Assembly: GCA_018302815.1 (NCBI GenBank)
Contig: JAGVZE010000019.1
Location: 1 to 64,000, forward strand
Origin: Candidatus Woesearchaeota archaeon
Lineage (GTDB): Archaea; Nanobdellota; Nanobdellia; Woesearchaeales; ARS49
Length of the DNA: 64,000 bases
Direction of reading: 5' to 3'
Part shown: positions 1-64,000 of the stretch, piece by piece
Numbering within the stretch: position 1 is the first letter of the stretch
Layout: the number at the start of each line of letters is the position of its first letter
The notes under the pieces: generated by a model
What the model was told of the DNA's origin: nothing
The model's database searches: none
Seen by the model: the letters and a program-made list of their open reading frames with translations, nothing else
Program-made: the position numbers and the translations under genes

Positions 1-78
1 TATGGCAATGGTGCCAAAATCGACGCACAGAAAAAAGACATAGGCCGCCGAGCTTACATCATCATCCTCAAAGATTAA
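1..78 (+). CDS. C-terminal end of a DUF2080-like small protein (cut by window start)
   Basis: Frame 1 is open from the first base to a TAA at 76-78 and encodes 25 residues beginning YGNGAKIDAQKKDIG and ending in IIILKD. A GNGAK...IG(R/K)...I.V pattern is what I remember of the C-terminus of DUF2080 (small archaeal AbrB-like proteins labelled transposon-encoded). The start lies outside the window. With so little sequence the family call is tentative; that this is the tail of a real gene is supported by the following TATA-rich intergenic gap. Confidence 0.5.
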   Translation, partial: YGNGAKIDAQKKDIGRRAYIIILKD

Positions 79-108
79 CTATTTCTGTCCCACACCCCCT
101 AAAACCCA

Positions 109-120
109 CATATTTATATA
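109..120 (+). promoter_or_regulatory. TATA box of the MutS-I/nuclease gene
   Basis: The A/T-only stretch atatttatata lies about 26-30 bases before the ATG at 145. That is the spacing expected for an archaeal TATA box feeding a leaderless transcript, and it favours the ATG at 145 over the TTG at 136. Confidence 0.5.
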
Positions 121-144
121 CTGTAATATATAGGTTTGACTTGT

Positions 145-1245
145 ATGCGGAAACACAAAACTGTCAAGAAAGTCACTCTTAGTGACTCAGGTATGACTCG
201 GCCAAAAGCAGGCTCTTGTGAACGGTGCACTCGGCCAATTATTAATGTTCGTGGAAGATGTCTCCCTTGTAATTATTTCTACAAACACAAGCGATACTAT
301 CGTGGGCTGAAGAGTGCGCCAAAGTATGATTTTGCTCAGGGTCTTGATCCAAGTACGGTAGGGCGGGAAATTGAGCGAGCGCGAGTTGTGCCCCGTTCCA
401 AAATACCAGTCAGGGGCGTTGTTGAATCTGATAAACCAACATTAGCACAAGCGCCTGTTCTGAAGAAAGACAGGCAGGGCGCAAAACCACTGAAAAAATA
501 TGCGCCAATAAATATGTTTAGGGAATTTAAATCCAAATATCCTACCCACATAATCTTCATTCAGTGTGGTAGATTCTATGAAGTCTTCGGAGAGGATGCT
601 AACGAATGTCACAGATTATTTGGATGGAAAACAATTAAAAAATGTGGTGTAGATTGGACTGGCACCCCTACTTGGTCACCTAATTTTAAAGACAAATTGA
701 AATCACTAAATCGCGCATACATTATTGTTGACCAGATTATTGAAGATGGTTATTTGAAAAGACAACTTGCCGAAAAACATCCACCTAAGCTCATAACAGT
801 AAGAAGAAGAAATCTCGCGCACACTATTTCGCATAAATGTCCGACCTGTGTCAACCAAGATGTTTGGGTAGGACATACTGAAGCAATCCTGCTTGAAGAG
901 CTGAGACGACGAGGCATACCATGCAAATCGCAGTCCTGCATACGTACGCGGCGGAGAGGAAATAAAGTATACCATACTGATTTATCCATAGAACCTAGAG
1001 AAGAACAACAAGTCGTCATTGAAGTGCAAGGACCCGCACACTATGAAGAACCAGCCCAGATGGCGTTTGATGAAGAAAGGAGAAAAGACATAGAGCACGA
1101 AGGCTATAGTTTCATAATCGTGCGAAATGAAGACTTGCGAACAGACAGAATAGCAGTAGGAGAATACGTCGTTCAAGAGTTGAAACGCATCAAACAAGCA
1201 AGACTCGGACCTAATCATTGCCAGATCTCAGTTCAGCGCTTGTAA
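145..1245 (+). CDS. Zinc-finger / MutS domain I / Vsr-DUF559-like nuclease fusion protein
   Basis: Unusual three-part protein (numbering from the TTG at 136). Residues 28-45 hold a CERC...CLPC pair, a probable zinc knuckle. Residues about 125-215 resemble MutS domain I, the mismatch-reading domain: CGRFYEVF at 144-151 keeps the Phe-x-Glu pair (F147, E149) that MutS uses to probe a mismatch, followed by GTP and VDQ as in that domain. After a further CPTC, residues about 245-350 look like a Vsr/DUF559 PD-(D/E)XK nuclease: TEAILLEEL, then HTDLSI, then VVIEVQGPAHY, then a GYSFIIVRNEDL strand. The rest of MutS (clamp, ATPase) is absent. Inference: a mismatch- or lesion-specific nicking enzyme. Codon choice is richer in T-ending codons than most neighbouring plus-strand genes, hinting at transfer. 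ATG 145 is preferred over TTG 136 because of the TATA spacing. Confidence 0.72.
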   Translation: MRKHKTVKKVTLSDSGMTRPKAGSCERCTRPIINVRGRCLPCNYFYKHKRYYRGLKSAPKYDFAQGLDPSTVGREIERARVVPRSKIPVRGVVESDKPTLAQAPVLKKDRQGAKPLKKYAPINMFREFKSKYPTHIIFIQCGRFYEVFGEDANECHRLFGWKTIKKCGVDWTGTPTWSPNFKDKLKSLNRAYIIVDQIIEDGYLKRQLAEKHPPKLITVRRRNLAHTISHKCPTCVNQDVWVGHTEAILLEELRRRGIPCKSQSCIRTRRRGNKVYHTDLSIEPREEQQVVIEVQGPAHYEEPAQMAFDEERRKDIEHEGYSFIIVRNEDLRTDRIAVGEYVVQELKRIKQARLGPNHCQISVQRL

Positions 1246-1257
1246 CTTCCAGTAGAA

Positions 1258-1328
1258 TGCGCCGTCCGAGATTCGAACTCGGGCTACAGCCTTGGCAAGG
1301 CAGCGTACTACCACTATACTAACGGCGC
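1258..1328 (-). tRNA. tRNA-Gly(GCC)
   Basis: On the minus strand GCGCCGT (1328-1322) pairs with ACGGCGC (1265-1259), with A73 at 1258. The D arm has GGTAGTAC, the anticodon loop reads TTGCCAA, and the T arm is CCGAG-TTCGAAT-CTCGG. There is no intron and no encoded CCA. Length is 71 nt. Confidence 0.95.
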
Positions 1329-1408
1329 TTTAAGTGTGCTTGAAAGGCAAGTCTTTAAAAATCTTACTTTTAGCAATCATTTAAAAGCACAATGGACGTA
1401 ACGTTTTT

Positions 1409-2017
1409 GTGAGCTACGCACGCATATTCTGGCTCGATGACGAGTTCGACTTCATAGGACAGCTGCTCGCCAAAGGAATACCGCTCGGCCTTGACAAAGA
1501 CAATCTTCTCGCACGAACACGATTCGCGTTCGATTACGAAATGGGCGAGAGAATTGTCAAAACAGAACCATTCAACTTATACATCCTAGATGGTGATTTT
1601 CCTCTGAGAGGCTCGCCCGAATACAATGAACAAGTCGAGCGATTCGTTAGGAGCGCACCAATTGGGCTTGATCCTTGCGAAGCTTGGGAAATAGTCCCTG
1701 AAGACAAAGGCTTTACCGGCCCTAGCGTCAACCATTTCGCCAAATTCTACGACCAAAACCTTCGAACACTAAACCAAAAAATTGTAGTCTTCTCACGCTC
1801 AAGCATGGCGCCAATGACCGCTTTTCACATGAACATTCCATTCTACAGCAAAGCGCTAGATACTCCACTGATAAAAGAACTCGTGCAAGACCATCCAAAA
1901 GAATACCTTGACTGGCTGCCTGAAAACTACCCGAAAAGAGCGATAAAAGACATAGACTCATGGGAAACAGGCTCAATGGAAGACCTCATCACCAGATTCT
2001 TAACCAAACCTTATTAA
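1409..2017 (+). CDS. Atypical receiver-domain (REC-like) protein
   Basis: 202 aa with a response-regulator-like skeleton: IFWLDDE near the N-terminus (acidic pocket), YILDGDFPL around residue 58 (candidate phospho-acceptor Asp), VVFSRSSM (beta-4 Ser/Thr position) and IPFYSKAL (candidate conserved Lys). A long insert separates the acceptor Asp from the Ser strand, so the family is divergent and phosphorylation is inferred only. No output domain follows. GTG at 1409 is the first usable start in frame; the ATG at 1392 is out of frame. The next gene has its own TATA-like gtatttaaag at about 2027-2036, so it may be a separate unit, but the product fits the sensory island that starts here. Confidence 0.55.
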   Translation: MSYARIFWLDDEFDFIGQLLAKGIPLGLDKDNLLARTRFAFDYEMGERIVKTEPFNLYILDGDFPLRGSPEYNEQVERFVRSAPIGLDPCEAWEIVPEDKGFTGPSVNHFAKFYDQNLRTLNQKIVVFSRSSMAPMTAFHMNIPFYSKALDTPLIKELVQDHPKEYLDWLPENYPKRAIKDIDSWETGSMEDLITRFLTKPY

Positions 2018-2054
2018 ATCACCTTGTATTTAAAGCACCTAAAAGGGGGAAATA

Positions 2055-3290
2055 ATGAAGCTTCATCATAAGCTAATCTTGAATCTTTGCGCGCTCACCC
2101 TACTTATAGGATTCATCGAATACTTCTTTATCACACAAGTGCTCTACGCAAGAGTCACTGGAGTTACCATTTTCGTATCGCTGCTCCCGCTCATATCAGC
2201 CGCAGGAATAGGCGCGTTCATGAGCTACAACGTCAGCAGCAACATAAAACAGCTGACGTTTACAATCGATGAAATCAGCAAAGGAAAGCTAGACGCTCAC
2301 GTTTCAGGCAAAGGAAGAGACGATGAAATCGGGGAACTCGCCCGAGCGTTCGATAGAATCCTCATCTCTCTAAAGCTTGCTGTCGAAAAAGTAGGCATCA
2401 AAAAAGAAGAACTACGCCTAGGAGAAGCCCTTGAAGCAAAAGAAAAAGCCGAGCGGCTAAAACGCGAAGCCGAAGCGCGATATAAAGTCCTCGCCCAAAC
2501 ATCGCCAGACTGCATCAAACTACTAGACCCCAAAGGAAGAGTCGTATTCATGAACAAAGCAGGTCTTAGCGAGCACGGATTCGCAGACGCCAAAGCCGCA
2601 ATCGGATACGACCCCACAACCCACGCAGTAAAAGAATACAAGCCAAAAATACGCAATTCAGTCAAACGAGCGCTGCACGGAAACACGACAAGCATAGAAG
2701 TTCAAAACATGGGAAAACACGCCCACCTATGGACACTTGAAACATTCTCTGCGGTCAAAAACGAAAAAGGAGAAATCACAAACGTTCTTGCCATAAGCCG
2801 AGACATCACGCGCCTAAAAAAATCAGAAGCACAACTGCGAGCGGAAAGAAACTTCATAGGAGACCTAATCGAGAACGCAGGAGTTCCTGTAGTCGCGTTC
2901 AACAAACAAGGAAAAATCCTGCTCGCAAACAACCTATTCACCGAACTCACAGGCTACGCCAAAAAAGATATTCCCTCAAGAAAAGAATGGCTAAAACAAG
3001 CATTCCCATCCAAAGAAGCGCACGTCAAAATAAACCAAGCTACATCAGAATTCTACAGAGGAAACCACATCAAAGACATAGTCATACCAATTCGATGCAA
3101 AGACGGAAACACAGTAATCGTAGTCGGCAACATCACCTGCGTAAAAGACGAAACAGGCAAAACAACAGGAGACGTACTATTCATGAGAGACTTAAGCGAA
3201 ATATTCAACCTAGAACAAGAAATACGATTCTGGGCTGAAAACGGAACAATCCACAAAGAACCAACAGGAATAGAAAAAACACGTACGTAA
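2055..3290 (+). CDS. Membrane HAMP-PAS-PAS sensor protein without kinase domain
   Basis: 411 aa. Two TM helices (about residues 7-28 and 34-56) with almost no external loop, then a HAMP segment (SSNIKQL...ISKGKLDAHV...DDEIGELARAFD), a helical linker, and two PAS domains (about 145-260, starting YKVLAQTSPDCIKLLD, and 265-385, starting RNFIGDLIENAGVPVVAF). The PAS-associated NVLAISRDIT and DVLFMRDLSE ends are visible. There is no HisKA/HATPase, GGDEF or methyl-accepting domain, so the signal must go to a partner. A strong Shine-Dalgarno (aaaaggggg) precedes ATG 2055. The KaiC-like gene follows 15 bases after the stop with its own gaggtg, so the two are probably cotranscribed. The linker resembles that of the sensor at 13464-15419. 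Confidence 0.8.
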   Translation: MKLHHKLILNLCALTLLIGFIEYFFITQVLYARVTGVTIFVSLLPLISAAGIGAFMSYNVSSNIKQLTFTIDEISKGKLDAHVSGKGRDDEIGELARAFDRILISLKLAVEKVGIKKEELRLGEALEAKEKAERLKREAEARYKVLAQTSPDCIKLLDPKGRVVFMNKAGLSEHGFADAKAAIGYDPTTHAVKEYKPKIRNSVKRALHGNTTSIEVQNMGKHAHLWTLETFSAVKNEKGEITNVLAISRDITRLKKSEAQLRAERNFIGDLIENAGVPVVAFNKQGKILLANNLFTELTGYAKKDIPSRKEWLKQAFPSKEAHVKINQATSEFYRGNHIKDIVIPIRCKDGNTVIVVGNITCVKDETGKTTGDVLFMRDLSEIFNLEQEIRFWAENGTIHKEPTGIEKTRT

Positions 3291-3305
3291 AAACAGAGGT
3301 GCACA

Positions 3306-4061
3306 ATGGCGAAAAGAATACCAACAGGAATCAAGGGATTTGACGATCTCGTACAAGGAGGATTCCCTGAAGGCTCAGTAGCGCTAATCATCGGAACCCC
3401 CGGAACAGGAAAAACACTCTTCACCCTAGAATACGTACACAATGGAGCCACGCGCTTCAAAGAAAAATCACTCTACGTCACATTAGAACAAAGCCTTGAC
3501 GACATAAGAGAACAAGCCAAACAAATAGGACTGGACCTAAAAGCTGCTGAAAAAAGCGGAATGCTGACTCTCATGCACATCCCCATCCACAGCTTCAACA
3601 CAGAATCCATCAACGAAATAAAAAAAGAAGTCCAAAAAAAAGGCATAAAGCGGCTGGTCGTTGATAGTTTGTCCACCCTCTCAGTAAACGCGCCGGTCTA
3701 CACGCCGATAAAAGACATCGCACTAAGAGACATAATGAACTACAAAGCGTTCTTTTCCCCTCCAATCCTAGGAGACTTCGTAGTGAAACGATTCATATAC
3801 GGATTTTTATACGATTTGAAGCAACTTGGATGCACAACGCTAGTCACATCGGAAGCGCCAGAAAAAGGAGAGTATTTGTCCCGAGACACAGTATCGGAAT
3901 TCATAGCCGACGGAATACTCCTGCTCAACTTCGAAGCCATGGGCGGCGAATTCAGCAGAAGCCTGCTCGTACGAAAAATGCGAGGGACAAAAGCCGACGA
4001 AGACATCCACCCATTCGAGATAACCGAAAAAGGCGTCGTCGTGCACAATCTGAAGAATTAA
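3306..4061 (+). CDS. KaiC-like (RadA/RecA-superfamily) ATPase
   Basis: 251 aa, one KaiC-type domain. RIPTGIKGFDDLVQGGFPEG is the usual entry, Walker A is GTPGTGKT (residues 30-37), the catalytic-Glu strand reads YVTLEQS, and Walker B is RLVVDSLSTL. The C-terminal LLVRKMRGTKADEDIHPFEIT motif is typical of archaeal KaiC-like proteins. It ends in a single domain, unlike the double-domain cyanobacterial clock protein. Such proteins in archaea are associated with signalling; here the gene directly follows a HAMP-PAS sensor (15-base gap), so it is the likely partner of that sensor (inference). It abuts the convergent V4R gene with no spacer. Confidence 0.88.
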   Translation: MAKRIPTGIKGFDDLVQGGFPEGSVALIIGTPGTGKTLFTLEYVHNGATRFKEKSLYVTLEQSLDDIREQAKQIGLDLKAAEKSGMLTLMHIPIHSFNTESINEIKKEVQKKGIKRLVVDSLSTLSVNAPVYTPIKDIALRDIMNYKAFFSPPILGDFVVKRFIYGFLYDLKQLGCTTLVTSEAPEKGEYLSRDTVSEFIADGILLLNFEAMGGEFSRSLLVRKMRGTKADEDIHPFEITEKGVVVHNLKN

Positions 4062-4742
4062 TCACTTGCGCTTTGGCATTCCCATAGCGTTCTTTTCAAC
4101 AATCTTCAGCAAGTCAACATTATACTGGCTCGGAAGCTGTTTTTTGAGCTTATCATCAGTCACCTGAGATTTCGGACACACCACAAACTCACAATATTTA
4201 GCACCCTGCGCGATACACGACGTCTCAACCCCAACCAAATCATCACGCCCCAAATACGCGTTTAACATGTACGCCGCGCCGCCCCTCACCATCCAGTCCA
4301 CTGACTCCTTCTGGATACCGAACGTCTTCAAATATTCTTTCGCGAACGTAGGTTCGCCCCTCAATACGAACTTCATACTCTTCATATCTATACGAACGAA
4401 ATCGACCTTACCCGCACCAAGCATGTCCAAATGACCCTGCTGCATACGCATCGCCTTTTCGATAGGAAAACCGAACCTGTTCATCATCATCTTCGCGGCA
4501 TTGGCAGCCTGATAACCAAGCAAATGATAAAAAATACTCGCACCCTTCTGGCCCAAATCTTCACTTAGCGTCTTTTGAAACACGACCAGACTGTTCAACG
4601 CGAAAAGAAATGAAGGCACACCCATCAAATACAAATACCCGTTATCGTATGCCAACTCACGATTCGCGATGACTCTTGTCAGAAACGAATGCTGCTCGCT
4701 CTTTGGCAACCCCTCACTCTTCGATCCGCTCTTTTTTGGCAC
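4062..4742 (-). CDS. V4R-domain protein
   Basis: 226 aa. The C-terminal half carries the V4R (4-vinyl-reductase) signature ETSCIAQGAKYCEFVV with its paired Cys, preceded by a segment ending in AYLGRDDLVGVE. V4R domains bind small molecules or metals and often occur in transcription or signal regulators. The N-terminal half is helical with no recognisable DNA-binding motif. A TATA-like tttttaag lies about 25-30 bases upstream (4766-4773, read on the minus strand), giving it its own promoter. The ligand is unknown. Confidence 0.75.
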   Translation of the reverse strand: MPKKSGSKSEGLPKSEQHSFLTRVIANRELAYDNGYLYLMGVPSFLFALNSLVVFQKTLSEDLGQKGASIFYHLLGYQAANAAKMMMNRFGFPIEKAMRMQQGHLDMLGAGKVDFVRIDMKSMKFVLRGEPTFAKEYLKTFGIQKESVDWMVRGGAAYMLNAYLGRDDLVGVETSCIAQGAKYCEFVVCPKSQVTDDKLKKQLPSQYNVDLLKIVEKNAMGMPKRK

Positions 4743-4808
4743 ATCCCTCTCAAAACAAGCCCAACTTAAAAATGTTGCGACTCATCCACGCAAAACCATA
4801 ACACTCCA

Positions 4809-6374
4809 TCATCTCCGAACTGAAACCGCACCATTAACTCTCGAAATAGTCTGACGCAACGCAGCAACATCCTTCTTTTGCAGCGCATTCCTCCACTGAT
4901 CGTAAAAAACATGGCACTGCTGTCTTCGCACAACCTGATCCTTGCTCAATTCACCATGATAAAGCGCGGCCATCAACACAACTTCGTCACTAAATGGAGC
5001 AAGACCATGCTGAAGCAATCTCTCCCTAAATTTCGCATTCAACAAAAACGGATTCTCCGCCCATCTACCGTCCACATTCAACGTCCATGGAGGGGACGGC
5101 CACTCGCTACTCGGCCTTAACAAATCAAGCTCATAACGCATCAACTTCAACTCGTATCCCTCCTCCATCTTAACTCCTGCAAGCTCACCTTTACGCGCAA
5201 GCGGCGTTCCAGGCATCGGCATCATCGGAAGGCACGGCGCAAAATCAGGCTGAGTCTCAACCAAAAAATCGAATGTACGCTCCATACTTTGAGTCGTATC
5301 ATTCGCCGAAGGAATAATACACGACACAACAGTCGGCAAACCCTTTTCTTTAAACGCCTTAATCATCCGCCTCGCATTCGCAAGATACGCAGCAGGATCA
5401 TACGTCTTGAGCATACTTTTAAGCATCCCTTCATCCGCAGACTCAAGCCCAATGAAAATACCTCCTTCCAACTTATCCGCGAGAAGATCCAAGTCATACC
5501 CCTGCCCATCAGCACGCCCAAACACACTAAACTTACAATCGAGTGGAATATTCTTCGCAACCTGCGTCACGTATGCCGGAACAGGGTCCGGACCACCAAG
5601 CCTAAAAAAACGAAATCCGTACTCATCCCTATTGTGCTTTATCTCCCTAACAATCGCAGGCACGCTCTTTTGTCTAAACGTACCACCAATGCGCGGATGA
5701 ATACAAAACGAGCACTTCCTCCAATCACAATTACGCGTATCTTCAACCACCGGAATAGTCACTTTCTCGCGAACCGCAGGATAGACCGCATCAATATACA
5801 CCGGGAATGGAAGACTATCCAAATCACACATTTCCTTTACCGCGGTCTTCTGAATCTTTCCCGCTTCATCGCGAAAAAAGGCGCCAGGAATCCCACTTGG
5901 CGGCGCACCATCCGCCATTGCCACCACACTCGCATCACCTTCTCCAGGAACGAGCGCATCAAAAACATCATCGCCGAATACCTGCTGTCCATACTCAAAA
6001 ATCGCCCGACCAAACCAGCCAACCTGCGGTCCCCCCGCGACCAAAATCAACTTAGGATAACGCCGCTTAAGCTCATGAGCAATGTGAACCGAATCAGCGA
6101 ACCCATTAGCATAAAGCTTCATGCCCGCACTTTTCACTTCGTGCTTCTCAACATAACCTGCAAGCTCTGAGATTATCGACTCTAAAAAATGCTCTTTACC
6201 CAAACGCGCAATATGCTCTATAGAACCCACCGTATTATAGTCGAAAATCATCGGCTTATGCCCCGCCTCAAGAAGCTCTGCCGCAAGAAGCGCAAGACCA
6301 TTATCGAGCATCATCCCGCTAAGAACAGGACTTTGACCCTGAATCGCATAACAAATCAAAGGAATATGAGCCAT
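4809..6374 (-). CDS. B12-binding-type radical SAM protein
   Basis: 521 aa. Residues 1-150 look like a cobalamin-binding-type Rossmann domain (GLALLAAELLEAGHKPMIFD, LILVAGGPQ, ALVPGEGD), though the DxHxxG cobalamin ligand is not evident. Residues about 205-420 form a radical SAM domain with the cluster motif C216-x4-C221-x2-C224 (NCDWRKCSFC), one residue longer than the canonical C-x3-C-x2-C, followed by FFRLGGPDP, IFIGLESADE and VVSCIIPSAND. Substrate unknown. The start is supported by gaggtgat 5 bases upstream and a tatttaaatatt box at about 6407-6418. Confidence 0.82.
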   Translation of the reverse strand: MAHIPLICYAIQGQSPVLSGMMLDNGLALLAAELLEAGHKPMIFDYNTVGSIEHIARLGKEHFLESIISELAGYVEKHEVKSAGMKLYANGFADSVHIAHELKRRYPKLILVAGGPQVGWFGRAIFEYGQQVFGDDVFDALVPGEGDASVVAMADGAPPSGIPGAFFRDEAGKIQKTAVKEMCDLDSLPFPVYIDAVYPAVREKVTIPVVEDTRNCDWRKCSFCIHPRIGGTFRQKSVPAIVREIKHNRDEYGFRFFRLGGPDPVPAYVTQVAKNIPLDCKFSVFGRADGQGYDLDLLADKLEGGIFIGLESADEGMLKSMLKTYDPAAYLANARRMIKAFKEKGLPTVVSCIIPSANDTTQSMERTFDFLVETQPDFAPCLPMMPMPGTPLARKGELAGVKMEEGYELKLMRYELDLLRPSSEWPSPPWTLNVDGRWAENPFLLNAKFRERLLQHGLAPFSDEVVLMAALYHGELSKDQVVRRQQCHVFYDQWRNALQKKDVAALRQTISRVNGAVSVRR

Positions 6375-6492
6375 ACAATCACCTCACACACAATCATCAC
6401 CCCACCTATTTAAATATTTGTCAGCACGCGCCAAACAACCGATTAAAAAAACTCCCGAAACAATTAAAAACCGGCGCAAATGCAATGCACTA

Positions 6493-7197
6493 ATGAAAGA
6501 AATCACACCTGATGATGTCATCACAACATTCGCACGCGAAGCAGATTCACTCGACCAAGCACTTCACACCCATCACATAATCGGCGCGCTTCTATACAAA
6601 AAAACCAACACACACTCAGTAACAGAACTAACTCATGCGTACTGCCGATGGCTCAAAATGACAGAACAATACGTACGCCAAACCGCACCCATGCTCGCAG
6701 CCGCAGGCGCGGCTTTACGGGATGGAGATGATGAAGACAAAACCTGGAGCTGCGCGTTCCTCCATTACAAAGAAGAAGAGATAGACTCGAAAGGGAACTA
6801 CGGTCATGAAGTATGGGCAACACAAGGCCTACAAGCACTTAACGCGCCAAATGACATCATGAACGCCCCTGAACCTTGGAGCATGCAAGAATACAAACGA
6901 TTCTTCGTCACGAACGCGAATCAACACCCTTACGCGATACTCGGAGCGAAAGGAATCCTCGAACACCTCTCCATCCTCAACGCTCCAAAACTTGAAAACG
7001 CACTGCGTGTGAGCGGCATACAAAACATCGAAAAAGCATTGCAGTTCATCAATTCACACGGCGTGCTCGACATAGACCATGTCCAAGAAGGCAATGCGCG
7101 CATCAGACACATTAACAGAACCGACAAGCTCGCCCAAATCATCTTAGGCGCTTACGTCACAAGCGGGTCTTATCGCGCATTCCTTACATCAGTATAG
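6493..7197 (+). CDS. Heme-oxygenase/TENA-fold (iron-containing redox enzyme-like) protein
   Basis: About 234 aa from ATG 6493. All-helical with scattered His/Glu pairs (HTHHIIGALLY, FLHYKEEEIDSKGNYGHEVW, GILEHLS) at positions that resemble the heme-oxygenase-like/TENA/PqqC superfamily, including the diiron members. I recognise the fold pattern rather than a specific enzyme; a di-metal oxidase is an inference. The frame is open back to a TTG at 6418, but that lies on top of the divergent TATA box; a TATA-like aattaaaa at about 6463-6470 precedes ATG 6493 by some 25 bases. The 3' end overlaps the convergent acetyltransferase gene by 28 bases. Confidence 0.6.
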   Translation: MKEITPDDVITTFAREADSLDQALHTHHIIGALLYKKTNTHSVTELTHAYCRWLKMTEQYVRQTAPMLAAAGAALRDGDDEDKTWSCAFLHYKEEEIDSKGNYGHEVWATQGLQALNAPNDIMNAPEPWSMQEYKRFFVTNANQHPYAILGAKGILEHLSILNAPKLENALRVSGIQNIEKALQFINSHGVLDIDHVQEGNARIRHINRTDKLAQIILGAYVTSGSYRAFLTSV

Positions 7198-8123
7198 GGT
7201 ATAGGCATTGAAGGAGAATTCTCAAGGCGAAACCCCCTCAATATCTGATCAGCTATCTGTTCCAAACGCAGGTCTTGAACCTTCGCCTGAACATAAAACT
7301 TTGCAAGACGAACACAATCATATCTATGACCTGCCTCTTCGTACCAACCAGGCAGGAACGCCACAATCTCAAACCCCTGCGAAACCGCATCCATCACAAT
7401 CGGAACCTTATCCGCAAGCACCGTCACTTCGTGATACTCAGGAACGATAATCCGCCCGCCAGTCTGCACGAAACATCTATCCTGCGGGTGATAAAATCCC
7501 TGCGACAAAGCGTTCGCACTTATCCCCTGTGTCACTATCGCAACAGCCGGATAATCGCCTGAAGGACGCCCCACAAGAGACATCGCCTCCAGAATACACT
7601 GAACTCCCGGAATAGAGTACAACTCAGGCGCAATCGCCGCAACCCGCTTCTCCTTCGCGTTCTCTGAAAGCCGAAGCCCTATCAAATGAAGCTCCCTGTC
7701 AGTCACGCGATGAGCGCCGGATGTCCCAACCATGCTAAGCCCATCACACTTCGATATCTCATACATGGCAAGATTACGCAATGAACCCCAAAGAACATCA
7801 ACACCCGACGAAAGAGCAGCTTCACGCACCAACTCGCACAAACCCCTCGCGATGCCTCTCCCACGAGAAGTCCGCTCGACCACAGTCTTACCAAGCTCAC
7901 AACTATTATTCCAACGGGAAATCGAACCGACCGTGGAACCCACCACCACTCCTTCCGCTTTAGCTAGATACCACACATAATCAGAAGATTCCACCGCGCC
8001 CTTAATAAAGTTTGAATCCATATACTCTATTAAAGGATACTTCCCTTCGTACACCCGCCCGTACAACTCCGCTATTCCTACCGCATCGCTAGGATTAGCA
8101 GGACGCATCTCTATTCCATCCAT
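7170..8123 (-). CDS. GNAT-family N-acetyltransferase with C-terminal extension
   Basis: 317 aa from ATG 8123, chosen because gaggcgatg precedes it; the open frame runs upstream to 8243 but the extra 40 residues look like translated promoter. Residues 1-160 are a GNAT domain (EMRPANPSDAVGIAELYGRV, VVGSTVGSI and the acetyl-CoA loop RTSRGRGIARGLCELV). The second half (AIAPELYSIPGVQC, then GGRIIVPEYHEV and FEIVAFLPGWYEE) is a second, degenerate domain of similar character. Substrate unknown. The last 28 bases overlap the convergent gene ending at 7197. Confidence 0.78.
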   Translation of the reverse strand: MDGIEMRPANPSDAVGIAELYGRVYEGKYPLIEYMDSNFIKGAVESSDYVWYLAKAEGVVVGSTVGSISRWNNSCELGKTVVERTSRGRGIARGLCELVREAALSSGVDVLWGSLRNLAMYEISKCDGLSMVGTSGAHRVTDRELHLIGLRLSENAKEKRVAAIAPELYSIPGVQCILEAMSLVGRPSGDYPAVAIVTQGISANALSQGFYHPQDRCFVQTGGRIIVPEYHEVTVLADKVPIVMDAVSQGFEIVAFLPGWYEEAGHRYDCVRLAKFYVQAKVQDLRLEQIADQILRGFRLENSPSMPIPYTDVRNAR

Positions 8124-8245
8124 GTCATCGCCTCTTTTAATCAAGCGAAAATCGCTCACATTTATAAAATTACTGGGAAAAACACCAACGAAACCCTTAA
8201 AAACTACCAAATGATAAAACAACAAAAAGAGAACGTGAAGCAACT

Positions 8246-8617
8246 ATGACCCTTAAAAAAAAGCCAAACAAAACAATAATGATAGTCGATGATGAAGAAG
8301 ACATCAGAGACACAGTGAAAACGCTGTGCGAAGCCAACGGCTACGAAACAATAATCGCTGTGAACGGCGATGACTGCCTAGAAAAACTCAAAACAAGCAA
8401 ACCGGACCTCATATTGATGGACATCATGATGCCGGGCACGCCTGTCAAGGAAGTCGTCAAAAAAATAAAAGGAGTCAAAATAGCGTTCCTTAGCGTCGTT
8501 CGAACGTCCGACGCTGAAAAAGAAGAGCTTCTATCCTCAAAAAACATAGTAGACTTCATCCAAAAACCATTCGATGTCAAGACACTTCTAACGAAGATAA
8601 AAAAACTGGTGTCATGA
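8246..8617 (+). CDS. Stand-alone receiver-domain response regulator (1 of 3)
   Basis: 123 aa consisting only of a CheY-type receiver: IMIVDDEEDI (acidic pair), DLILMDIMMPGTPVKE with the acceptor Asp at about residue 61, AFLSVVRTSDAEKEELL and FIQKPF (conserved Lys). The segment after the acceptor Asp, PGTPVKE(V/I)(V/I)KKIKG, is nearly identical in the three receivers of this window and unlike the usual MPGMDG loop, so they are a paralogous set. The stop overlaps the next start (ATGA at 8614-8617), giving translational coupling with the RecA-fold partner. No DNA-binding domain. Confidence 0.93.
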   Translation: MTLKKKPNKTIMIVDDEEDIRDTVKTLCEANGYETIIAVNGDDCLEKLKTSKPDLILMDIMMPGTPVKEVVKKIKGVKIAFLSVVRTSDAEKEELLSSKNIVDFIQKPFDVKTLLTKIKKLVS

Positions 8618-9144
8618 TGAACGTATTAAACAGCATCAATGACAACCAGGTAAACCTCGTTCTCATGCCCGGGATAGAATACAACAAAACAATAGTAGAC
8701 TTCGCACGATTGCTCAGCCCAAAAAAAATCTGCTACGTCACATTCAATAAAACGGTCGACTCACTCAAACAACTCTTCGCCAAAAATAAGATAGACATAT
8801 CCAACATGATTTTCATAGACTCCATAACAAAATCCATACGAGAAATGCCCTCAAAAACAGAGCTTGGCTACTTCATCTCGCCAGGAGCGCTAACTGAAGT
8901 TAGCCTCACAATATCACTCGTGCTCAGAAACGACATAGAATACTTCATCTTCGACTCGCTAACCAACCTATTTAGCTACCAAGGCAAAGAAAACGTCGAG
9001 AAATTCATCCTGACACTGATAAACCAGATACGGCAGACAAAAACAAAAGCAGTACTGTACGCACTAGATGAACAAGAAGCCCTGATACCACGCTGCTGCA
9101 TGTTTGTCGACAACACACTCGTCCTAAAAGCGCACGCACAATAG
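8614..9144 (+). CDS. RecA/KaiC-fold protein lacking a P-loop, coupled to a receiver (1 of 3)
   Basis: 176 aa. Its order of strands mirrors KaiC-like ATPases (ICYVTFNKTVDSL where KaiC has the catalytic-Glu strand, YFIFDSLTNLFSY where KaiC has Walker B), but the P-loop position reads LMPGIEYNKT instead of GxPGxGKT, so nucleotide hydrolysis by a normal Walker A is not expected. It is a clear paralogue of 19806-20336 (YVTFNKT, FIDSITK/DAITRT, ISP/SSPE-LTE shared) and a distant one of 16962-17426. Fused by a 4-base overlap to the receiver in front, it is the probable direct target or adaptor of that receiver (inference). The family may be one of the archaeal DUF835/RAD55-like groups. Confidence 0.7.
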   Translation: MMNVLNSINDNQVNLVLMPGIEYNKTIVDFARLLSPKKICYVTFNKTVDSLKQLFAKNKIDISNMIFIDSITKSIREMPSKTELGYFISPGALTEVSLTISLVLRNDIEYFIFDSLTNLFSYQGKENVEKFILTLINQIRQTKTKAVLYALDEQEALIPRCCMFVDNTLVLKAHAQ

Positions 9145-9174
9145 AACAAACAAGACAAAACGCTTTTTCCGAAT

Positions 9175-9184
9175 GTTTAAATAG
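9175..9184 (+). promoter_or_regulatory. TATA box of histidine kinase gene
   Basis: gtttaaatag ends 22 bases before ATG 9207, typical of a leaderless archaeal transcript, and sets the kinase apart from the receiver/RecA-fold pair upstream. Confidence 0.55.
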
Positions 9185-9206
9185 CAATCTTCCTTCTACA
9201 CACACA

Positions 9207-10862
9207 ATGAAAATCCGCACAAAACTCCTAATAGGCGCGATTTTTATCATCAGCCTAATGGGAACAACCGCTATAGCAAGCTCGTATCTGCTATTCGAAA
9301 AAGAAAACAAACGGGAAATTGAACGCGAAGGAACAGCCCTCTCTCTATCCCTTGCGCGTGAAACCTCGGATTTACTCATCCGAAACGACCCGCGCGCGCA
9401 AACCGCGCTGCAAGACGCATACTCAGCACAACCCTTAATCGAATACATAACCATACTATCATCTGACCGCCGCGTGTTATCACACATAGGAGCGCCCCCC
9501 GCCATTCCTCAGGAAGTCAAATTCACCCCTTCAGGCGCCAGCATAGCTGAAACCACGACCCCTGATAAAACCATATACGAATTCACCCAACCGCTCACAT
9601 ATGGAAATGGCATTCTGCGAATAGGAATCAGCGACGAACACCTTCAAAAAACAAGAAGACAAAACCTGTCATTAGTCATACTGCTCGCGCTCGCCTGCTC
9701 AACAATATCACTCTTTTGCGTCATGAGCCTCACAAAAAGAATCACCGCTCCCCTTCAAGAGCTGCACAGCGCGGCTCATTCCCTCTCCCTTGGAAACTTC
9801 AACGCCCACGCCAACATATCAACAAAAGACGAACTACAAGAACTAGCCGACGTATTCAACAAAACAACCCAAGTCCTATCAAAAATAGACGATGAACGAA
9901 AACAAATAGACTCCGCGAAAACACGATTCCTTAGCATAACCAGCCACGAACTACGCTCGCCAATGACGCCAATGAAAGCACAGCTTCAAATGTTAGAAGA
10001 AGGATATTTCGGAAAACTATCCCAAAAACAACTCGAAAGCGTAAGCATGGTCATCCGAAACGCAGACAGGTTAGACAAAATCATCGCAGACTTCCTAGAA
10101 ATATCACGCATAGAAGCCGCGCGGCTCAAATTCGAATTCAAAAAAGCGGACCTTGCCCAAGTCGCAAAAGAAACCATCGAATACATGAAAGGATTCATGC
10201 CCGAGAAAAAAATCACCCTTGAAGCAGATATCGGAAAACTACCAATCATAGAGACCGACCCTGACAGAGTAAGCCAAGTACTTCGAAACCTAATCAGCAA
10301 CGCAATCAAATTCTCGCCGCAAAACGGAACCATCACCATAAAAGCTCTGCTCCACCAAGACCACCTGCTGTTCAGCGTCCAAGACCACGGAGTCGGCATC
10401 TCCCAAAAAGACCAGCTCAAACTATTCGAACCATTCTTCCAAGCAGAACAAACCATCTACCGCGAAGGAAAAGGAGTCGGCCTTGGCCTTGCAATATCAC
10501 GCGGAATAGTCCTATCACAAAACGGAAAAATCTGGGTTGAAAGCCAAACCGGCCAAGGCGCCACATTCTACTTCACCCTACCACTCGAACCAGTCAAAGA
10601 CATAAAACCAATCAAAGTCCTATTCTCAGCAAAAGAAACCATCGAACGCAAACTAGCCGAACTTTTCGAAGAACTACTAGGACCAATAGGCAAAACCGAA
10701 TTCGAAGAACTAAAAGAAACCGCCCTTGTCAAAGAAAAAATAGAAGCGTACATCAGCGACCTTGAAAGAAGAAAAATCCTAGATAAAGAAAAAGCAGGCA
10801 TCTTCAGAAACAACGCAGCAGCCATATTCTATACAAACACCCAACATTTCGCCAAGAACTAA
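9207..10862 (+). CDS. Membrane sensor histidine kinase with extra C-terminal domain
   Basis: 551 aa. TM1 at about 7-30, an external single-Cache-sized sensor region (about 31-155), TM2 (about 157-180), HAMP, then HisKA with the phospho-acceptor His in TSHELRSPMTP (about residue 247). HATPase motifs: N box RNLISNAIKFS, G1 QDHGVGIS, G2 GKGVGLGLAIS. After the ATPase the chain continues for about 90 residues (KPIKVLFSAKE...IEAYISDLERRKIL...FRNNAAAIF), a helical segment shared with the second kinase at 10945-12768 and not part of a usual histidine kinase. No receiver is fused, so phosphate presumably goes to the stand-alone receivers nearby (inference). Confidence 0.92.
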   Translation: MKIRTKLLIGAIFIISLMGTTAIASSYLLFEKENKREIEREGTALSLSLARETSDLLIRNDPRAQTALQDAYSAQPLIEYITILSSDRRVLSHIGAPPAIPQEVKFTPSGASIAETTTPDKTIYEFTQPLTYGNGILRIGISDEHLQKTRRQNLSLVILLALACSTISLFCVMSLTKRITAPLQELHSAAHSLSLGNFNAHANISTKDELQELADVFNKTTQVLSKIDDERKQIDSAKTRFLSITSHELRSPMTPMKAQLQMLEEGYFGKLSQKQLESVSMVIRNADRLDKIIADFLEISRIEAARLKFEFKKADLAQVAKETIEYMKGFMPEKKITLEADIGKLPIIETDPDRVSQVLRNLISNAIKFSPQNGTITIKALLHQDHLLFSVQDHGVGISQKDQLKLFEPFFQAEQTIYREGKGVGLGLAISRGIVLSQNGKIWVESQTGQGATFYFTLPLEPVKDIKPIKVLFSAKETIERKLAELFEELLGPIGKTEFEELKETALVKEKIEAYISDLERRKILDKEKAGIFRNNAAAIFYTNTQHFAKN

Positions 10863-10944
10863 CCCGTTCCATCATGCGATAGGTTTTTAATAATAGGCGC
10901 TAATATTCTATTGAAAAAGAGGTAGGCAGAAGCTTTAGCGTATA

Positions 10945-12768
10945 GTGACTTTAAAAGAAGCACTTTTTGGAAGAATGCGGCGCAGATTTCTACTAGTATT
11001 CCTTCTATTCTGCGCGCTCACCGCGCTTTTCTTGGTTTTGAACTATACCCAGTACGTGTCAATCAAAGAACGAGTCCAAACAATCGAACAAGCAGAAATC
11101 CCCCTGGACAGAGCTGTGCAAAAAATCATCCATTACCATGCCCTGTTCACCGACCACACACGAGACTCGCTCAATGATGCGCTTTCAGCAAGATGGGAAG
11201 ACGCACTACAAAACGAGCAAAGCTACGAAACACACCTAAAAGAATTCCAAGATTTGCTCCTTCTGAAAATACCCGAACTCATCGCCAAAAGCACACGAGA
11301 CAGCAAAGAAAAAGAACGAACAAACCAATACCTGAATCAAATCATCAAAAACAGCAACTCACTCGTAAACCTTGAACGATTCGCATACGAACAAATCAAG
11401 CAGCATCGACCTCAAGCAGGACACGATGTAATCTTTGGCGAACAGTACAGAGACTACAAAAACCAATTGAGCTTTGCAATCCAAAACTGGCTCGAACTCG
11501 AATCAGAGATGACAGTAGACATGCAAAACTCAATCTCCCGCGACCTTAAAACACTAGCGCTGCTAAACACAGGATGGTTCACCCTAGTTATACTCGCAGG
11601 ATTCCTATTTTTAACGATGACTGAAAAACTGACAAAATCAATAGGCAAAATCCACGATGCGACAAGATAGCTCAAAAGAGGAAATTTCAAGACAAGAATC
11701 GATATCAAAACCGGCGATGAACTTGAAGAAATCTCAACTAATTTCAACGAAACAATAAAAATCCTGTCCACAGTAGAAGAAGAACGCAACAGACTAGATA
11801 CCGCCAAAACCCGATTCTTAAGCATCACAAGCCACGAGCTAAGGTCCCCAATGACCCCCATGAAATCACAACTACAAATGCTATCAAAAGGATACTTTGG
11901 AAAACTCTCTGAAAAACAGAAAAAAAGCATAGACATAGTGATTCGAAACGCAGAACATCTGGATAAAATCATCATCGACTTCCTTGAAGTGTCCAGAATA
12001 GAAGCAGGACGGCTCAAGTTCGAATTCAAGAAAACAAACATCTCCAACCTAATACAAGACAACATACAGCTAATGAAAACATTCCTTCCTGAAAAGAACA
12101 TATCATTCGTTACAAACATAGGAAAGCTACCAATAATAGATGCAGACCCTGACAGGCTCAGCCAAATAATCCGAAACCTCATAAACAACGCAATCAAATT
12201 CAGCAAACAGAACGCAACCATAGAAATCGGCGCGAGCACCTCAGGAAGCTACATCCTTTTCACCGTAAAAGATCGCGGATCAGGCATACCCACCGAAGAA
12301 CAATCAAAAATCTTCCAGCCATTCTACCAAGGCGGCGGAGGACTTCAAAGAGAACACGGAGGAACAGGACTCGGACTTGCAATTTCCAAAGGAATCGTAA
12401 AAACCCAAAACGGCCGCATCTGGTTTGAGAGCACGCCAAACAAGCAAACCACCTTCTTTTTCACACTCCCCATAAAACCAGTCAAAGAAATAAAGCCGAT
12501 CCAGCTCATCTTCTCCCTGAAAGAAGATATCGAAGAACAAGTGAACGCCGCATTCAAAGAAGCGCTCGGAACACTCGGAATCGCCGAATTTGATCGGCTA
12601 AAACCGCAGGGAATCGAATACGCCACGATCACAAAATACATAAGAACCCTTGAACAACAAGGAATCCTGCCTGAAACAGACGCCATCACCTTCAAACACT
12701 CAATCAAAAACATATTTAAACCAACAAGACAATCAATTAGCCAGATAGCAAAGGCATTCAAGAGGTGA
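10945..12768 (+). pseudogene. Sensor histidine kinase interrupted by one in-frame amber codon
   Basis: One reading frame runs from GTG 10945 (ATG 10975 also possible) to TGA 12766-12768 with a single TAG at 11668-11670. Before it: TM1, an external helical domain of about 140 residues, TM2 and the start of HAMP (LTKSIGKIHDATR). After it: LKRGNFKTRIDIKTGDELEEI completes HAMP, then HisKA (TSHELRSPMTP), N box RNLINNAIKFS, G1 KDRGSGIP, G2 GGTGLGLAIS and the extra C-terminal domain shared with 9207-10862. Aligned to that kinase, the TAG stands where it has a Ser-rich segment. No other damage is seen, so the lesion is recent, is read through, or the downstream half (first internal ATG 11851, already inside HisKA) is made separately. 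TAG is an ordinary stop elsewhere in the window. Intact kinase length would be about 607 aa. Confidence 0.8.
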
Positions 12769-12771
12769 CCC

Positions 12772-13467
12772 ATGGCAGATATAGAAACAATCATCACAGT
12801 ATTAACACTTATTTTTGCCGCTCTTACCTTCGTATTCTGTCTTCGAACATTCTTCAACCTGAAAAAGAAAAAAACAACCGACGTCACTGAACGCATACGC
12901 GCCCTCATTTTCATCATCACCACGGGATTTCTCATATGGACCGCGGCGGAATTCACGTACACATACATACAGTATTTCGAAGAATCAGAACCGGGAAGTC
13001 TTTCAGACCTCTTTTGGATAATCGGCTACCTATTCACAATTCCCGGATTCACAGGCATATGCATCTACGCATTCACCAAGACAAAAGAGCTTTTTGAAGA
13101 AACACTCAAACTCGCCGCGACCATCACCGCAGCATTATTTGTCCTCATCTTCATCCTGACTAATCTTGTCGGAACAATACCTGAAGAAACAAATCCCTTC
13201 TTCATCTACGTCTACCCAATAGCAAGCCTGATACTCATGATAGTTTCGGGAACGGCAGCCAAATGGTTCCAAAAAACAAACATTTCCACGCCCTTCTTAA
13301 TTCTTGCAGCAGGATTTGTCTTTGATTTTCTCGGCGACCTATTATACTTTTCAGCCGAAGCCCAACCGGCAGAATGGCTCGTGCCATACTCAGATACCGG
13401 CTACTTAATCGGATATGCCTGTTCAGCAACCGCATTCTACATGTTAAGCAAAAGAGGAAAACAGTGA
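12772..13467 (+). CDS. Seven-TM sensor-like membrane protein (detached input module)
   Basis: 231 aa with seven hydrophobic segments and no soluble domain. It carries two half-repeats ending in SLSDLFWIIGYLF and YSDTGYLIGYAC, the (P/S)xxD(L/V)x(Y/W)xxxY signature I associate with the membrane input domain that precedes PAS/GGDEF or kinase domains in other microbes. Here nothing follows it, so it is a free-standing module. It starts 3 bases after the broken kinase with gaggtgaccc as ribosome site, and its TGA overlaps the GTG of the next sensor, so the three are one transcript. Related to 17411-18199. Confidence 0.7.
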   Translation: MADIETIITVLTLIFAALTFVFCLRTFFNLKKKKTTDVTERIRALIFIITTGFLIWTAAEFTYTYIQYFEESEPGSLSDLFWIIGYLFTIPGFTGICIYAFTKTKELFEETLKLAATITAALFVLIFILTNLVGTIPEETNPFFIYVYPIASLILMIVSGTAAKWFQKTNISTPFLILAAGFVFDFLGDLLYFSAEAQPAEWLVPYSDTGYLIGYACSATAFYMLSKRGKQ

Positions 13468-15419
13468 AACTGACCACCCTGCTCTTTGCGAGCATCGCAA
13501 TCATCGCAGGCCTCATGGCTCTAAACCAATACAGCACACTGCAATCCGCAGAATCGACAGCAATCGAATCCAGCAAAGAGTCAACAAACGCCCTCGCACA
13601 AACTGTCGTATCAATAATGGAAAGACGATTGACCCTTCGAATAGAACAATTCAAGCTCATCAGCACTGATGAAGGAATATCAACGCTTTTAGAACGGTCA
13701 AACAAAGAATTCGAACAAATAGATTTCGCCGCGTTAATCGACCAACGAGACAGCGAATGGGTCTTGGGAAAAAACAACGAATTAGTACAAGAACTCCTTC
13801 AAAATCCAATCTCACAAAAATTCTACACGCTCAGCACGGAAGGACAAAAGCAATATTCAAGAGCTATCGCAGAAATATTCGTGACAAACAAATACGGAGC
13901 AGTGGCGGCATTAAGTGAAAAAACTACAGATTACGGGCAAAATGATGAAATTTGGTGGCAAGAAGCCATGAAAAACAAGATATACATCAGCGACATAACA
14001 TATGATTTAAGCGCTCAAAAGCACACAACAGAAATCGCGATCAGAATAGACTCCGATGAACCTCTAGGAGTTCTGAAAATACTGCTCGATCTTAAAGACT
14101 TCACTGATGTGATCGACACCATAATCAGCTATTTCCCGCAAGGCTCAGTCATAACACTCATCGATAAAGATGGAAGCATCATACACTCTACAAAACCCCA
14201 CAGCTTCATGCAAAAAATACCCGGAACTCTCTTTTCAGATATCAAAAAAACACGACCAACCAACACCATCTATGAAAACAGCCTCATGAGCTTTGGATAC
14301 ACCAGAAAAGGAAGCACCCTTGAACCCGCAGATTGGACAGTCATTGTCGAACGGCCTCTTGAAACTCTTTCACCGGATCTTATCAAACTTCACACAAAAC
14401 TGACATTGCTCACACTCCTAGCACTCGCCATCATAACAATCGCAGGCATAAGCATCCACTACACTATCACAAAACCGCTACACACAATATCATCAAACGT
14501 CGACCAAATAAGCAAAGGAAACTTCAAAATCGCCATCCCGGAAAAATACTCATCCACTGAACTCACCGAACTCGCGCAAAGCCTGCGGCGAATCCTCATC
14601 TCACTTAAAATCGCAGTGCAACGAGTAGGCATTCCAAAAGAAGAAATTTTCGTGCAAATGGAAAAACAACAAAAAATGGTCACCGGCATGAAAGAGCATA
14701 TCAGCATACTTGAAAAATGCGTAGATATCTCTGCCAGAACAATGATGCTCGTGGACTACAAAGATCAAAAACCACGCATTGTAAAAATAAACAAGACGTT
14801 CACAGAAATCTACGGATACACTGAAAAGGAAGTCCTTGGAAAAAATCCCAACATGATCAGTTCGAAAAAACAATCCAAACAATACTATCAAAAAATGTGG
14901 AAAACCCTGCTTGATCCGAAAAAAGGCACATGGGAAGGCGCAATCGTAAACAAGCGAAAAGATGGAAAACTAGTCAGTGTAATGCTCATAGTCAACACGA
15001 TATTCGATGAACAAAAAAAACCAGTCTACTTCTTAGGCACACACTTAGACCTAAGCCCTGCGAAAGAAGAATATTTCACGCAAAAACTATTCGAACAAAC
15101 ACCAGGAATGTATTTCGTATTTGACGAAAAAGGAATAGTGCAGCAGGTCAACAAACATGGCGCGAGGCATCTTGGCTACGACGATCAGGAACTAGTCGGC
15201 AGGAACGTGCTTGATTTATTCCATCCTGAAGATAGAAAAGCCGTCCGCGAAACACTTAAAAAAGCCCTTCGAAACCCAAACAAAATATATTCTGCGAACT
15301 TCAGAAAACAAACCAAACAAGGAAAAACAATATACGTCCATGAACTTTTAAGAACAATCAAAGAAAAAAATAAAACGCAAGTTTTGATGTTTGGCGAAGA
15401 CGTAACAAAAACAGTTTAA
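13464..15419 (+). CDS. Membrane Cache-HAMP-PAS-PAS sensor protein without kinase domain
   Basis: 651 aa from the GTG at 13464, which overlaps the preceding TGA (GTGA) and has agaggaaa just upstream; the open frame extends to 13374 but that part overlaps the previous gene. TM1 at residues 3-20, an external double-Cache-like domain of about 290 residues (YSRAIAEIFVTNKYGAVAAL, WWQEAMKNKIYISDI, SVITLIDKDGSIIHSTKP, WTVIVERPLE), TM2 (about 310-332), HAMP (KPLHTISSNVDQISKGNF), and two PAS domains, the first with EKEVLGKNPNMISS, the second with VGRNVLDLFHPEDRK. It ends after the second PAS (FGEDVTKTV). Like 2055-3290 it has no output domain. Likely role: ligand sensor feeding the kinases or KaiC-like proteins (inference). 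Confidence 0.85.
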   Translation: MKLTTLLFASIAIIAGLMALNQYSTLQSAESTAIESSKESTNALAQTVVSIMERRLTLRIEQFKLISTDEGISTLLERSNKEFEQIDFAALIDQRDSEWVLGKNNELVQELLQNPISQKFYTLSTEGQKQYSRAIAEIFVTNKYGAVAALSEKTTDYGQNDEIWWQEAMKNKIYISDITYDLSAQKHTTEIAIRIDSDEPLGVLKILLDLKDFTDVIDTIISYFPQGSVITLIDKDGSIIHSTKPHSFMQKIPGTLFSDIKKTRPTNTIYENSLMSFGYTRKGSTLEPADWTVIVERPLETLSPDLIKLHTKLTLLTLLALAIITIAGISIHYTITKPLHTISSNVDQISKGNFKIAIPEKYSSTELTELAQSLRRILISLKIAVQRVGIPKEEIFVQMEKQQKMVTGMKEHISILEKCVDISARTMMLVDYKDQKPRIVKINKTFTEIYGYTEKEVLGKNPNMISSKKQSKQYYQKMWKTLLDPKKGTWEGAIVNKRKDGKLVSVMLIVNTIFDEQKKPVYFLGTHLDLSPAKEEYFTQKLFEQTPGMYFVFDEKGIVQQVNKHGARHLGYDDQELVGRNVLDLFHPEDRKAVRETLKKALRNPNKIYSANFRKQTKQGKTIYVHELLRTIKEKNKTQVLMFGEDVTKTV

Positions 15420-15455
15420 ACCGAAAACCGAACACTTCGCTAAAAAGGTGAAACC

Positions 15456-15824
15456 ATGCCGAAACTTTCCAAAAAAACCATCCTAGTCGTCGATGACGAA
15501 GCAGACATAAGAACCGCCGTCAAAGCCATACTCGAGCACGAAAAATTCAAAGTAGAAACGGCAGTAGACGGCGATGACGCCCTGCGAAAACTAAAAACGC
15601 TAAAACCCGACCTAATACTGCTCGACATAATGATGCCCGGAACACCAGTCAAAGAAGTCATCAAGAAGATAAAAGGCACGAAAATAGCGTTCTGCAGCGT
15701 CGTACGCATGGCAGACATGGAAAAAGAAGAACTCATGAAACAAGCCAACATCGTCGACTTCATCCAAAAACCATTCGACCTTGAAGATTTAGTCAAACGA
15801 GTAAAGAAATACGCAGGAAAATAG
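15456..15824 (+). CDS. Stand-alone receiver-domain response regulator (2 of 3)
   Basis: 122 aa, receiver domain only: TILVVDDEADIRTAV, DLILLDIMMPGTPVKE with acceptor Asp at about residue 60, KIAFCSVVRMADMEKEEL and FIQKPF. Close paralogue of the receivers at 8246 and 19459. A good ribosome site (aaaggtgaaacc) precedes ATG 15456, 36 bases after the sensor gene. Unlike the other two it has no RecA-fold gene directly behind it. Confidence 0.93.
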   Translation: MPKLSKKTILVVDDEADIRTAVKAILEHEKFKVETAVDGDDALRKLKTLKPDLILLDIMMPGTPVKEVIKKIKGTKIAFCSVVRMADMEKEELMKQANIVDFIQKPFDLEDLVKRVKKYAGK

Positions 15825-15933
15825 GAAGACGGTAGGACGGCTGGAAGCAGGATGACGGCGGGACGGTAGGATGGACGACGGCAGGTACGAAAGACGGTAG
15901 GAAGGCTGATGGCGGGACGGATGGAAAAACGGC
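15825..15933. repeat. G-rich imperfect minisatellite between convergent genes
   Basis: The 109 bases between the receiver stop and the end of the next minus-strand gene are built from variants of gacgg(t/c)(a/g)gga and (c)tgg(a/c)ng units, for example gacggtaggacggctgga, gacggcgggacggtagga and gacggcaggtacga. The purine-rich top strand contrasts with the A/C-rich top strand around it. No reading frame of note. Confidence 0.7.
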
Positions 15934-15945
15934 AAACAGACCATA

Positions 15946-16611
15946 TTACTTGTTAATCAATTCAACTGCGCCTTTTCTGCTCAAAAGCATGAAAGCCGCC
16001 CCAATAAGCCCAAATAATACCGCCGTGTTCAAAGCAATCGCAGTCGAAACACTAACAACATAGTAATACAAAATAGGCACGCCAAAAATATAGCCCAGCA
16101 AAGCAGAACCACTCATCACCAGAAGCGCTGCACCGCTGATTCGCAAAACTATTTTCACGTTCTTAATCGACAAAGCAGAAACTATGCCGACAAAAGCTAT
16201 CAGATTAAATGCGGCAATAGTAACAAACGCGGGCCTTCCCAGAACCACAGTATCCACCGCTCCTTGTGGCTCTTCAACGAAAAACTGCTCAAACCCAGTA
16301 TAATAACCAGTAATCAGAGAAAAAACAAAAGGAGCCATCAAAATAATCAACAAGACAGCAGACCCAAAAGAAACAATATTTGAAGCATCCTTATCCGAAA
16401 AAGTCAAACCAAATAATAATGCGCCAGTAGTAAAGAAAGCAACCGCAGTTGAAAACTTCATAGCCACCAGCCAAGGAAACACGCTCTTAAGAAAAGCAAT
16501 ATCAAACAACCACCCAAAAATAACTACAACACCCACAAGCCCCACTATAAAAGCCAAAATTCTTACAACATCAACGACCCATCGCTCATCACCAGATATG
16601 TTCTTTAACAC
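15946..16611 (-). CDS. Multi-TM sensor-like membrane protein (detached input module)
   Basis: 221 aa, GTG start, seven or eight hydrophobic helices. VFPWLVAMKFSTAVAFFTTGALL and STAIALNTAVLFGLIGAAFMLL are two copies of the MxxxTAxxFxxxGxxL motif that I know from membrane input domains in front of PAS, GGDEF or kinase modules. No cytoplasmic signalling domain is attached. Together with the modules at 12772 and 17411 it suggests that in this genome membrane inputs are encoded apart from transmitters (inference). Confidence 0.68.
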   Translation of the reverse strand: MLKNISGDERWVVDVVRILAFIVGLVGVVVIFGWLFDIAFLKSVFPWLVAMKFSTAVAFFTTGALLFGLTFSDKDASNIVSFGSAVLLIILMAPFVFSLITGYYTGFEQFFVEEPQGAVDTVVLGRPAFVTIAAFNLIAFVGIVSALSIKNVKIVLRISGAALLVMSGSALLGYIFGVPILYYYVVSVSTAIALNTAVLFGLIGAAFMLLSRKGAVELINK

Positions 16612-16701
16612 AACCGATTTGAATCAGCATTACTATAAAAAACATACGATAAAAATACTTAAAAAAATTGAAGCATAAAGCTCACGCTAGACTCCAATAG
16701 G

Positions 16702-16817
16702 TGGGCCCGAGGAGATTTGAACTCCTGACCACTGGTGAACTTAGACAAGCGGGTTTTGTTCTTGTGCCGCTTGCGGTCTTATAAGACCAGTGCTCTACCA
16801 GGCTAAGCTACGGGCCC
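16702..16817 (-). tRNA. tRNA-Ile(UAU) with intron
   Basis: Minus strand: acceptor GGGCCCG (16817-16811) pairs with CGGGCCC (16709-16703), A73 at 16702. D stem GCTT/GAGC; anticodon stem CTGGT/ACCAG around CT-TAT-A; T arm AGGAG-TTCAAAT-CTCCT. An intron of about 43 nt follows position 37 and contains a GCGG...CCGC-type hairpin. The GGGCCCGTAGCT start and A73 are typical of archaeal isoleucine tRNAs. The anticodon is UAU, not the CAU that most archaea convert with agmatidine. Confidence 0.85.
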
Positions 16818-16961
16818 GTTAAACGGTATCAAAGAACCATTTTTAAAATGTTCGCTTATTACGGCCATTTACTGCACTCCAATAATCAAAACGTCAATGT
16901 TAGATATTTAGCGTTCCAACCACAAAAACCGCGAAATTTCAACGCTCAACTAAACAAGAAC

Positions 16962-17426
16962 TCACTTTTTGATAACCTTATCCGCAACCTGTTTCAACGC
17001 GCTTGAAAGCTTTGGATCAATCCCGTCTGAAGAAACGAAAACAATACAATCAACACCCACCCCCCGCAGTTTCGCCAAAATAAACTTCACAAAACGAACC
17101 ACTGAATCAACAGAATTGTACGTGACTAGTTCATTCAAGAAATCGAACGCGACAAAATTCACCGCACCTGAACACTCAGTAATAGCGATACTAAGCCCGG
17201 TCAAATCCTCAGGAAGAGCAGTAACGACAGACTCCGAATCAAACTTTGAAACAGTATCGATAAACAACAATTCAGTCTTTGAATTCATCTGCTTTAACCG
17301 CGCCTTCACAACAGAAGCAGGCCTAGTAAGAAGGATGACCATCCCTTTGCCTTTCCTCGACTTCAGCTCAGTCTCAAACAATGAAGAAATCTTAGAACTT
17401 TGCGCAGAAACTACCGTGATCGCCAC
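16962..17426 (-). CDS. Divergent RecA-fold protein lacking a P-loop (3 of 3)
   Basis: 154 aa. It shares the layout of the P-loop-less proteins at 8614 and 19806: MVILLTRPASVVKARL, then ELLFIDTVSKFDSES, then LSIAITECSGAVNFVAFDFLNELVTYNSVDSVVRFVKFI (compare FIFDSLTNLFSY...NVEKFI). No Walker A. The start is the GTG at 17426, with agaggtg upstream and a 16-base overlap with the preceding membrane-module gene, so the two form an operon. No receiver is adjacent. Confidence 0.6.
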   Translation of the reverse strand: MAITVVSAQSSKISSLFETELKSRKGKGMVILLTRPASVVKARLKQMNSKTELLFIDTVSKFDSESVVTALPEDLTGLSIAITECSGAVNFVAFDFLNELVTYNSVDSVVRFVKFILAKLRGVGVDCIVFVSSDGIDPKLSSALKQVADKVIKK

Positions 17427-18199
17427 AACGCACCTCTTAAAAATTCAGTCACACGAACCTTCTGAAACGCTGCGAACGCGAGAAGCACATAAGATGCGCC
17501 ATACAACAAATCAACATAGTTTCCCGTCGAGTAAGAATCAGCCGCCACAAGCGCCAAAAACCCAAAATCAAAAACGACCCGAACAAGCACTGCAGAACCG
17601 AACAAAAACCAAACCTTAACTAAAGGATTTTTCACGCTCCTCAAACTCCCAATCAAAAGCGACACACCTGAAAGTAAAATAATATCGTAAACTATATACG
17701 ACGTATTCACAATATCTTCAAAACCATGCCCTAAACCCTGCGCGAATTTAAATGCATAGAAAATGAATGAAACAAGCGCGATAAACGAAACTCCAATCGC
17801 GCCTGCAACGGCCACACGCGATTTGAAGAACATCGACATCATACAACAAGCCAGCGCGCCAGCCCAAACAACGTACGCTACCGTCCAAAACACATCAGGC
17901 CAAGAACCGACAGGAACTTCAACACCCTTCACCAATTCAAAATATGCCCAAATAAAATCACCGACGGCAAAAGACGAAAACGCAACAGCCGTCAACAACC
18001 ACCCGAGCCTCTCTTGAGCTCTTGGAACATTCAAAAATGCGATAAAAGCGATAAGCGCAGCATTAAATGCCAGCAAAACAAATGCAACGTCGCCAGTAAT
18101 CAACAAAACACTCTCGTTTTCCTGAAAACCAACAGTCACCAAAGAATACACCGCAAAAATAAGCACCTGAAGAGCAATAAGAACCGAGGCGGGCTTCAT
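17411..18199 (-). CDS. Multi-TM sensor-like membrane protein with PDxxW..Y half-repeats
   Basis: About 262 aa, eight predicted TM helices and no soluble domain. VGSWPDVFWTVAYVVWAGAL and GNYVDLLYGASYVLLAF are half-repeats equivalent to SLSDLFWIIGYLF and SDTGYLIGYAC of 12772-13467, making the two proteins a family. The ATG at 18220 lies inside the A/T box (aattaataaatg), so the ATG at 18199, about 25 bases on, is the better start. Coupled to the RecA-fold gene behind it. Confidence 0.68.
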   Translation of the reverse strand: MKPASVLIALQVLIFAVYSLVTVGFQENESVLLITGDVAFVLLAFNAALIAFIAFLNVPRAQERLGWLLTAVAFSSFAVGDFIWAYFELVKGVEVPVGSWPDVFWTVAYVVWAGALACCMMSMFFKSRVAVAGAIGVSFIALVSFIFYAFKFAQGLGHGFEDIVNTSYIVYDIILLSGVSLLIGSLRSVKNPLVKVWFLFGSAVLVRVVFDFGFLALVAADSYSTGNYVDLLYGASYVLLAFAAFQKVRVTEFLRGALWRSR

Positions 18200-18305
18200 A
18201 ACTGCAGAAAATCGCCACACATTTATTAATTTAGTTATTCTGGATACTAGTATAGTAAAAGGTAACTTTTATATATTGAGGGATAATAGCAATACCCGAT
18301 ACGAC

Positions 18306-19388
18306 ATGAATCGACTCGCAATAACATTGCTCATCCTCCTTTCTGCATGCTCAAGCCAAATGCTCGCCCCCGCAGCAGTCTATGACTTAGTGGAATGCGC
18401 AGACGGCACGATAGCCCCAGCGCACCTATGCCCGCAAAGAACCATACGTCTTCCCGCACAAATACAACAAGTGCACGAAGTAGCATATATCACGGCACCA
18501 GCCGCAACAGTACATATTGAAGAGGTAAATGTCAAAGAAACTAAAGAGACGCCTATGCCAACCGAAACAATAATGCAGCGCCTCCTTGACAAGGCGCCAT
18601 CAGCATACTGGTTCAACGACGGACAATACACAATATACGCATCAAACGAAATGAGAAGCACAGGAGAATGGAAAGAACACCCATTCACCCTCCCCGGACT
18701 CTTATACTGGAACGTCAGCAGCAATCAAACTTTCCTATACTTATCAGACATACCTGACCGCTGGTGGCAAAGACACAAATACCACATAGATGCACCACGA
18801 AACAGCTACGAAGTCGAAAGCGACCCAATGAACTATCAGGCAGGACTATTCCAATTAAACCTCGATAGAAACAAACTCCTTGACTTTGCACGAATCCCAA
18901 CACAACTACACCGATACTTCACAGGACTTGCAGACTGGGCAACCCCCGGACTCTATTTCGCATTCTACGTTGAAAGCCCAATTGAATGGATGCAAAGATA
19001 CTCAAACGAACAACCGCTCGCAATAGACATCACTGAACGAGACCTGCCAACACCCGGAGGCGCGATAAAATCAAGCCTATCCATCCACTACACAAGCGTC
19101 GAACGACCGCACATGGAATTCGTCCCCCACCAGAACAGCTACATCCTTTCCAAAGAAGTCCCTTCGCAAGTCATCTTCCGATTCGACAACAAAAACATAC
19201 CCGCAGTGATCGATGAAGTCACTGAAGACGGAATGCTGCTTCGACGACACACATACCAACTAGAAGACACCCACACATACAACGGACAACAAAATTCACC
19301 AGTAAGCGCGCACATAGCGCAACTTCCGCAACACGTCATATTAACACTGAACGATTACGACATCTGGCTCGAAAGCCTCGAACGCTAA
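18306..19388 (+). CDS. Secreted lipoprotein-like protein of unknown function
   Basis: About 360 aa from ATG 18306. The N-terminus MNRLAITLLILLSACSS is a lipoprotein-type signal with a lipobox-like SAC, so the mature protein would be lipid-anchored outside. A Cys pair (ECADGTIAPAHLCPQ) follows, then a mixed alpha/beta body rich in Trp and Tyr (LPGLLYWNVSSNQTFLYLSD, PDRWWQRHKYH). I recognise no family. The TATA box ttttatatat at 18267-18276 is about 30 bases upstream; the TTG at 18276 overlaps it and is rejected as start. Confidence 0.6.
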   Translation: MNRLAITLLILLSACSSQMLAPAAVYDLVECADGTIAPAHLCPQRTIRLPAQIQQVHEVAYITAPAATVHIEEVNVKETKETPMPTETIMQRLLDKAPSAYWFNDGQYTIYASNEMRSTGEWKEHPFTLPGLLYWNVSSNQTFLYLSDIPDRWWQRHKYHIDAPRNSYEVESDPMNYQAGLFQLNLDRNKLLDFARIPTQLHRYFTGLADWATPGLYFAFYVESPIEWMQRYSNEQPLAIDITERDLPTPGGAIKSSLSIHYTSVERPHMEFVPHQNSYILSKEVPSQVIFRFDNKNIPAVIDEVTEDGMLLRRHTYQLEDTHTYNGQQNSPVSAHIAQLPQHVILTLNDYDIWLESLER

Positions 19389-19392
19389 TTTC

Positions 19393-19424
19393 TTTATAAA
19401 CCGCCCGTGCACAACATTTATAAA
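19393..19424 (+). promoter_or_regulatory. Tandem TATA boxes before the receiver/KaiC operon
   Basis: The octamer tttataaa occurs twice, at 19393-19400 and 19417-19424, 24 bases apart, ahead of ATG 19459. Either could place a start site in front of the gene. Two promoters, or a promoter plus a site that competes for TBP, are possible. Confidence 0.4.
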
Positions 19425-19458
19425 ACAACACGGCTTCTCACAAATAAAAGAGGAAAGC

Positions 19459-19809
19459 ATGAAAACCATTCTTGTTGTCGATGACGAGCCGGACATTCGA
19501 AAAACAGTCGCGGCACTCCTTCGCAATCAAGGATTTGTAGTAAAGACCGCCGTCAACGGAGATGACTGCATCAAAAAACTCCAAAATATGACACCAGACC
19601 TTATCATATTAGATATCATGATGCCAGGAACCCCAGTCAAAGACATAGTAAAAAAAGTCAAAAACATAAAAACAATCTTCCTCACAGTCGTACGCATGGC
19701 AGACGCTGAAAAAGAAGAACTGATGGGACAAGGAAACGTCGTCGACTTCATACAAAAACCATTCGAAATCAACGAACTAGTAAAACGAATAAAGATGCAC
19801 GCAACATGA
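19459..19809 (+). CDS. Stand-alone receiver-domain response regulator (3 of 3)
   Basis: 116 aa receiver only: ILVVDDEPDIRKTV, DLIILDIMMPGTPVKD with acceptor Asp at about residue 54, FLTVVRMADAEKEELM and FIQKPF. Ribosome site agaggaaagc. The stop overlaps the next start (ATGA at 19806-19809). First gene of an apparent three-gene operon: receiver, P-loop-less RecA-fold protein, KaiC-like ATPase. Confidence 0.93.
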   Translation: MKTILVVDDEPDIRKTVAALLRNQGFVVKTAVNGDDCIKKLQNMTPDLIILDIMMPGTPVKDIVKKVKNIKTIFLTVVRMADAEKEELMGQGNVVDFIQKPFEINELVKRIKMHAT

Positions 19810-20336
19810 GCTTAGCAAATCAGATAGCGGAAAACGGCACCATGATCATCATATCAGATGAATCCACATACAAAGCAACACTAAAAGACACACTCAAAAT
19901 AGCGACTCAAGACCTATGCTGCTACGTCACGTTCAACAAAACATGCAGCTCACTTGGCGACTTTTTCAAGAAAAACGGCGTTCCCCTTAAAAACGTCAAA
20001 TTCATCGACGCCATCACAAGGACCATCAAAGACGTCGAAAGCACCCAAGACTGCACATACATAAGCTCGCCAGAATCCCTCACCGAACTTGCCATAGTAC
20101 TCAAAAAACACCTAGAATTCCCATTCAAATACCTAATATTCGACAGCGTGACCGACCTAATCACTTATGCAGATGTCAACAACGTCAAGAAATTCATCAA
20201 ATCAATCTCATACCAATGCGGCGAAGCCAAATGCAAGCTAATACTAATCGCGGTAGAAAACTCAGACAATAAAGCAATGATAAGGACGCTTGGCACATTT
20301 GTCGATGCCACCATAACTTATCAAAAAAACCAATAA
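19806..20336 (+). CDS. RecA/KaiC-fold protein lacking a P-loop, coupled to a receiver (2 of 3)
   Basis: 176 aa, same length as the paralogue at 8614-9144. Shared landmarks: CCYVTFNKTCSSL, FIDAITRTI, YISSPESLTELAI, YLIFDSVTDLITY and KKFIKSI. The P-loop position reads IIISDESTYKAT. Translationally coupled to the receiver in front and 9 bases from the KaiC-like ATPase behind, which makes an interaction of all three products likely (inference). Catalytic activity is not expected from the visible residues. Confidence 0.7.
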   Translation: MSLANQIAENGTMIIISDESTYKATLKDTLKIATQDLCCYVTFNKTCSSLGDFFKKNGVPLKNVKFIDAITRTIKDVESTQDCTYISSPESLTELAIVLKKHLEFPFKYLIFDSVTDLITYADVNNVKKFIKSISYQCGEAKCKLILIAVENSDNKAMIRTLGTFVDATITYQKNQ

Positions 20337-20345
20337 AAAGCCACA

Positions 20346-21422
20346 ATGAAAGAACAAGAAAACAGCGATGCGGACTTATCTGAACAAACCAGCGCTGAAG
20401 ACATCAAACTAAAAATCCAACAAAACCCCGCAGAACCAAAACACGAGCGCAAACATAAAACAAAACCAACAGCACAACCACAAAAAACGGCCGAACATTC
20501 AAGCATCGAAGACATCAAAACAAAACTTCACAAAAACCCAGCAGAACACAAACGCGAACAAAAAACAAAACAGACTCATCCTGCCCAAGAAACAGCCGAA
20601 CCTTCAAGCTTTGAAGACATCAAAAAGAAACTGCAACAAAACATCGCAGAACCTAAACGCGAACAAAAAATACCCATCACCGGAGGCGATTACATAGGCA
20701 CAGGCGTTCCAGGAATAGATGAACTCTTCACGCTAGGAATCCCAAAAGGAAGCTCAGTTCTCGTCGTAGGAGGCCCCGGAAGCGGAAAAACAATCTTCTG
20801 CCTTCAAACACTATATCAAGCGGCAAAAGCAGGAGAAAAAGTATTCTACATAACCCTCGAAGAATCGCCTGACCGGCTCAAAAGCCACATGAAAGACTTC
20901 GGAATGCACGATATCGAAGAACTTGAACGAAAAGGAAAATTCCTCATAAAAAAATTCAGCCCCATCGACATAACACGACAAATCGACGCCATGCTCGAAC
21001 AAGCAAAGGGCGAGCTCTTAATAGACCTTAAACCGCTGCTCATACCAAATTCATTCGAACCGGACCGCGTCGCGGTCGACTCGCTCTCAGCCATCGCGGC
21101 AGCGCTATTCGGCAAAGAAGAAAGCTACCGCCTCTACATAGAACAACTATTCACCCTACTGCACGAAACAACAGCCACAAGCTTTCTAATATCAGAAACG
21201 CCCGATCCAACCCAAAAATTGAGCGTTTCAGGCGCTGAAGAATTCCTCGCAGACGGCGTACTCATCTTCTACAACGTACGCCACGGAAACGTACGCGAAA
21301 GCGCATTCGAAGTGCTCAAAATGAGAGGGTCCGGATTCAAGAAAAAAATAGTCGCCCTGCAAATCAACGCAGAGGACGGAATCATAGTCTATCCAGAACA
21401 AGAAGTGTTCACGTCCATTTAG
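20346..21422 (+). CDS. KaiC-like ATPase with three N-terminal EDIK repeats
   Basis: 358 aa. Residues about 15-110 are a charged, probably unfolded tail with three copies of a roughly 35-residue unit whose core is S-(A/I/F)-EDIK-x-K-(I/L)-xxN-x-AE-x-K: SAEDIKLKIQQNPAEPK, SIEDIKTKLHKNPAEHK, SFEDIKKKLQQNIAEPK. Residues about 115-358 are a single KaiC domain: GTGVPGIDELFTLGIPKGS, Walker A GGPGSGKT (about 142-149), YITLEESPDRL, a RVAVDSLSAIA Walker B strand and a VLKMRGSGFKKK tail. The short repeats look like docking motifs, perhaps for the P-loop-less partners (inference). Its stop overlaps the convergent gene by 4 bases. Confidence 0.88.
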   Translation: MKEQENSDADLSEQTSAEDIKLKIQQNPAEPKHERKHKTKPTAQPQKTAEHSSIEDIKTKLHKNPAEHKREQKTKQTHPAQETAEPSSFEDIKKKLQQNIAEPKREQKIPITGGDYIGTGVPGIDELFTLGIPKGSSVLVVGGPGSGKTIFCLQTLYQAAKAGEKVFYITLEESPDRLKSHMKDFGMHDIEELERKGKFLIKKFSPIDITRQIDAMLEQAKGELLIDLKPLLIPNSFEPDRVAVDSLSAIAAALFGKEESYRLYIEQLFTLLHETTATSFLISETPDPTQKLSVSGAEEFLADGVLIFYNVRHGNVRESAFEVLKMRGSGFKKKIVALQINAEDGIIVYPEQEVFTSI

Positions 21423-22351
21423 CGCCGGAACCTGCCTATCACAGATGACTTCTTATATTTTGACAACATCTGCTCCCAACCGCCAACAGAACCCTTCAAT
21501 GAACGAATCTTCTGCCGTTGAGATTCCATCTGATTATGATAATTAACCCTGCCGATAGAGCCGCCATAATACTCCTTTTGAGCATTAACCAACATGCGCT
21601 GAGCGACTTTAAGCTGCTCATGAATGAAACGCAACTTGTTTTTAGCGAACAAAACACGCCCTTCAAGATACGCCCACACTACGAGCAAAAACAAAACCGC
21701 GAGCGACATCAAAACACCCTTAAAATGGTCCTGAACATACGAAACGACATTCCTCCTCGCCAAACGAACAAGCGCGCGCTCACGAGCAGCCGCAAGCAAC
21801 GCCAAATCAAGCTCTTCACGCGCATCACCCACCAAAGATGGAACCTCCTCAAAACGTTCAACTTCAAACGCATTCTTGGCTTCTTCAAGCAAGAAATCAA
21901 CCCGTGAAAGATTCACAGTCTCATTCACCTGCTCGAGCTCATCTAAAAAGCCAACCAATGCATCATTAGCATCGAACGCGCTCTGCTTCTTATTAGCTAT
22001 CCACTGCGCCCGCTCAATCACAAACGAAAAATTCTGCCCAGGCCTCAAACCAGAACGGCTAGCTTCATCCAGCAAAGCAAAATATCGTTCAGCAAGAGGC
22101 CGGCCCTCATCCGTCTCATTAAGCGAAAGCGCGGTTTGAAAAAGCAAAACAGGATCCTTGCCCTTAAGCGCGCCATCCATCTGCAAAAGCGCATCCTCAA
22201 GCGACTCATACGGCAATCCCGCGCCCTTCAACTGCTCAACATCCAAACTCGCATTAAAGTACGCATCCTTTGCATCAGCATACACCGCGCCCTGAACGTT
22301 CATTGCCAATAACACCAGAAATGCCAGCCTAAAAAGAATTGAACGCCTCAC
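21419..22351 (-). CDS. Signal-peptide membrane protein with cytoplasmic helical tail
   Basis: 310 aa. A signal peptide (FRLAFLVLLAMNVQGAVYA) leads to an external helical domain of about 190 residues, one TM (about 212-232, GVLMSLAVLFLLVVWAYLEG) and a cytoplasmic coiled-coil-like tail. The tail motif AQKEYYGGSIGRVNYHNQME is the same pattern as two tail repeats of the giant protein upstream. GTG start inside GTGA overlapping that gene's stop: same operon, probably the same complex. Function unknown. Confidence 0.65.
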   Translation of the reverse strand: MRRSILFRLAFLVLLAMNVQGAVYADAKDAYFNASLDVEQLKGAGLPYESLEDALLQMDGALKGKDPVLLFQTALSLNETDEGRPLAERYFALLDEASRSGLRPGQNFSFVIERAQWIANKKQSAFDANDALVGFLDELEQVNETVNLSRVDFLLEEAKNAFEVERFEEVPSLVGDAREELDLALLAAARERALVRLARRNVVSYVQDHFKGVLMSLAVLFLLVVWAYLEGRVLFAKNKLRFIHEQLKVAQRMLVNAQKEYYGGSIGRVNYHNQMESQRQKIRSLKGSVGGWEQMLSKYKKSSVIGRFRR

Positions 22352-25300
22352 TTCTTCAACCTCTTCTTCGCCATAACAATATGTGCGTCTGCCTCGGTTA
22401 AAAGCTTTTCCAACTCCTCAACCGAAGCAAAATATCTTCCCCGAGACATCGTTCGCTCAACAAAGTACGCAGTCTGAACCTTCTTAATCATCTGAACAAT
22501 ACGCTCACGCTCTTTAGTCTCAAGCTCAAACGCGACCGTCTTGCTAGCAATTCTCGCACGCGCAGAACGCAGCCTTGACATCTCAGAAGATATCTTATTC
22601 AACCTGCGCTCCAACTGATTCATCGACTTGTAATACTCAGGAGAAACTATCTCTTTCTTCACAAAATATTTCTCCTGAACTTCACGCATCAAACGCTGAA
22701 CGGATATGAATTCTTTAGTGAAAACCTCAAGCATATGCGCTATATAGACTATCGCGAATCTCCTATACGCCGCGTAAACAGCAGGAGACGCCACTGCGAT
22801 AACCAATAGAATCGCCCACCAATAATCTTTGATGAAATACGCCAAATTGAACGCCTGCTCAACTTCTATAGACTGGACATTCAACGCTTCGCCCGAATAT
22901 TTAAGCGACCCATCAAAGTCCTCACGCTCAAATGCCTTGACTGCAAGCTTAAGAACGGCCTGCGTCTCAGAAACATCAAGACCTTTCGCCTTCGCCTGCG
23001 CTATCTGCTCTTTTACCGACTCAATCATCCTGCCCGCTTCAAGCTCATTCTCCAGCAGCAGCTTAAGCTTGCCCGCAAGGAATCCTACTTCTCCAAAGCC
23101 CTCTGAAACGAACGCCTCCTCAAGCAGTTTCTTCAACACATCAGCGCGCAATGTAGGATAGTTAAGCGCCACAACCTGCGCGTACAAACTCTCAACATCT
23201 GTAACAAGGCGCTCTGCCTCAATTGGGCTCATCTCATAAATGTTCAACGTAACAGTCTTGTATTCCAAAACAGTCTTTGTGAACTTCGCGGAATACAGTA
23301 TTCCTCCCCTGTACTCAACACCCGCGCCCTCGAGCAAAGACGTTATGATAAAAGTGACATTGAGCGATGACCTATTCGCATACGCAGGAGCTGAAAGCTC
23401 CACCCCGAACGCTTTGGTATCCCCATACTGGATATTGGACAAATACAAAGGCGACCAGTATACGTACTTATCAAGATAGCCAATCACTGAAAGATTCACT
23501 AAACGGATGAACGAACTATTATACACGTTCGTAACCTCCAGCGGGAAAATAATACGCTCCCCGCGCACCACATTGATAGTCTCATTGGTAAACAGCGCAG
23601 CTTTCTCAAAGTAAGTCTTTACGAAAGTTCCAGGACTTGGACCTGCACCAGCACCGCCTCCTCCACCACCAGCTCCAGCACCACCGCCTGCACCGCCTCC
23701 ACCACCGCCTCCTCCACCACCGCCGCCTCCTGCGGAGAGAACATTGACCTGTTCTGTCGTGCCGGCAGTCTGATTAATGGATGATAACGAGACATTCGAA
23801 GCGTTGAAACCATCCGCAATCGTGCTGACATTCTGCAAGCCAGTCGTCGCATTGGACAAGATAGTGACAGTAATAGTACTACCGTCGCTTTCATTCGGAC
23901 CCATCTCTCCAATATCCCTTGAAAGCGTTCCGCTCGTCAACACCCAATCAGCAGGCAAAGTTATATTTAGCGTCACGTTCGAAGCATTCCTCGACCCCGC
24001 ATTCGTCACCCTCGCAGTAATCGTCACCCCGACTTGTCCCTGCGTCACTGATGCAGGAATAGTCAGAAACTCCGCAAACAAGAACGCATCATCAACCGTG
24101 TTAATTATGAAACTCACATTACGCGCATCAGGCGTGGCATTTGGCGATGCAGAGATTGTCACGTTGTGGAAAAACACACCCACAGTGGACGGCACCGTCG
24201 CATTAACTTCTATAAGTCGCACAGCTCCAGGCACCAAAGTGAAATTCGTCTCGTTGAAAAAAGTATCATTAAATGACGAATTGAACACGAAAGTCAAATT
24301 GAAATCACCAGTATTTGTGACCGTTATAGTCCCCAGCGTTATGTTTTGACCCGCAGGACCGCTGAAAGCACCCAACGTCGTAGGACTCCTATCCCAAGTA
24401 CGCTCAAACTCAACAGTGAAATTTGTAAGATTCGAAGCGGCATTGTTCCCCAACGTATCATTTGCAGTCAAGAACGCACTGTAATTACCCGCGACAATAG
24501 GCGTGAACGAAGCATTGAACAAATCTGTTCCGTTCGGAGTCATACTGATATTCACCAAGGAAGTCCCATTCAACAATATGTGCAACACAACAGCGTCAAC
24601 ACTTGTGAAATTATCAGTCACGTTTGCCGTGAAATTCATCTGCACCCCAGGATCCTGCCCTGCGCTATCGTTTGGCGATAACAGCAAGCTGTTGAAATCA
24701 GGAGGAGTGAAATCTATAGTGAACGATCGATTCTCGCTAGTGTTCGTATTAGATGAGGAATCCAGACAGAAGACATTCCACTGTCTTAGCCCCTGCGAGA
24801 ATCCGACAACCGTGAAATTCGTAACCGTATCATTTTGAACAGTCGAATTCGTCGCGTTAAGAGTGCCATTTATGTTCAAAGAACAATTGAGCAGAAGCGA
24901 TGAGTCATCAGTCGCATTGAAGCTGAAATTGACTGATGTCGAAGTCGTATTCGAAGCGTTCGCAGGCGCAACAAGCAAAATAGACGGAGCCGCGCCCGAA
25001 ATCACAGTTGTCTGCTGAGTGGCGTTCACCGTCAACACCTGGCCGGACACGTTAGCGAAAGACACATTAACAGTATTGTTCAGTAGCGTCCAGTTCGCAA
25101 GAACGCTGCTCACATTCATAGTGATATTGATTAAAATAGACTGATTCGGACTGAAATTCCCAAGAGCGAACGTATTATTCCCGCTAGTAGGAGCAGGAGA
25201 TGCGCTATCGAAAATAACCCCTGCAGGATAATCCTCAACAAGAGTCACGTTGAACGCATCATCATCGCCAGTATTGTTCACCAAAACCTGATAGAACAAC

Positions 25301-28300
25301 TGCGCCCCCCTGAAAACAGGATCAGGCAAATCAATCTTCATAACAGAGACGTTAGGACTTCCCAAAACAGTCGTGTTCGTGCTATTCGTCACAAACAGCG
25401 TTGCGTTCGTCGAATTAATGAAGCTCACATTATACAAATTCACAAGAATCGTCCCATTGCTCACGTTCGCGCTCACGTTCACAGTGATATTTATCGTGGC
25501 AAACTGGTTCGCGGACAAGTTGCCCAAAAAGAAAGTATCATTACCCGAAGTCGGCGCAGGAGAGGAATTATGGAACACAACCTGCGACGGATAAGTCTCT
25601 ATCACTGTGACATTCACCGCAGTAGCGTTACCCGTATTGTTGATAAGTATAGAATAGTTGAGCTGATTGCCCCTTACCACCGGATCAGGCGTATCTATCT
25701 TCGAAGTCAGGATTGTCGGAGTGACAATAACCGCGGTGAAATTCGTGCGCTCGCTCGCATTCACATTACCAACCGAGTCATTCGCGACAATCGTTATGTT
25801 ATAAAGACCCGCAAGATCAGGAATCGTGAAAGAAGCGTTATACTTTTGAGTCAAGCCCACCTGGCTTAGCGCAAGCTGCTGGATAGTACCGTTCGGGAAA
25901 GTTATATTCGCAATCACAGTTCCCACTGCGACGTCATCAGTCACATTAGCCGCTACCTCTATAGTAGTTAGAGTGTTGAATAAGCTGTTCGCAACAGGAA
26001 TCAACGCTGTCACGTTCGGAGGCGTTAAATCAAATGACACTGTAAGCGGAGCATAATCCGCGCCGAACGCGGCATCATTGCCAAGCGTCACAATAGTCAC
26101 ATTAACCGCGTAACGAATATTCACAAAGCTTGTCGTTGAATTGACAAAATCGGCAAAACCCTGCTCTACAAACACAGACGCGTTCCCCTCATTAACCGAA
26201 CTCCCATTATAAGTCCCAACCCTCACGTACTGACCAGACGACCAGTTAAACAAGTCTATTCCGAGCGGGTCCTCTATCGTACCGCCAGGAGCCGCGCCTC
26301 CGCACGTGAACGGTCCTGCCACATCAGAATTGAAACAATGCTCAAGAACAAACGTGAAATTGTTCATCTTGGAAGCGTTCGCTCCCTGAACTGTCAAATT
26401 CGACAAGTTATAACTCAAGTTCAAATACGCCTCAAGATCAGCATTCGCGCCGCCACCATTGCTCCTTCTAACCGCGAAATACACTGCGTCATTGACCTGC
26501 GTTGCCGTGAAAGTATTCACAGTCGAACTAAAGCCCTCATCGAACGCCACATACTCGCCTGCATCAGGAGTGCCATTATCCGGACTCGAATCACCAAAAC
26601 CAGGATCCGTCGCGTTAAGCGTGAATGTGTAATTCTGTCCAGCAGTCAACGATTGCAAGAAATCATAGTTATCATTGCACGTAACGTTCGCGAAAGTGAA
26701 ATTGAGACACTTATACAAAGTATTACCTACTGCTGTTGCAGACACGTTTGCAACAGAGAGGCTTAAATCAGACAAATCTATCGCGAATACATTCGCGAAA
26801 CGCCCGGCATCTTCAGTACTGTTCGCAAATCTAATCACGTTGAAAGGACTTGAAGAGTTATGCGTGAACACAGTCATATTAATGATAGAACTGTTCGCGA
26901 ACGAAACGCCAATCGTCAAAATGCCAGACACATTTGAAATAACAGACTCTGTGAAGTTTACGACATTCACATCCTCATCGACAACATCAAGCACCCTGTT
27001 CTCAACAGTTATCCTGTTGAAGTTTGCCTGCGAACTATCGTTCACATTGCCTGACAAGTCCACCGCGCGAACAGTGATGTTATACGTTCCCTTCTGCGTC
27101 AAATTCGTGAAGATAACGCTATAGATGCTACCGCTGACTGACATTGGAACAACCTGCACTGTGCCATTTGGCAATGTGACCCTCGCTTCAACAAGCGAAA
27201 TCGAAATATCATCAGACACGTTGGCGGAAATATTCACTGAGCCATTGATAGTCACATTCGTTGCGTTCGCAGGGGAAAGAATAGTCACATTCGGCGCAAT
27301 AACATCAGTAGTGTTCACAACAGTCGTGGACTCATTCACGTTAACCGTGATTGTTTGCCCAGAAAAGTTCGCGAACGTCACATTAACCGTATTGTTAATC
27401 AACGTACCGTTCACTATCGCAGAACTCACGTTCACAGTGATATTCACCCTAAATGAAGCATTAGGCGAAAGATTCCCTACGCTGAACGTCGCGTTCGCGC
27501 TCACCGGCAAAGGCGAAGAACTCACGAAAGCAACACCGCTTGGATACTCCTCAAGCACGGTCACGTTGAACGCGTCATCATCGCCAGTATTGTTCACCTC
27601 TACCGCGTAGACCAAAAGCGAACCGTTCACCACCGGATCAGGATTATCAAGCTTGTCAACAGAAAGCTCAGGGAAACCCAAAACTGTCGTCAGTTCAAAA
27701 GCGGATGAAACCGCAATTTGGCCAGAACTATTCGCGAAAGTCACATTCACAAAATTATTCAAAATACTCCCATTGGACAAGGAATCATTCACGCGAACAG
27801 TTATGTTGATCCTAAACACCGCGCCCACAGAGAGATTTCCAACACTAAAAGTATTGTTGCCTGAAATTGGAGATGGAGCCGCACTGACGAAAGTGACATT
27901 CGCAGGATAATTATCTACGACTGAAACATTCACCGCGACATCATCACCAGTATTGTTCAAAATTATCGTGTAATTCAACAACGCCCCCTTTGTAACCGGA
28001 TCAGGCGAATCCTGCTTGATAGTCAAAATATCAGGCGATAAAGCAATCACGGTAAAGTTCGTACGAACAGTACTATTCACATTGCCAAGAGAATCGTTCG
28101 CGACAAACGTGACATTAAAGAGACCTGCAAGCAAAGGAGTTGTAAATGACGCGTTATACTTATCAGTCGCAACCACTTGCGTCAAATTCACCTGCTGAAC
28201 AGTGCCATTCGGGAAAGACACATTAGCAAACACAACACTCACATTACTCACATCTGTCACGTTCGCTGAAATCTCAATCGTCACAGAGTGGTTGAACGTG

Positions 28301-31300
28301 CTATTCTCAATTGGCCTTGTGTCAAACACCAACGGACCCGTAGCATCTATCGTGACATTTCTCGTCTCAGTGCTATTCTGATGGCCAACCCTATCAAACG
28401 CAGTCGCGTTAAAGAAGTACAAACCATCAGCCAAGCCCGTGAAATTAACGAAAAACGGCGAGGAATTCGAAACCATCTCATTAATAGAACTTCCCGACGA
28501 ATTGAACAAGCGAACAGTGATGTTTCCAATATTCGAATCATTCACGCTTACGTTCACAAGGATATTCCTTCTTCCAAGCAAAGCACCTGACGCGTCAGTT
28601 GGATCCACAAAACTGATGTTCGGATTTGTCAAATCAACTATAAACGTCCTGTTCGACGTCTGAACGCTATTTCCAAACGTGTCATTCGCCCCGGCGAAAT
28701 AATTGTGAACACCCTCTGCAAGACCAGTCACATTGATCGAAAAGAAATTACTGAGCGGAACATAGGTTATATTGGAGCTCAAAATGCTGCCCGTTGTCAA
28801 AACTGGAGGATCGTAAGTAACATTATTACTGCCTTCGATCAACAACTCTTCTATGTCGGTGAAATTCTTTGGAGATGTATCTGAAGTCGATATCGTACCA
28901 ACACTCACACCATTCACTAAAACATCAAATGAACCGGAGGAAATTGTGAAACGCACAGTCAGATTCGCATGAGACACGTTCTCTGGAATCGGCACAGTGT
29001 GGGTCTGAGCGGCACCCGTTGTAATAAATGTAAGAGTAGTAGTATTCTGCGCATTCCTAACCGGAGCCGTGAAGTTCGTTCTAGACCCATTGAACTCTAT
29101 GAACGCGACATCCAAATTCTGCTCAATAACACTAACGTTCACCGTCAATGACGTGTTAGTCGTCACAGTGTCATTCGTAGGCGTTGGGCCCACAAATTCC
29201 ACCTGCGGAATGTCGTCATCAGCCGCTATCCTGAAAAATGTAGTCTCGGTAGAATTGACATTCCCAACAGTATCATTCGCAAAGAAAGACACATTATAAC
29301 GTCCTGAAACAGCCTGCGTCACAACAGAGCTGTTGTACTTATTCGTACCGGAAACAAGTGTCAAATTAACAGACTGAATCGTCCCATTAGGGAACGTGAT
29401 ATTCGCAATCACCTTGTCCACCGCAGTATCATCAGTTACGTTCGCCGCGATTTCAATCGTCACGTTCGCGTTGAAGACGGAATTCTCAACCGGCCGCACA
29501 TCAAACACCAAGGGATTAAAAATATCCTGAATTACGGTCGTCAGCTCAGAATCATTAAGCTCAGACTGCTCACCAAACGCATTCGCAAAAGTCGCATTGA
29601 CAGAGTTGTTCAGAACGCTGCCATTAGGAACATTCGCGCTCACATTCACAGTAATATTGATTACGAAAGACGCATTCGAAGATAGATTCCCTATGCTAAA
29701 CGTGCCATTTGGCGAACTTGGAGACGGCGATGCGTTGTGGAACGTGACATTCTCAGGATACACATCAAGCACGGTCACATTAAACGCATAATCATCACCA
29801 GTATTGTTAATTAATATAGAATAATTCAGCTGGGTTCCTCTAAACACCGGATCAGGAGAATCCGACTTTTCAAGCGTGACATTAGGCTCTCCTTGAACAG
29901 TCGTCAATTCGAAATCAGATACAGTGGTATTCGCACCGCTGATATTAGTGAATGTCGCATTGACCGAATTATTCAAAACCGTACCATTCGATAATGAACC
30001 GCTCACATTAACAGTGATATTAATCAGAACAGACTGGTTCGGCGACAAATTGCCCAAAGCGAACACGTTGTTTCCTGAACTTGGAACAGGAGACGCGTTA
30101 TTGAACGTGACTCCGAGAGGATAATTCTCCACAACAGTCACGTTGAACGCATAATCATCACCAGTATTATTGATAAAAATCGAATAATTAAGCTGCCTTC
30201 CACGAAGCACAGGGTCCGGCGAATCGCTCTTGATATTAATAATAACAGGACTTCCAAGAACAGTCGTAAGCGTGCTGTTCGTCACGGTAATAACCTGACC
30301 GGACACATTCGCGAACGTGACATTATAGCTATTGTTGAGCAAGGTCCCGTTCGAAATAACTGAGCTCACGTTGACAGTGATGTTAACCAAAAACGACGTT
30401 CCTGCGGAAATATTCCCAAGAGCGAACGTGTCATTGCCAACTGAAGGGGCAGGAGATGAATCATGGAACACTACTCCTGAAGAATAGCTCTCCACAACCG
30501 TCACGTTGAACGCGTCATCATCGCCGGTATTGTTCACCAAAATCTGATAAACCAGCTGAGTTCCTCTTGGAACAGGATCAGGAGAATCATCCTTACGCGT
30601 GCTTATCGTCGGGAACCCTAGAACGGTCGTGAGCGTGCTGTTCTGCACCGTGACAACCTCTCCTGTTGTGTTCACAAACGTGAGATCATACGAGTTGTTA
30701 AGCAACGTGCCATTAGTGACCTGCGAACTAACATTCACCGTGATATTGATTGTTGTGAACGCTCCAGCCGAAAGATTTCCAAGCTCAAATGTGCTGTTAC
30801 CAATTGTCGGAACAGGCGATGAATTGTGGAACGCGACACCTGACGGATAAATTTCTATAACAGTCACATTCACGGCAGTCGCATTACCAGTATTGTTCAC
30901 CGAAATCGTGTAATTAAGCTGCTGGCCCTTGACCACAGGGTCGGGCGAATCTATCTTTGTCGTAAGGAAAGTCGGGAAAATTGCGTTGACCGTAAAGTTC
31001 GTCCTCTCAGTATTGTTCAAATTCCCCGCAGCATCATTAGCTATTATCGTCACATTATAGAGACCTATCGGAAGCGAGCCATTCGCCGTGAAAATCGTCG
31101 AATATATGCTGCCTGTCGCAAGAGACATCGACTGCACTGTGAAACTTCCGTTCGGGAACGTAATGTTTGCGCGGACAGTTCCAACAGCAACATCATCAGT
31201 CACGTTAGCAGTGATGTTAATGCTCTGCGTCTGGTTAATTACACTTGGCACGGCAGAGGCGTTTGTCACGTTAGGCGGCGTCAAATCGAATGACACTGTA

Positions 31301-33183
31301 AGAGGCGCGAAATCAGCGCCGAATGCCGCATCATTTCCTAGCGTGGTTATTGTCACATTCACAACATACCGAACATTAGTGAAATTCGTCGTGCTGTTGA
31401 TGAAATCGGCAAAACCACTCGTCACGACAACCGTCGCGTTCCCCTCATTAATAGAACTCCCAGTATACGTCCCTATGCGAACATACTGATTAGAAGTCCA
31501 GTTGAACAAGTCTATTCCAAGCGGGTTCTCAATCGTACCGCCAGGAGCGGAACCTCCACATGCGAAAGGTCCTGCAATATCTGAATTATAACAATGCTCC
31601 AATATGAATGACAAATTGACCACCTTTGAACTTGTCACTCCAAGATTCGCAAGCGAAGTCAAGTTATAGCTCAAGTTAAGGAATGCCGCCAGATCTAATG
31701 CCTCAGTCACACCATTATTTCTTCGCGCAGCAAAGTATGCGCCGGATCCACCTGCCGCCCCATCATTTGCCTGAGTCGAAGTAAACGTATTGGTAATAGT
31801 GCCTGGTCCGTCACCAAATGGATCGAACACTCCACCATCAGGCGTTCCCTCATCAGGACTCGCATCACCAAAACCAGGGTCATCCGGCGTAAGCTCAAAT
31901 GTGTAAAGCTCGCCAGGAGTCAAGCCCGCAATGATAGTCGTCCAGTTGCCATCGCACGACCTTGAACTGAAGTTCCAATCATGGCACTTCATCAAAGACG
32001 TACCGCGTGCGATTGCAGTGACTGTGGCGCGCGTGAAATTCATACCTGTCGGGTCTATCGCGTACAACTCGTTCCACTTCCTCGCATTCGACATCGATTC
32101 AGGCAAATCATCCACATTCAACAATGGAGACTCATTGAGCGCGACACCTTCAAACGCGATTGACTTAATCGGACCTTTATCAAACTCGACATCCACATCC
32201 GCCCTATCAGGCAACTGAACACTTTGAACCGACCTAGACCTTGAATCGAAAAGCACGCTGCCCGAACCAGCCTTCACCTGAATCCTTGCGGCAACAGACC
32301 GCTTTGATGCGTCCACAATCCTTAAAATGCCAACGTCCTGTGGCTGAACAATCTCGGATATATTCGCTGCTTTCGACACATTCGTCGCATTAGATACGAC
32401 CACTTCCACAGGAACATCGTCTACTTCCACTGAAACAGACTGCGGTTCAAAAATGACCTCGCCAGACTCATTTACGACCACAACCTCACTTGATTCGTTC
32501 ACAAGCGATTCATTCACTACCGGCTCATCGGACAGGTTCTCCTCAATTACTTGCGGAACTTCAAGCGGAACCTCAACTGCAACTGGAGCGTCTTGGGCGA
32601 TAGGCGGTTCTACCGATACATTCACTTCTTCACCCGCAGGAACCGCGGACCTTAGGCTCTGCGACAAATCATCAAGAGCTTCTTCAACAAGCGGAGCCTG
32701 CGCGGGACTATCCACAGTCTCGATAACTTCAACAGAAGTTTGCTCAACAGGAACATAAACCTCCTCAAGTGGAATCACAACAGACGCAGGCGTATCACCA
32801 CTCGCGTTCTCTTGCGCACCCAACACAACATCACCAGAGAGGCTCTCGTCCGCTTGGGAGGTAGGAACATGATCAGTTTGTACTATCTGCTCTTGCACAG
32901 AAGACTCATTCTGTGCGTTCAATTCTGTAGAAATCTCGATTGCTGGAACAGACTCGTTCACAGGCTCGATTATTGCAGGTTCTGCAGAAACATTTTCCTG
33001 CAACAGAGCTTGATTTGATTCTACTGATTCATTCGCGATGTTCTGTAAACGCTGAGCCATCGCGACAAGCGCGTCGCCAACAAGCGGAGCTACCGCGGGA
33101 GTATCAACAGTTTCCACCACAGACACATCCGCGTACGCGGACATCACGAGCAGCAAAAGCAACACTATCGGAAGACGCCTCAT
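22348..33183 (-). CDS. Giant surface protein (3611 aa) with eight DUF11 repeats, poly-Gly stalk and cytoplasmic tail
   Basis: Signal peptide at residues 1-20. An acidic N-terminal region contains two related segments (VVETVDTPAVAPLV... and VIETVDSPAQAPLV...). Two copies of a roughly 240-residue domain follow at about 395-640 and 2155-2400 (DPGFGD(A/S)SPD, LEHC(Y/F)NSD(I/V)AGPF, APGGTIE(N/D)PLGIDLFNW). Eight DUF11 repeats of about 120 residues (SPDPVxRGxQLNYSI...NNTGDDxAFNVTV...LGNLS) sit in groups of four, two and two near 734-1215, 1717-1958 and 2490-2730. Ig-like P-N-V-T domains lie between them, and NxS/T sequons are very dense, implying N-glycosylation. A stretch of almost only Gly/Ala (about 3147-3182) precedes a juxtamembrane helical part, one TM (about 3456-3478) and a tail with two repeats (VQEKYF..., VQTAYF...). 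Likely a cell-surface fibre or adhesin, type I topology (inference). Middle gene of a three-gene operon. Confidence 0.9.
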   Translation of the reverse strand: MRRLPIVLLLLLVMSAYADVSVVETVDTPAVAPLVGDALVAMAQRLQNIANESVESNQALLQENVSAEPAIIEPVNESVPAIEISTELNAQNESSVQEQIVQTDHVPTSQADESLSGDVVLGAQENASGDTPASVVIPLEEVYVPVEQTSVEVIETVDSPAQAPLVEEALDDLSQSLRSAVPAGEEVNVSVEPPIAQDAPVAVEVPLEVPQVIEENLSDEPVVNESLVNESSEVVVVNESGEVIFEPQSVSVEVDDVPVEVVVSNATNVSKAANISEIVQPQDVGILRIVDASKRSVAARIQVKAGSGSVLFDSRSRSVQSVQLPDRADVDVEFDKGPIKSIAFEGVALNESPLLNVDDLPESMSNARKWNELYAIDPTGMNFTRATVTAIARGTSLMKCHDWNFSSRSCDGNWTTIIAGLTPGELYTFELTPDDPGFGDASPDEGTPDGGVFDPFGDGPGTITNTFTSTQANDGAAGGSGAYFAARRNNGVTEALDLAAFLNLSYNLTSLANLGVTSSKVVNLSFILEHCYNSDIAGPFACGGSAPGGTIENPLGIDLFNWTSNQYVRIGTYTGSSINEGNATVVVTSGFADFINSTTNFTNVRYVVNVTITTLGNDAAFGADFAPLTVSFDLTPPNVTNASAVPSVINQTQSINITANVTDDVAVGTVRANITFPNGSFTVQSMSLATGSIYSTIFTANGSLPIGLYNVTIIANDAAGNLNNTERTNFTVNAIFPTFLTTKIDSPDPVVKGQQLNYTISVNNTGNATAVNVTVIEIYPSGVAFHNSSPVPTIGNSTFELGNLSAGAFTTINITVNVSSQVTNGTLLNNSYDLTFVNTTGEVVTVQNSTLTTVLGFPTISTRKDDSPDPVPRGTQLVYQILVNNTGDDDAFNVTVVESYSSGVVFHDSSPAPSVGNDTFALGNISAGTSFLVNITVNVSSVISNGTLLNNSYNVTFANVSGQVITVTNSTLTTVLGSPVIINIKSDSPDPVLRGRQLNYSIFINNTGDDYAFNVTVVENYPLGVTFNNASPVPSSGNNVFALGNLSPNQSVLINITVNVSGSLSNGTVLNNSVNATFTNISGANTTVSDFELTTVQGEPNVTLEKSDSPDPVFRGTQLNYSILINNTGDDYAFNVTVLDVYPENVTFHNASPSPSSPNGTFSIGNLSSNASFVINITVNVSANVPNGSVLNNSVNATFANAFGEQSELNDSELTTVIQDIFNPLVFDVRPVENSVFNANVTIEIAANVTDDTAVDKVIANITFPNGTIQSVNLTLVSGTNKYNSSVVTQAVSGRYNVSFFANDTVGNVNSTETTFFRIAADDDIPQVEFVGPTPTNDTVTTNTSLTVNVSVIEQNLDVAFIEFNGSRTNFTAPVRNAQNTTTLTFITTGAAQTHTVPIPENVSHANLTVRFTISSGSFDVLVNGVSVGTISTSDTSPKNFTDIEELLIEGSNNVTYDPPVLTTGSILSSNITYVPLSNFFSINVTGLAEGVHNYFAGANDTFGNSVQTSNRTFIVDLTNPNISFVDPTDASGALLGRRNILVNVSVNDSNIGNITVRLFNSSGSSINEMVSNSSPFFVNFTGLADGLYFFNATAFDRVGHQNSTETRNVTIDATGPLVFDTRPIENSTFNHSVTIEISANVTDVSNVSVVFANVSFPNGTVQQVNLTQVVATDKYNASFTTPLLAGLFNVTFVANDSLGNVNSTVRTNFTVIALSPDILTIKQDSPDPVTKGALLNYTIILNNTGDDVAVNVSVVDNYPANVTFVSAAPSPISGNNTFSVGNLSVGAVFRINITVRVNDSLSNGSILNNFVNVTFANSSGQIAVSSAFELTTVLGFPELSVDKLDNPDPVVNGSLLVYAVEVNNTGDDDAFNVTVLEEYPSGVAFVSSSPLPVSANATFSVGNLSPNASFRVNITVNVSSAIVNGTLINNTVNVTFANFSGQTITVNVNESTTVVNTTDVIAPNVTILSPANATNVTINGSVNISANVSDDISISLVEARVTLPNGTVQVVPMSVSGSIYSVIFTNLTQKGTYNITVRAVDLSGNVNDSSQANFNRITVENRVLDVVDEDVNVVNFTESVISNVSGILTIGVSFANSSIINMTVFTHNSSSPFNVIRFANSTEDAGRFANVFAIDLSDLSLSVANVSATAVGNTLYKCLNFTFANVTCNDNYDFLQSLTAGQNYTFTLNATDPGFGDSSPDNGTPDAGEYVAFDEGFSSTVNTFTATQVNDAVYFAVRRSNGGGANADLEAYLNLSYNLSNLTVQGANASKMNNFTFVLEHCFNSDVAGPFTCGGAAPGGTIEDPLGIDLFNWSSGQYVRVGTYNGSSVNEGNASVFVEQGFADFVNSTTSFVNIRYAVNVTIVTLGNDAAFGADYAPLTVSFDLTPPNVTALIPVANSLFNTLTTIEVAANVTDDVAVGTVIANITFPNGTIQQLALSQVGLTQKYNASFTIPDLAGLYNITIVANDSVGNVNASERTNFTAVIVTPTILTSKIDTPDPVVRGNQLNYSILINNTGNATAVNVTVIETYPSQVVFHNSSPAPTSGNDTFFLGNLSANQFATINITVNVSANVSNGTILVNLYNVSFINSTNATLFVTNSTNTTVLGSPNVSVMKIDLPDPVFRGAQLFYQVLVNNTGDDDAFNVTLVEDYPAGVIFDSASPAPTSGNNTFALGNFSPNQSILINITMNVSSVLANWTLLNNTVNVSFANVSGQVLTVNATQQTTVISGAAPSILLVAPANASNTTSTSVNFSFNATDDSSLLLNCSLNINGTLNATNSTVQNDTVTNFTVVGFSQGLRQWNVFCLDSSSNTNTSENRSFTIDFTPPDFNSLLLSPNDSAGQDPGVQMNFTANVTDNFTSVDAVVLHILLNGTSLVNISMTPNGTDLFNASFTPIVAGNYSAFLTANDTLGNNAASNLTNFTVEFERTWDRSPTTLGAFSGPAGQNITLGTITVTNTGDFNLTFVFNSSFNDTFFNETNFTLVPGAVRLIEVNATVPSTVGVFFHNVTISASPNATPDARNVSFIINTVDDAFLFAEFLTIPASVTQGQVGVTITARVTNAGSRNASNVTLNITLPADWVLTSGTLSRDIGEMGPNESDGSTITVTILSNATTGLQNVSTIADGFNASNVSLSSINQTAGTTEQVNVLSAGGGGGGGGGGGGGAGGGAGAGGGGGGAGAGPSPGTFVKTYFEKAALFTNETINVVRGERIIFPLEVTNVYNSSFIRLVNLSVIGYLDKYVYWSPLYLSNIQYGDTKAFGVELSAPAYANRSSLNVTFIITSLLEGAGVEYRGGILYSAKFTKTVLEYKTVTLNIYEMSPIEAERLVTDVESLYAQVVALNYPTLRADVLKKLLEEAFVSEGFGEVGFLAGKLKLLLENELEAGRMIESVKEQIAQAKAKGLDVSETQAVLKLAVKAFEREDFDGSLKYSGEALNVQSIEVEQAFNLAYFIKDYWWAILLVIAVASPAVYAAYRRFAIVYIAHMLEVFTKEFISVQRLMREVQEKYFVKKEIVSPEYYKSMNQLERRLNKISSEMSRLRSARARIASKTVAFELETKERERIVQMIKKVQTAYFVERTMSRGRYFASVEELEKLLTEADAHIVMAKKRLKK

Positions 33184-33347
33184 TTCTTCTTCACCCGCTT
33201 TAGCGTCAGCTTTCCGCTCTCAAAACCAAACTCGATCTCGTCTTTGTCGCCCCACTCTAAAACTTTGACCAGCGTCTTAGGAATCGTCAGAATATACTGG
33301 TCTTTAGGCGTTCTCTGTAATTTGCGCGTTATTCCTTTTGACGACAA
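33180..33347 (-). CDS. AbrB/SpoVT-like DNA-binding protein
   Basis: A 55-aa gene. Minus-strand frame from TTG 33347 to TGA 33180-33182: residues TPKDQYILTIPKTLVKVL, then WGDKDEIEFGFESGKLTLKR, the beta-hairpin pattern of AbrB/MazE swapped-hairpin transcription factors. Ribosome site agaggat 8-9 bases before the TTG. Its TGA overlaps the ATG of the giant surface protein (ATGA), so the two are translationally coupled. With palindromes at its promoter it is a good candidate autoregulator of the surface-protein operon (inference). Confidence 0.78.
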   Translation of the reverse strand: MSSKGITRKLQRTPKDQYILTIPKTLVKVLEWGDKDEIEFGFESGKLTLKRVKKK

Positions 33348-33370
33348 ACTAATCTATCCTCTTTTTCCCT

Positions 33371-33388
33371 TAATTTTCATATGAATTT
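33371..33388. promoter_or_regulatory. Palindromic operator candidate near the surface-operon start site
   Basis: taattttcatatgaattt is a near-palindrome centred on catatg. It lies about 24-41 bases before the AbrB-like start codon and just downstream of the minus-strand TATA-like gtatttaaat (33398-33407), which is where transcription should begin. Similar words occur at 33459-33467 and 33478-33494. Confidence 0.4.
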
Positions 33389-33477
33389 GCTATTGCCATT
33401 TAAATACTTTGTGGTGGGGAGAAGCGTATACTGGTGGCTTGTTGGGTGTTACTGATAACATATGAATAGTCTTATGA

Positions 33478-33494
33478 AAATTCATATGAATTTG
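33478..33494. promoter_or_regulatory. Second copy of the catatgaattt palindrome
   Basis: aaaattcatatgaattt is an 11-of-11 match to the ttcatatgaat core of the copy at 33371-33388, about 106 bases away. A half-match (acatatgaatag) lies between them at about 33458-33469. The spacing, near ten helical turns, would allow looping by a DNA-binding dimer (inference). Confidence 0.35.
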
Positions 33495-33537
33495 ATGGAT
33501 TAGAAAACAAAAATTATCTGCTCCAAAAAATCCAACA

Positions 33538-33960
33538 TTAGAAAGAAACACTAGTGCCGCAACCGCACGAACCTGTCGCGTTCGGGTTCTTGAACACGAA
33601 CTTCTTCTCCATCATCGTGTCAAGATAATCGACAACCGCATCATCCAAAAACGCCGCGGACTTCTGATCGATGGCAACTTTCAAATCGCCTGCCGCGAAA
33701 ACATAATCATCCGCTTTCACAAAATCGACCGCGACATAATACTCAAACCCATTACAGCCGCCGCCGCGCAAGCCCACACGAAAAACATAGTCCGATGATT
33801 GCTTTGATTCTGCTTTAGCCTGACGGGCAATCTCTTCAAGCGCGACCTCCTTAGCACGAAGAGTAAACGAAAGAATAGAAGGCGAAGGAATGCCCGCGAT
33901 TGGAAGAGACGTTATGCAATATAGAACGATACTAGAGAATAAAAGGATTGCGACAAACAA
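33538..33960 (-). CDS. A-type iron-sulfur carrier protein (IscA/ErpA/HesB family)
   Basis: 140 aa as an open frame from TTG 33960. The family core is clear: LTLRAKEVALEEIARQA-like start, FRVGLRGGGCNGFEYYV (first Cys ligand) and the C-terminal TGSCGCGTSVSF (second and third Cys). It would carry Fe-S clusters to apoproteins. The first 30 or so residues (hydrophobic, LLFSSIVLYCITSLPIAG) are not part of the family, and a TATA-like tttaaaa at about 33972-33978 would start transcription inside them, so the true start may be a non-ATG codon near 33876. No ATG is available in frame. Confidence 0.85.
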   Translation of the reverse strand: MFVAILLFSSIVLYCITSLPIAGIPSPSILSFTLRAKEVALEEIARQAKAESKQSSDYVFRVGLRGGGCNGFEYYVAVDFVKADDYVFAAGDLKVAIDQKSAAFLDDAVVDYLDTMMEKKFVFKNPNATGSCGCGTSVSF

Positions 33961-34004
33961 ACCAATATGTTTTTAAACCGATTCTTAACAACTGAAGAAC
34001 AAAT

Positions 34005-34111
34005 GCCTCGGTAGTATAGTCCGGTCAAGTATTCGGCCCTTTCGCGGTCGCCGGCTTTCGTTGCCGGTCCAAAGCAAGGCTGAGACCCGGGTTCAAATCC
34101 CGGCCGGGGCA
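34005..34111 (+). tRNA. tRNA-Glu(UUC) with intron
   Basis: Acceptor GCCTCGG (34005-34011) pairs with CCGGGGC (34104-34110), A73 at 34111. The D loop AGTCCGGTCA is typical of archaeal Glu/Asp tRNAs. Anticodon stem CGGCC/GGCTG encloses CT-TTC-G, then an intron of about 32 nt with a CCGGC/GCCGG hairpin. T arm CCGGG-TTCAAAT-CCCGG. No encoded CCA. Confidence 0.88.
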
Positions 34112-34392
34112 TACGGCAGGGGCGCAAGCCCTTGCTATTTTACTCACACAGGATTTGAACCCTCCGGGTTCATCGCGAAAATCACCCTGGATTTTCGAGA
34201 ACTCAGGAATGCCTCTGCATTGCCTGAGTAATCCCGACCGGGGCATTATTTTCATTCACTCAACTCCGTGCATCCACCATCACCAATATCCGGCCAAAAT
34301 TTGAACATCTGCGGACTGCCAAGCAGTCCTTGAGCTCAAAATGCTCACTTCGTTCGCATGTTTAAGCAATCCCGGCCGGGGCATTATTTTCA
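34096..34392 (+). repeat. tRNA-Glu 3'-end repeated three times (att-like sites)
   Basis: aatcccggccggggcat, the last bases of tRNA-Glu (34096-34112), recurs at 34230-34246 (one mismatch) and 34368-34384, spaced 134 and 138 bases. The two downstream copies also share ttattttca after the match. The sequence between them holds no gene but has strong hairpins: actcagg...cctgagt at about 34200-34229 and ggactgc...gcagtcc at about 34312-34329. This is what repeated site-specific integration at a tRNA 3' end, or duplication of such a scar, would leave. Confidence 0.6.
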
Positions 34393-34402
34393 ATAGACTA
34401 CT

Positions 34403-35388
34403 ATGACCGACAAAAAACCACGAGAACCAAGAAAGCCATTCGACTATTTCGCATATCCAGATTGCGAACTTCCACGCGATTGCCGCTTTGGCATCAACTA
34501 TGATCTACGGCTTGGACCATACTCAGATCTAACACCCATCAACATAAAAATCAAAAAACACAATATTGCGATTGATGTAGAAATTCCACAAAACTGCGCC
34601 CTACTCGTCCCACCACGCAGAACATTCTTTTCACTAGAGAATCTATCACGCTCTGAACATCCCAACTACCAATTCACTACACGATACAAACACATCGATA
34701 ACCTCCAAGACGCGGTGCCGGTCAAAAGAACATACAACCCCGCTGAACTTCTTGGAGAGTTCGATAAAACCCAAAATCCTGAGAAAACAATGGAACTCTA
34801 CGTCCAGCTTCTACGCGAGCTAATAGGAAAAGACACCATCGACACCCTTGCAGACATAGTCAGCATCAACAAATTCGCCGAGGACTCGCTTCAACAAGAC
34901 TTAAGCTGGGGTCGCGGCCTCAAAACAGCAGAGGAACTTCTCGATCAATTCAGGCAAACAGGAAAATACGAAGGCCTCTGCAAAGAACGCACCACGATGG
35001 TAAAATGGCTACTGTGCGCCGGAAGCGCCGATAACAGAACGCACACAATGGTGTACACGGGCAAGAACTACGACGATCTTGCAATCCACACGTTCAATGA
35101 AATTCGAATGAACAAAAATGAAGAACGCTTCCCCTGCCCGTCGACTGGCATTACCTCAAAGAAGTACGCGAATGCAGCCATTCATTCCCCTTCCTTCGAG
35201 AAGACGCGCCATGGGTTTATTACCTGAACGATCACCTGCCCAAAGTCATTCTCGCTGAAGAAAAACAAAAACACCAAGCATTCGATAATGGCGATTACCA
35301 ACAACGAGACAAAGAACGAGTCAACACATTACTGCAAACTGCCGAAAGACCGACTTTTCCCTGCAAAATAACTATCAAAGAAATATAA
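34403..35388 (+). pseudogene. Transglutaminase-like protein gene with a one-base frameshift
   Basis: From ATG 34403 the frame runs to TGA 35225-35227 (274 aa), but the coding pattern continues in another frame from about 35131 to TAA 35386-35388. One extra C in the CCCC run at 35131-35134 would join them as ERFPLPVDWHYLKEV. The joined product (about 329 aa) holds a Cys in YEGLCKERTTMV (about 193), a His in LAIHTFNEI (about 229) and, after the shift, an Asp in PVDWHYL: the order and spacing of a transglutaminase-like Cys-His-Asp triad. The N-terminal 130 residues (GINYDLRLGPY) are unassigned. It starts 11 bases after the last tRNA-Glu repeat, so it may be cargo of an integrated element. A true mutation or a homopolymer read error cannot be told apart here. 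Confidence 0.55.
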
Positions 35389-35389
35389 A

Positions 35390-35469
35390 GAAATTGCCTG
35401 AAAACTCGCTATCCCCGCAGCAAGCTGCAGGGTATTACGCGAGTTTTCTCCTGCTGGACCGGCAATTTC
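35390..35469. other. Nested hairpin element 1
   Basis: Three nested inverted repeats: gaaattgcc (35390-35398) with ggcaatttc (35461-35469), gaaaactcgc (35400-35409) with gcgagttttc (35439-35448), and an inner ccc-gcagc-aa-gctgc-ggg hairpin followed by tatt. It begins two bases after the transglutaminase-like gene. It could be a terminator structure, a small RNA, or a miniature repeat. Confidence 0.6.
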
Positions 35470-35474
35470 TGTCT

Positions 35475-35530
35475 TTCATTTTGGGTTGAGCCTCCAAAGC
35501 AGAGCTTCGGGGTATTGGACCCAAAATGAA
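35475..35530. other. Nested hairpin element 2
   Basis: ttcattttgggt (35475-35486) pairs with acccaaaatgaa (35519-35530); inside sits a second hairpin (cc-cc-aagc-aga-gctt-c-gggg) followed by tatt, as in element 1. The two elements share a plan (outer stem, inner hairpin ending ggg(g)tatt) though not the stem sequence, which points to compensatory change and so to RNA structure. Confidence 0.55.
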
Positions 35531-35537
35531 ATAAAAC

Positions 35538-35771
35538 TCACTTCTTCTTAACCGCGAAATAATAAATCAATGCGCCAAGCGCCTGCAGAAAAACAAGCAC
35601 GAGAATCCAAACGACACGCTCATTATCCGACAAATTCTTCCTTTTAGCACAATCAACTATCATCATAACCCAAAAAACAAGCAAAGCTATGCCAACAGCA
35701 AACAACAGCAGCATCAACAAAATCATAAAAACCGCGAAACCTGCATTGTCCTGAAGCATCATTGCAAACAT
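35538..35771 (-). CDS. Two-TM PLDc_N-like membrane protein
   Basis: 77 aa with two TM helices. FWVMMIVDCAKRKNLSDNERVVWILVL... and the FVKK-like end (YYFAVKKK) match the small PLDc_N (phospholipase D N-terminal-like) pattern, which occurs as a stand-alone membrane protein in many archaea and bacteria. Biochemical role unknown. The 3' side faces the hairpin elements. Confidence 0.7.
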   Translation of the reverse strand: MFAMMLQDNAGFAVFMILLMLLLFAVGIALLVFWVMMIVDCAKRKNLSDNERVVWILVLVFLQALGALIYYFAVKKK

Positions 35772-35849
35772 ACACTTCCTGATGAATCACACGTATAAAA
35801 ACCTTCCCGAACGCAATCTTTATAAACCACTGGCAGTGACGATGCTACA

Positions 35850-35960
35850 ATGAAACGCAGTTCACGACGCTGGAAGAAAAAACGACAGATGCGCTGGAAA
35901 TGGCAGAGAAAGCGAATGAAGAAAGAACGCTCAAGGCGACGTGTAAGAGCTGCGGCGTAA
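35850..35960 (+). CDS. rpl41e: Ribosomal protein eL41
   Basis: A 36-aa gene. MKRSSRRWKKKRQMRWKWQ continues with RKRMKKERSRRRVRAAA. Almost all residues are Arg, Lys or Trp, and the MRWKW...KRM core is that of eL41 (L41e), the short helix of the large subunit. A TATA box ctttataaac (about 35817-35826) lies some 25 bases upstream. The TAA is followed by a T-rich stretch. Confidence 0.85.
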   Translation: MKRSSRRWKKKRQMRWKWQRKRMKKERSRRRVRAAA

Positions 35961-35998
35961 TTTTGTTTTTTATTGTTTATTTTTTCTTAAAAATTTAG
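35961..35998 (+). terminator. T-rich transcription end of eL41
   Basis: ttttgttttttattg and tttattttttc follow directly after the TAA; runs of T on the coding strand are the usual archaeal termination signal. Confidence 0.5.
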
Positions 35999-36019
35999 AA
36001 ATTCTACATCTAAAAAAGA

Positions 36020-36394
36020 TTAATCGACTTCCACTTCGACCATATCCCCATCTTCCAAATCATATTCATCACGCAGCTTCACATCTGTAGCGACTTCTAT
36101 GACGGTGCGATCGTGATCAGCAAGACCGTCCTCTGCTTTGTCAGTACGAAGGATGAATGCTTTTCGACCAAAAATTTTACATGGAACAATATTCACGGAA
36201 ACTGTTCCTGAATACTCTTCTTTCTCTAGACGAATACGCTTTTTAGGCAATCTCCACTCTGTGTCCAACTTGACGTTGAGCGTTCCTGGAAAAAGTTTCA
36301 TCCCGCATTTTTTCGTGTAAAATAACTCGAGCTTTTCCATCCAATACGAAAAATTACAAATCCCGCTTTCGACTTTGCCTTTCAAAATCACCAT
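36020..36394 (-). CDS. ribK: CTP-dependent riboflavin kinase (archaeal RibK, DUF120)
   Basis: 124 aa from ATG 36394. Family landmarks: VILKGKVESGICNFSYWM, KLFPGTLNVKL (the PGTLN motif of the substrate pocket), HDRTVIEVATDVKLRDEYDLEDGDMVEV (the LR..L.DGD end). It makes FMN from riboflavin using CTP. The frame extends upstream to 36427, but that ATG is inside the TATA box tttataaat, so ATG 36394 (about 25 bases on) is the better start. It lies divergent from the rRNA promoter. Confidence 0.9.
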   Translation of the reverse strand: MVILKGKVESGICNFSYWMEKLELFYTKKCGMKLFPGTLNVKLDTEWRLPKKRIRLEKEEYSGTVSVNIVPCKIFGRKAFILRTDKAEDGLADHDRTVIEVATDVKLRDEYDLEDGDMVEVEVD

Positions 36395-36435
36395 GCCTAG
36401 AAAAGTATTTACCAGATTTATAAACACATTGCAAA

Positions 36436-36446
36436 CCTTTAAATAC
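36436..36446 (+). promoter_or_regulatory. TATA box of the rRNA operon
   Basis: cctttaaatac is the only good TATA box between the riboflavin kinase gene and the first processing stem. A start about 25 bases downstream would give a leader of about 340 bases before mature 16S. The leader holds several hairpins (ctcgact-ctga-agtcgag at about 36558-36575; cccaacat-tcg-atgttggg at about 36727-36745; ctcgaaaaa...tttttcgag at about 36756-36786). Confidence 0.5.
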
Positions 36447-36577
36447 TACCTCGAAGTTCGAAGAGGAATCATCTCCACTGCTGGAAAATGTTCCAGCGAT
36501 TCTTTTGTTCCTCGGGACACTGAGGGAGCAGCAAATCATGCTCACAACAGTGAGTGCTCGACTCTGAAGTCGAGTAC

Positions 36578-36602
36578 GAGGAAGTATTGGATACGAACAA
36601 GC
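36578..36602 (+). other. 16S rRNA processing stem, 5' strand
   Basis: gaggaagtattggata then aacaagc pairs with gcttgttt then tatccaatacttcctc at 38323-38346, leaving one small internal bulge. The helix encloses the whole 16S gene, as the BHB-type stem cut by the archaeal splicing endonuclease does. Confidence 0.75.
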
Positions 36603-36806
36603 CAATTCTAATAATGACAGTAAAACTGTCGATACTTGCGACCAAAAGTGGTTGAAAAATCTCGGCAAGCGCCGAGTTATTCCTATTCATTCGTGGATAG
36701 GAGTATGGGAAATTACGCGAGAGGCTCCCAACATTCGATGTTGGGTTCTTTCGTGCTCGAAAAAACGTCAAAAACTTTTTCGAGATGCTCAAACCTCAAC
36801 TGCATC

Positions 36807-38278
<1,472 letters not shown>

Positions 38279-38322
38279 TCTTTTTTTTCATCTCACGATG
38301 AAATCTGAGGAACAATCGAATA

Positions 38323-38346
38323 GCTTGTTTTATCCAATACTTCCTC
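38323..38346 (+). other. 16S rRNA processing stem, 3' strand
   Basis: Partner of 36578-36602; sits about 45 bases after the 16S 3' end and 37 bases before tRNA-Ala. Confidence 0.75.
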
Positions 38347-38383
38347 TCATAATCACAACGATGCCGTCAAACGCATCAATCTT

Positions 38384-38482
38384 GGGCGCATAGCTCAGAC
38401 CGGTAGAGCACCCGCTTTGCAAGCTGAGCTTATGGCTCTCCAAAAGAGCGGGGGGCCTCGGGTTCAAATCCCGATGCGTCCA
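38384..38482 (+). tRNA. tRNA-Ala(UGC) with intron, in the 16S-23S spacer
   Basis: Acceptor GGGCGCA (38384-38390) pairs with TGCGTCC (38475-38481), A73 at 38482. D arm GCTC/GAGC; anticodon stem CCCGC/GCGGG around TT-TGC-A; an intron of about 25 nt follows position 37 (gctgagcttatggctctcc inside). T arm TCGGG-TTCAAAT-CCCGA. tRNA-Ala in this spacer is the usual arrangement for euryarchaeal-type operons. Confidence 0.93.
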
Positions 38483-38593
38483 CTCAATACATCACAACTC
38501 ACGTTCATCAACAATTTGGTGAAGTCCATCCGCACCTGAACCATGCGGGTGGTAGGTAGAGAACAACGTTATCCCAACGTTAATGTTCATTGA

Positions 38594-38613
38594 AACCGTT
38601 CATAGTCGAACTC
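38594..38613 (+). other. 23S rRNA processing stem, 5' strand
   Basis: aaccgttcatagtcgaactc is a perfect 20-base complement of 41534-41553; together they bracket the 23S gene. Confidence 0.85.
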
Positions 38614-38647
38614 TGGTCTTACATCAAAAGAATGTAGGACTTAAAAA

Positions 38648-41528
38648 GTCAAAACACAACTCTATGAGGTGGAGGACTTGGCTTGAGACGCCGATGAAGG
38701 ACGTGGCTAACTGCGAAAAGCCTTGGCGATCCGTATGCAGGAATTGAACCGAGGATCTCCGAATCGGACTTCCGTCTAAAAACCGAAAGGTTAGGGAACC
38801 CAGGGAATTGAAACGTCTTAGTACCTGGAGGAAAAGAAATCAATTGAGATGCGGGTAGTAAGAGCGACTGAACTCCGCAAACGGCAAACCGAATCAGGCG
38901 ATGAAAGTCGTCTGGGATGTGGGGTTTTGGACCTTCTTTTAGGCCTCGCTCACAAACGTGAAGTGCGCTGGAACGCGCTGGGAAACAGGGTGACACCCCC
39001 GTAGCGAAAAATGAGCAAGCCGTGAAGGTATCCAGAGTACTGCTCCCCGGAAACGGAGCAGGAAATTGGGAGTCATCAACTTCCAACCGTAAATACGTCT
39101 CAAGACCGATAGCGTACAAGTACCGTGAGGGAACGTTGAAAAGAACCCTTGACAGGGTGTTAAAAGAGCCTGAAACCTCATAGACATCGAACGGCACGGA
39201 CCTACGGGTTTGTGTCGTACGTTTGGAATAACGTGCCAGGGAGTGCATTTGAGTGGCAAGGCTAACTGCAACAACAGGAAGCCGAAGCGAAAGCGACAAG
39301 CTCGCAAGCAATGAGGAGCGCGGTGTGAAAGCGCCGGGAGTCACTTGGATGCGACCCGAAACCAGTCGATCTAATCCAGGGCATGGTGAAGTGAGGGTAA
39401 AACCTTGTGGAAGCCAGAAGAGGTGCTGTGTGCAAGCGTTCTTCTGACTTTGGATTAGGGGTGAAAAGCCAATCGAGACTGGTGATAGCTGGTTCCTGCC
39501 AAAGTAGGCGTAAGTCTAGCCTCGAGCGAGACAGATGAGCTCGTAGAGCGACGGATTGGGGATTGAGGCATCGAAAGGTGTCGGTCCCTTGTCCAACTCC
39601 GAAGAACTCATCGTCGTAGACCTCGGGAGACGGGGTATATGCGTAAGGTGTATATCCGAAAGGGGAACAACCCTGACTATGGTTAAGGTCCCAAAGTAAT
39701 GATTAAGTGTGAACGGGCAAAGGGCATTTGCGCCCAGAGACAGCGGGGAGGTAGGCTTAGAAGCAGCCACCCTTTAAAAAGTGCGTAACAGCTTACCCGT
39801 CAAGAGCGCGAGTCCCTAAAATGGACGGGGCTAAATCATTCACCGATACCATAGACGACCCAAAAGGTCGTGGTAGGCAGGCGTATAGCTTGGACAGAAC
39901 TTTCTTCGAAAGGAGAGAGGGACCGAGCATTAATGAAAATCCTGGCGGTAGTAGGATCTTAGACGTGTGAGAATCACGTCCACTGTAAGGGCAAGGGTTC
40001 CTTGGCAATGTCGATCAGCCAAGGGTAAGTCAGTCCTAACTGTACACCCAACTGGTGTGAGTGAGGAAAGGGCATCCGGTTAATACTCCGGAACTATATA
40101 GGTATGCGTGGCAACACAAGCCTTGCTTCAGACGCTTTCGGCTAAGCGGGCGCAGACTGTCGTTTGCGCTAACATGGATACATCCAGGGAGTATCGTCAC
40201 GATGAGAACTGGATGAAACCATGGAATGGTTTCTCTTTGAGGAATCCCGCCAATGCCAAGAGCCCATGAAAATGGAACAAGGAAAAATCCTGTATAACTG
40301 TACCCAGAACCAGCACTGGTGCCCCTAGGTGAGAAGCCTAAAGTGTGAAGGACTAATGTAGTTGAGGGAACTCGGCATATTGGCCCCGTGACTTCGGTCT
40401 AAGGGGTCCCTGCAATCGTGCTCTTATGAGTGGCGATCGCAGGGGTCACTAACTCGGGGGATCCGACTGTTTACCAAAAACACAACTGGCTGCTAAGCTG
40501 TAAAGCCTTGTATAGCCGGTGACGTCTGCCCAGTGATGGTATCCGAAAACTCATTTCAATGGGTCTAAGGGCCATTTAACGGCGGGAGTAACTATAACTC
40601 TCTTAAGGTAGCGTAATGCCTTGTCATTTGATTGGTGACGTGCATGAAGGGCGTAACGAGATCCCCACTGTCCCCAACTGCAAGCCTCCGAACACTTCCT
40701 TCTGGTGGGAAGACCAGAGATCTCCAGTGGGAAGCGAAGACCCCGTGAAACTTTACTGTAGCTTGTAGCTGTGACGCGAGTGGCATTGTATAGCGTATGT
40801 GGTAGCTGTTTGAGGAGCAAGTCGTCAGGTTTGCTCTGAGGCACCGATGTAACACCACACCCTGCTGCTTGCGTCACTCACTTCGAAAGAAGAACACCTA
40901 CTGGCGGACAGTTCGGCTGGGGTGGCACGCCGATGAAAAGATATCATTGGCGCCCTAAGGTCGGCTCAGTCCGGTCAGAAATCGGACGTAGAGTGCAAGG
41001 GCAAAAGCCGGCCTGACTGGATCCCTGATAAGACCGGATCCAGAGGCGAAAGCCAGGCCTAGCGAACCCCCGTGTCCTCCTTGATGGGGGCCGGGTATGA
41101 CCGAAAAGTTACTCCGGGGGTAACAGAGTCGTCGCGCCCGAGAGTTCGCATCGACGGCGCGGATTGCTACATCGACGTCGGCTCTTCCTATCCTGGCCGT
41201 GCAGAAGCGGCCAAGGGTGAAGGGGTTCACTTGTTAAAAGGGATCGTTAGCTGGGTTCACAACGCTGTGAGGCAGTTGGTTTGATATCTACTGGAGATGT
41301 GCCATAGTACGAGAGGAACTGGCATTCGTCGCCACTGGTATACCGGTTGTCCGATAGGGCATCACGCCGGGCAGCTACGCGATAGACGGTAAGTTCTGAA
41401 AGCATCTAAGAATGAAACGTTCCTCGAAAAGACCCTTCTTCGGGCATGGCTAAAAGAGCCGTTTGATGGAGCTGGTGTGTAAGCGCGAAGGTAACGACGC
41501 GTTCAGCATGCAGCCCCCAACGCCCATA
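38648..41528 (+). rRNA. rrl: 23S ribosomal RNA
   Basis: Starts near aactctatgaggtggaggac and gacgccgatgaaggacgtgg, as archaeal 23S does, and contains the peptidyl-transferase and factor-binding blocks, for example ccgtgaaactttactgtagc (40742 on), taactataactctcttaagg (40587 on), cgatagggcatcacgccggg-type sequence and the sarcin-ricin loop catagtacgagaggaactgg (41304 on). The end is placed near 41528 from the closing processing stem. No large intron is apparent (length about 2880). No 5S gene follows. Confidence 0.93.
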
Positions 41529-41533
41529 CTTTT

Positions 41534-41553
41534 GAGTTCGACTATGAACGGTT
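41534..41553 (+). other. 23S rRNA processing stem, 3' strand
   Basis: gagttcgactatgaacggtt pairs perfectly with 38594-38613. Confidence 0.85.
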
Positions 41554-41575
41554 CTTTTTTTATTTTAATTTTAAA
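41554..41575 (+). terminator. rRNA operon terminator
   Basis: A run of seven T (41555-41561) followed by attttaattttaaaa comes directly after the 23S processing stem, before the SET-domain gene. A T run after a stem is the expected stop for the operon. Confidence 0.6.
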
Positions 41576-41634
41576 ATCGAAATGTAGAGAAATCGCTAAC
41601 AATATTTTTATTCTAGCAACTTATTCTACTTTGA

Positions 41635-42099
41635 ATGAACTGCATCACAGTCAAAAAATCATCGAAAGGAGGCAAAGGTGTTTTCGCAGCACGTGATTTC
41701 AAAAAGGGTGAAGTTGTTCTAATATGGGATATTTCACACCAGTTATCAAGAGAACAAATTAAGAATCTTTCACAAGATGATCAAAATCACACAAACTACA
41801 TAGGAACTGATACATACACGCTAATGCAATCGCCTGAAAAATTTGTCGATCATTCTTGCGAACCAAATACCTATGTGAAAAATCAACAAGACATTGCGTT
41901 AATTGATATCGAAAAAGGCGAGGAAATAACAACTGATTATTCTTTGAATGGAATAGATGACTGGGAGATGCAATGTAACTGCGGAACTCAAAATTGTAGA
42001 AAAGTAATTTATGGAGATTTCAGGAAGCTTGATTTAAAGACGAAAAAGAGACTATATCCTTATTTGGAAGAATGGTATAAACGAGAAATTAAGATTTAA
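41635..42099 (+). CDS. SET-domain protein lysine methyltransferase
   Basis: 154 aa. SET landmarks: GGKGVFAARDFKKGEVVL at the N-terminus, VDHSCEPNTYV (NHSC-type motif with His-Ser-Cys, AdoMet site), EEITTDYSL (ITxDY) and a Cys-rich post-SET tail CNCGTQNCRKVI that would bind zinc. It would methylate lysine on some protein; the target is unknown. The gene is AT-rich with T-ending codons, unlike most plus-strand genes here, and lies in the interval next to the rRNA operon that also holds the IVP-like gene. Its last 4 bases overlap the convergent gene. Confidence 0.88.
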   Translation: MNCITVKKSSKGGKGVFAARDFKKGEVVLIWDISHQLSREQIKNLSQDDQNHTNYIGTDTYTLMQSPEKFVDHSCEPNTYVKNQQDIALIDIEKGEEITTDYSLNGIDDWEMQCNCGTQNCRKVIYGDFRKLDLKTKKRLYPYLEEWYKREIKI

Positions 42100-42557
42100 C
42101 ACAATTTCCCCATTTCTTCTCTCGACTTGATATCTTGGTCTGTTTTCCACTTCTCGTGCCTGTACCACATCGTCTTGTCCTCTTTTCTGTTGCCAATTTG
42201 TCCTTCTAAATATTGCATATAACGATATAATCTTCTGATGAATGTGTCAAGTTTTGCATGATGCGTTGCGTGCTGTTCTTTTGTAATATAGTTCAGGTCT
42301 TGCGACAGTCTTAGCGCCGCTTCGCATTCAAGACAACTACGATAACAAAAAATTAGATAGTTGAGGAAAATCTTGTACGACCTCGCGCCAGAGCCTTCGG
42401 CAATGTTGAGTGGTAGGCAAGTCGCGGCTCTGCGCAACTGTGATGTCAGGTTATTATCTTCAGATGACGGGAATGATTTGACGAGTTGATACGTGTCAAG
42501 CACGAACTGGTGCGCGGCGTGATAAATCTCAAGTTTTTTATAGTCGACAAAAACCAT
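42096..42557 (-). CDS. Four-helix-bundle protein of the 23S rRNA-IVP (S23) family
   Basis: 153 aa. DYKKLEIYHAAHQFVLDTYQL, LTSQLRRAATCLPLNIAEGS, RSYKIFLNYLIFCYRSCLECEAAL: the pattern of the family first found inside bacterial 23S intervening sequences (four-helix bundle, S23/IVP). It here lies about 570 bases behind the archaeal 23S gene rather than inside it. The last 35 residues are a charged extension. Function is unknown; the family is mainly bacterial, so transfer is plausible. Confidence 0.85.
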   Translation of the reverse strand: MVFVDYKKLEIYHAAHQFVLDTYQLVKSFPSSEDNNLTSQLRRAATCLPLNIAEGSGARSYKIFLNYLIFCYRSCLECEAALRLSQDLNYITKEQHATHHAKLDTFIRRLYRYMQYLEGQIGNRKEDKTMWYRHEKWKTDQDIKSREEMGKLC

Positions 42558-42624
42558 GTGAAAACAGGAGATAAGTCCCTTAAAGAACTCTTCTCAAGAA
42601 AACAGGGAAACTTTACGACCTGTA

Positions 42625-43011
42625 ATGGAAAGAAAGATGAAGCCAGAAGACGCAAATGCACAAGCATATCATGGAATAATCGTAGACGCAAGTCTCAGGA
42701 ATCAAACTAGTCTGAAGAAATTTAAAATTGTCAGCAGTAAAAAAGATGAGGATTGGACGCTCTACAAAGTGGAAATTGCCAACGATAAAATTGAATCAGT
42801 GATTGAACTTCTGAAAGCTGAATTGAATCCGAAATTTTACGCGCACTTTTATCGAAACAATGAACTCATCGTAGTCCTCAAAGACGCGGTTTTCAAAACA
42901 ACGATAAACGCCACTGATTGGAAGAAGATAATCGACTATGGAGCGAAAAATGGAATTGCGCGCGAGCAACTCGATTTCACCCCGTGCCGAATACAGGATG
43001 AAACATGGTGA
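42625..43011 (+). CDS. Conserved hypothetical protein
   Basis: 128 aa (ATG 42625; a second in-frame ATG at 42640 would give MKPED). AYHGIIVDASLRNQTSLKKFKI, a charged middle, then FYAHFYRNNELIVVLKD. The look is of a small alpha/beta protein that I have seen annotated only as hypothetical. Neither a catalytic motif nor a signal is visible. It overlaps the next gene by 7 bases. Confidence 0.6.
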   Translation: MERKMKPEDANAQAYHGIIVDASLRNQTSLKKFKIVSSKKDEDWTLYKVEIANDKIESVIELLKAELNPKFYAHFYRNNELIVVLKDAVFKTTINATDWKKIIDYGAKNGIAREQLDFTPCRIQDETW

Positions 43012-43874
43012 CGCCTGACGACAAGAAAAAACACACCCGCAGAACAATACTTCTCGCAGGAATATCCTGCACTATTGGCGCCATTATCAATCATCGACTC
43101 CGAGATAAAACTCTAAAAGAAGGATACTTGATTTTTGATCATCTCGCGTTTGTTGAAACTGTGCTCCCAGCTCTTGTTGATACGTACGGGATAACGCGGG
43201 TTGGAATCGCAGACTTGCCACGCGGCGAAATAACTCAAGACCGCCTTCGAGAGCTACGCTCAGAATATGAACGCGCAGTCATTCCATTTAAAAACGCGTG
43301 GAACCACTGCAAGTCAAGTTTTGAAGAAGCTAAAAACAAGCCAGTCCTTCCTCCTCTGCGTGATTGGCCGCAGAACCTTCGCAAGTATTACTATATCCAA
43401 CACCCAAGCCGCGAATCACTTGAACGATACGCAAACGGAACATTCACATTCAAACCACTGCAAGCCGCAGAACGCGCCCTTTCTCGTCGATTAGAAGTGT
43501 ACGGAATCGAAAACGCCGAATGGCGGCCGTATGCGCTGGATAGATGGAATTTCACGCAAGAATTCCAACGGGCAAAAGAAAAATTACTAACTCTTGACAT
43601 TGGAACATCTAGCGAATATAACCGCATGAAGAACGTTCTGACTTCACGGATGAAAACACTTGAAAATGCGATCGAACAAAACGGGCTTTTGAAAATAGAA
43701 ACGCCCCTGCCAATAGAAAACCGAATAAATAACTGGATAGAAAATACATCAGACAAAACCCCCATTCTTTTGTGCACATACGGAGGAGCGACAGAGGAGC
43801 TAATGGCCCGCGCGAAAGAACAAGCCATACCTGTTCGGCATGAATGCTGCGAAGAAACCGCTCGCAAGGTTTAA
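43005..43874 (+). CDS. Membrane-anchored protein of unknown function
   Basis: 289 aa. A short basic start (DDKKKHTRR) and one hydrophobic segment (TILLAGISCTIGAII) suggest an N-terminal anchor; the rest is soluble and largely helical. The first part VLPALVDTYGITRVGIADLPRGE and the last part TPILLCTYGGATEELMARAKEQAIPVRHECCEETARKV resemble the two ends of a Rossmann-like domain, but I cannot name a family. The stop lies within the TATA box of the next gene. Confidence 0.55.
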   Translation: MVTPDDKKKHTRRTILLAGISCTIGAIINHRLRDKTLKEGYLIFDHLAFVETVLPALVDTYGITRVGIADLPRGEITQDRLRELRSEYERAVIPFKNAWNHCKSSFEEAKNKPVLPPLRDWPQNLRKYYYIQHPSRESLERYANGTFTFKPLQAAERALSRRLEVYGIENAEWRPYALDRWNFTQEFQRAKEKLLTLDIGTSSEYNRMKNVLTSRMKTLENAIEQNGLLKIETPLPIENRINNWIENTSDKTPILLCTYGGATEELMARAKEQAIPVRHECCEETARKV

Positions 43875-43878
43875 ATAC
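43868..43878 (+). promoter_or_regulatory. TATA box of the 43915-45305 gene run
   Basis: ggtttaaatac overlaps the preceding stop codon. ATG 43915 has agaggtga as ribosome site, so this transcript has a leader, unlike many genes here. Confidence 0.5.
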
Positions 43879-43914
43879 ACACTTGGCATTAAAACAAATT
43901 AAAGAGGTGAATCA

Positions 43915-44331
43915 ATGGCAGAACTTATCATCGGACCTGCGCTCGCGCTTGGACTTATAATCGGAGTTTACGAATTAATCGTGGTACACAGGGATGTCGA
44001 TAAAGCATTCGCCAGAAGCATGCACGGCACACAAGCAATCATAACATCCATCATTTTCACATTTGTCAGCATGAACGCAGACTTCGTCTATACTGCCGCG
44101 CCAGTGTTCCAAAGCATACCTCTTGGACCACTCGGTCTTCAAATCGCAGCAGGACTTATAGCTGCAGTCAAGATTCACGGAGCCAATCAAACAAAAGGAC
44201 TCTCTTCCGGATCCGGAGTCAAAGCAGGAGAAACATGGTTCCACAGCATTCTTGTGGGCGCATTGATAGTAGCGGCACCGTATGTCTATCCAATCGTCGA
44301 ACCCATGCTCCCTGACTGGGTCAAGTTCTAA
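43915..44331 (+). CDS. Small multi-TM protein, unknown
   Basis: 138 aa with four hydrophobic helices (LIIGPALALGLIIGVYELIVV, IITSIIFTFVSMNADFVY, LGLQIAAGLIAAVKIHG, SILVGALIVAAPYVYPIV). No recognised family. The stop shares its last base with the next start (TAATG), so the two are translated together. Confidence 0.65.
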   Translation: MAELIIGPALALGLIIGVYELIVVHRDVDKAFARSMHGTQAIITSIIFTFVSMNADFVYTAAPVFQSIPLGPLGLQIAAGLIAAVKIHGANQTKGLSSGSGVKAGETWFHSILVGALIVAAPYVYPIVEPMLPDWVKF

Positions 44332-44525
44332 TGAGCTCTGAAGTCGAAAACATCAGTTCCGCTCTTGAAGAACTATCAGATGGAAAGAATCCTGATAAAG
44401 CACTTGCCAAGCTAATGGATGAAAAACACGCCAAGCTATTCAAAGAAGGACTCGAGCAGGGCGATAAATCCAAAATAATGCGGGCGTTGATAGGAACGCT
44501 AAGCCACTATGAAGCTACTCACTAA
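44331..44525 (+). CDS. Small helical soluble protein, unknown
   Basis: 64 aa, acidic N-terminus (SSEVENISSALEELSDGKNP) and a helical rest, with no recognisable motif. It overlaps both neighbours (TAATG in front, 17 bases behind). Coupling to the membrane protein in front suggests a shared complex (inference). Confidence 0.55.
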   Translation: MSSEVENISSALEELSDGKNPDKALAKLMDEKHAKLFKEGLEQGDKSKIMRALIGTLSHYEATH

Positions 44526-44784
44526 AGATTTAAACCCGCTTCTTTTCATCCTTGACAGCTGCGAAGACGCGCTGAACAAAGGAAATCTGAACCTTGCTGA
44601 AGTTTGGCTCGCCGAATATTTCGAGAAACTGCCTCAAAACGCGCTGGACCAAAACTACATCAAAAGCATCTTTCACGCGCTCAAAGAAAGAAATCTGGAA
44701 TATCTTAAAGCCGCAGTTGAAAGCGAAATAGAACGAATGAGAACGTTGAAAGTAAAAGCGCTGCATGACTTGGTTGCACGATGA
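44509..44784 (+). CDS. Small helical protein, unknown
   Basis: 91 aa, predicted helical repeats of a TPR-like look (LDSCEDALNKGNLNLAEVWLAEYF, YIKSIFHALKERNLEYLKAAVES). Not assigned. Overlaps the kinase-like gene behind by 4 bases (ATGA). Confidence 0.55.
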   Translation: MKLLTKDLNPLLFILDSCEDALNKGNLNLAEVWLAEYFEKLPQNALDQNYIKSIFHALKERNLEYLKAAVESEIERMRTLKVKALHDLVAR

Positions 44785-45305
44785 AACTACTCGTTCTATA
44801 TGGACCGCCCGGTGTTGGAAAACACACAGTAGCGAAAAAACTAGCCACCATAACCGGATACAAACTCTTCCACAATCATTACGTGGTTGATCTGCTCCTA
44901 TCAATTTTCACTTGGGGAAGCAAGCCATACCTTAAACTTGGCAGGCAAATATGGGAACTCGTTCTAACTGAAGCCGTAAAGAACAAGGTGAATTTCATTT
45001 TGACATACGTATATTCGCCTGAAGATAATCCATTCATCAAAAAGATGATTCGCGTTGTGAAAAAACACAACGGAACCATACACTTCATCAAACTCGAATG
45101 TGCGCAGCAAGAACTTCACAAGCGAGTGCGAACACCTCAACGAAGAAAATTCAAAAAATTACGAGATGTTGCGCAACTAACAAAAATCATCAGGAAATAC
45201 AAACTACACTCACGAATGCCTTTCGAAGAACATCTGACTATCGATACAACTGACCTCAGTGCACAAAAGACGGCTCAACTGATAAAAAAGCAGTACAGAA
45301 TATGA
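44781..45305 (+). CDS. P-loop kinase-like protein (AAA/shikimate-kinase-like family)
   Basis: 174 aa. The start KLLVLYGPPGVGKHTVAKKLA is a P-loop of the small-kinase type in which the residue after Lys varies and Thr follows; then YKLFHNHYVVDLLLSIF, a signature of a widespread small P-loop family usually annotated as AAA or shikimate-kinase-like. A phosphotransferase on a small molecule is likely; the substrate is unknown. It ends directly against the convergent eL33 gene. Confidence 0.75.
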   Translation: MKLLVLYGPPGVGKHTVAKKLATITGYKLFHNHYVVDLLLSIFTWGSKPYLKLGRQIWELVLTEAVKNKVNFILTYVYSPEDNPFIKKMIRVVKKHNGTIHFIKLECAQQELHKRVRTPQRRKFKKLRDVAQLTKIIRKYKLHSRMPFEEHLTIDTTDLSAQKTAQLIKKQYRI

Positions 45306-45569
45306 CTATTGAATCTTGACGTCTTCGCCAAGACTTTGGCCGGGAAGACCGCGCTCGAAGATGACTCTCACTGCGCCTTTGTTGCCATGAGTCGCTGAAA
45401 TCTTACCCTTTATCTCCTTCTTCTCTTTGCCAGGAGACGTCCAAACCGCAGTCTTTCCGATAAGCGGTGCAGCGCTTTCCTTTTTATCGACGCCATTTAC
45501 AATAATGATAAGCTGGTGGCCACTCTTTCGGCGGAAGCTTCCCCTGAAATGAGATATAATGCCTTGCAT
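45306..45569 (-). CDS. rpl35ae: Ribosomal protein eL33 (L35Ae)
   Basis: About 87 aa from ATG 45569. KSGHQLIIIVNGVDKKESAAPLIGKTAVW, GKISATHGNKGAVRVIFERGLPGQSLGEDVKI: the IGK, THGNKGAVRV and GLPGQ(A/S)LG blocks identify L35Ae. TATA box ctttataaac (about 45592-45601) lies 25 bases before the ATG; the frame continues to TTG 45578 but that start is less likely. Confidence 0.92.
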   Translation of the reverse strand: MQGIISHFRGSFRRKSGHQLIIIVNGVDKKESAAPLIGKTAVWTSPGKEKKEIKGKISATHGNKGAVRVIFERGLPGQSLGEDVKIQ

Positions 45570-45609
45570 AACCAGCAAAGGTAAAGGAGGGGTTTATAAA
45601 GCTTTTGGG

Positions 45610-46749
45610 TCACCAGAGCATCAAGAGCGTTGGCACGAGCAAACAACCCATCGCGTGGCTTCGTGAAACCCCTAAAAGAGGCGCCAATAATCCTACAATC
45701 GCAGATACTGCGAATATAAGCAAACCAAGCAGACCCGATAGAGTGAGTGAGAGAACGCAAAGAAAAAACAAGACTCCTAAAGCTACGAAACGATACTCAA
45801 CAAAGTCAAAAATAGACGAATACCATTTTGAAATTGGAACTGACGCGAGCCCTGCAATCCCTGCAGAAAAACAACACGCGCCAATGAGCGCGATTAGCGC
45901 GGAAATATCAAATGAACCGACCAACTGCTCCATAACCGCTACAGCGCCATTTCTTGCGCGCCCAATAGAAACAAACGCTACAAGCGAGATTATCACATCA
46001 ACTGTTCCAAGAGCGCCGGTCAAAAGCAAATAACGGGTTTTACTTTTCACTCTAACTAATGACGCCGCCTGAGAAGGACCTAGCCCCGGAAACAACATCA
46101 AAAATCCAGACAGGCAAACACCTAAAATTGCGAACAACGAAAGCCTTGAAATCGGAATATTCGGATTAGAAGCGGTTTTCTGCAACGGGACGTCAAACCC
46201 ATCGAACAAAGACAAAATAAGCCCGCTCGCGCCGAAAAGACCGGACAGCAAAGGAAACAGTGGCTCTGTGACTGCGGAAAGAGAAATATAACCAAGCACG
46301 CCTGAAATTGAAAAAACAACAAATGCCCGCGCGCCTTCCCTTAAAACTAAAAAAATCACTACGCCCAATAAAAGCCAAAACAGCACTGGCTTTACCAGAT
46401 TCTGCAAAAAAGGAAGCACTATAAAAAGAAATGGAGCGAGAAGAAAAGACACTATTAATCCTGCAAGAGCGCCGCTAACCAAAATACGAACCCCGACCAA
46501 TCCAAACCCTTTCTTCAAGAAACGATGCGCAGGATGCAACGACATCACATCAGATGATGCGCCAAGAAAAACTGTAGGAACCGCATCAATAATAGAACGC
46601 GAACTTGCTAGTGAAGCAAGAAACAAACAAGAGAACCACGCATCAAATCCTGCGCAAGCAACCATTACCGCAACAAGGTTAGTATGGATACCCGGAATCA
46701 AGCCTGCGATAATACCTCCGAACGCGCCCAGTAAAACAAACTCAATCAT
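45610..46749 (-). CDS. TctA/DUF112-family membrane permease
   Basis: 379 aa, about ten TM helices. GAFGGIIAGLIPGIHTNLVAV near the start is the GxxxGxIPGxHxN signature of archaeal DUF112/TctA proteins, and LFPGLGPSQAASLV is its second copy. Related bacterial proteins are the large subunit of tripartite tricarboxylate transporters; no TctB/TctC partner is present, so the archaeal substrate is unknown. The ATG at 46749 overlaps the stop of the OB-fold gene, so they are coupled. Confidence 0.85.
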   Translation of the reverse strand: MIEFVLLGAFGGIIAGLIPGIHTNLVAVMVACAGFDAWFSCLFLASLASSRSIIDAVPTVFLGASSDVMSLHPAHRFLKKGFGLVGVRILVSGALAGLIVSFLLAPFLFIVLPFLQNLVKPVLFWLLLGVVIFLVLREGARAFVVFSISGVLGYISLSAVTEPLFPLLSGLFGASGLILSLFDGFDVPLQKTASNPNIPISRLSLFAILGVCLSGFLMLFPGLGPSQAASLVRVKSKTRYLLLTGALGTVDVIISLVAFVSIGRARNGAVAVMEQLVGSFDISALIALIGACCFSAGIAGLASVPISKWYSSIFDFVEYRFVALGVLFFLCVLSLTLSGLLGLLIFAVSAIVGLLAPLLGVSRSHAMGCLLVPTLLMLW

Positions 46750-47020
46750 CAAGCACAAACTCCAACCTGCCTTTATACTGCTGCAAACGACCCCTTAGCG
46801 TCGTATTGCCCTTTGCGAATGAACCTTCGCCAAATGAAACAACCTTCAAATCATCAGGAATGAATGTTATGAACGTCACATCTGCTCTTTTGTCTACTTC
46901 AACCACAGTTCCTGAAAGCTCAAGCACCTGCGGAGAAACGTCGGGCTTCGCAAAAAATATCATCACTATGCCTACTACTGATAAAATCAAACAAACAATC
47001 AACAACACAGTCTTGTTCAT
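46742..47020 (-). CDS. Membrane-anchored OB-fold-like small protein
   Basis: 92 aa from ATG 47020. One TM (VLLIVCLILSVVGIVMIFFA), then an external or periplasm-like domain: LELSGTVVEVDKRADVTFITFIPDDLKVVSFGEGSF...LRGRLQQYKGRLEFVLD, the strand pattern of small OB-fold proteins. Coupled to the permease behind it (8-base overlap). Confidence 0.62.
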   Translation of the reverse strand: MNKTVLLIVCLILSVVGIVMIFFAKPDVSPQVLELSGTVVEVDKRADVTFITFIPDDLKVVSFGEGSFAKGNTTLRGRLQQYKGRLEFVLDD

Positions 47021-47153
47021 GAAAAAAATACATTGAACTCCCTTAAAGAACATTTAGTACGAAAACAAGGAAAGTTTCCGACCAAATTCGGAAAAATACC
47101 GCACAATACAAAGCCATAAAAAGCACCGCCTTTTTCGTTCAAGATACAAAAAG

Positions 47154-47966
47154 GTGAACACTATAGCAAAAAGAGTCCAAAGCCCAAGCAGCATCAAAAC
47201 ATTCAAACAATGCCCCCGCAAGTATTACTATTCATATATTCTCAAGCTTGAAACAAAAGCGAACATCCACACAGTCAGAGGAAATATCGCGCACAGCGTT
47301 CTTGAACATTTCTTTGACATCGACACCAGCGTAATCTCAATGGAAAATCACGAGGCACACCTCAAATTAATAGTACAGAAACTTCTGCTCAAAGAATGGC
47401 AAAACTACAAAACTGAGCTTGACAAGCTCGGATTGACACAAGACAAGCAAATACACTATTTTGAAGACACACTCGTGATGCTATTCAACTGGGTCGACCT
47501 TTTCTCTTCCAAACTAAGCAGAAAAACAGGAACGTTCGCAGAACGATTCAAGAAACTAACCCCAATGCGAGAGCTGCTGCTCGTGTCTGAAAATTACAGC
47601 ACAAAAGGATACATAGACGCGATAGAACACGACGAAGACGGAAGCGTTCGCATAATGGACTACAAAACAAGTTCATCGCAGAACATAAACGAACACATAC
47701 TACAGCTCGCAATTTACTCACTGCTATATTTTGACAAACACGGAACAATGCCAAAACAAGTCGGAATATACTTTCTAAAAGGAAGAGAATCTCTTGTGGA
47801 CGTAGATGAGAAACTACTCGACATGGCAAAAAAAGAGATAGCACACGTGCACGAGAGCACGCTAACTGAAGACGTCAACCATTACCCAAAAAAACCAAGC
47901 CCGCTATGCAAGTTCAGCACAGGACAATGCGACTTCTACGATGTGTGCAGACCCCACGAACGGTAA
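47154..47966 (+). CDS. RecB/Cas4-like PD-(D/E)XK nuclease with a four-Cys cluster
   Basis: 270 aa from GTG 47154. IKTFKQCPRKYYYSYI is the entry motif of RecB-like nucleases and gives the first Cys; IDAIEHDEDGSVRIMDYKT supplies the Asp and D-x-K of the active site, followed by the LQLAIYSLLY (QxxxY) helix; PSPLCKFSTGQCDFYDVC gives three more Cys. This is the Fe-S-nuclease arrangement of Cas4 and AddB. No CRISPR array or other cas gene is in the window, so a repair or recombination role is more likely (inference). Confidence 0.85.
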   Translation: MNTIAKRVQSPSSIKTFKQCPRKYYYSYILKLETKANIHTVRGNIAHSVLEHFFDIDTSVISMENHEAHLKLIVQKLLLKEWQNYKTELDKLGLTQDKQIHYFEDTLVMLFNWVDLFSSKLSRKTGTFAERFKKLTPMRELLLVSENYSTKGYIDAIEHDEDGSVRIMDYKTSSSQNINEHILQLAIYSLLYFDKHGTMPKQVGIYFLKGRESLVDVDEKLLDMAKKEIAHVHESTLTEDVNHYPKKPSPLCKFSTGQCDFYDVCRPHER

Positions 47967-48010
47967 TTGACGGCAGAAGATTTTAAAAGACCGCACACTT
48001 AATCACAACA

Positions 48011-48643
48011 ATGCCATTCCAAGAGGTGATACAAGAAGCAGTAAACTTAGGCCTTCTTGACGTTGTACTTCCATTTATTCTCGTATTCACCCTTAGCTAT
48101 GCAGTTTTACAATACACCCGCGTATTTGGCGTTGAAAAAGACAATCCAAAAAGCAACATCAACGCGATGGTATCCTTCGTACTTGGATTCTTAGCGATTG
48201 CCGCAGTCAACGTGCTGGATTTAATCAACGTACTAACGTCCAGCCTTGTAATCTCGGCAATAGTAGGTCTTATGAGCGCAATACTAGTCGGGCTGGTAGG
48301 AGGCTCGTCCACCAGCGCGATTGTAGCCGGCCTAAGCCTTGCGACATTCGCGCTTCTTGCGTTGAACGCACTCGCATCACGAGGAGTCATACCTGATTGG
48401 ATATTGCCCTTCTTGATGATAGGCGCGCTAGTTGCGACAATAGCGTTTGTATGGCCCAAAAAAGAGCCTGCGACTCAACAACCAGCGCAACAGGCGCAGA
48501 AAGGAAAGAAAAAAGAAGAAGAATTCAGTGAAGAAGAACTCGAAAAGGCACTCAAAGAAGCGAGCCCTGAAAAGAAAGCAGAAGCACAAATGGAAATATC
48601 AAAAGCCATCAAAGAAGCAATTATCAAGACGCTGAAAAAGTGA
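48011..48643 (+). CDS. Four-TM membrane protein with charged C-terminal tail
   Basis: 210 aa. Three or four hydrophobic helices (LLDVVLPFILVFTLSYAVLQ, VSFVLGFLAIAAVNVLDLI, ILPFLMIGALVATIAFVW) and a Lys/Glu-rich cytoplasmic tail with a coiled-coil look. The (L/V)DVVLPFILVF motif recurs in hypothetical proteins of small-genome archaea. It looks like a distant shorter relative of the proteins at 54513 and 55625. TATA-like ttttaaaaga lies at 47981-47990. Function unknown. Confidence 0.62.
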   Translation: MPFQEVIQEAVNLGLLDVVLPFILVFTLSYAVLQYTRVFGVEKDNPKSNINAMVSFVLGFLAIAAVNVLDLINVLTSSLVISAIVGLMSAILVGLVGGSSTSAIVAGLSLATFALLALNALASRGVIPDWILPFLMIGALVATIAFVWPKKEPATQQPAQQAQKGKKKEEEFSEEELEKALKEASPEKKAEAQMEISKAIKEAIIKTLKK

Positions 48644-48654
48644 TAATCCATAAC

Positions 48655-48666
48655 CTTTATAAATAC
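48655..48666 (+). promoter_or_regulatory. TATA box of lonB
   Basis: ctttataaatac ends 20 bases before ATG 48687, consistent with a leaderless lonB transcript. Confidence 0.55.
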
Positions 48667-48686
48667 TTCTCGACGAAAAACACACA

Positions 48687-50540
48687 ATGGCAGAGCTTAA
48701 CTTCAAAAGCACAGCGCAACTGAAAATACCTGAAAAAATCATCGACCAAGTCATAGGACAGGAAGGAGCGTGCGAAATAGTCAAAAAAGCCGCAAGCCAG
48801 CGAAGACACGTACTGCTAATCGGGGAGCCTGGAACTGGTAAATCGATGTTGGGTCTTGCATTGGCTGAACTCCTTCCAAAAGAAAAACTCGTAGACATTC
48901 TAGCGTTCTCTAATCCGAACGATGAAAACCAACCATTCATAAGAACAGTACCCGCAGGCAAAGGACGCGAACTCGTAGCCAAAGCGCGAGTTCAAAACAT
49001 GGGAATGTTCCGCATCCAAAATATCATACTAATCGCGCTTTTGATCCTATCATTCATAATGCCCTGGTGGGCAAGAAAATACTACAACAGCGACATAATG
49101 TTCGCAGCATTCTTTTTGGGCGGAATGATATTCATCGCAGCATACGTCATCTTCATGAGCATGGGGCGCAGAGCCATCACGGGCAAATTCGAAACACCCA
49201 AAATAATCGTCGACAACTTCGGCAAAAAACAAGCACCATTCTGGGACGCAACAGGCGCGCACGCAGGAGCTTTGCTAGGCGACGTATTGCACGATCCTTT
49301 ACAATCAGGAGGGCTTGGAACACCAGCGCACGAACGAGTAGTCGCAGGACTAATCCACAAAGCCCACATGGGAGTTCTATTCATCGATGAAATAGCCACG
49401 CTCGATCCGATGACACAACAGGAACTTTTGACATCACTACAAGAAGGAAAATACGCTATTACCGGACAAAGCGAACGCTCAGCAGGAGCCATGGTTCGAA
49501 CAGAACCCGCACCCTGCAGCTTCATCCTCGTCGCCGCAGGAAACGCAGAAACAATCCAACATTTGCACCCCGCCCTTCGAAGCAGAATCCGCGGATACGG
49601 ATATGAAGTATTCATGAAAGACACAATCGAAGACACAGCGGAGAATCGTGAAAGAATCGCTCGATTTGTTGCGCAAGAAGTCGTACGAGACGGAAAAATA
49701 CCGCACTTCACTAAAGACGCAGTACTCGCAGTCATTGATGATGCAAGACGCCTTGCGAACCGCAAAGGACACTTGACGCTAAGACTACGAGAGCTTGGCG
49801 GAATCATAAGAGCTGCAGGAGACATCGCCAAAGAAAGAAACGCGAAACTTGTAGAAAAAGAACATTTCAAAGCCGCCAAAAAAATAGCGCGCTCACTAGA
49901 ACAGCAAATGGCCGACAAATACATTGAAAGAAAACGCGAGTATGAAATCATAGTCACAGAAGGCAAACAAGTGGGACGAGTCAACGGCCTTGCAGTCATC
50001 GGAGGCGGCGGGACGTATTCAGGAATCATTTTGCCAATAGAAGCCGCGGTAGGACCTTGGGGCAAAGAGAAAGAGATAGTCGCGACCGGAAAATTAGGAA
50101 CCATCGCCAAAGAAGCTGTCAAGAACGTGACACCCATCGTAAAAAAATACTTCCAAAAAGATATCAAGGACTGCGATATATACGTTCAATTCCTGCAAAC
50201 ATACGAAGGAGTCGAAGGAGACTCAGCAAGCATCGCGGTCGCCACAGCCATAATAAGCGCCTTGCAAGACATACCAGTCAAACAAGACACTGCAATGACC
50301 GGATCGCTAAGCGTTCGAGGCGAAGTGCTACCAGTAGGAGGGGTTTGCGCCAAAGTCGAAGCGGCCATAGAAGCTGGAATCAAGAATATCATCGTGCCAA
50401 AATCAAACCTGCAGGACATCATAATAGACAAAGCAATATTGTCCAAAGTTCGCATAATTCCCGTAGAAAAGCTCGAAGAAGTGCTAAAAGAAGCGCTCGA
50501 CTGGAAAGGCAAAGAAGCGCTCCTTAAAAATCTCCAGTAA
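48687..50540 (+). CDS. lonB: Membrane-bound ATP-dependent protease LonB
   Basis: 617 aa. Walker A GEPGTGKS (about 46-53), an inserted two-helix membrane segment (about 108-155), Walker [12 protein letters not shown], sensor and lid regions, then the C-terminal protease domain with the catalytic Ser in [10 protein letters not shown] (about 514) and Lys in [10 protein letters not shown] (about 556). This is the archaeal type, with the membrane insertion between Walker A and B and no N-terminal domain. It degrades misfolded proteins at the membrane. Confidence 0.95.
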
Positions 50541-50597
50541 TTGTCTTTTGAAAGTGAATACTAAGTTTTAAAAATCAGCAAGCGAAATTTTCAAGGC

Positions 50598-50792
50598 ATG
50601 AACAACACAAGCCACATAAAAGAATGCCCAGACTGCGCGAGCCCGAACATAGTCCACAGCCAGGATAGAGACCAAATAATCTGCAGAGACTGCGGACTAA
50701 TATACGAACCACTCACGCCAGTGGTTGAAGAACCGGCCAAGAAAGCAAAAAAGCCCGCCAAAAAGGCGCCTACGAAGAAAAAGAAGAAGTGA
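50598..50792 (+). CDS. Stand-alone TFIIB-type zinc ribbon with Lys-rich tail
   Basis: 64 aa. HIKECPDCASPNIVHSQDRDQIICRDCG is the C-x2-C...C-x2-C zinc ribbon with the LIYEPL end seen at the N-terminus of TFB/TFIIB. The cyclin-like core of TFB is missing; after the ribbon comes only an acidic link and a Lys/Ala/Pro tail (EEPAKKAKKPAKKAPTKKKK). It could bind RNA polymerase or nucleic acid (inference). It abuts the convergent gene with no spacer. Confidence 0.75.
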   Translation: MNNTSHIKECPDCASPNIVHSQDRDQIICRDCGLIYEPLTPVVEEPAKKAKKPAKKAPTKKKKK

Positions 50793-51665
50793 TTAACGCC
50801 GCTTCGGCGGCCAGATTTCTTTTCCCGTTGTGAGCCCTTCGTGGCCTCTTGTGATAAGACTTCTTAACCTCGATTCTTCATTCAAAACAGGATAACACTT
50901 CACTCTTGCGAACGCATCCAAATACATGCCCCAAAATAATTCATGCATAGCAGAAACGCTCGGATGATAAGATTCGGTGAATTCTGATAAATCGGTTTCC
51001 AAAATGAACGGCGCATCAGGACCGCAAATCGCTCTCACCTTTTTCGCGCGCTCGTAAAGCTCGATTGGAAAACGCGACTTCACTTCGTGAACCAAACGCG
51101 GCTCGGCCGCAGCAGGAATCTCACCCGAAGAAAATAAAAACGCGTGCTCGTGAAGAGTTGAAATCGATTTTTCAAGAAAATCCTCCATCAAGCGCCTAAC
51201 AATAATTGATTCGCCATTTCTGATTTGCGCCCACGCGTTACGCTCAGCTAGTTCTAAAAATCTTTTGCCCAGCCGATCATAGGTCTCACAAATTGAATCA
51301 TATAATGAATGAGGCGAGCCAACAGGATGATTACTCCACCCCTTCAAAAGCTCATCAACACTCATGGATGCAACAAGGCCGCAATCAATCCCACCAATAG
51401 TCTTTCGCGCGCTAACATGCACTGCTCGTTCATCACGCTCTACCGCAAAGCCACGCTCCCTAAAGCCGCCGATGAAAGCGTCCAATCCGACCTTTGGTGA
51501 AAGCGCATAATCAGCACGCCAAGCAAGCTCGACAAGCTGGCCGGAAATTAAATCGTACAATTCGCACTCGATTCCCGCACGTTTCCTTGCAACGTGAAAG
51601 GCCAATTTGTCATCGGGACCCCCTGATGCAGCCTTTCGCTCAAGCAATCTTAACTGCTCGTCCAT
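50793..51665 (-). CDS. Hypothetical soluble protein
   Basis: 290 aa, helical with scattered Cys. Landmarks: RKRAGIECELYDLISGQLVELA, ARKTIGGIDCGLVASMSVDELL, FLFSSGEIPAAAEPRLVHEVKS. I do not recognise it. It starts one base after the Kae1 gene ends, so the two are likely cotranscribed. Confidence 0.6.
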   Translation of the reverse strand: MDEQLRLLERKAASGGPDDKLAFHVARKRAGIECELYDLISGQLVELAWRADYALSPKVGLDAFIGGFRERGFAVERDERAVHVSARKTIGGIDCGLVASMSVDELLKGWSNHPVGSPHSLYDSICETYDRLGKRFLELAERNAWAQIRNGESIIVRRLMEDFLEKSISTLHEHAFLFSSGEIPAAAEPRLVHEVKSRFPIELYERAKKVRAICGPDAPFILETDLSEFTESYHPSVSAMHELFWGMYLDAFARVKCYPVLNEESRLRSLITRGHEGLTTGKEIWPPKRR

Positions 51666-51666
51666 A

Positions 51667-52644
51667 TCATCTCCAGCTAACGTTAACTTCGTCTATGCGC
51701 TCGTACGGACGAATGTTCGCCTGCTCGACATCAAGACGCTCGCCTGCGACGTATTGAAGAACACCCTGCCACGCAATCATAACACCCTGATCTCCGCTAA
51801 ATTCAAGCGGAACGGCGTGAAACTTAGCACCCCTTGCCTTGCACATATCATCAAGCATATTTCCCAAACGCTTGTTTGCGGCCACACCTCCGATAAGAAG
51901 AAGCTCAAACTTGTCCAAATGCGCCATCGCGCGCTCGGCAATCTCAGCTAGCATTGCAAACGCGGTCTCTTGCAGACTGTAACAAAGGTCATCAGTTGAA
52001 ACGCCAGTTTTATGAAACCTCAATGCCTTTGTGAGCATACCCGCGAATGAAACATCCATACCTTTCACACTGTACGGAAGTTCAACGTATTTTCCTATCG
52101 CAAGCTTTTCTATCTTAGGACCTCCCGGAAATCCAAGCCCTATCTCTCTTGCAAACTTATCAAACATATTGCCAAGACCAACATCAAGAGTCTCGCCCAT
52201 AATACGGTACTTTTTGCCAGCAAAAGCTATAACCTGAGTGTTAGGACCTGAAACGTACAAATAAACAGGGTCTTTAGCCTTGCAAATAAGATCCCCAATA
52301 GTCAAATGAGCCACGCTGTGGTTCGCTCCGATAAGAGGCTTTTTGTGCTCATTGGCAAGTGCTTGAGCGAATTTCAAACCCACTAAAAGCGAAGGAGAAA
52401 GACCGGGCGCAGCTGAATAGGATATGAGCTCTATATCCGCCATCGTGACTTTGGCAGCGTCCAACGCCTGCTTTAAAACACGCTCTTTGACCTCCTCATG
52501 ATGCCTTGCCACCTCAGATGGAATAAGACCTCCCTTATCAGTCACGAACTGAGCTTTCGCGTTGGCGATTATATCCCCATCGAACGAAACAATACCGCAG
52601 CCAAACGTGTGCGCAGTGCTTTCAATACCCAAACATAGCCTCAT
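51667..52644 (-). CDS. kae1: tRNA N6-threonylcarbamoyladenosine transferase Kae1
   Basis: 325 aa. CLGIESTAHTFGCGIV start, SEVARHHEE (metal-binding His), GANHSVAHL (second His pair, H-x3-H), YVSGPNTQVIAF, IGGVAANKRLGNML near the end: all blocks of the Kae1/TsaD family. With Bud32, Cgi121 and Pcc1 it makes t6A at position 37 of ANN-decoding tRNAs. Bud32 is not fused and not seen in the window. The full length matches archaeal Kae1. Confidence 0.95.
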   Translation of the reverse strand: MRLCLGIESTAHTFGCGIVSFDGDIIANAKAQFVTDKGGLIPSEVARHHEEVKERVLKQALDAAKVTMADIELISYSAAPGLSPSLLVGLKFAQALANEHKKPLIGANHSVAHLTIGDLICKAKDPVYLYVSGPNTQVIAFAGKKYRIMGETLDVGLGNMFDKFAREIGLGFPGGPKIEKLAIGKYVELPYSVKGMDVSFAGMLTKALRFHKTGVSTDDLCYSLQETAFAMLAEIAERAMAHLDKFELLLIGGVAANKRLGNMLDDMCKARGAKFHAVPLEFSGDQGVMIAWQGVLQYVAGERLDVEQANIRPYERIDEVNVSWR

Positions 52645-52707
52645 GAACCGTTTTTTCGTCTATCTTGTTTAAAAAACTATTGGCAATCAATAAATAACAG
52701 GACCGCT

Positions 52708-53640
52708 TTGCCCGTTATAGTGCTTGACGAACTTTTGAAAAGCTTCAACGCAGAAGACTACCCTGCGACAACAATCAAACTCATAGACCAATTAGAACAA
52801 GGATTCCTCGAAAGCTATACTGAAGAACCAGAACAAGTCAAAGGAATAGGCGCATGCTTCATAGACGCCCTCAAAACATACATCTCACAAGGCTACGTTG
52901 TTAAACTAAACAGACCACTTGAAGCCAAAAGCATATGCCAAACCGAACTCTTCCTACTCGGGCGCGAACTCATAGCGCAAAACCCATTCACCCCCTACGC
53001 GGACGCACTAATAGAAGCATCCATCGGCCTTGACTGCACACTCGAATTCACAGCCATTGATAAAAAAACCGTCGCAGTCATACGATACAACCAAGACAAA
53101 GAAAACATGAGCACACTGCTCACCGCACTTGAACACACAACGACAGGCATAACCCGAATCACAAACCCAATAGAAACTCTTAGCAGACGCGATTTTCGCA
53201 CGCTATGCAGAAGCCTGCACTCATTCATCAGAACGCACGAAGGACACACCGCCCGATATTACAACCTACGAGGAGCTGAAAACCTAGTCTCACAACTTCT
53301 GCTCGAACAATCAGTCTCCCAAGAAGAAGCAAACTGCTACCAACAAATAAGCAAACACTTCAAACTAATACCATTCGAAGAATTACATAAACTGCCAAGG
53401 GAACGACTAAAACACATAAAAAAAAGAATACGAGAACACGCACACGTACAACGAGGAGGACAACGCCTGCGAATAGCCGGAACATCGGAACTTCTAACAT
53501 TCATCAACGAAAAAGCAGACACGATATTCTCACGAGACGACCGCCCATCCCTTCTGATGTACTTCGAAGAATACATGACAGGAACAACATACTCAGAAAA
53601 TATCAAAGAATGGCTTGACTACGGATCCAGCTACGCCTGA
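52708..53640 (+). CDS. Hypothetical soluble protein
   Basis: 310 aa, mainly helical. Its N-terminal 100 residues (FNAEDYPATTIKLIDQLEQGFLESY) and middle (RDFRTLCRSLHSFIRTHEGHTARYYNLRGAENL) match nothing I know. TTG 52708 or GTG 52720; aataaataac at about 52690-52699 would favour GTG 52720. It overlaps the convergent ATPase gene by 10 bases. Confidence 0.55.
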   Translation: MPVIVLDELLKSFNAEDYPATTIKLIDQLEQGFLESYTEEPEQVKGIGACFIDALKTYISQGYVVKLNRPLEAKSICQTELFLLGRELIAQNPFTPYADALIEASIGLDCTLEFTAIDKKTVAVIRYNQDKENMSTLLTALEHTTTGITRITNPIETLSRRDFRTLCRSLHSFIRTHEGHTARYYNLRGAENLVSQLLLEQSVSQEEANCYQQISKHFKLIPFEELHKLPRERLKHIKKRIREHAHVQRGGQRLRIAGTSELLTFINEKADTIFSRDDRPSLLMYFEEYMTGTTYSENIKEWLDYGSSYA

Positions 53641-54479
53641 TTCTTGCTAACTCTAGAACTCCAAAAACCAGGAAGCTTAGTGCTTATCACACCCTCGAAC
53701 TCGGCATCAAAAACATAACAATGCGCCTTACGATGCTCTGAAGGGATTTTTTGCAATGATTCGTTCGCCTTCACGTACAAATCCTTCATAACCGAACGCT
53801 CCATCTTTTCTTGGAGAAGAGAACCTTCCTTAACTAAAATGGTGTCGCAAAGGTTAAGGACGTTCTTATCAATCATACCAGTGTTTTGAGTTATGAAAAT
53901 CAAAGTCAAGTCTTTATGACGCGCTATCGCTAAAAGCTCCCCTAAACCCTTGTTCTTTTTTGACATGCTATCACGGCTATTGAAAGAGACCGCACCTTCA
54001 TCAACAAGAACAACACCGCCGTTCTTGATAGTCTCCAAAGAATCAATTGATTGAATCCAGCTTGGCAAAACATCCTGCCTTACGCCCAACGCGAAACAAG
54101 GACGCTTCGATTTAGCGTGAATGTTCTCCATAAGTCGAAAACCAAGAACAGACTTACCTGAACCACGCTTTCCTGCAATCGCAAGAATCAAGCTCTCGTT
54201 CAACAAACGGTTAGCGAACGATTCCACCGCGCCGGATTTTGTCGAAGCAGCTTCCAATGCCACGTATGACGCCTCAACTTTAGGCTGGTCCTTCTTTATT
54301 TTATACGACTGATGAGCGGATTTGGCCGCGCCCTTACTTACCTTGAAAACTTGCGAGATAACCGTGAACAAGCCCACAATCAAGAACCAGACTGCCTTGA
54401 ATAAACTGACAATAAGCCAGCCCATGGCCTTGCCTATGCCAAGAAAGATTCTTGCGATTACTGACTTTTTACGAGCCAT
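53631..54479 (-). CDS. Membrane-anchored P-loop ATPase (Zot/HerA-like)
   Basis: 282 aa. A hydrophobic region of one or two helices (GKAMGWLIVSLFKAVWFLIVGLF) anchors it; then Walker A IAGKRGSGKSVLG, Walker B GGVVLVDEGAVSF and a LTLIFITQNTGMID strand with sensor Gln-Asn. This is the additional-strand P-loop layout of HerA/VirD4 and zonular-occludens-toxin-like ATPases. Third gene of the minus-strand run that starts at 56719; likely powers or gates something made by the two paralogous membrane proteins upstream (inference). Confidence 0.75.
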   Translation of the reverse strand: MARKKSVIARIFLGIGKAMGWLIVSLFKAVWFLIVGLFTVISQVFKVSKGAAKSAHQSYKIKKDQPKVEASYVALEAASTKSGAVESFANRLLNESLILAIAGKRGSGKSVLGFRLMENIHAKSKRPCFALGVRQDVLPSWIQSIDSLETIKNGGVVLVDEGAVSFNSRDSMSKKNKGLGELLAIARHKDLTLIFITQNTGMIDKNVLNLCDTILVKEGSLLQEKMERSVMKDLYVKANESLQKIPSEHRKAHCYVFDAEFEGVISTKLPGFWSSRVSKNQA

Positions 54480-54512
54480 AATATCACTTTACTGAAGAAG
54501 GGGTTAAAAAGG

Positions 54513-55628
54513 TTACTGAATGCTCTCAATAAGCTTCTCAGCCGCCCTAACATGAGCACGCAACTCTTTGAACTCGTCACGCAACGTCTTCACTTTCGCT
54601 TTTGTATCAGTCCAGAATTTGATAATAACTGCAGGAGCAGCAGTAGGCAAAGGCGCTTTTCCTAAAACATCAGACAATACATCCTGCCATGCCCCAACAA
54701 CATCATCCGTTTTATCTTCAACCTTCTTCTCCAAACCCGCCAACGCAGCCGGAATCTTAGCAGCATCCAAACTCTCAATCTCAGCCACAAGACCCTTCAA
54801 TGCCTTATCAAGATTCGCCATAACTGTCGGACCTTCACTCGCGACCTTTCTTGTAGCATCCAAGTCCTCTGACTTCACCGCAAACTCAAGCGCGACCAAA
54901 CGAGTGCCAACATGTTCGACGATTTTAACAGCATCAGAACCCCAAAAGAACCGCTTAAAACCACCCCACGAACCAGACTTTTGCGGAGCGCCGCCCTCTC
55001 CAAACATATCGAAGAGGTAGTAAAAGAACAGGAACAAGAAAACAACACTCGCAATACCTGCGAAGTCAGCGATGTAAGCGAAAACCTTGTCAGCTTCAGC
55101 ACCTTCTCTTAAGACGAACGCGGTGTTCGCGTACGCGCCGTACGTGTAAAAAAGAATGATACAGATGAGAGCTTTAAGACCTGCAGCGCCCTTCACGTCC
55201 TTAAGAGGAGAATCCTCATACCACAAGACATAGCCTGCAGCCAATAAAGGAATCAAAATGAGAACAGCGCTGAACATGCCACCGTACGAGACCATTATAG
55301 TCACTAAAAGCTCTGAAGGGACGACGATTACTGCGAGCAAAGCAAGAACGACTGATATGAGTATTATGGCGCGCTTCTGCCCCGTGAGCGGGCTCTTTGG
55401 CACAGTAGATGCGAACATCAAAGACGCATAAATCAACGCGAACACTATCAAAAACAACAAGAAACGAGTGAGAATGAGAAATTCGGAACTATCCCATCTA
55501 GCATTGCTCACGTCAAAAAACAGCCATTGGAACCAATCGAATATCGCCTGCATCACAGTCTTATTCTGCCCAGACTGCGAAGTACACGAAGTCAAGAATA
55601 ATAAGAAAAAAAGAAGACGCGGGTTCAT
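54513..55628 (-). CDS. Multi-TM protein with helical cytoplasmic domain (paralogue B)
   Basis: 371 aa from ATG 55628. The start MNPRLLFFLLFLTSCTSQSG is a lipoprotein-like signal. IFDWFQWLFFDVSN leads into about six TM helices and then a C-terminal domain of about 150 residues that is helical and coiled-coil-like. The N-terminal half is clearly homologous to the next gene (WLFFD, RFLLFLIVFALIYA, VVPSELLVTIMVSYGG against IIPMEVLVSISAAYGA). ATGA overlap with that gene. Confidence 0.65.
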   Translation of the reverse strand: MNPRLLFFLLFLTSCTSQSGQNKTVMQAIFDWFQWLFFDVSNARWDSSEFLILTRFLLFLIVFALIYASLMFASTVPKSPLTGQKRAIILISVVLALLAVIVVPSELLVTIMVSYGGMFSAVLILIPLLAAGYVLWYEDSPLKDVKGAAGLKALICIILFYTYGAYANTAFVLREGAEADKVFAYIADFAGIASVVFLFLFFYYLFDMFGEGGAPQKSGSWGGFKRFFWGSDAVKIVEHVGTRLVALEFAVKSEDLDATRKVASEGPTVMANLDKALKGLVAEIESLDAAKIPAALAGLEKKVEDKTDDVVGAWQDVLSDVLGKAPLPTAAPAVIIKFWTDTKAKVKTLRDEFKELRAHVRAAEKLIESIQ

Positions 55629-56719
55629 GGGGTTGCAGGTGCGGCTTGGGCTTGAGCAACCCATTCCTTGAGTTTTGGAACCAACACGATTGCATTATTC
55701 AAATCCTTACGCAACAGTGCCACACCAGTGTTCAATCTCGTCATCACTGCTGGACTAAATGCACCACCTGCCACTCCATTCGCAAGGGAAATCATCTTAT
55801 CACAATCGTTATCAGTATCGGTTAATACTTTTTTAACTTCCCCTAACTTCTTTTCCGCCACTTTCTTCACCGGCGAATCCTGAAGAACGACAAGCTCAGC
55901 TTCCAGTTGAGCATGTATAGTTTCTAAAACATGAACAACCTCTGATTTTACACTAGCTGCGTTTGCCAAAACCTGCGCAGGATTATTAGCTTTAATGCTA
56001 ACATCCAACTGCCCCAATAAGGTCTTAGCCCTGGCTTCATCAAACTTGGCAGTTTTAACACCACCAAATAGACTTTTCCACGCGCCAGCAGCGCCACCGG
56101 TTGCGACTTTTCCTTTGCCGTGAACGCTGACCGCAGAATACAAACTATAAAACCCATATAGCATGAACACTAAGCTTAACGTACTCACCAAACTGCTTAT
56201 CGTGCTGGCAATCGTACTTAACTCTGTACTCTTTCCTACTGTAAGGTCATACGCGTTCAAAACGTAGAAAAGCGCCAGACAAACAATAGCTTTCAAAGAA
56301 TAATTTGCCACCGTTTCTTCACTTAACTTAGTGAGTACTAGATAAGCAACTCCGACTGTTGGAACACCGAGCAGCAACAATGTGAAAAAGGCGCCATACG
56401 CCGCGCTGATGCTCACAAGAACCTCCATCGGTATTATCACAACAGAAATGAGTGATATCGCGATGGACAACATAGTACGTGCGTTCCCCGGAAAATGAGC
56501 CATTGGACCTATACTCGTGATTGCATATAATAGTGAGAACAGCACAATAAAGAGAAGCACTCTCAACACGAGAACTTGGTCATCAGCATTGCTTCCAAGA
56601 TCGAAAAACAGCCACTGCGCTTTTTCCTGAACGAAATCCAAAATCGGATTCGCTGCGACCGCAGGAATGCCTAGCATCAAAACCAGAGTCAATATTGAAA
56701 GTTGTCTTGTGTATTTCAT
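55625..56719 (-). CDS. Multi-TM protein with helical cytoplasmic domain (paralogue A)
   Basis: 364 aa from ATG 56719, preceded by aaaggtgatact. Signal-like start (LSILTLVLMLGIPAVAANP), QEKAQWLFFDLGS, about six TM helices, then a helical C-terminal half (VKTAKFDEARAKTLLGQLD...). First gene of the run 56719 to 53631: two paralogous membrane proteins and a membrane ATPase. Function unknown. Confidence 0.65.
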   Translation of the reverse strand: MKYTRQLSILTLVLMLGIPAVAANPILDFVQEKAQWLFFDLGSNADDQVLVLRVLLFIVLFSLLYAITSIGPMAHFPGNARTMLSIAISLISVVIIPMEVLVSISAAYGAFFTLLLLGVPTVGVAYLVLTKLSEETVANYSLKAIVCLALFYVLNAYDLTVGKSTELSTIASTISSLVSTLSLVFMLYGFYSLYSAVSVHGKGKVATGGAAGAWKSLFGGVKTAKFDEARAKTLLGQLDVSIKANNPAQVLANAASVKSEVVHVLETIHAQLEAELVVLQDSPVKKVAEKKLGEVKKVLTDTDNDCDKMISLANGVAGGAFSPAVMTRLNTGVALLRKDLNNAIVLVPKLKEWVAQAQAAPATP

Positions 56720-56814
56720 AGTATCACCTTTTCTGATTGTTTCAACGTGCAAGACATTAATAAAGTTTTCTAGATTAGTTTAGCGTTACTTCGCAGTAGT
56801 AAAATAATAGAAAG

Positions 56815-56825
56815 GTTTATAAATA
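56815..56825 (+). promoter_or_regulatory. TATA box of the 56846 gene
   Basis: gtttataaata ends 20 bases before ATG 56846; a similar tttaaatac (57391-57399) lies 21 bases before ATG 57421 and gttatatatc (about 60516-60525) before ATG 60548, so these three genes each have a leaderless-type promoter. Confidence 0.5.
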
Positions 56826-56845
56826 GCCATTTAACCCGAACACAT

Positions 56846-57361
56846 ATGGCCAGATATTTCGCAGCAGCAATTCTCAACGCGCCAGTAATCCTAGCAATCG
56901 CGACAACGTGCGCAGTAAAAGGATGTGGCGAATACAGAGCGTGTCAAAGAACACAGGCAACTGCGCCAACAACTACGCAAACAGCGCCATCAACCCCGCC
57001 AATCACCCTACCCTCTCTTGGCAGGATCGGAACAGAAGAACTCTACGCCGGACCCGCGCCATCATTTAAAATCCTCAAAGCAGACTTGACACCATACATC
57101 GCACAAACGTTCGAAAATGAAGCAACCCGCAGAAACTTCGCATTCACCCTTCTTCCCCAACTTTTGCCGCATTACACCCCAACTGTCCCAACGTTCGAAT
57201 GGAACCAGGAACGAGTCCAGCACATAGCGGATGCCGTCAATACCGCGCAGCCCACGGATCGAATCATAACCTCAAGCGAACTCGAAAACGCCCTTCAAGA
57301 GCTTCAAATGCGAGAGCGACCGAACCACGACAACGTCACCCAATACTTCGGCGAATTTTAG
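56846..57361 (+). CDS. Membrane/secreted protein with shared C-terminal module (1 of 4)
   Basis: 171 aa. Hydrophobic N-terminus (ILNAPVILAIATTCAVKGCG), a Thr/Pro linker (ATAPTTTQTAPSTPP), then a globular region ending in QHIADAVNTAQPTDRIITSSELENALQEL. That last part is the module (helix, short acidic loop, IT(S/R)xE(L/M)xxAL helix) also found at the C-termini of the proteins at 59403, 60548 and 60915. No named family. Confidence 0.6.
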   Translation: MARYFAAAILNAPVILAIATTCAVKGCGEYRACQRTQATAPTTTQTAPSTPPITLPSLGRIGTEELYAGPAPSFKILKADLTPYIAQTFENEATRRNFAFTLLPQLLPHYTPTVPTFEWNQERVQHIADAVNTAQPTDRIITSSELENALQELQMRERPNHDNVTQYFGEF

Positions 57362-57420
57362 CACTTCTGAGTGATTAAATATGGGAAAGGTTTAAATACC
57401 CTCCTGGGACGCCAAACATC

Positions 57421-59406
57421 ATGAGCAATCAGAATCGCGAACAACAACTCTACCACGAAGTCATGCGTCCCGCAGTGAATGACCTTCTCGAAGGATTCGA
57501 CAATGAAGGCAATCATGTGCCCGGCCTCAAGGAACTCGCAAGTTCAGAAAAACTCAACAAACGAGCAGCGCTCAAAGCATACACCACCGCTCTCGAACAG
57601 GCAACCACCCCGCAAGACATCTACCATCTTCTTACCCCTACCCCTCAATCTGAAGGAAACAAAAACAAGGGATTCACGTATGTTGTCCAGACCTATCTTG
57701 TCGATGATTCTTCACTCGCAAAAAAAGCACGTATCACCCGCGTAGACTACGAAAGCAGCGAAGAAGCGAAAATGCGCCACGATCGCGAACAGCTTGAAAA
57801 CCTCCCGAAGCCAGATGAAAACCTCGCAGTCATCATAAACCACCTCATCGACCGAATCACAGCGCACGATGAAATGCAGTCAGACCGCACCTACTTGGTT
57901 GGCAAGAAAAGAGACACTCTTGCCGCACACGAAGCGCGAAGACTCCTCACACAACTCAAACGCAAATTCCCAAGCGATTACAACTCACACCACGGAGAAC
58001 TCACATACCTCCAACAAATCCTTGACAAACCAAAACGAAACACGCCCAACCAACTCGAACACATCTACCAACTCGCCCGCAACGCACGCCCAGTCTATCT
58101 CCTTGCTATCGATGAATACATCGACATCATCGAAAAAGGCGAGAACACCGATCTCAAACTCATCCCTATCCTCGCACCGCTCCTTGGCGATGCGCACGCA
58201 ACACTCGATGAAATAAAAAAAGAACTGCTCAGCATCCAAGCGCAACACGGCAACCTGCGCCAAATGGGCAAGACACTCGATGACATACTCACAGTAGTTG
58301 AAGGCGCGAGCACAAGCCCTAAAGCAATCGAAGAGCTAAAACAGAAAGTCACATACATACGAACCGAACTCAACGCCATATTCTTGCACCTTGGCAAGCA
58401 AACACAACCTGAAACCAACTACCCGCTCAAAGACATCATAGCATACGCACCCCTTCTCGCAACCGCAGCAATAGAACTCAAAACAACCCATGATGACGCT
58501 CAGTTACAAATCGGACGACTAAACACCGCAGCAGGACTCACCGCAACACAACATGCGGACGAAATTGCAAAACTAAGCGGAAAAATCTCAGATAAAGACC
58601 AGACCATCGGAGAGACAAAAGCAAAGCTCGACCGAACAAAAGCGGATAATGATGATCTTGAACAAGAAAACAGAGCGTTTGATGACGCCGCTGAACGCCA
58701 GCAGGCCGCCCTTGAACGACTGGGCAGAGAAATCGCAGTGAAAGACGCAGAACTCGCACGCAGGGCGGATTATGACCCGATAAAAACAGAACGCGATCAA
58801 CGCGTAGGAGAAAACACACAACTCCAACACGCCAAAGCCGCAAGCGAAACTGCACTCACCGCAGCGCGCGACGAAACCGCAGCCCAACAAGCAAAAGCGC
58901 AAGCCGCAGAAACAGCAGCAGCACGAGCGCAAGGAGTACTCGCCGCATACCAAACAACAGAACAATCAAGAATAGATGCCGCGAGAGCACCGCTCCTGGT
59001 AGAAAACGCAACACTCGAAGGCAGAGTAAACCAACTCAACCAAGTTATCATAATCAAAGACGCTGAACTCACACGCAGATCCGATTACGACTCAATCAAA
59101 GCAGAACTTGGACAAAAACAGACCGAGCATCAAGCCCTCGCTGCAGAGCGAGCAGCCCAACAGGCACGAGCGGACGCAGCAGAAGCAGACGCCCAACGCA
59201 AACAAACGCACATCGACGGCGAGCAAGTACGAATAGACCAGGCAAAAGCGCCAATCGAAGCAGAACGCGACCAAGCAAGAGCAGACAAGGCACAATTAGA
59301 AACGCGAGTGGCAAACCTAACTGATCTCATCACACGCGCGAATGCGTTCTCAAAAGAATGCTCAGAAAAGTACGAAATTGAACTACGAAAACCCAAGGCA
59401 CCATGA
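57421..59406 (+). CDS. Large coiled-coil protein
   Basis: 661 aa, no membrane segment. Residues 1-350 are mixed helical with no known motif; from about 360 to 640 it is a long coiled coil rich in Ala, Glu, Gln and Lys, with an internal repeat (IAVKDAELARRADYDPIKTE and IIIKDAELTRRSDYDSIKAE). The stop overlaps the next start by 4 bases (ATGA), so it is translationally coupled to the membrane coiled-coil protein behind it. Possibly a cytoplasmic filament or scaffold (inference). Confidence 0.65.
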   Translation: MSNQNREQQLYHEVMRPAVNDLLEGFDNEGNHVPGLKELASSEKLNKRAALKAYTTALEQATTPQDIYHLLTPTPQSEGNKNKGFTYVVQTYLVDDSSLAKKARITRVDYESSEEAKMRHDREQLENLPKPDENLAVIINHLIDRITAHDEMQSDRTYLVGKKRDTLAAHEARRLLTQLKRKFPSDYNSHHGELTYLQQILDKPKRNTPNQLEHIYQLARNARPVYLLAIDEYIDIIEKGENTDLKLIPILAPLLGDAHATLDEIKKELLSIQAQHGNLRQMGKTLDDILTVVEGASTSPKAIEELKQKVTYIRTELNAIFLHLGKQTQPETNYPLKDIIAYAPLLATAAIELKTTHDDAQLQIGRLNTAAGLTATQHADEIAKLSGKISDKDQTIGETKAKLDRTKADNDDLEQENRAFDDAAERQQAALERLGREIAVKDAELARRADYDPIKTERDQRVGENTQLQHAKAASETALTAARDETAAQQAKAQAAETAAARAQGVLAAYQTTEQSRIDAARAPLLVENATLEGRVNQLNQVIIIKDAELTRRSDYDSIKAELGQKQTEHQALAAERAAQQARADAAEADAQRKQTHIDGEQVRIDQAKAPIEAERDQARADKAQLETRVANLTDLITRANAFSKECSEKYEIELRKPKAP

Positions 59407-60482
59407 CTGACGTACAACAAAATATTGAAAAAATAATCAACGCACCCATCCCCCCGCAAATAGCCAGCGGAACGGATCCGTACGTGATAAACCAAGAAGT
59501 AAACCTCTTCGTCACAAACCTCAAAGCCGCAGCAACCGCTGCACGCGGATTTTACTTAACTGAAAAACCCGGACTTGAACAACGCGCAACAGACGCGGAA
59601 AACGAACGAACCAAGTGGACAACAAAATTTCCAGGACAAACACCAGACGCAGCAAAAACAACATACGACAACGCACAAACAGAAGCCAACAAAGTACCAG
59701 GACTTGAACAACGCGCAACAGACGCGGAAAACGAACGAAACAAGTGGACAACAAAATTTCCAGGACAAACACCAGACGCTGCAAAAACAGCATACGACAA
59801 CGCACAAACAGAAGCCAACAAAGTACCAGGACTCCAAACACAACTCACAACAGCAAATGCTGCAAAAACTGCAGCAGAACAAAACCTAGCCACGTACACC
59901 GCCGACCACTCACACACAAACACAGAATACAACACACTCCAAACACAACTCACCGCAGCACTTGCAAACGGTTCAAACAAGCCGAACTGGCTCGCGCGCG
60001 GAACAGCAGCGCTACTTCTAGCAGGAACGATGTTCGGAATCGGACGATATTCAAAAAGCGATTCACCATCCATTCCAGACCCGATCCAGCAACCTGCGCC
60101 CCAAACAGCAACACCCACTCCCGAACCATACTTCACAACACAACAGTGGAGAGTCAAAGTCCAGCTCGACACACCTGCAGGCGACACCAATTGGTACAAT
60201 GAAACAAGCAGGGAAGCGCTTGGCCACGAATTCATGCGACGCGCCCTGCACTTTAGCCCCGCTATGCTTGAACAAAACAAGCCATCACTCATCATCCTCG
60301 ATGGCGTGACTGAACTTGAAGTCGCTCATTTATTCGAACGAGCGCAACGCGAAAGGAACACTACGTATACACCAAGACAAATAGAACAAATCATTCATAA
60401 AGCATCCGGCGACGATACTCTTTCACACGCAGAAATAACTGAACTGACACATAAACTAGATAGCAATCAGCCTCTCGAGTGA
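59403..60482 (+). CDS. Tandem-repeat coiled-coil membrane protein with shared C-terminal module (2 of 4)
   Basis: 359 aa. The N-terminal half holds two nearly identical 43-residue repeats (PGLEQRATDAENER(T/N)KW, then TTKFPGQTPDAAKT) and the start of a third, forming a coiled coil; then one TM (about residues 200-218, GTAALLLAGTMFGIGRY), and an outer region ending in the module TYTPRQIEQIIHKASGDDTL followed by SHAEITELTHKLD. The phrase YTPRQIE is identical in the kinase at 60915. Confidence 0.65.
   Translation: MTDVQQNIEKIINAPIPPQIASGTDPYVINQEVNLFVTNLKAAATAARGFYLTEKPGLEQRATDAENERTKWTTKFPGQTPDAAKTTYDNAQTEANKVPGLEQRATDAENERNKWTTKFPGQTPDAAKTAYDNAQTEANKVPGLQTQLTTANAAKTAAEQNLATYTADHSHTNTEYNTLQTQLTAALANGSNKPNWLARGTAALLLAGTMFGIGRYSKSDSPSIPDPIQQPAPQTATPTPEPYFTTQQWRVKVQLDTPAGDTNWYNETSREALGHEFMRRALHFSPAMLEQNKPSLIILDGVTELEVAHLFERAQRERNTTYTPRQIEQIIHKASGDDTLSHAEITELTHKLDSNQPLE
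59571..59828 (+). repeat. 129-bp tandem repeat inside the coiled-coil gene
   Basis: Two copies of a 129-base unit (59571-59699 and 59700-59828), each beginning ggacttgaacaacgcgcaac and differing at only a few bases; a third partial copy follows at 59829. 129 is a multiple of three, so repeat number can change without breaking the frame. Confidence 0.9.
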
Positions 60483-60547
60483 AACCTTATACCTTATATA
60501 AATTCTAAGCCATAGTTATATATCGTTTTAACTAGCGAACAGTGGTT

Positions 60548-60913
60548 ATGGGTAATGCGTTGTTTGAACTAGTTTGCGGCGGTGGAATCGCGTTAGCAGC
60601 AATAGCTACAGGAATATACAACCACCCGCGCGTCGCCATGACCAGCTATTCTGTGCAAACAGAACCAACTGAGTCTGCCGCATTTGAAAGCGAAGAAGTG
60701 AAAAACCAATTCGCAGCCATTACTGACGGCATATTGGAAAAAAAGTATTTCACCCATATTGGATATATCTCAGAAAGACGAGCATTCATCAAAAAAATAT
60801 TTGATGCAATCGACGACCCCGCATATTCAAGCAAAAACCTCATCACGCGGCAAGAAATGCAAAACGCGCTGGCGAACAGAGACAGCATAGAAAGGATAGT
60901 TCTTGGAAGATAA
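60548..60913 (+). CDS. Small membrane protein with shared C-terminal module (3 of 4)
   Basis: 121 aa from ATG 60548 (GTG 60542 possible; the TATA box gttatatatc at about 60516-60525 fits the ATG). One TM (LFELVCGGGIALAAIATGIY), a short linker, then the module RAFIKKIFDAIDDPAYSSKN and LITRQEMQNALANRD. The gene ends one base before the kinase ATG. Confidence 0.6.
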   Translation: MGNALFELVCGGGIALAAIATGIYNHPRVAMTSYSVQTEPTESAAFESEEVKNQFAAITDGILEKKYFTHIGYISERRAFIKKIFDAIDDPAYSSKNLITRQEMQNALANRDSIERIVLGR

Positions 60914-60914
60914 A

Positions 60915-62192
60915 ATGCACCCAACTTTTGGAAATTACAGAACCGAACAACTAATACGATCAGCACCACAGTCAAATGTTTACCAAGTAAGCGACGATAA
61001 AGGAAAACGACTCTTCCTCAAAACGGCATCAATTGAGAACATAGTGAACGAAGTGCGCATGATAGAGAAAGCCGACTCGCCACACGTGGTGAAACTAACC
61101 GATTACGACCTTGAAGCAGAACAGCCATATCTTGTTACCGAACACGCAGGACTGCAATTAAGCCTTCTAAAACTGCCAAGACCATATACTGAAGTCGAAA
61201 AAATAATGAACGAACTTTTCATCGCCCTTGAAGACATCCACCGAAAAGGAATAGTCCATGGCGATCTCAAGCCGGGAAACGTTCTTTTTGACGAAAAAGT
61301 CACGCTTTGCGATTTAGCAGGATCACACGACTCGCAAGTGGATAACACACTCACAAACACAGGCTCTTTGACATTCGGATACATACCGCCTGAAGTTGAA
61401 AAAGGACAACAGCCAACCACAAAATCAGACATGTACCAAGCAGGAATCATACTCTACGAACTTTGCAGCGGACACCAACTACGGCCTCACAGCCCGCCAA
61501 TGGATTCACTCGACGTGCCCCTGCAGGCAAAAAATCTCTTCAAAGAACTTATCGAGGCAAATCCAAAAAAACGACCTGACGCAGGACAAGCACGGCAAAA
61601 AATCAAAGAATCACTCCCTGAACCCGCGCCCAAACCAAACATCTACGAAGAATCGTTCCTCTCCACATATGAAGAAAACCAACAACTGCAAAAAACGATC
61701 AAACGACACGAAAAAAGATGGAAAATCGCCACCGTCGCAGGCTGCCTTGCAGTCGCAGTAGGCGTCATTTTCTATACTGGACCCGTAATAAAAAAGCACA
61801 TATTTGAACCAGCACAAGCAGAAGAACCCGCTCGAATATCATACTGGTTCCAACAATCAAACGACCACATAACCTTCCCAATGAACTTGGACGCTTCAGG
61901 AGGAAGCCAAAAAACAATACCAATAACGCCCGGAATCGCGCCGACAATAGAACAGCTAATAGAACGAGCAGAAGTCAACGACAAACAAGCCCAAAGCCCA
62001 ATTTTGCTTGACAATTCACGAAACATACGAAGACAAACTTACACTCCACGCCAAATCGAACGCGTACTCTACCAGCTACAAGATGAAAACGGAGTAATAA
62101 CGAGCGAACGGGTAAACAGAGCATTGCGCGCGGTTAGAACGACAAACCAAGGATACGACGAGATAATCGCGGCAATCACGTCAACCGATTAG
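60915..62192 (+). CDS. Membrane Ser/Thr protein kinase with shared C-terminal module (4 of 4)
   Basis: 425 aa from ATG 60915 (TTG 60903 also open). Eukaryotic-type kinase fold: KRLFLKTAS (Lys), NEVRMIEKA (helix-C Glu), HGDLKPGNVLF (catalytic loop, Asp present, HGD in place of HRD), CDLAGS (metal-binding Asp; DLA in place of DFG), GYIPPEVEKG (APE equivalent), SDMYQAGIILYEL (helix F Asp). It should be active. A TM (about 271-290) then leads to an outer part ending in the module TYTPRQIERVLYQLQDENGV then ITSERVNRALRAV. Presumably phosphorylates its operon partners or senses through them (inference). Confidence 0.82.
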   Translation: MHPTFGNYRTEQLIRSAPQSNVYQVSDDKGKRLFLKTASIENIVNEVRMIEKADSPHVVKLTDYDLEAEQPYLVTEHAGLQLSLLKLPRPYTEVEKIMNELFIALEDIHRKGIVHGDLKPGNVLFDEKVTLCDLAGSHDSQVDNTLTNTGSLTFGYIPPEVEKGQQPTTKSDMYQAGIILYELCSGHQLRPHSPPMDSLDVPLQAKNLFKELIEANPKKRPDAGQARQKIKESLPEPAPKPNIYEESFLSTYEENQQLQKTIKRHEKRWKIATVAGCLAVAVGVIFYTGPVIKKHIFEPAQAEEPARISYWFQQSNDHITFPMNLDASGGSQKTIPITPGIAPTIEQLIERAEVNDKQAQSPILLDNSRNIRRQTYTPRQIERVLYQLQDENGVITSERVNRALRAVRTTNQGYDEIIAAITSTD

Positions 62193-62788
62193 AACTTCTC
62201 CCAAACTTTGTGATTAAGAGCCATACGCCACAAATAGGCAAGACCGTGCTTCTTAACAATCGGAGTCAAACAGTTATCTTCACTTTCAAACCACTGCGCC
62301 ATCGTGCAATCGACCAAACACTCATCACGCTCTGAACGTTTCTCTGCAGCATCAATGTCACGATCAAAATATGAGAGAAGAAGAGAATCCACGTCTTCAT
62401 TCTCGTAAAGCGAATAATTGGCGACATGCCTTGCATGAATAATCTCGTGACAGAAAACGTATTCAAAACCGTCATCTTTCTCATAATGACCCTCAAGCAA
62501 AACAGGAGCATAATACACCGTATCAAATACGCCAGACCTCACAAAAGCGACCGCGTCATCAGAATCTTTCTTTGAACACGATAACGATGCGAGCACGAAA
62601 TTTCGAACCGCTCTTGAACAACGCCTCAAATCAGAATCATAACGCTCAAGAAAATCATCAACAGAGAATTGACCCTCCCGCAATCTCAACGAAGGATACT
62701 CCAACCCTGGAACAATAGAATTCAAAAAACCATCAACAGTCCTAACGCTCTGCTGAAATAACGCCTCCAATCTAGCATCCAACGCCAT
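62189..62788 (-). CDS. HExxH-motif protein (putative metallopeptidase)
   Basis: 199 aa. FEYVFCHEIIHARHV carries HEIIH, the zinc-binding and catalytic motif of gluzincin/metzincin peptidases, at about residue 115; a third ligand could be in the RDECLVDCTMAQWFE helix, 40 residues on. No signal peptide, so cytoplasmic. Peptidase activity and substrate are unproven. Its 3' end overlaps the convergent kinase gene by 4 bases. Confidence 0.65.
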   Translation of the reverse strand: MALDARLEALFQQSVRTVDGFLNSIVPGLEYPSLRLREGQFSVDDFLERYDSDLRRCSRAVRNFVLASLSCSKKDSDDAVAFVRSGVFDTVYYAPVLLEGHYEKDDGFEYVFCHEIIHARHVANYSLYENEDVDSLLLSYFDRDIDAAEKRSERDECLVDCTMAQWFESEDNCLTPIVKKHGLAYLWRMALNHKVWEKF

Positions 62789-62811
62789 AACTTAGGCGCC
62801 AATTGGACCAT

Positions 62812-64000
62812 TTAAAAAGGTTGCGACGCGATATTAGATACTCCATACAAAGAAGCTTTAACATGATTAAGCACCTGCTTACCATGCGCAGATTCAAGGA
62901 AGTCCTGAGCAGCCTTCCTCTTAGCATCATCAGCACTTGAAAGCTGGACAACAAAAGTCTTCAAAATGGCTGCCTGTTTTTTTGCCTCTTCATTCCCGTA
63001 TATAATCTGCGCAAGCCGCTCAGTCAAGCGTCGTTCACGCTCGTTCACCCGTTCAAGATTTGCCTGCTCTTTAGAAAAATCCTCCTTAAGAGACTGCTTT
63101 ATCGCTACCAGTTTTTGAAGAAAATCACGAATCCGCTTAGTTTCAGATTGAACTAGCCCAATCTGCCTTAGCGCCATATCAAAGAATGAAATCAAACCGC
63201 CTAGCGCTGCCTCCTGACCAGCCGCGCCAACATTGCCCGACCATAATTGGGCATTTGATGAAAAAACAGTTTGAGCACTTCTTTTAATCGCACTCAATGA
63301 ACCTGAAATTCTGTCCTCTGACTTGGATACTATCCCCGCGAAAAGCGCCTCCTTCTTCCTCAAATCCGCGTACTTTTGAACAGCATCGCAGCGGGCAACT
63401 ATCTGAGTCAAAGGAGTTCGAATACGGCTAAACAGCAAAGTAATCTGCGGCAAAGAAGGATCAATGCAGGCACTAACCATATCGCGCAGCTTATTGTCCA
63501 AATAAGCCATAGTTTCACCAACAATTCGTTGAAAATCTCTAACTGATGCAATAAACGCTGAAACCTCACCTATCCCTGCCTGAAGATTAGGAATCGATGA
63601 AGAAATGTCATGATCAGCACCAACGGCGCTTTCCCACGCTTGATGAAGAACTCCCCTAAAACTTTCCAATGATACCTTTGAAACGGCATCGAACGCGGTT
63701 TTGAGCTTTTTGTTTTCGCTTTTTGCAACCTCCAAGTCCTTCAAAGATTGTTCAACCTTGCCTTTGCTCTGCTCTAGCTGCGCCTTGTACGCGCTAACCT
63801 CCCGCTCAACTCCCACTAGAGAGCCTAACATTGCCGCGCGCTCCTGATCAGACAACGGAAGCGAAACCACTTGCTCTTTCAACTTAACGCACACTTTTGC
63901 CTGCGCATCCAAAATCGCCAATTCTCTTGCGAAATCACTCAAAAGCCTCGCCACTGCGTCAATAGCTACTTTCTTACTGTCCTCAAATGATTCAACTCTT
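62812..64000 (-). CDS. Coiled-coil protein, 5' end outside the window
   Basis: The frame is open from the TGA/TAA end at 62812 to the window edge; a GTG at 63954 is only one candidate, since the codons before it (ESFEDSKKVAID) read as normal protein. At least 396 aa, helical throughout, with coiled-coil segments (AYKAQLEQSKGKVEQSLKDL, FSKEQANLERVNERERRLTE). No TM seen. Function unknown; could be a partner of the coiled-coil proteins encoded on the other strand. Confidence 0.6.
   Translation of the reverse strand, partial: RVESFEDSKKVAIDAVARLLSDFARELAILDAQAKVCVKLKEQVVSLPLSDQERAAMLGSLVGVEREVSAYKAQLEQSKGKVEQSLKDLEVAKSENKKLKTAFDAVSKVSLESFRGVLHQAWESAVGADHDISSSIPNLQAGIGEVSAFIASVRDFQRIVGETMAYLDNKLRDMVSACIDPSLPQITLLFSRIRTPLTQIVARCDAVQKYADLRKKEALFAGIVSKSEDRISGSLSAIKRSAQTVFSSNAQLWSGNVGAAGQEAALGGLISFFDMALRQIGLVQSETKRIRDFLQKLVAIKQSLKEDFSKEQANLERVNERERRLTERLAQIIYGNEEAKKQAAILKTFVVQLSSADDAKRKAAQDFLESAHGKQVLNHVKASLYGVSNIASQPF

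Follow-up and report, generated by a model that had tools for sequence, protein, structure and literature searches.

A woesearchaeal protein combining a zinc ribbon, MutS domain I and a Vsr/EDxHD/DUF559-type nuclease domain

We found a 366-aa protein that joins an N-terminal zinc ribbon, a complete MutS domain I and a nuclease domain of the Vsr/EDxHD/DUF559 type. It is encoded at positions 145-1245 (+ strand, from the ATG at 145) of the window, the whole stretch of 64,000 nucleotides of woesearchaeal DNA that was analyzed. This three-part architecture had been proposed from the sequence in an original prediction, and is borne out by profiles, shuffle controls and a structure model. Fusion of a nuclease to MutS domain I (MutS-I) apart from the MutS ATPase appears undescribed. 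We see about an even chance that the protein is a free-standing, ATP-independent endonuclease guided to mismatched or deformed DNA.

MutS Domain I and Zinc Ribbon

MutS-I occupies residues about 118-205 (496-759, + strand). Pfam MutS_I (PF01624) matches residues 123-166 (E 2.7e-9; 37.7 bits, cut-off 20.6). An independent profile, whose rows are MutS, phage, polyvalent and reverse transcriptase-fusion domains with the window protein left out, gives 41.9 bits over residues 123-200, against at most 6.7 in 2000 shuffles. The alignment contains the consensus points from entry to end (the YP entry, G-x-FYE, EDA, the P of AGxP and the final Q), so that, given the span of the profile match, the domain is complete; the proposed MutS_I similarity thus extends to the whole domain and not just the FYE segment. 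Departures from consensus are GRFYE for GDFYE and TGTPTW for AGxPxH. The best solved relative of this part by sequence is Thermus aquaticus MutS (1ewq), and NCBIfam MutS models weakly match the stretch also matched by Pfam MutS_I.

The mismatch probe expected from the original prediction is kept, as F144-Y145-E146 (574-582, + strand), which the alignments place as the counterpart of the mismatch wedge Phe and Glu of MutS; these mismatch-reading residues are named Phe36 and Glu38 in MutS (PMC12292046). Pfam and NCBIfam searches of the 366 aa gave no match to MutS domains II-V (connector, core, clamp, ATPase), in agreement with the predicted absence of the ATPase; with no ATPase domain V, clamp or core, the protein does not classify as MutS.

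The Cys4 zinc-ribbon module (residues 17-87; 193-405, + strand) has CxxC motifs at 25-28 and 39-42. It shares 37-41% identity with the N-terminal parts of short proteins from two other Woesearchaeota, whose genomes are in the same order as that of the window and whose sequence differs after the module. The comparison, in which neither the four Cys nor the GRCLPCNY core varies, marks residues 17-87 as a module common to several woesearchaeal proteins.

MutS-I Outside MutS

Detached MutS-I is not new in itself, having already been described in polyvalent phage and plasmid proteins, which Iyer and colleagues gave in 2017 as its only instance outside MutS (PMC5512222). Our scan of viral contigs yielded 80 MutS-I loci (L136-L215), 68 of them complete frames shorter than 800 aa, with a median length of 202 aa. 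All ten proteins checked match MutS_I (E 1e-19 to 1e-33); the domain occurs in them on its own or together with ParB/HTH or AAA domains, and none of the ten has a nuclease domain. ATPase-free MutS-I is common in small phage proteins and fusions, more varied than the described polyvalent proteins. Because phages carry MutS-I by itself, in proteins of 84-130 aa, the domain evidently works independently of the other MutS domains. FYE is retained in 58 of 74 parsed viral domains, the remainder being altered at Glu or Phe.

Another member of the order carries MutS-I in a diversity-generating retroelement (L223:1-4483, on contig C116 of genome G312). Its reverse transcriptase (RVT_1, 3e-18) has a C-terminal MutS_I match (1.4e-8) in which the Glu is replaced, giving FYR for FYE. 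The template repeat lies at about 1778-1856 and the variable repeats form the ends of two Lcl_C genes; the template/variable differences fall at template adenines in 20 of 23 and 15 of 22 cases. A tree pairs this domain with that of the window protein (support 0.93), both on very long branches; BLAST gave no support for special kinship, and we do not propose it. In the window's genome itself, contigs C20 and C15 each start with one of two diverging reverse-transcriptase fragments that have an LGNLTSQ motif (L012:2-583 and L013:2-583); the genome parts examined showed no template/variable repeat pair for them.

The Nuclease Domain

The nuclease domain covers residues 242-352 (868-1200, + strand), as placed by an AlphaFold2 model, structure matches and the DUF559 profile. 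The isolated C-terminal region matches DUF559 (PF04480) with E 3.6e-5 and 24.0 bits (cut-off 20.6), and MTES_1575 below that family's own cut-off. A profile of seven DUF559-like domains, with the window protein left out, scores residues 245-349 at 26.1 bits, the best of 2000 shuffles scoring 8.2. Given a 3-row alignment that included two distant relatives, AlphaFold2 modeled residues 242-352 with pLDDT 86.6 and pTM 0.77; without an alignment it gave pLDDT 34 and an unusable model. VIA-align placed the predicted model closest to the I-Bth0305I homing endonuclease (3r3p; Z 13.4, rmsd 3.0, 96 aligned), NGO0050 (3hrl; Z 12.4, rmsd 1.6, 90 aligned) and Vsr (1cw0; Z 11.4, rmsd 2.2, 100 aligned), with one mitoribosomal protein falling among these top ranks. 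In Foldseek the same model matched no PDB entry below E 0.001 and 25 viral models, several of them annotated as endonuclease, homing endonuclease or DUF559.

The nuclease had originally been called Vsr/DUF559-type. The DUF559 assignment stands, scoring over the cut-off, and the model has a Vsr-type fold; in profile searches the Vsr assignment failed, Pfam Vsr giving no match at E up to 10 and a small profile of two woesearchaeal Vsr sequences giving none to the 366-aa protein. A strong PDB match to Vsr from one of our profiles (A3) was discounted because A3 itself contains Vsr sequences, and the Vsr-free profile A11 made only weak PDB matches, topped by I-Bth0305I at E 0.067. We place the domain in a broadly defined Vsr/EDxHD/DUF559 family, outside Vsr proper and nearer to the EDxHD homing-endonuclease and DUF559 domains.

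The putative active site (880-1071, + strand, from alignments) comprises E246 (880-882), D279 (979-981), E293 (1021-1023), H299 (1039-1041) and D309 (1069-1071). E246, D279, E293-x-Q-G296 and D309 stand in conserved alignment columns and H299 only approximately at the usual His; a catalytic role for the five is suggested by these positions. The ExDG motif typical of DUF559 reads EVQG here and EVNG in I-Bth0305I. The two cysteines of CPTC (C232 and C235; 838-849, + strand, from sequence) might form a metal site with C260 and C265.

As the closest solved fold, and as the top if weak A11 match, I-Bth0305I favors reading the protein as a homing-type or mobile nuclease, its EDxHD-like domain having borrowed MutS-I for DNA bending or binding and its target being a sequence rather than mispairs. 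We judge this rather unlikely, in part because FYE has been kept here, whereas it is lost from some detached MutS-I domains; the setting of the gene, described below, bears on it in both directions.

Pairing of the nuclease with a methylase in the manner of Dcm and Vsr is also unlikely, because the window's genome, estimated 100% complete, lacks a C5-cytosine methylase (PF00145). Probable true Vsr endonucleases occur in other genomes of the order (L104:1489-1896 and L100:1498-1899), one of them from the same family as the window's genome.

Gene Neighborhood

Flanking this orphan gene are an insertion sequence and a tRNA gene. The contig starts inside the insertion sequence, of which positions 1-97 (+ strand) hold the 3′ end of a coding frame and the terminal repeat ..TTTCTGTCCCACACCC; near-identical copies lie at about 12 contig ends of the same genome (including L015-L021, L033, L039 and L042). 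This multicopy element, with terminal repeat TTCTGTCCCACACCC, breaks up the assembly, and further contigs of the genome are broken by other repeats. On the other side, 12 bases after the stop codon, is a convergent tRNA-Gly(GCC) gene (1258-1328, − strand, by ARAGORN), a neighbor and not part of the enzyme. Beyond lie genes for PAS, KaiC-like, V4R and radical-SAM proteins; neither repair nor methylase genes are among the neighbors. The window also contains an open frame of 3611 aa (22348-33183, − strand).

Such flanks of insertion sequence and tRNA gene would suit a homing-type nuclease. Against it, the gene is single copy in the genome, a duplicated tRNA-Gly end was looked for and none found, and no intron, intein, interrupted gene or site-specific insertion is seen around it, in a contig that starts only 144 bases upstream.

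The protein might instead be a defence nuclease directed at incoming DNA of phages or plasmids, in which it would recognize unpaired or distorted stretches; we consider this improbable. Related archaea and viral contigs have DUF559/MTES_1575-like nucleases fused to SF1-type helicases, nuclease-helicase fusions of a type common in defence loci, and the sporadic distribution of the protein would also fit; on the other hand no defence genes adjoin the gene and PADLOC gave no match.

Improbable too, in our view, is a recent, functionless or decaying fusion confined to one lineage. It would account for the singleton and for a GC3 of 0.36, against 0.41-0.58 in neighboring genes, but the frame is open, both domains are complete, the catalytic residues are intact and synonymous codon use is ordinary. 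The gene also seems to have its own promoter: the TATA-box-like TTTATATA (113-120, + strand, from sequence) lies about 25 bases 5′ of the ATG, a placement that would fit the TATA box of a leaderless archaeal transcript starting at 145.

Distribution

Among 352 genomes of the order, no second protein combines zinc ribbon, MutS-I and nuclease. Full-length relatives were likewise not found in two phylum samples or in species-wide contig scans, nor in peptide-pattern scans of phage, plasmid and viral collections. The collections searched may leave out records near the window's genome. Such orphan distribution is a further point in favor of a homing-type nuclease. Two pattern matches from phage and plasmid collections were rejected, one being an ordinary MutS and the other an isolated Deinococcus fragment; weak nuclease-region matches in three genomes (G431, G432 and G069) were inspected and judged chance, and DNA-pattern matches with CGRFYEVYG (L073/L074) belong to an unrelated phage protein.

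The order-wide MutS_I survey gave 103 matches in 102 of the 352 genomes, nearly all inside long MutS frames; short frames, where inspected, proved to be MutS genes broken or cut by contig ends. Only two weak matches lie outside MutS, those of the window protein and the reverse-transcriptase fusion (L223). The window's genome has no other MutS_I match.

Proposed Function

In the guided endonuclease that we propose, the zinc ribbon would hold DNA while MutS-I probes the duplex for places that are easily kinked or opened, such as mispairs and small loops, F144 being inserted into the duplex and E146 assisting. The tethered Vsr/EDxHD-type domain, with its five candidate catalytic residues, would then cut nearby, as a nickase if the protein is monomeric. 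All of these properties are our inference: that the protein binds DNA, that it selects mismatches or kinks, that it cleaves, and that it nicks instead of cutting both strands; so is its biological role.

Support for a guided endonuclease comes from the MutS-I, whole and with FYE, together with the predicted nuclease fold and intact active-site columns. The fusion makes functional sense because both parts have relatives, MutS and Vsr, that act on mispairs. By analogy, EDxHD-type homing enzymes also tether a catalytic domain to separate DNA-binding modules (PMC3943268). The genome encodes NucS/EndoMS, and NucS is a one-protein PD-(D/E)XK mismatch endonuclease; its presence lends support by showing that a one-protein enzyme for this task is a normal solution in archaea.

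The presence of NucS also counts against a guided endonuclease, the host being already provided for and the new gene having no repair-gene context. The grip of MutS on DNA is helped by its clamp domains, and the missing clamp, the altered residues near the probe (GRFYE, TGTPTW) and EVQG for ExDG each tell against it. The architecture is also represented by a single sequence, so conservation of FYE within it has no comparison. The narrower proposal, that MutS-I freed from the clamp guides a nuclease of Vsr/EDxHD type onto mispairs and so makes a new ATP-independent single-protein mismatch endonuclease, we hold only tentatively, as possible but doubtful. The one-protein mismatch nickase of the original prediction is a reasonable idea and unproven, since the fold is shared equally with homing endonucleases, the genome lacks a C5 methylase, and some detached MutS-I domains have lost the Glu.

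The protein poses a clean mechanistic question that a single purified enzyme can address directly, whether MutS-I can find mismatches without clamp and ATPase cycle. Should the protein prove to cleave mispaired DNA, it would provide a compact mismatch-detection tool and add a third way, after NucS/EndoMS and Vsr, in which one protein cleaves mismatches.

Comparison with Known Systems

With MutS the protein shares the whole of domain I and the F-Y-E probe; it differs in having no connector, core, clamp or ATPase, and in GRFYE for GDFYE. MutS-I outside MutS, in a minimal form of ~80-90 aa, is shared with the small phage proteins and with polyvalent proteins, in which the described domain mostly co-occurs with ArdC-N (Iyer et al., 2017; PMC5512222). 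The several conflict domains, such as ArdC-N, that mark polyvalent proteins are not found in the 366-aa protein, which has three modules only.

MSH1 (MutS with GIY-YIG) and MutS2 (MutS with Smr) likewise append a nuclease to a MutS-family part, but are full MutS-family proteins with ATPase, MutS2 lacking domain I (PMC12292046, PMC1564403). Our literature search for MutS-I fused to a nuclease, largely outside subscription journals, returned full MutS proteins only. Since all the known MutS-nuclease fusions checked carry the ATPase, the combination appears to be undescribed, as first supposed.

I-Bth0305I (3r3p) resembles the protein in nuclease fold, in its EVNG/EVQG motif and in having a tethered DNA-binding region, but the identity is 15%, the DNA-binding region is different, and no intron context is seen for the gene described here. 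Vsr (1cw0, 1vsr) shares the fold, with the core Asp and Gly aligned; the protein has no Vsr profile match and its genome no C5 methylase to accompany it. NucS/EndoMS, a one-protein mismatch endonuclease of the same genome, differs in being a separate gene with an unrelated recognition domain.

Follow-up and report, generated by a model that had tools for sequence, protein, structure and literature searches.

A cluster of five genes (P1 to P5) at positions 56846–62192 of the Woesearchaeota DNA analysed here may represent a membrane signalling set that evolves fast and is specific to a subclade within a single Woesearchaeota family, with a receptor-type kinase and EF-hand-derived outer modules, a reading to which we give about even chances. 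Co-occurrence of these genes elsewhere had been set beforehand as the test on which such a set could fail, and kinase, transmembrane (TM)-module and coiled-coil-TM-module genes were found to recur at the same site in related genomes. The membrane-attached set with its own kinase proposed in the initial annotation is thus also found outside the window, by which we mean the whole 64,000-nucleotide stretch that was analysed; this stretch belongs to contig 22 of a genome 1.55 Mb in size.

Layout of the locus and its flanks

The segment is filled by five plus-strand ORFs, and the flanking genes on both sides lie on the opposite strand. P1 (56846–57361, 171 aa) has an N-terminal TM helix or signal anchor and a C-terminal module at residues 117–154 (about 57194–57307). 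P2 (57421–59406, 661 aa) is soluble and without TM helix, with a helical N-terminal half and a long coiled coil towards the C-terminus; its only matches are weak and to coiled coils. It is coupled by ATGA to the 359-aa P3 (59403–60482), whose start overlaps the P2 stop, as had been noted from the sequence. P3 carries at its N-terminus a coiled coil in which a 43-aa unit is repeated in tandem with hardly any change (59567–59824); a TM helix at about residues 197–213 follows, and then an outer domain that has the module at its end. P4 (60542–60913, 123 aa; likelier start the ATG at 60548) comprises a TM helix followed by the module at residues 76–113 (about 60767–60880). P5 (60903–62192, 429 aa; likelier start the ATG at 60915) combines a Ser/Thr kinase domain, a short coiled coil, a TM helix at about residues 274–292 and an outer domain, at the end of which lies the module (62037–62135). 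A pattern search located a TATA-box-like promoter, GAAAGGTTTATAAA, ahead of P1 (56810–56823, plus strand, 0 mismatches) and a near-copy ahead of P2 (57385–57398, plus strand, 2 mismatches); the pattern occurs 4 times in the window where 1.06 matches would be expected, and the boxes before P1 and P2 were also detected as direct repeat D8. The designation "island" fits the gene content, but not the composition, as GC is unremarkable and flanking repeats were not found; a mobile-element reading of the locus, having neither flanking repeats nor a GC shift, was rejected.

The divergent neighbour on the minus strand (55625–56752) encodes a multi-TM protein that is TrbL/VirB6-like in layout only; no Pfam family was found for it, it has matches in 22 of 96 genomes, and its relatives mark the same site elsewhere. 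It is followed by a paralogue (54513–55664, minus strand; 27% identity, E 2.8e-25) and by a Zot-like P-loop ATPase (53631–54479, minus strand; Pfam Zot, PF05707, E 8.4e-6), the conserved anchor gene of the locus, for which a scan of genome_contigs returned 20 loci. This operon, which encodes the Zot-like ATPase together with paralogous TM/coiled-coil proteins (window 53631–56752; L011 2190–4969), stands beside Kae1 across the family, and its ATPase is present in other Woesearchaeota too. It looks like a putative secretion or assembly apparatus. Its ATPase gene matches the Zot-like/gpI assembly ATPases (PF05707), but is a neighbour on the opposite strand, and a possible functional tie to the island is hinted at by synteny only.

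Islands at the same site in related genomes

Direct searches of 96–191 relatives found no sequence homologue of P1, P2 or P3; the N-terminal half of P2 had none in 191 relatives, and P2 had no match in genome_contigs. A search of viral_contigs with P5 found nothing, and P4 has no second copy in its own genome. Relatives were instead reached by walking from the conserved neighbours, namely Kae1, the Zot-like ATPase and the TrbL-like genes: relatives of the 55625–56752 gene led to genomes G012 and G008, and Kae1 as anchor with its adjoining DNA then led to G013, G017 and G023. These five other Woesearchaeota genomes, all of the same family, hold islands at the same site, which always begin divergently from a TM gene of the minus-strand operon. 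The islands encode coiled-coil-TM proteins and proteins with one TM helix and a helix-loop-helix at the C-terminus, and in three of them (G012, G013 and G023) a Ser/Thr kinase related to P5 was seen; the G008 and G017 contigs stop right after the last island gene. The G012 island comprises a kinase-TM gene plus three further single-TM genes whose C-terminal ends are similar; that of G008 includes a coiled coil-TM protein with two module-like domains. The proteins are extremely divergent between genera and gene content varies among the island genomes. In G013, a PIN-toxin/antitoxin-like pair sits between the kinase-like protein and the TM-EF gene.

The Kae1 proteins of the five other holders are 72–78% identical to that of the window. 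No island was present in those neighbourhoods that could be read in family members with lower Kae1 identity, nor in the more distant Zot-like ATPase neighbourhoods of genome_contigs, and none was seen beyond this family. Among the other kinase neighbourhoods examined, none resembled the island.

The kinase P5

The Ser/Thr kinase assigned to the last gene was confirmed (Pkinase, E 1.4e-27). P5 has the catalytic loop HGDLKPGN and the strand-3 lysine; its glycine loop is degenerate and its DFG motif reads DLA. Of the kinases it was compared with, the one from the G012 island matches P5 best (97.8 bits; no other kinase in the genome of P5 scores above 73.6), and the G012 and G023 island kinases are its nearest rows by path in a tree, with weak support. 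The kinase-like protein of the G013 island (L076 8365–9591) has HGDVRAGN and lacks the DFG motif, making it a probable pseudokinase by sequence, so that kinase activity is not kept in all islands. Identity of P5 with the defence kinase MAD6 was rejected, the NCBIfam score of 81 bits against a cut-off of 460 being a general kinase match.

The best solved kinase relative of P5 is StkP (E 1.2e-18). Like the receptor Ser/Thr kinases PknB and StkP, P5 has an N-terminal kinase domain, a juxtamembrane stretch, one TM helix and a C-terminal outer domain. Unlike them, it gave no match to PASTA repeats, although TM helix and outer domain are present, and a short EF-hand-like helix-loop-helix, common to the neighbouring membrane proteins, closes its outer domain. 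P5 also joins a kinase and a putative EF-hand-type module in one protein, as do the CDPKs with their calmodulin-like EF-hands. In CDPKs, kinase and EF-hands are both cytoplasmic with no TM helix between them, and the loops bind calcium. In P5, by contrast, a TM helix stands between kinase and module, so that the module would lie across the membrane from the kinase, and its loop is degenerate.

The C-terminal module and its family

The initial annotation held that four of the five proteins share one C-terminal module. Within the window, significant similarity is confined to two pairs: the modules of P1 and P4 are alike (BLASTP E 1e-5), as are those of P3 and P5 (E 3e-4), which have the exact octapeptide TYTPRQIE in common (at 60363 in P3), so that the reported identity of YTPRQIE in two genes holds. 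The link between the pairs is not significant in the window: a profile of one pair did not raise the other above shuffles, and hhalign between the pairs gave E 0.24. Support for a four-way family came from outside, from a motif enriched at island C-termini. The loop, described as shorter than that of an EF-hand, is so in P3 and P5 only, being longer (14–15 residues) in P1 and P4, and lengths range from about 9 to 15. The initial annotation had singled out the kinase as having its module on the other side of the TM helix, but the order TM then module applies equally to P1, P3 and P4; since it is the same in all four proteins, the modules are probably all on one outer face.

Of 12 membrane or secreted island proteins, 5 have the motif [IL][TS]xx[ED][LIMV], derived from the window only, within their C-terminal 70 aa, compared with 33 of 876 background ORFs (3.8%; binomial P 4.8e-5). 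The strict form I[TS]xxE[LMV] is found in 2 of the 12 and 4 of the 876 (P 0.0013), and P ranges from 3e-5 to 1e-3 depending on the form of the motif. A module model built from G008 and G012 ranked P3 first and P5 second among 279 ORFs of the window's own genome, at the correct position, and a broader model of all relatives ranked P5 and P1 first. P1 (FENEATRRNF...IITSSEL) aligns with a syntenic G012 protein (FEDEATKKDF...KITRAEL). As single-comparison E-values, hhalign gave 4e-4 for P1/P4 versus two G012 proteins and 8e-4 for all of the window's modules versus all those of relatives. Leave-one-genome-out tests with full, automatically aligned outer domains were mixed, placing P4 8th of 892 and G008 2nd, with the other window proteins and the G012, G013, G023 and G017 proteins in mid-list. 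Module profiles found no further genome convincingly among 191 relatives; a profile made without G008 misses G008 at E 0.01, which indicates that its sensitivity is poor. Weak profile matches from the order's other families were dismissed as chance after inspection. We infer common descent of the module across genera.

Relation to EF-hands and alternative readings

Two island proteins contain textbook EF-hand loops, DTDHNRTISDREL in G023 (together with DADFNGTVSPQEA) and DTDNDGVVTLKEI in G017 (together with DANKDGTVVGKEG), and these two account for half of the 4 matches to PROSITE PS00018 (a 12-residue loop with ligands at 1, 3, 5 and 12 and a Gly-type residue at 6) in 893 ORFs; no window protein matched. 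The G017 protein also matches Pfam EF-hand_5 (E 0.0026). EF-hand pairs are otherwise rare, occurring in 2 of 57 genomes at E 0.001 and in none over the cut-off. With textbook loops in two islands, the module most probably derives from an EF-hand and is degenerate in the window, and we lean towards such descent with moderate confidence. Weak matches of P4 to EF-hand-related families (Pfam NADPH_Ox, E 0.0042; parvalbumin, E 0.65) point the same way. With a generic EF-hand profile, the window modules did not rise above background. AF2 models are weak (mean pLDDT 49–53), with no significant match in the PDB; the module is modelled as helix, loop with a bridge or strand, and helix (local pLDDT about 53–76), and P4 as helix-helix-strand-helix at low confidence. 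Given the negative generic profile and the weak models, the EF-hand assignment leans more on synteny than on profile scores.

The ligand set is kept in none of the four window loops. In EF register, P5 reads LQDENGVITSER, one residue shorter than the G023 loop, P3 is two residues short, and P1 and P4 are two or three long; P5 comes nearest to the ligand set (D3, N5, G6), but has Leu at position 1 and Arg at 12. The EF-hand-like look of the loop is supported by canonical loops in relatives, whereas the calcium binding guessed at in the initial annotation is unlikely in the window species, as no loop retains the ligands. In a different Woesearchaeota family, a TM protein (L124 553–1815) combines a canonical EF loop, MDHNGRISISEL, with thrombospondin-type calcium repeats that come after it.

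The module might instead be a small helical domain of a general type that arrived at an ITxxEL helix cap by convergence, the EF-hand proteins of G017 and G023 being unrelated genes at the same variable site. We regard this as doubtful, albeit a serious contender: the negative generic profile, the mixed leave-out ranks, the non-significant similarity between the two pairs and the spread of loop lengths would all fit it, but convergence accounts poorly for the C-terminal enrichment, in island membrane proteins, of a motif taken from the window, for the first and second ranks of P3 and P5 with the G008/G012 model and for the weak EF-type matches of P4, and G023 has the same site, the same TM-then-module layout and a kinase partner. 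A reading of the canonical loops in the opposite direction would make P5 an extracytoplasmic calcium-sensor kinase in all holders, gated by a module that still binds calcium in the window. High calcium is expected at the outer face, and canonical loops occur in G023 and G017, but the EF ligands at 1, 3, 5 and 12 are present in no window loop, even that of P5, and this version seems to us very improbable.

The extreme divergence between genera and the differing gene content could also reflect a locus of conflict or surface variation, serving defence or encoding variable surface receptors, at a hot spot beside Kae1 and the Zot-like ATPase where membrane genes are gained and lost, with the kinase as a defence-type effector. 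The best, sub-threshold NCBIfam match of P5 to MAD6 and the PIN-toxin-like pair of G013 would suit such a locus; yet the MAD6 score, far under its cut-off, reflects general kinase similarity, and the absence of repeats, the unremarkable GC and a layout kept across genera make this distinctly unlikely.

Proposed working of the signalling set

Returning to a membrane signalling set with EF-hand-derived modules, we propose the following hypothetical scheme, for which we infer topology, clustering and substrates from the layout, and in which (i) P5 would act as a receptor-type Ser/Thr kinase with its catalytic domain inside, a coiled-coil stalk, one TM helix and an outer domain ending in the EF-hand-derived helix-loop-helix; (ii) P1, P3 and P4 would present related outer domains, each on its own TM anchor, while the cytoplasmic coiled coil of P3 probably pairs with that of P2, extending the assembly inside; (iii) the outer domains would bind one another or a common outside ligand, thereby clustering P5 with P1, P3 and P4; (iv) clustering would bring kinase domains together, leading to phosphorylation of targets in the cytoplasm, for instance P2, P3 or the neighbouring ATPase machine. 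An EF-hand that was ancestrally calcium-binding, as the canonical loops of relatives suggest, would have become a metal-free docking module in the window species. More speculatively, and in our view rather unlikely as a whole, the locus might encode a Woesearchaeota-specific machine in which a receptor kinase and its membrane partners are wired via extracytoplasmic EF-hand-type modules switched from calcium to docking and coupled to a Zot-like ATPase/TrbL-like surface apparatus, possibly for host-cell contact.

Prokaryotic membrane or secreted EF-hand proteins have a TM or signal anchor and then a C-terminal EF-hand, as do the G023 and G017 island proteins; in contrast, the window copies are without ligands and are accompanied by kinase and coiled-coil proteins. 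Receptor kinases and EF-hand membrane proteins are known kinds, but their combination via a common outer, degenerate EF-hand-like module in a conserved DPANN locus is undescribed as far as the literature searched shows, a full-text search having brought up no paper on EF-hands or kinases of this sort in Woesearchaeota. Signalling in small-genome DPANN archaea is almost uncharted, and a locus that is fixed in place across genera while its proteins have diverged nearly beyond recognition offers a way into the question of how such archaea perceive their environment or partners. It also illustrates that synteny can place orphan-looking genes where sequence search fails.

Other features of the window

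The window contains a 16S and 23S rRNA operon (36808–41539) with a 99-nt tRNA between the genes, and a further tRNA of 107 nt at 34005–34111; both tRNAs exceed the usual length, probably contain introns and were missed by ARAGORN. Three paralogous CheY-like receivers (8246–9144, 15456–15824 and 19459–20336), two of which are followed by a small paralogous gene (8614 and 19806, the latter weakly DUF7504), sit amid PAS/HAMP sensor genes and a KaiC-like gene in a dense signalling region. The largest ORF in the window by a wide margin (22348–33183) encodes a surface protein of 3611 aa that contains DUF11 repeats and Ig-like domains.
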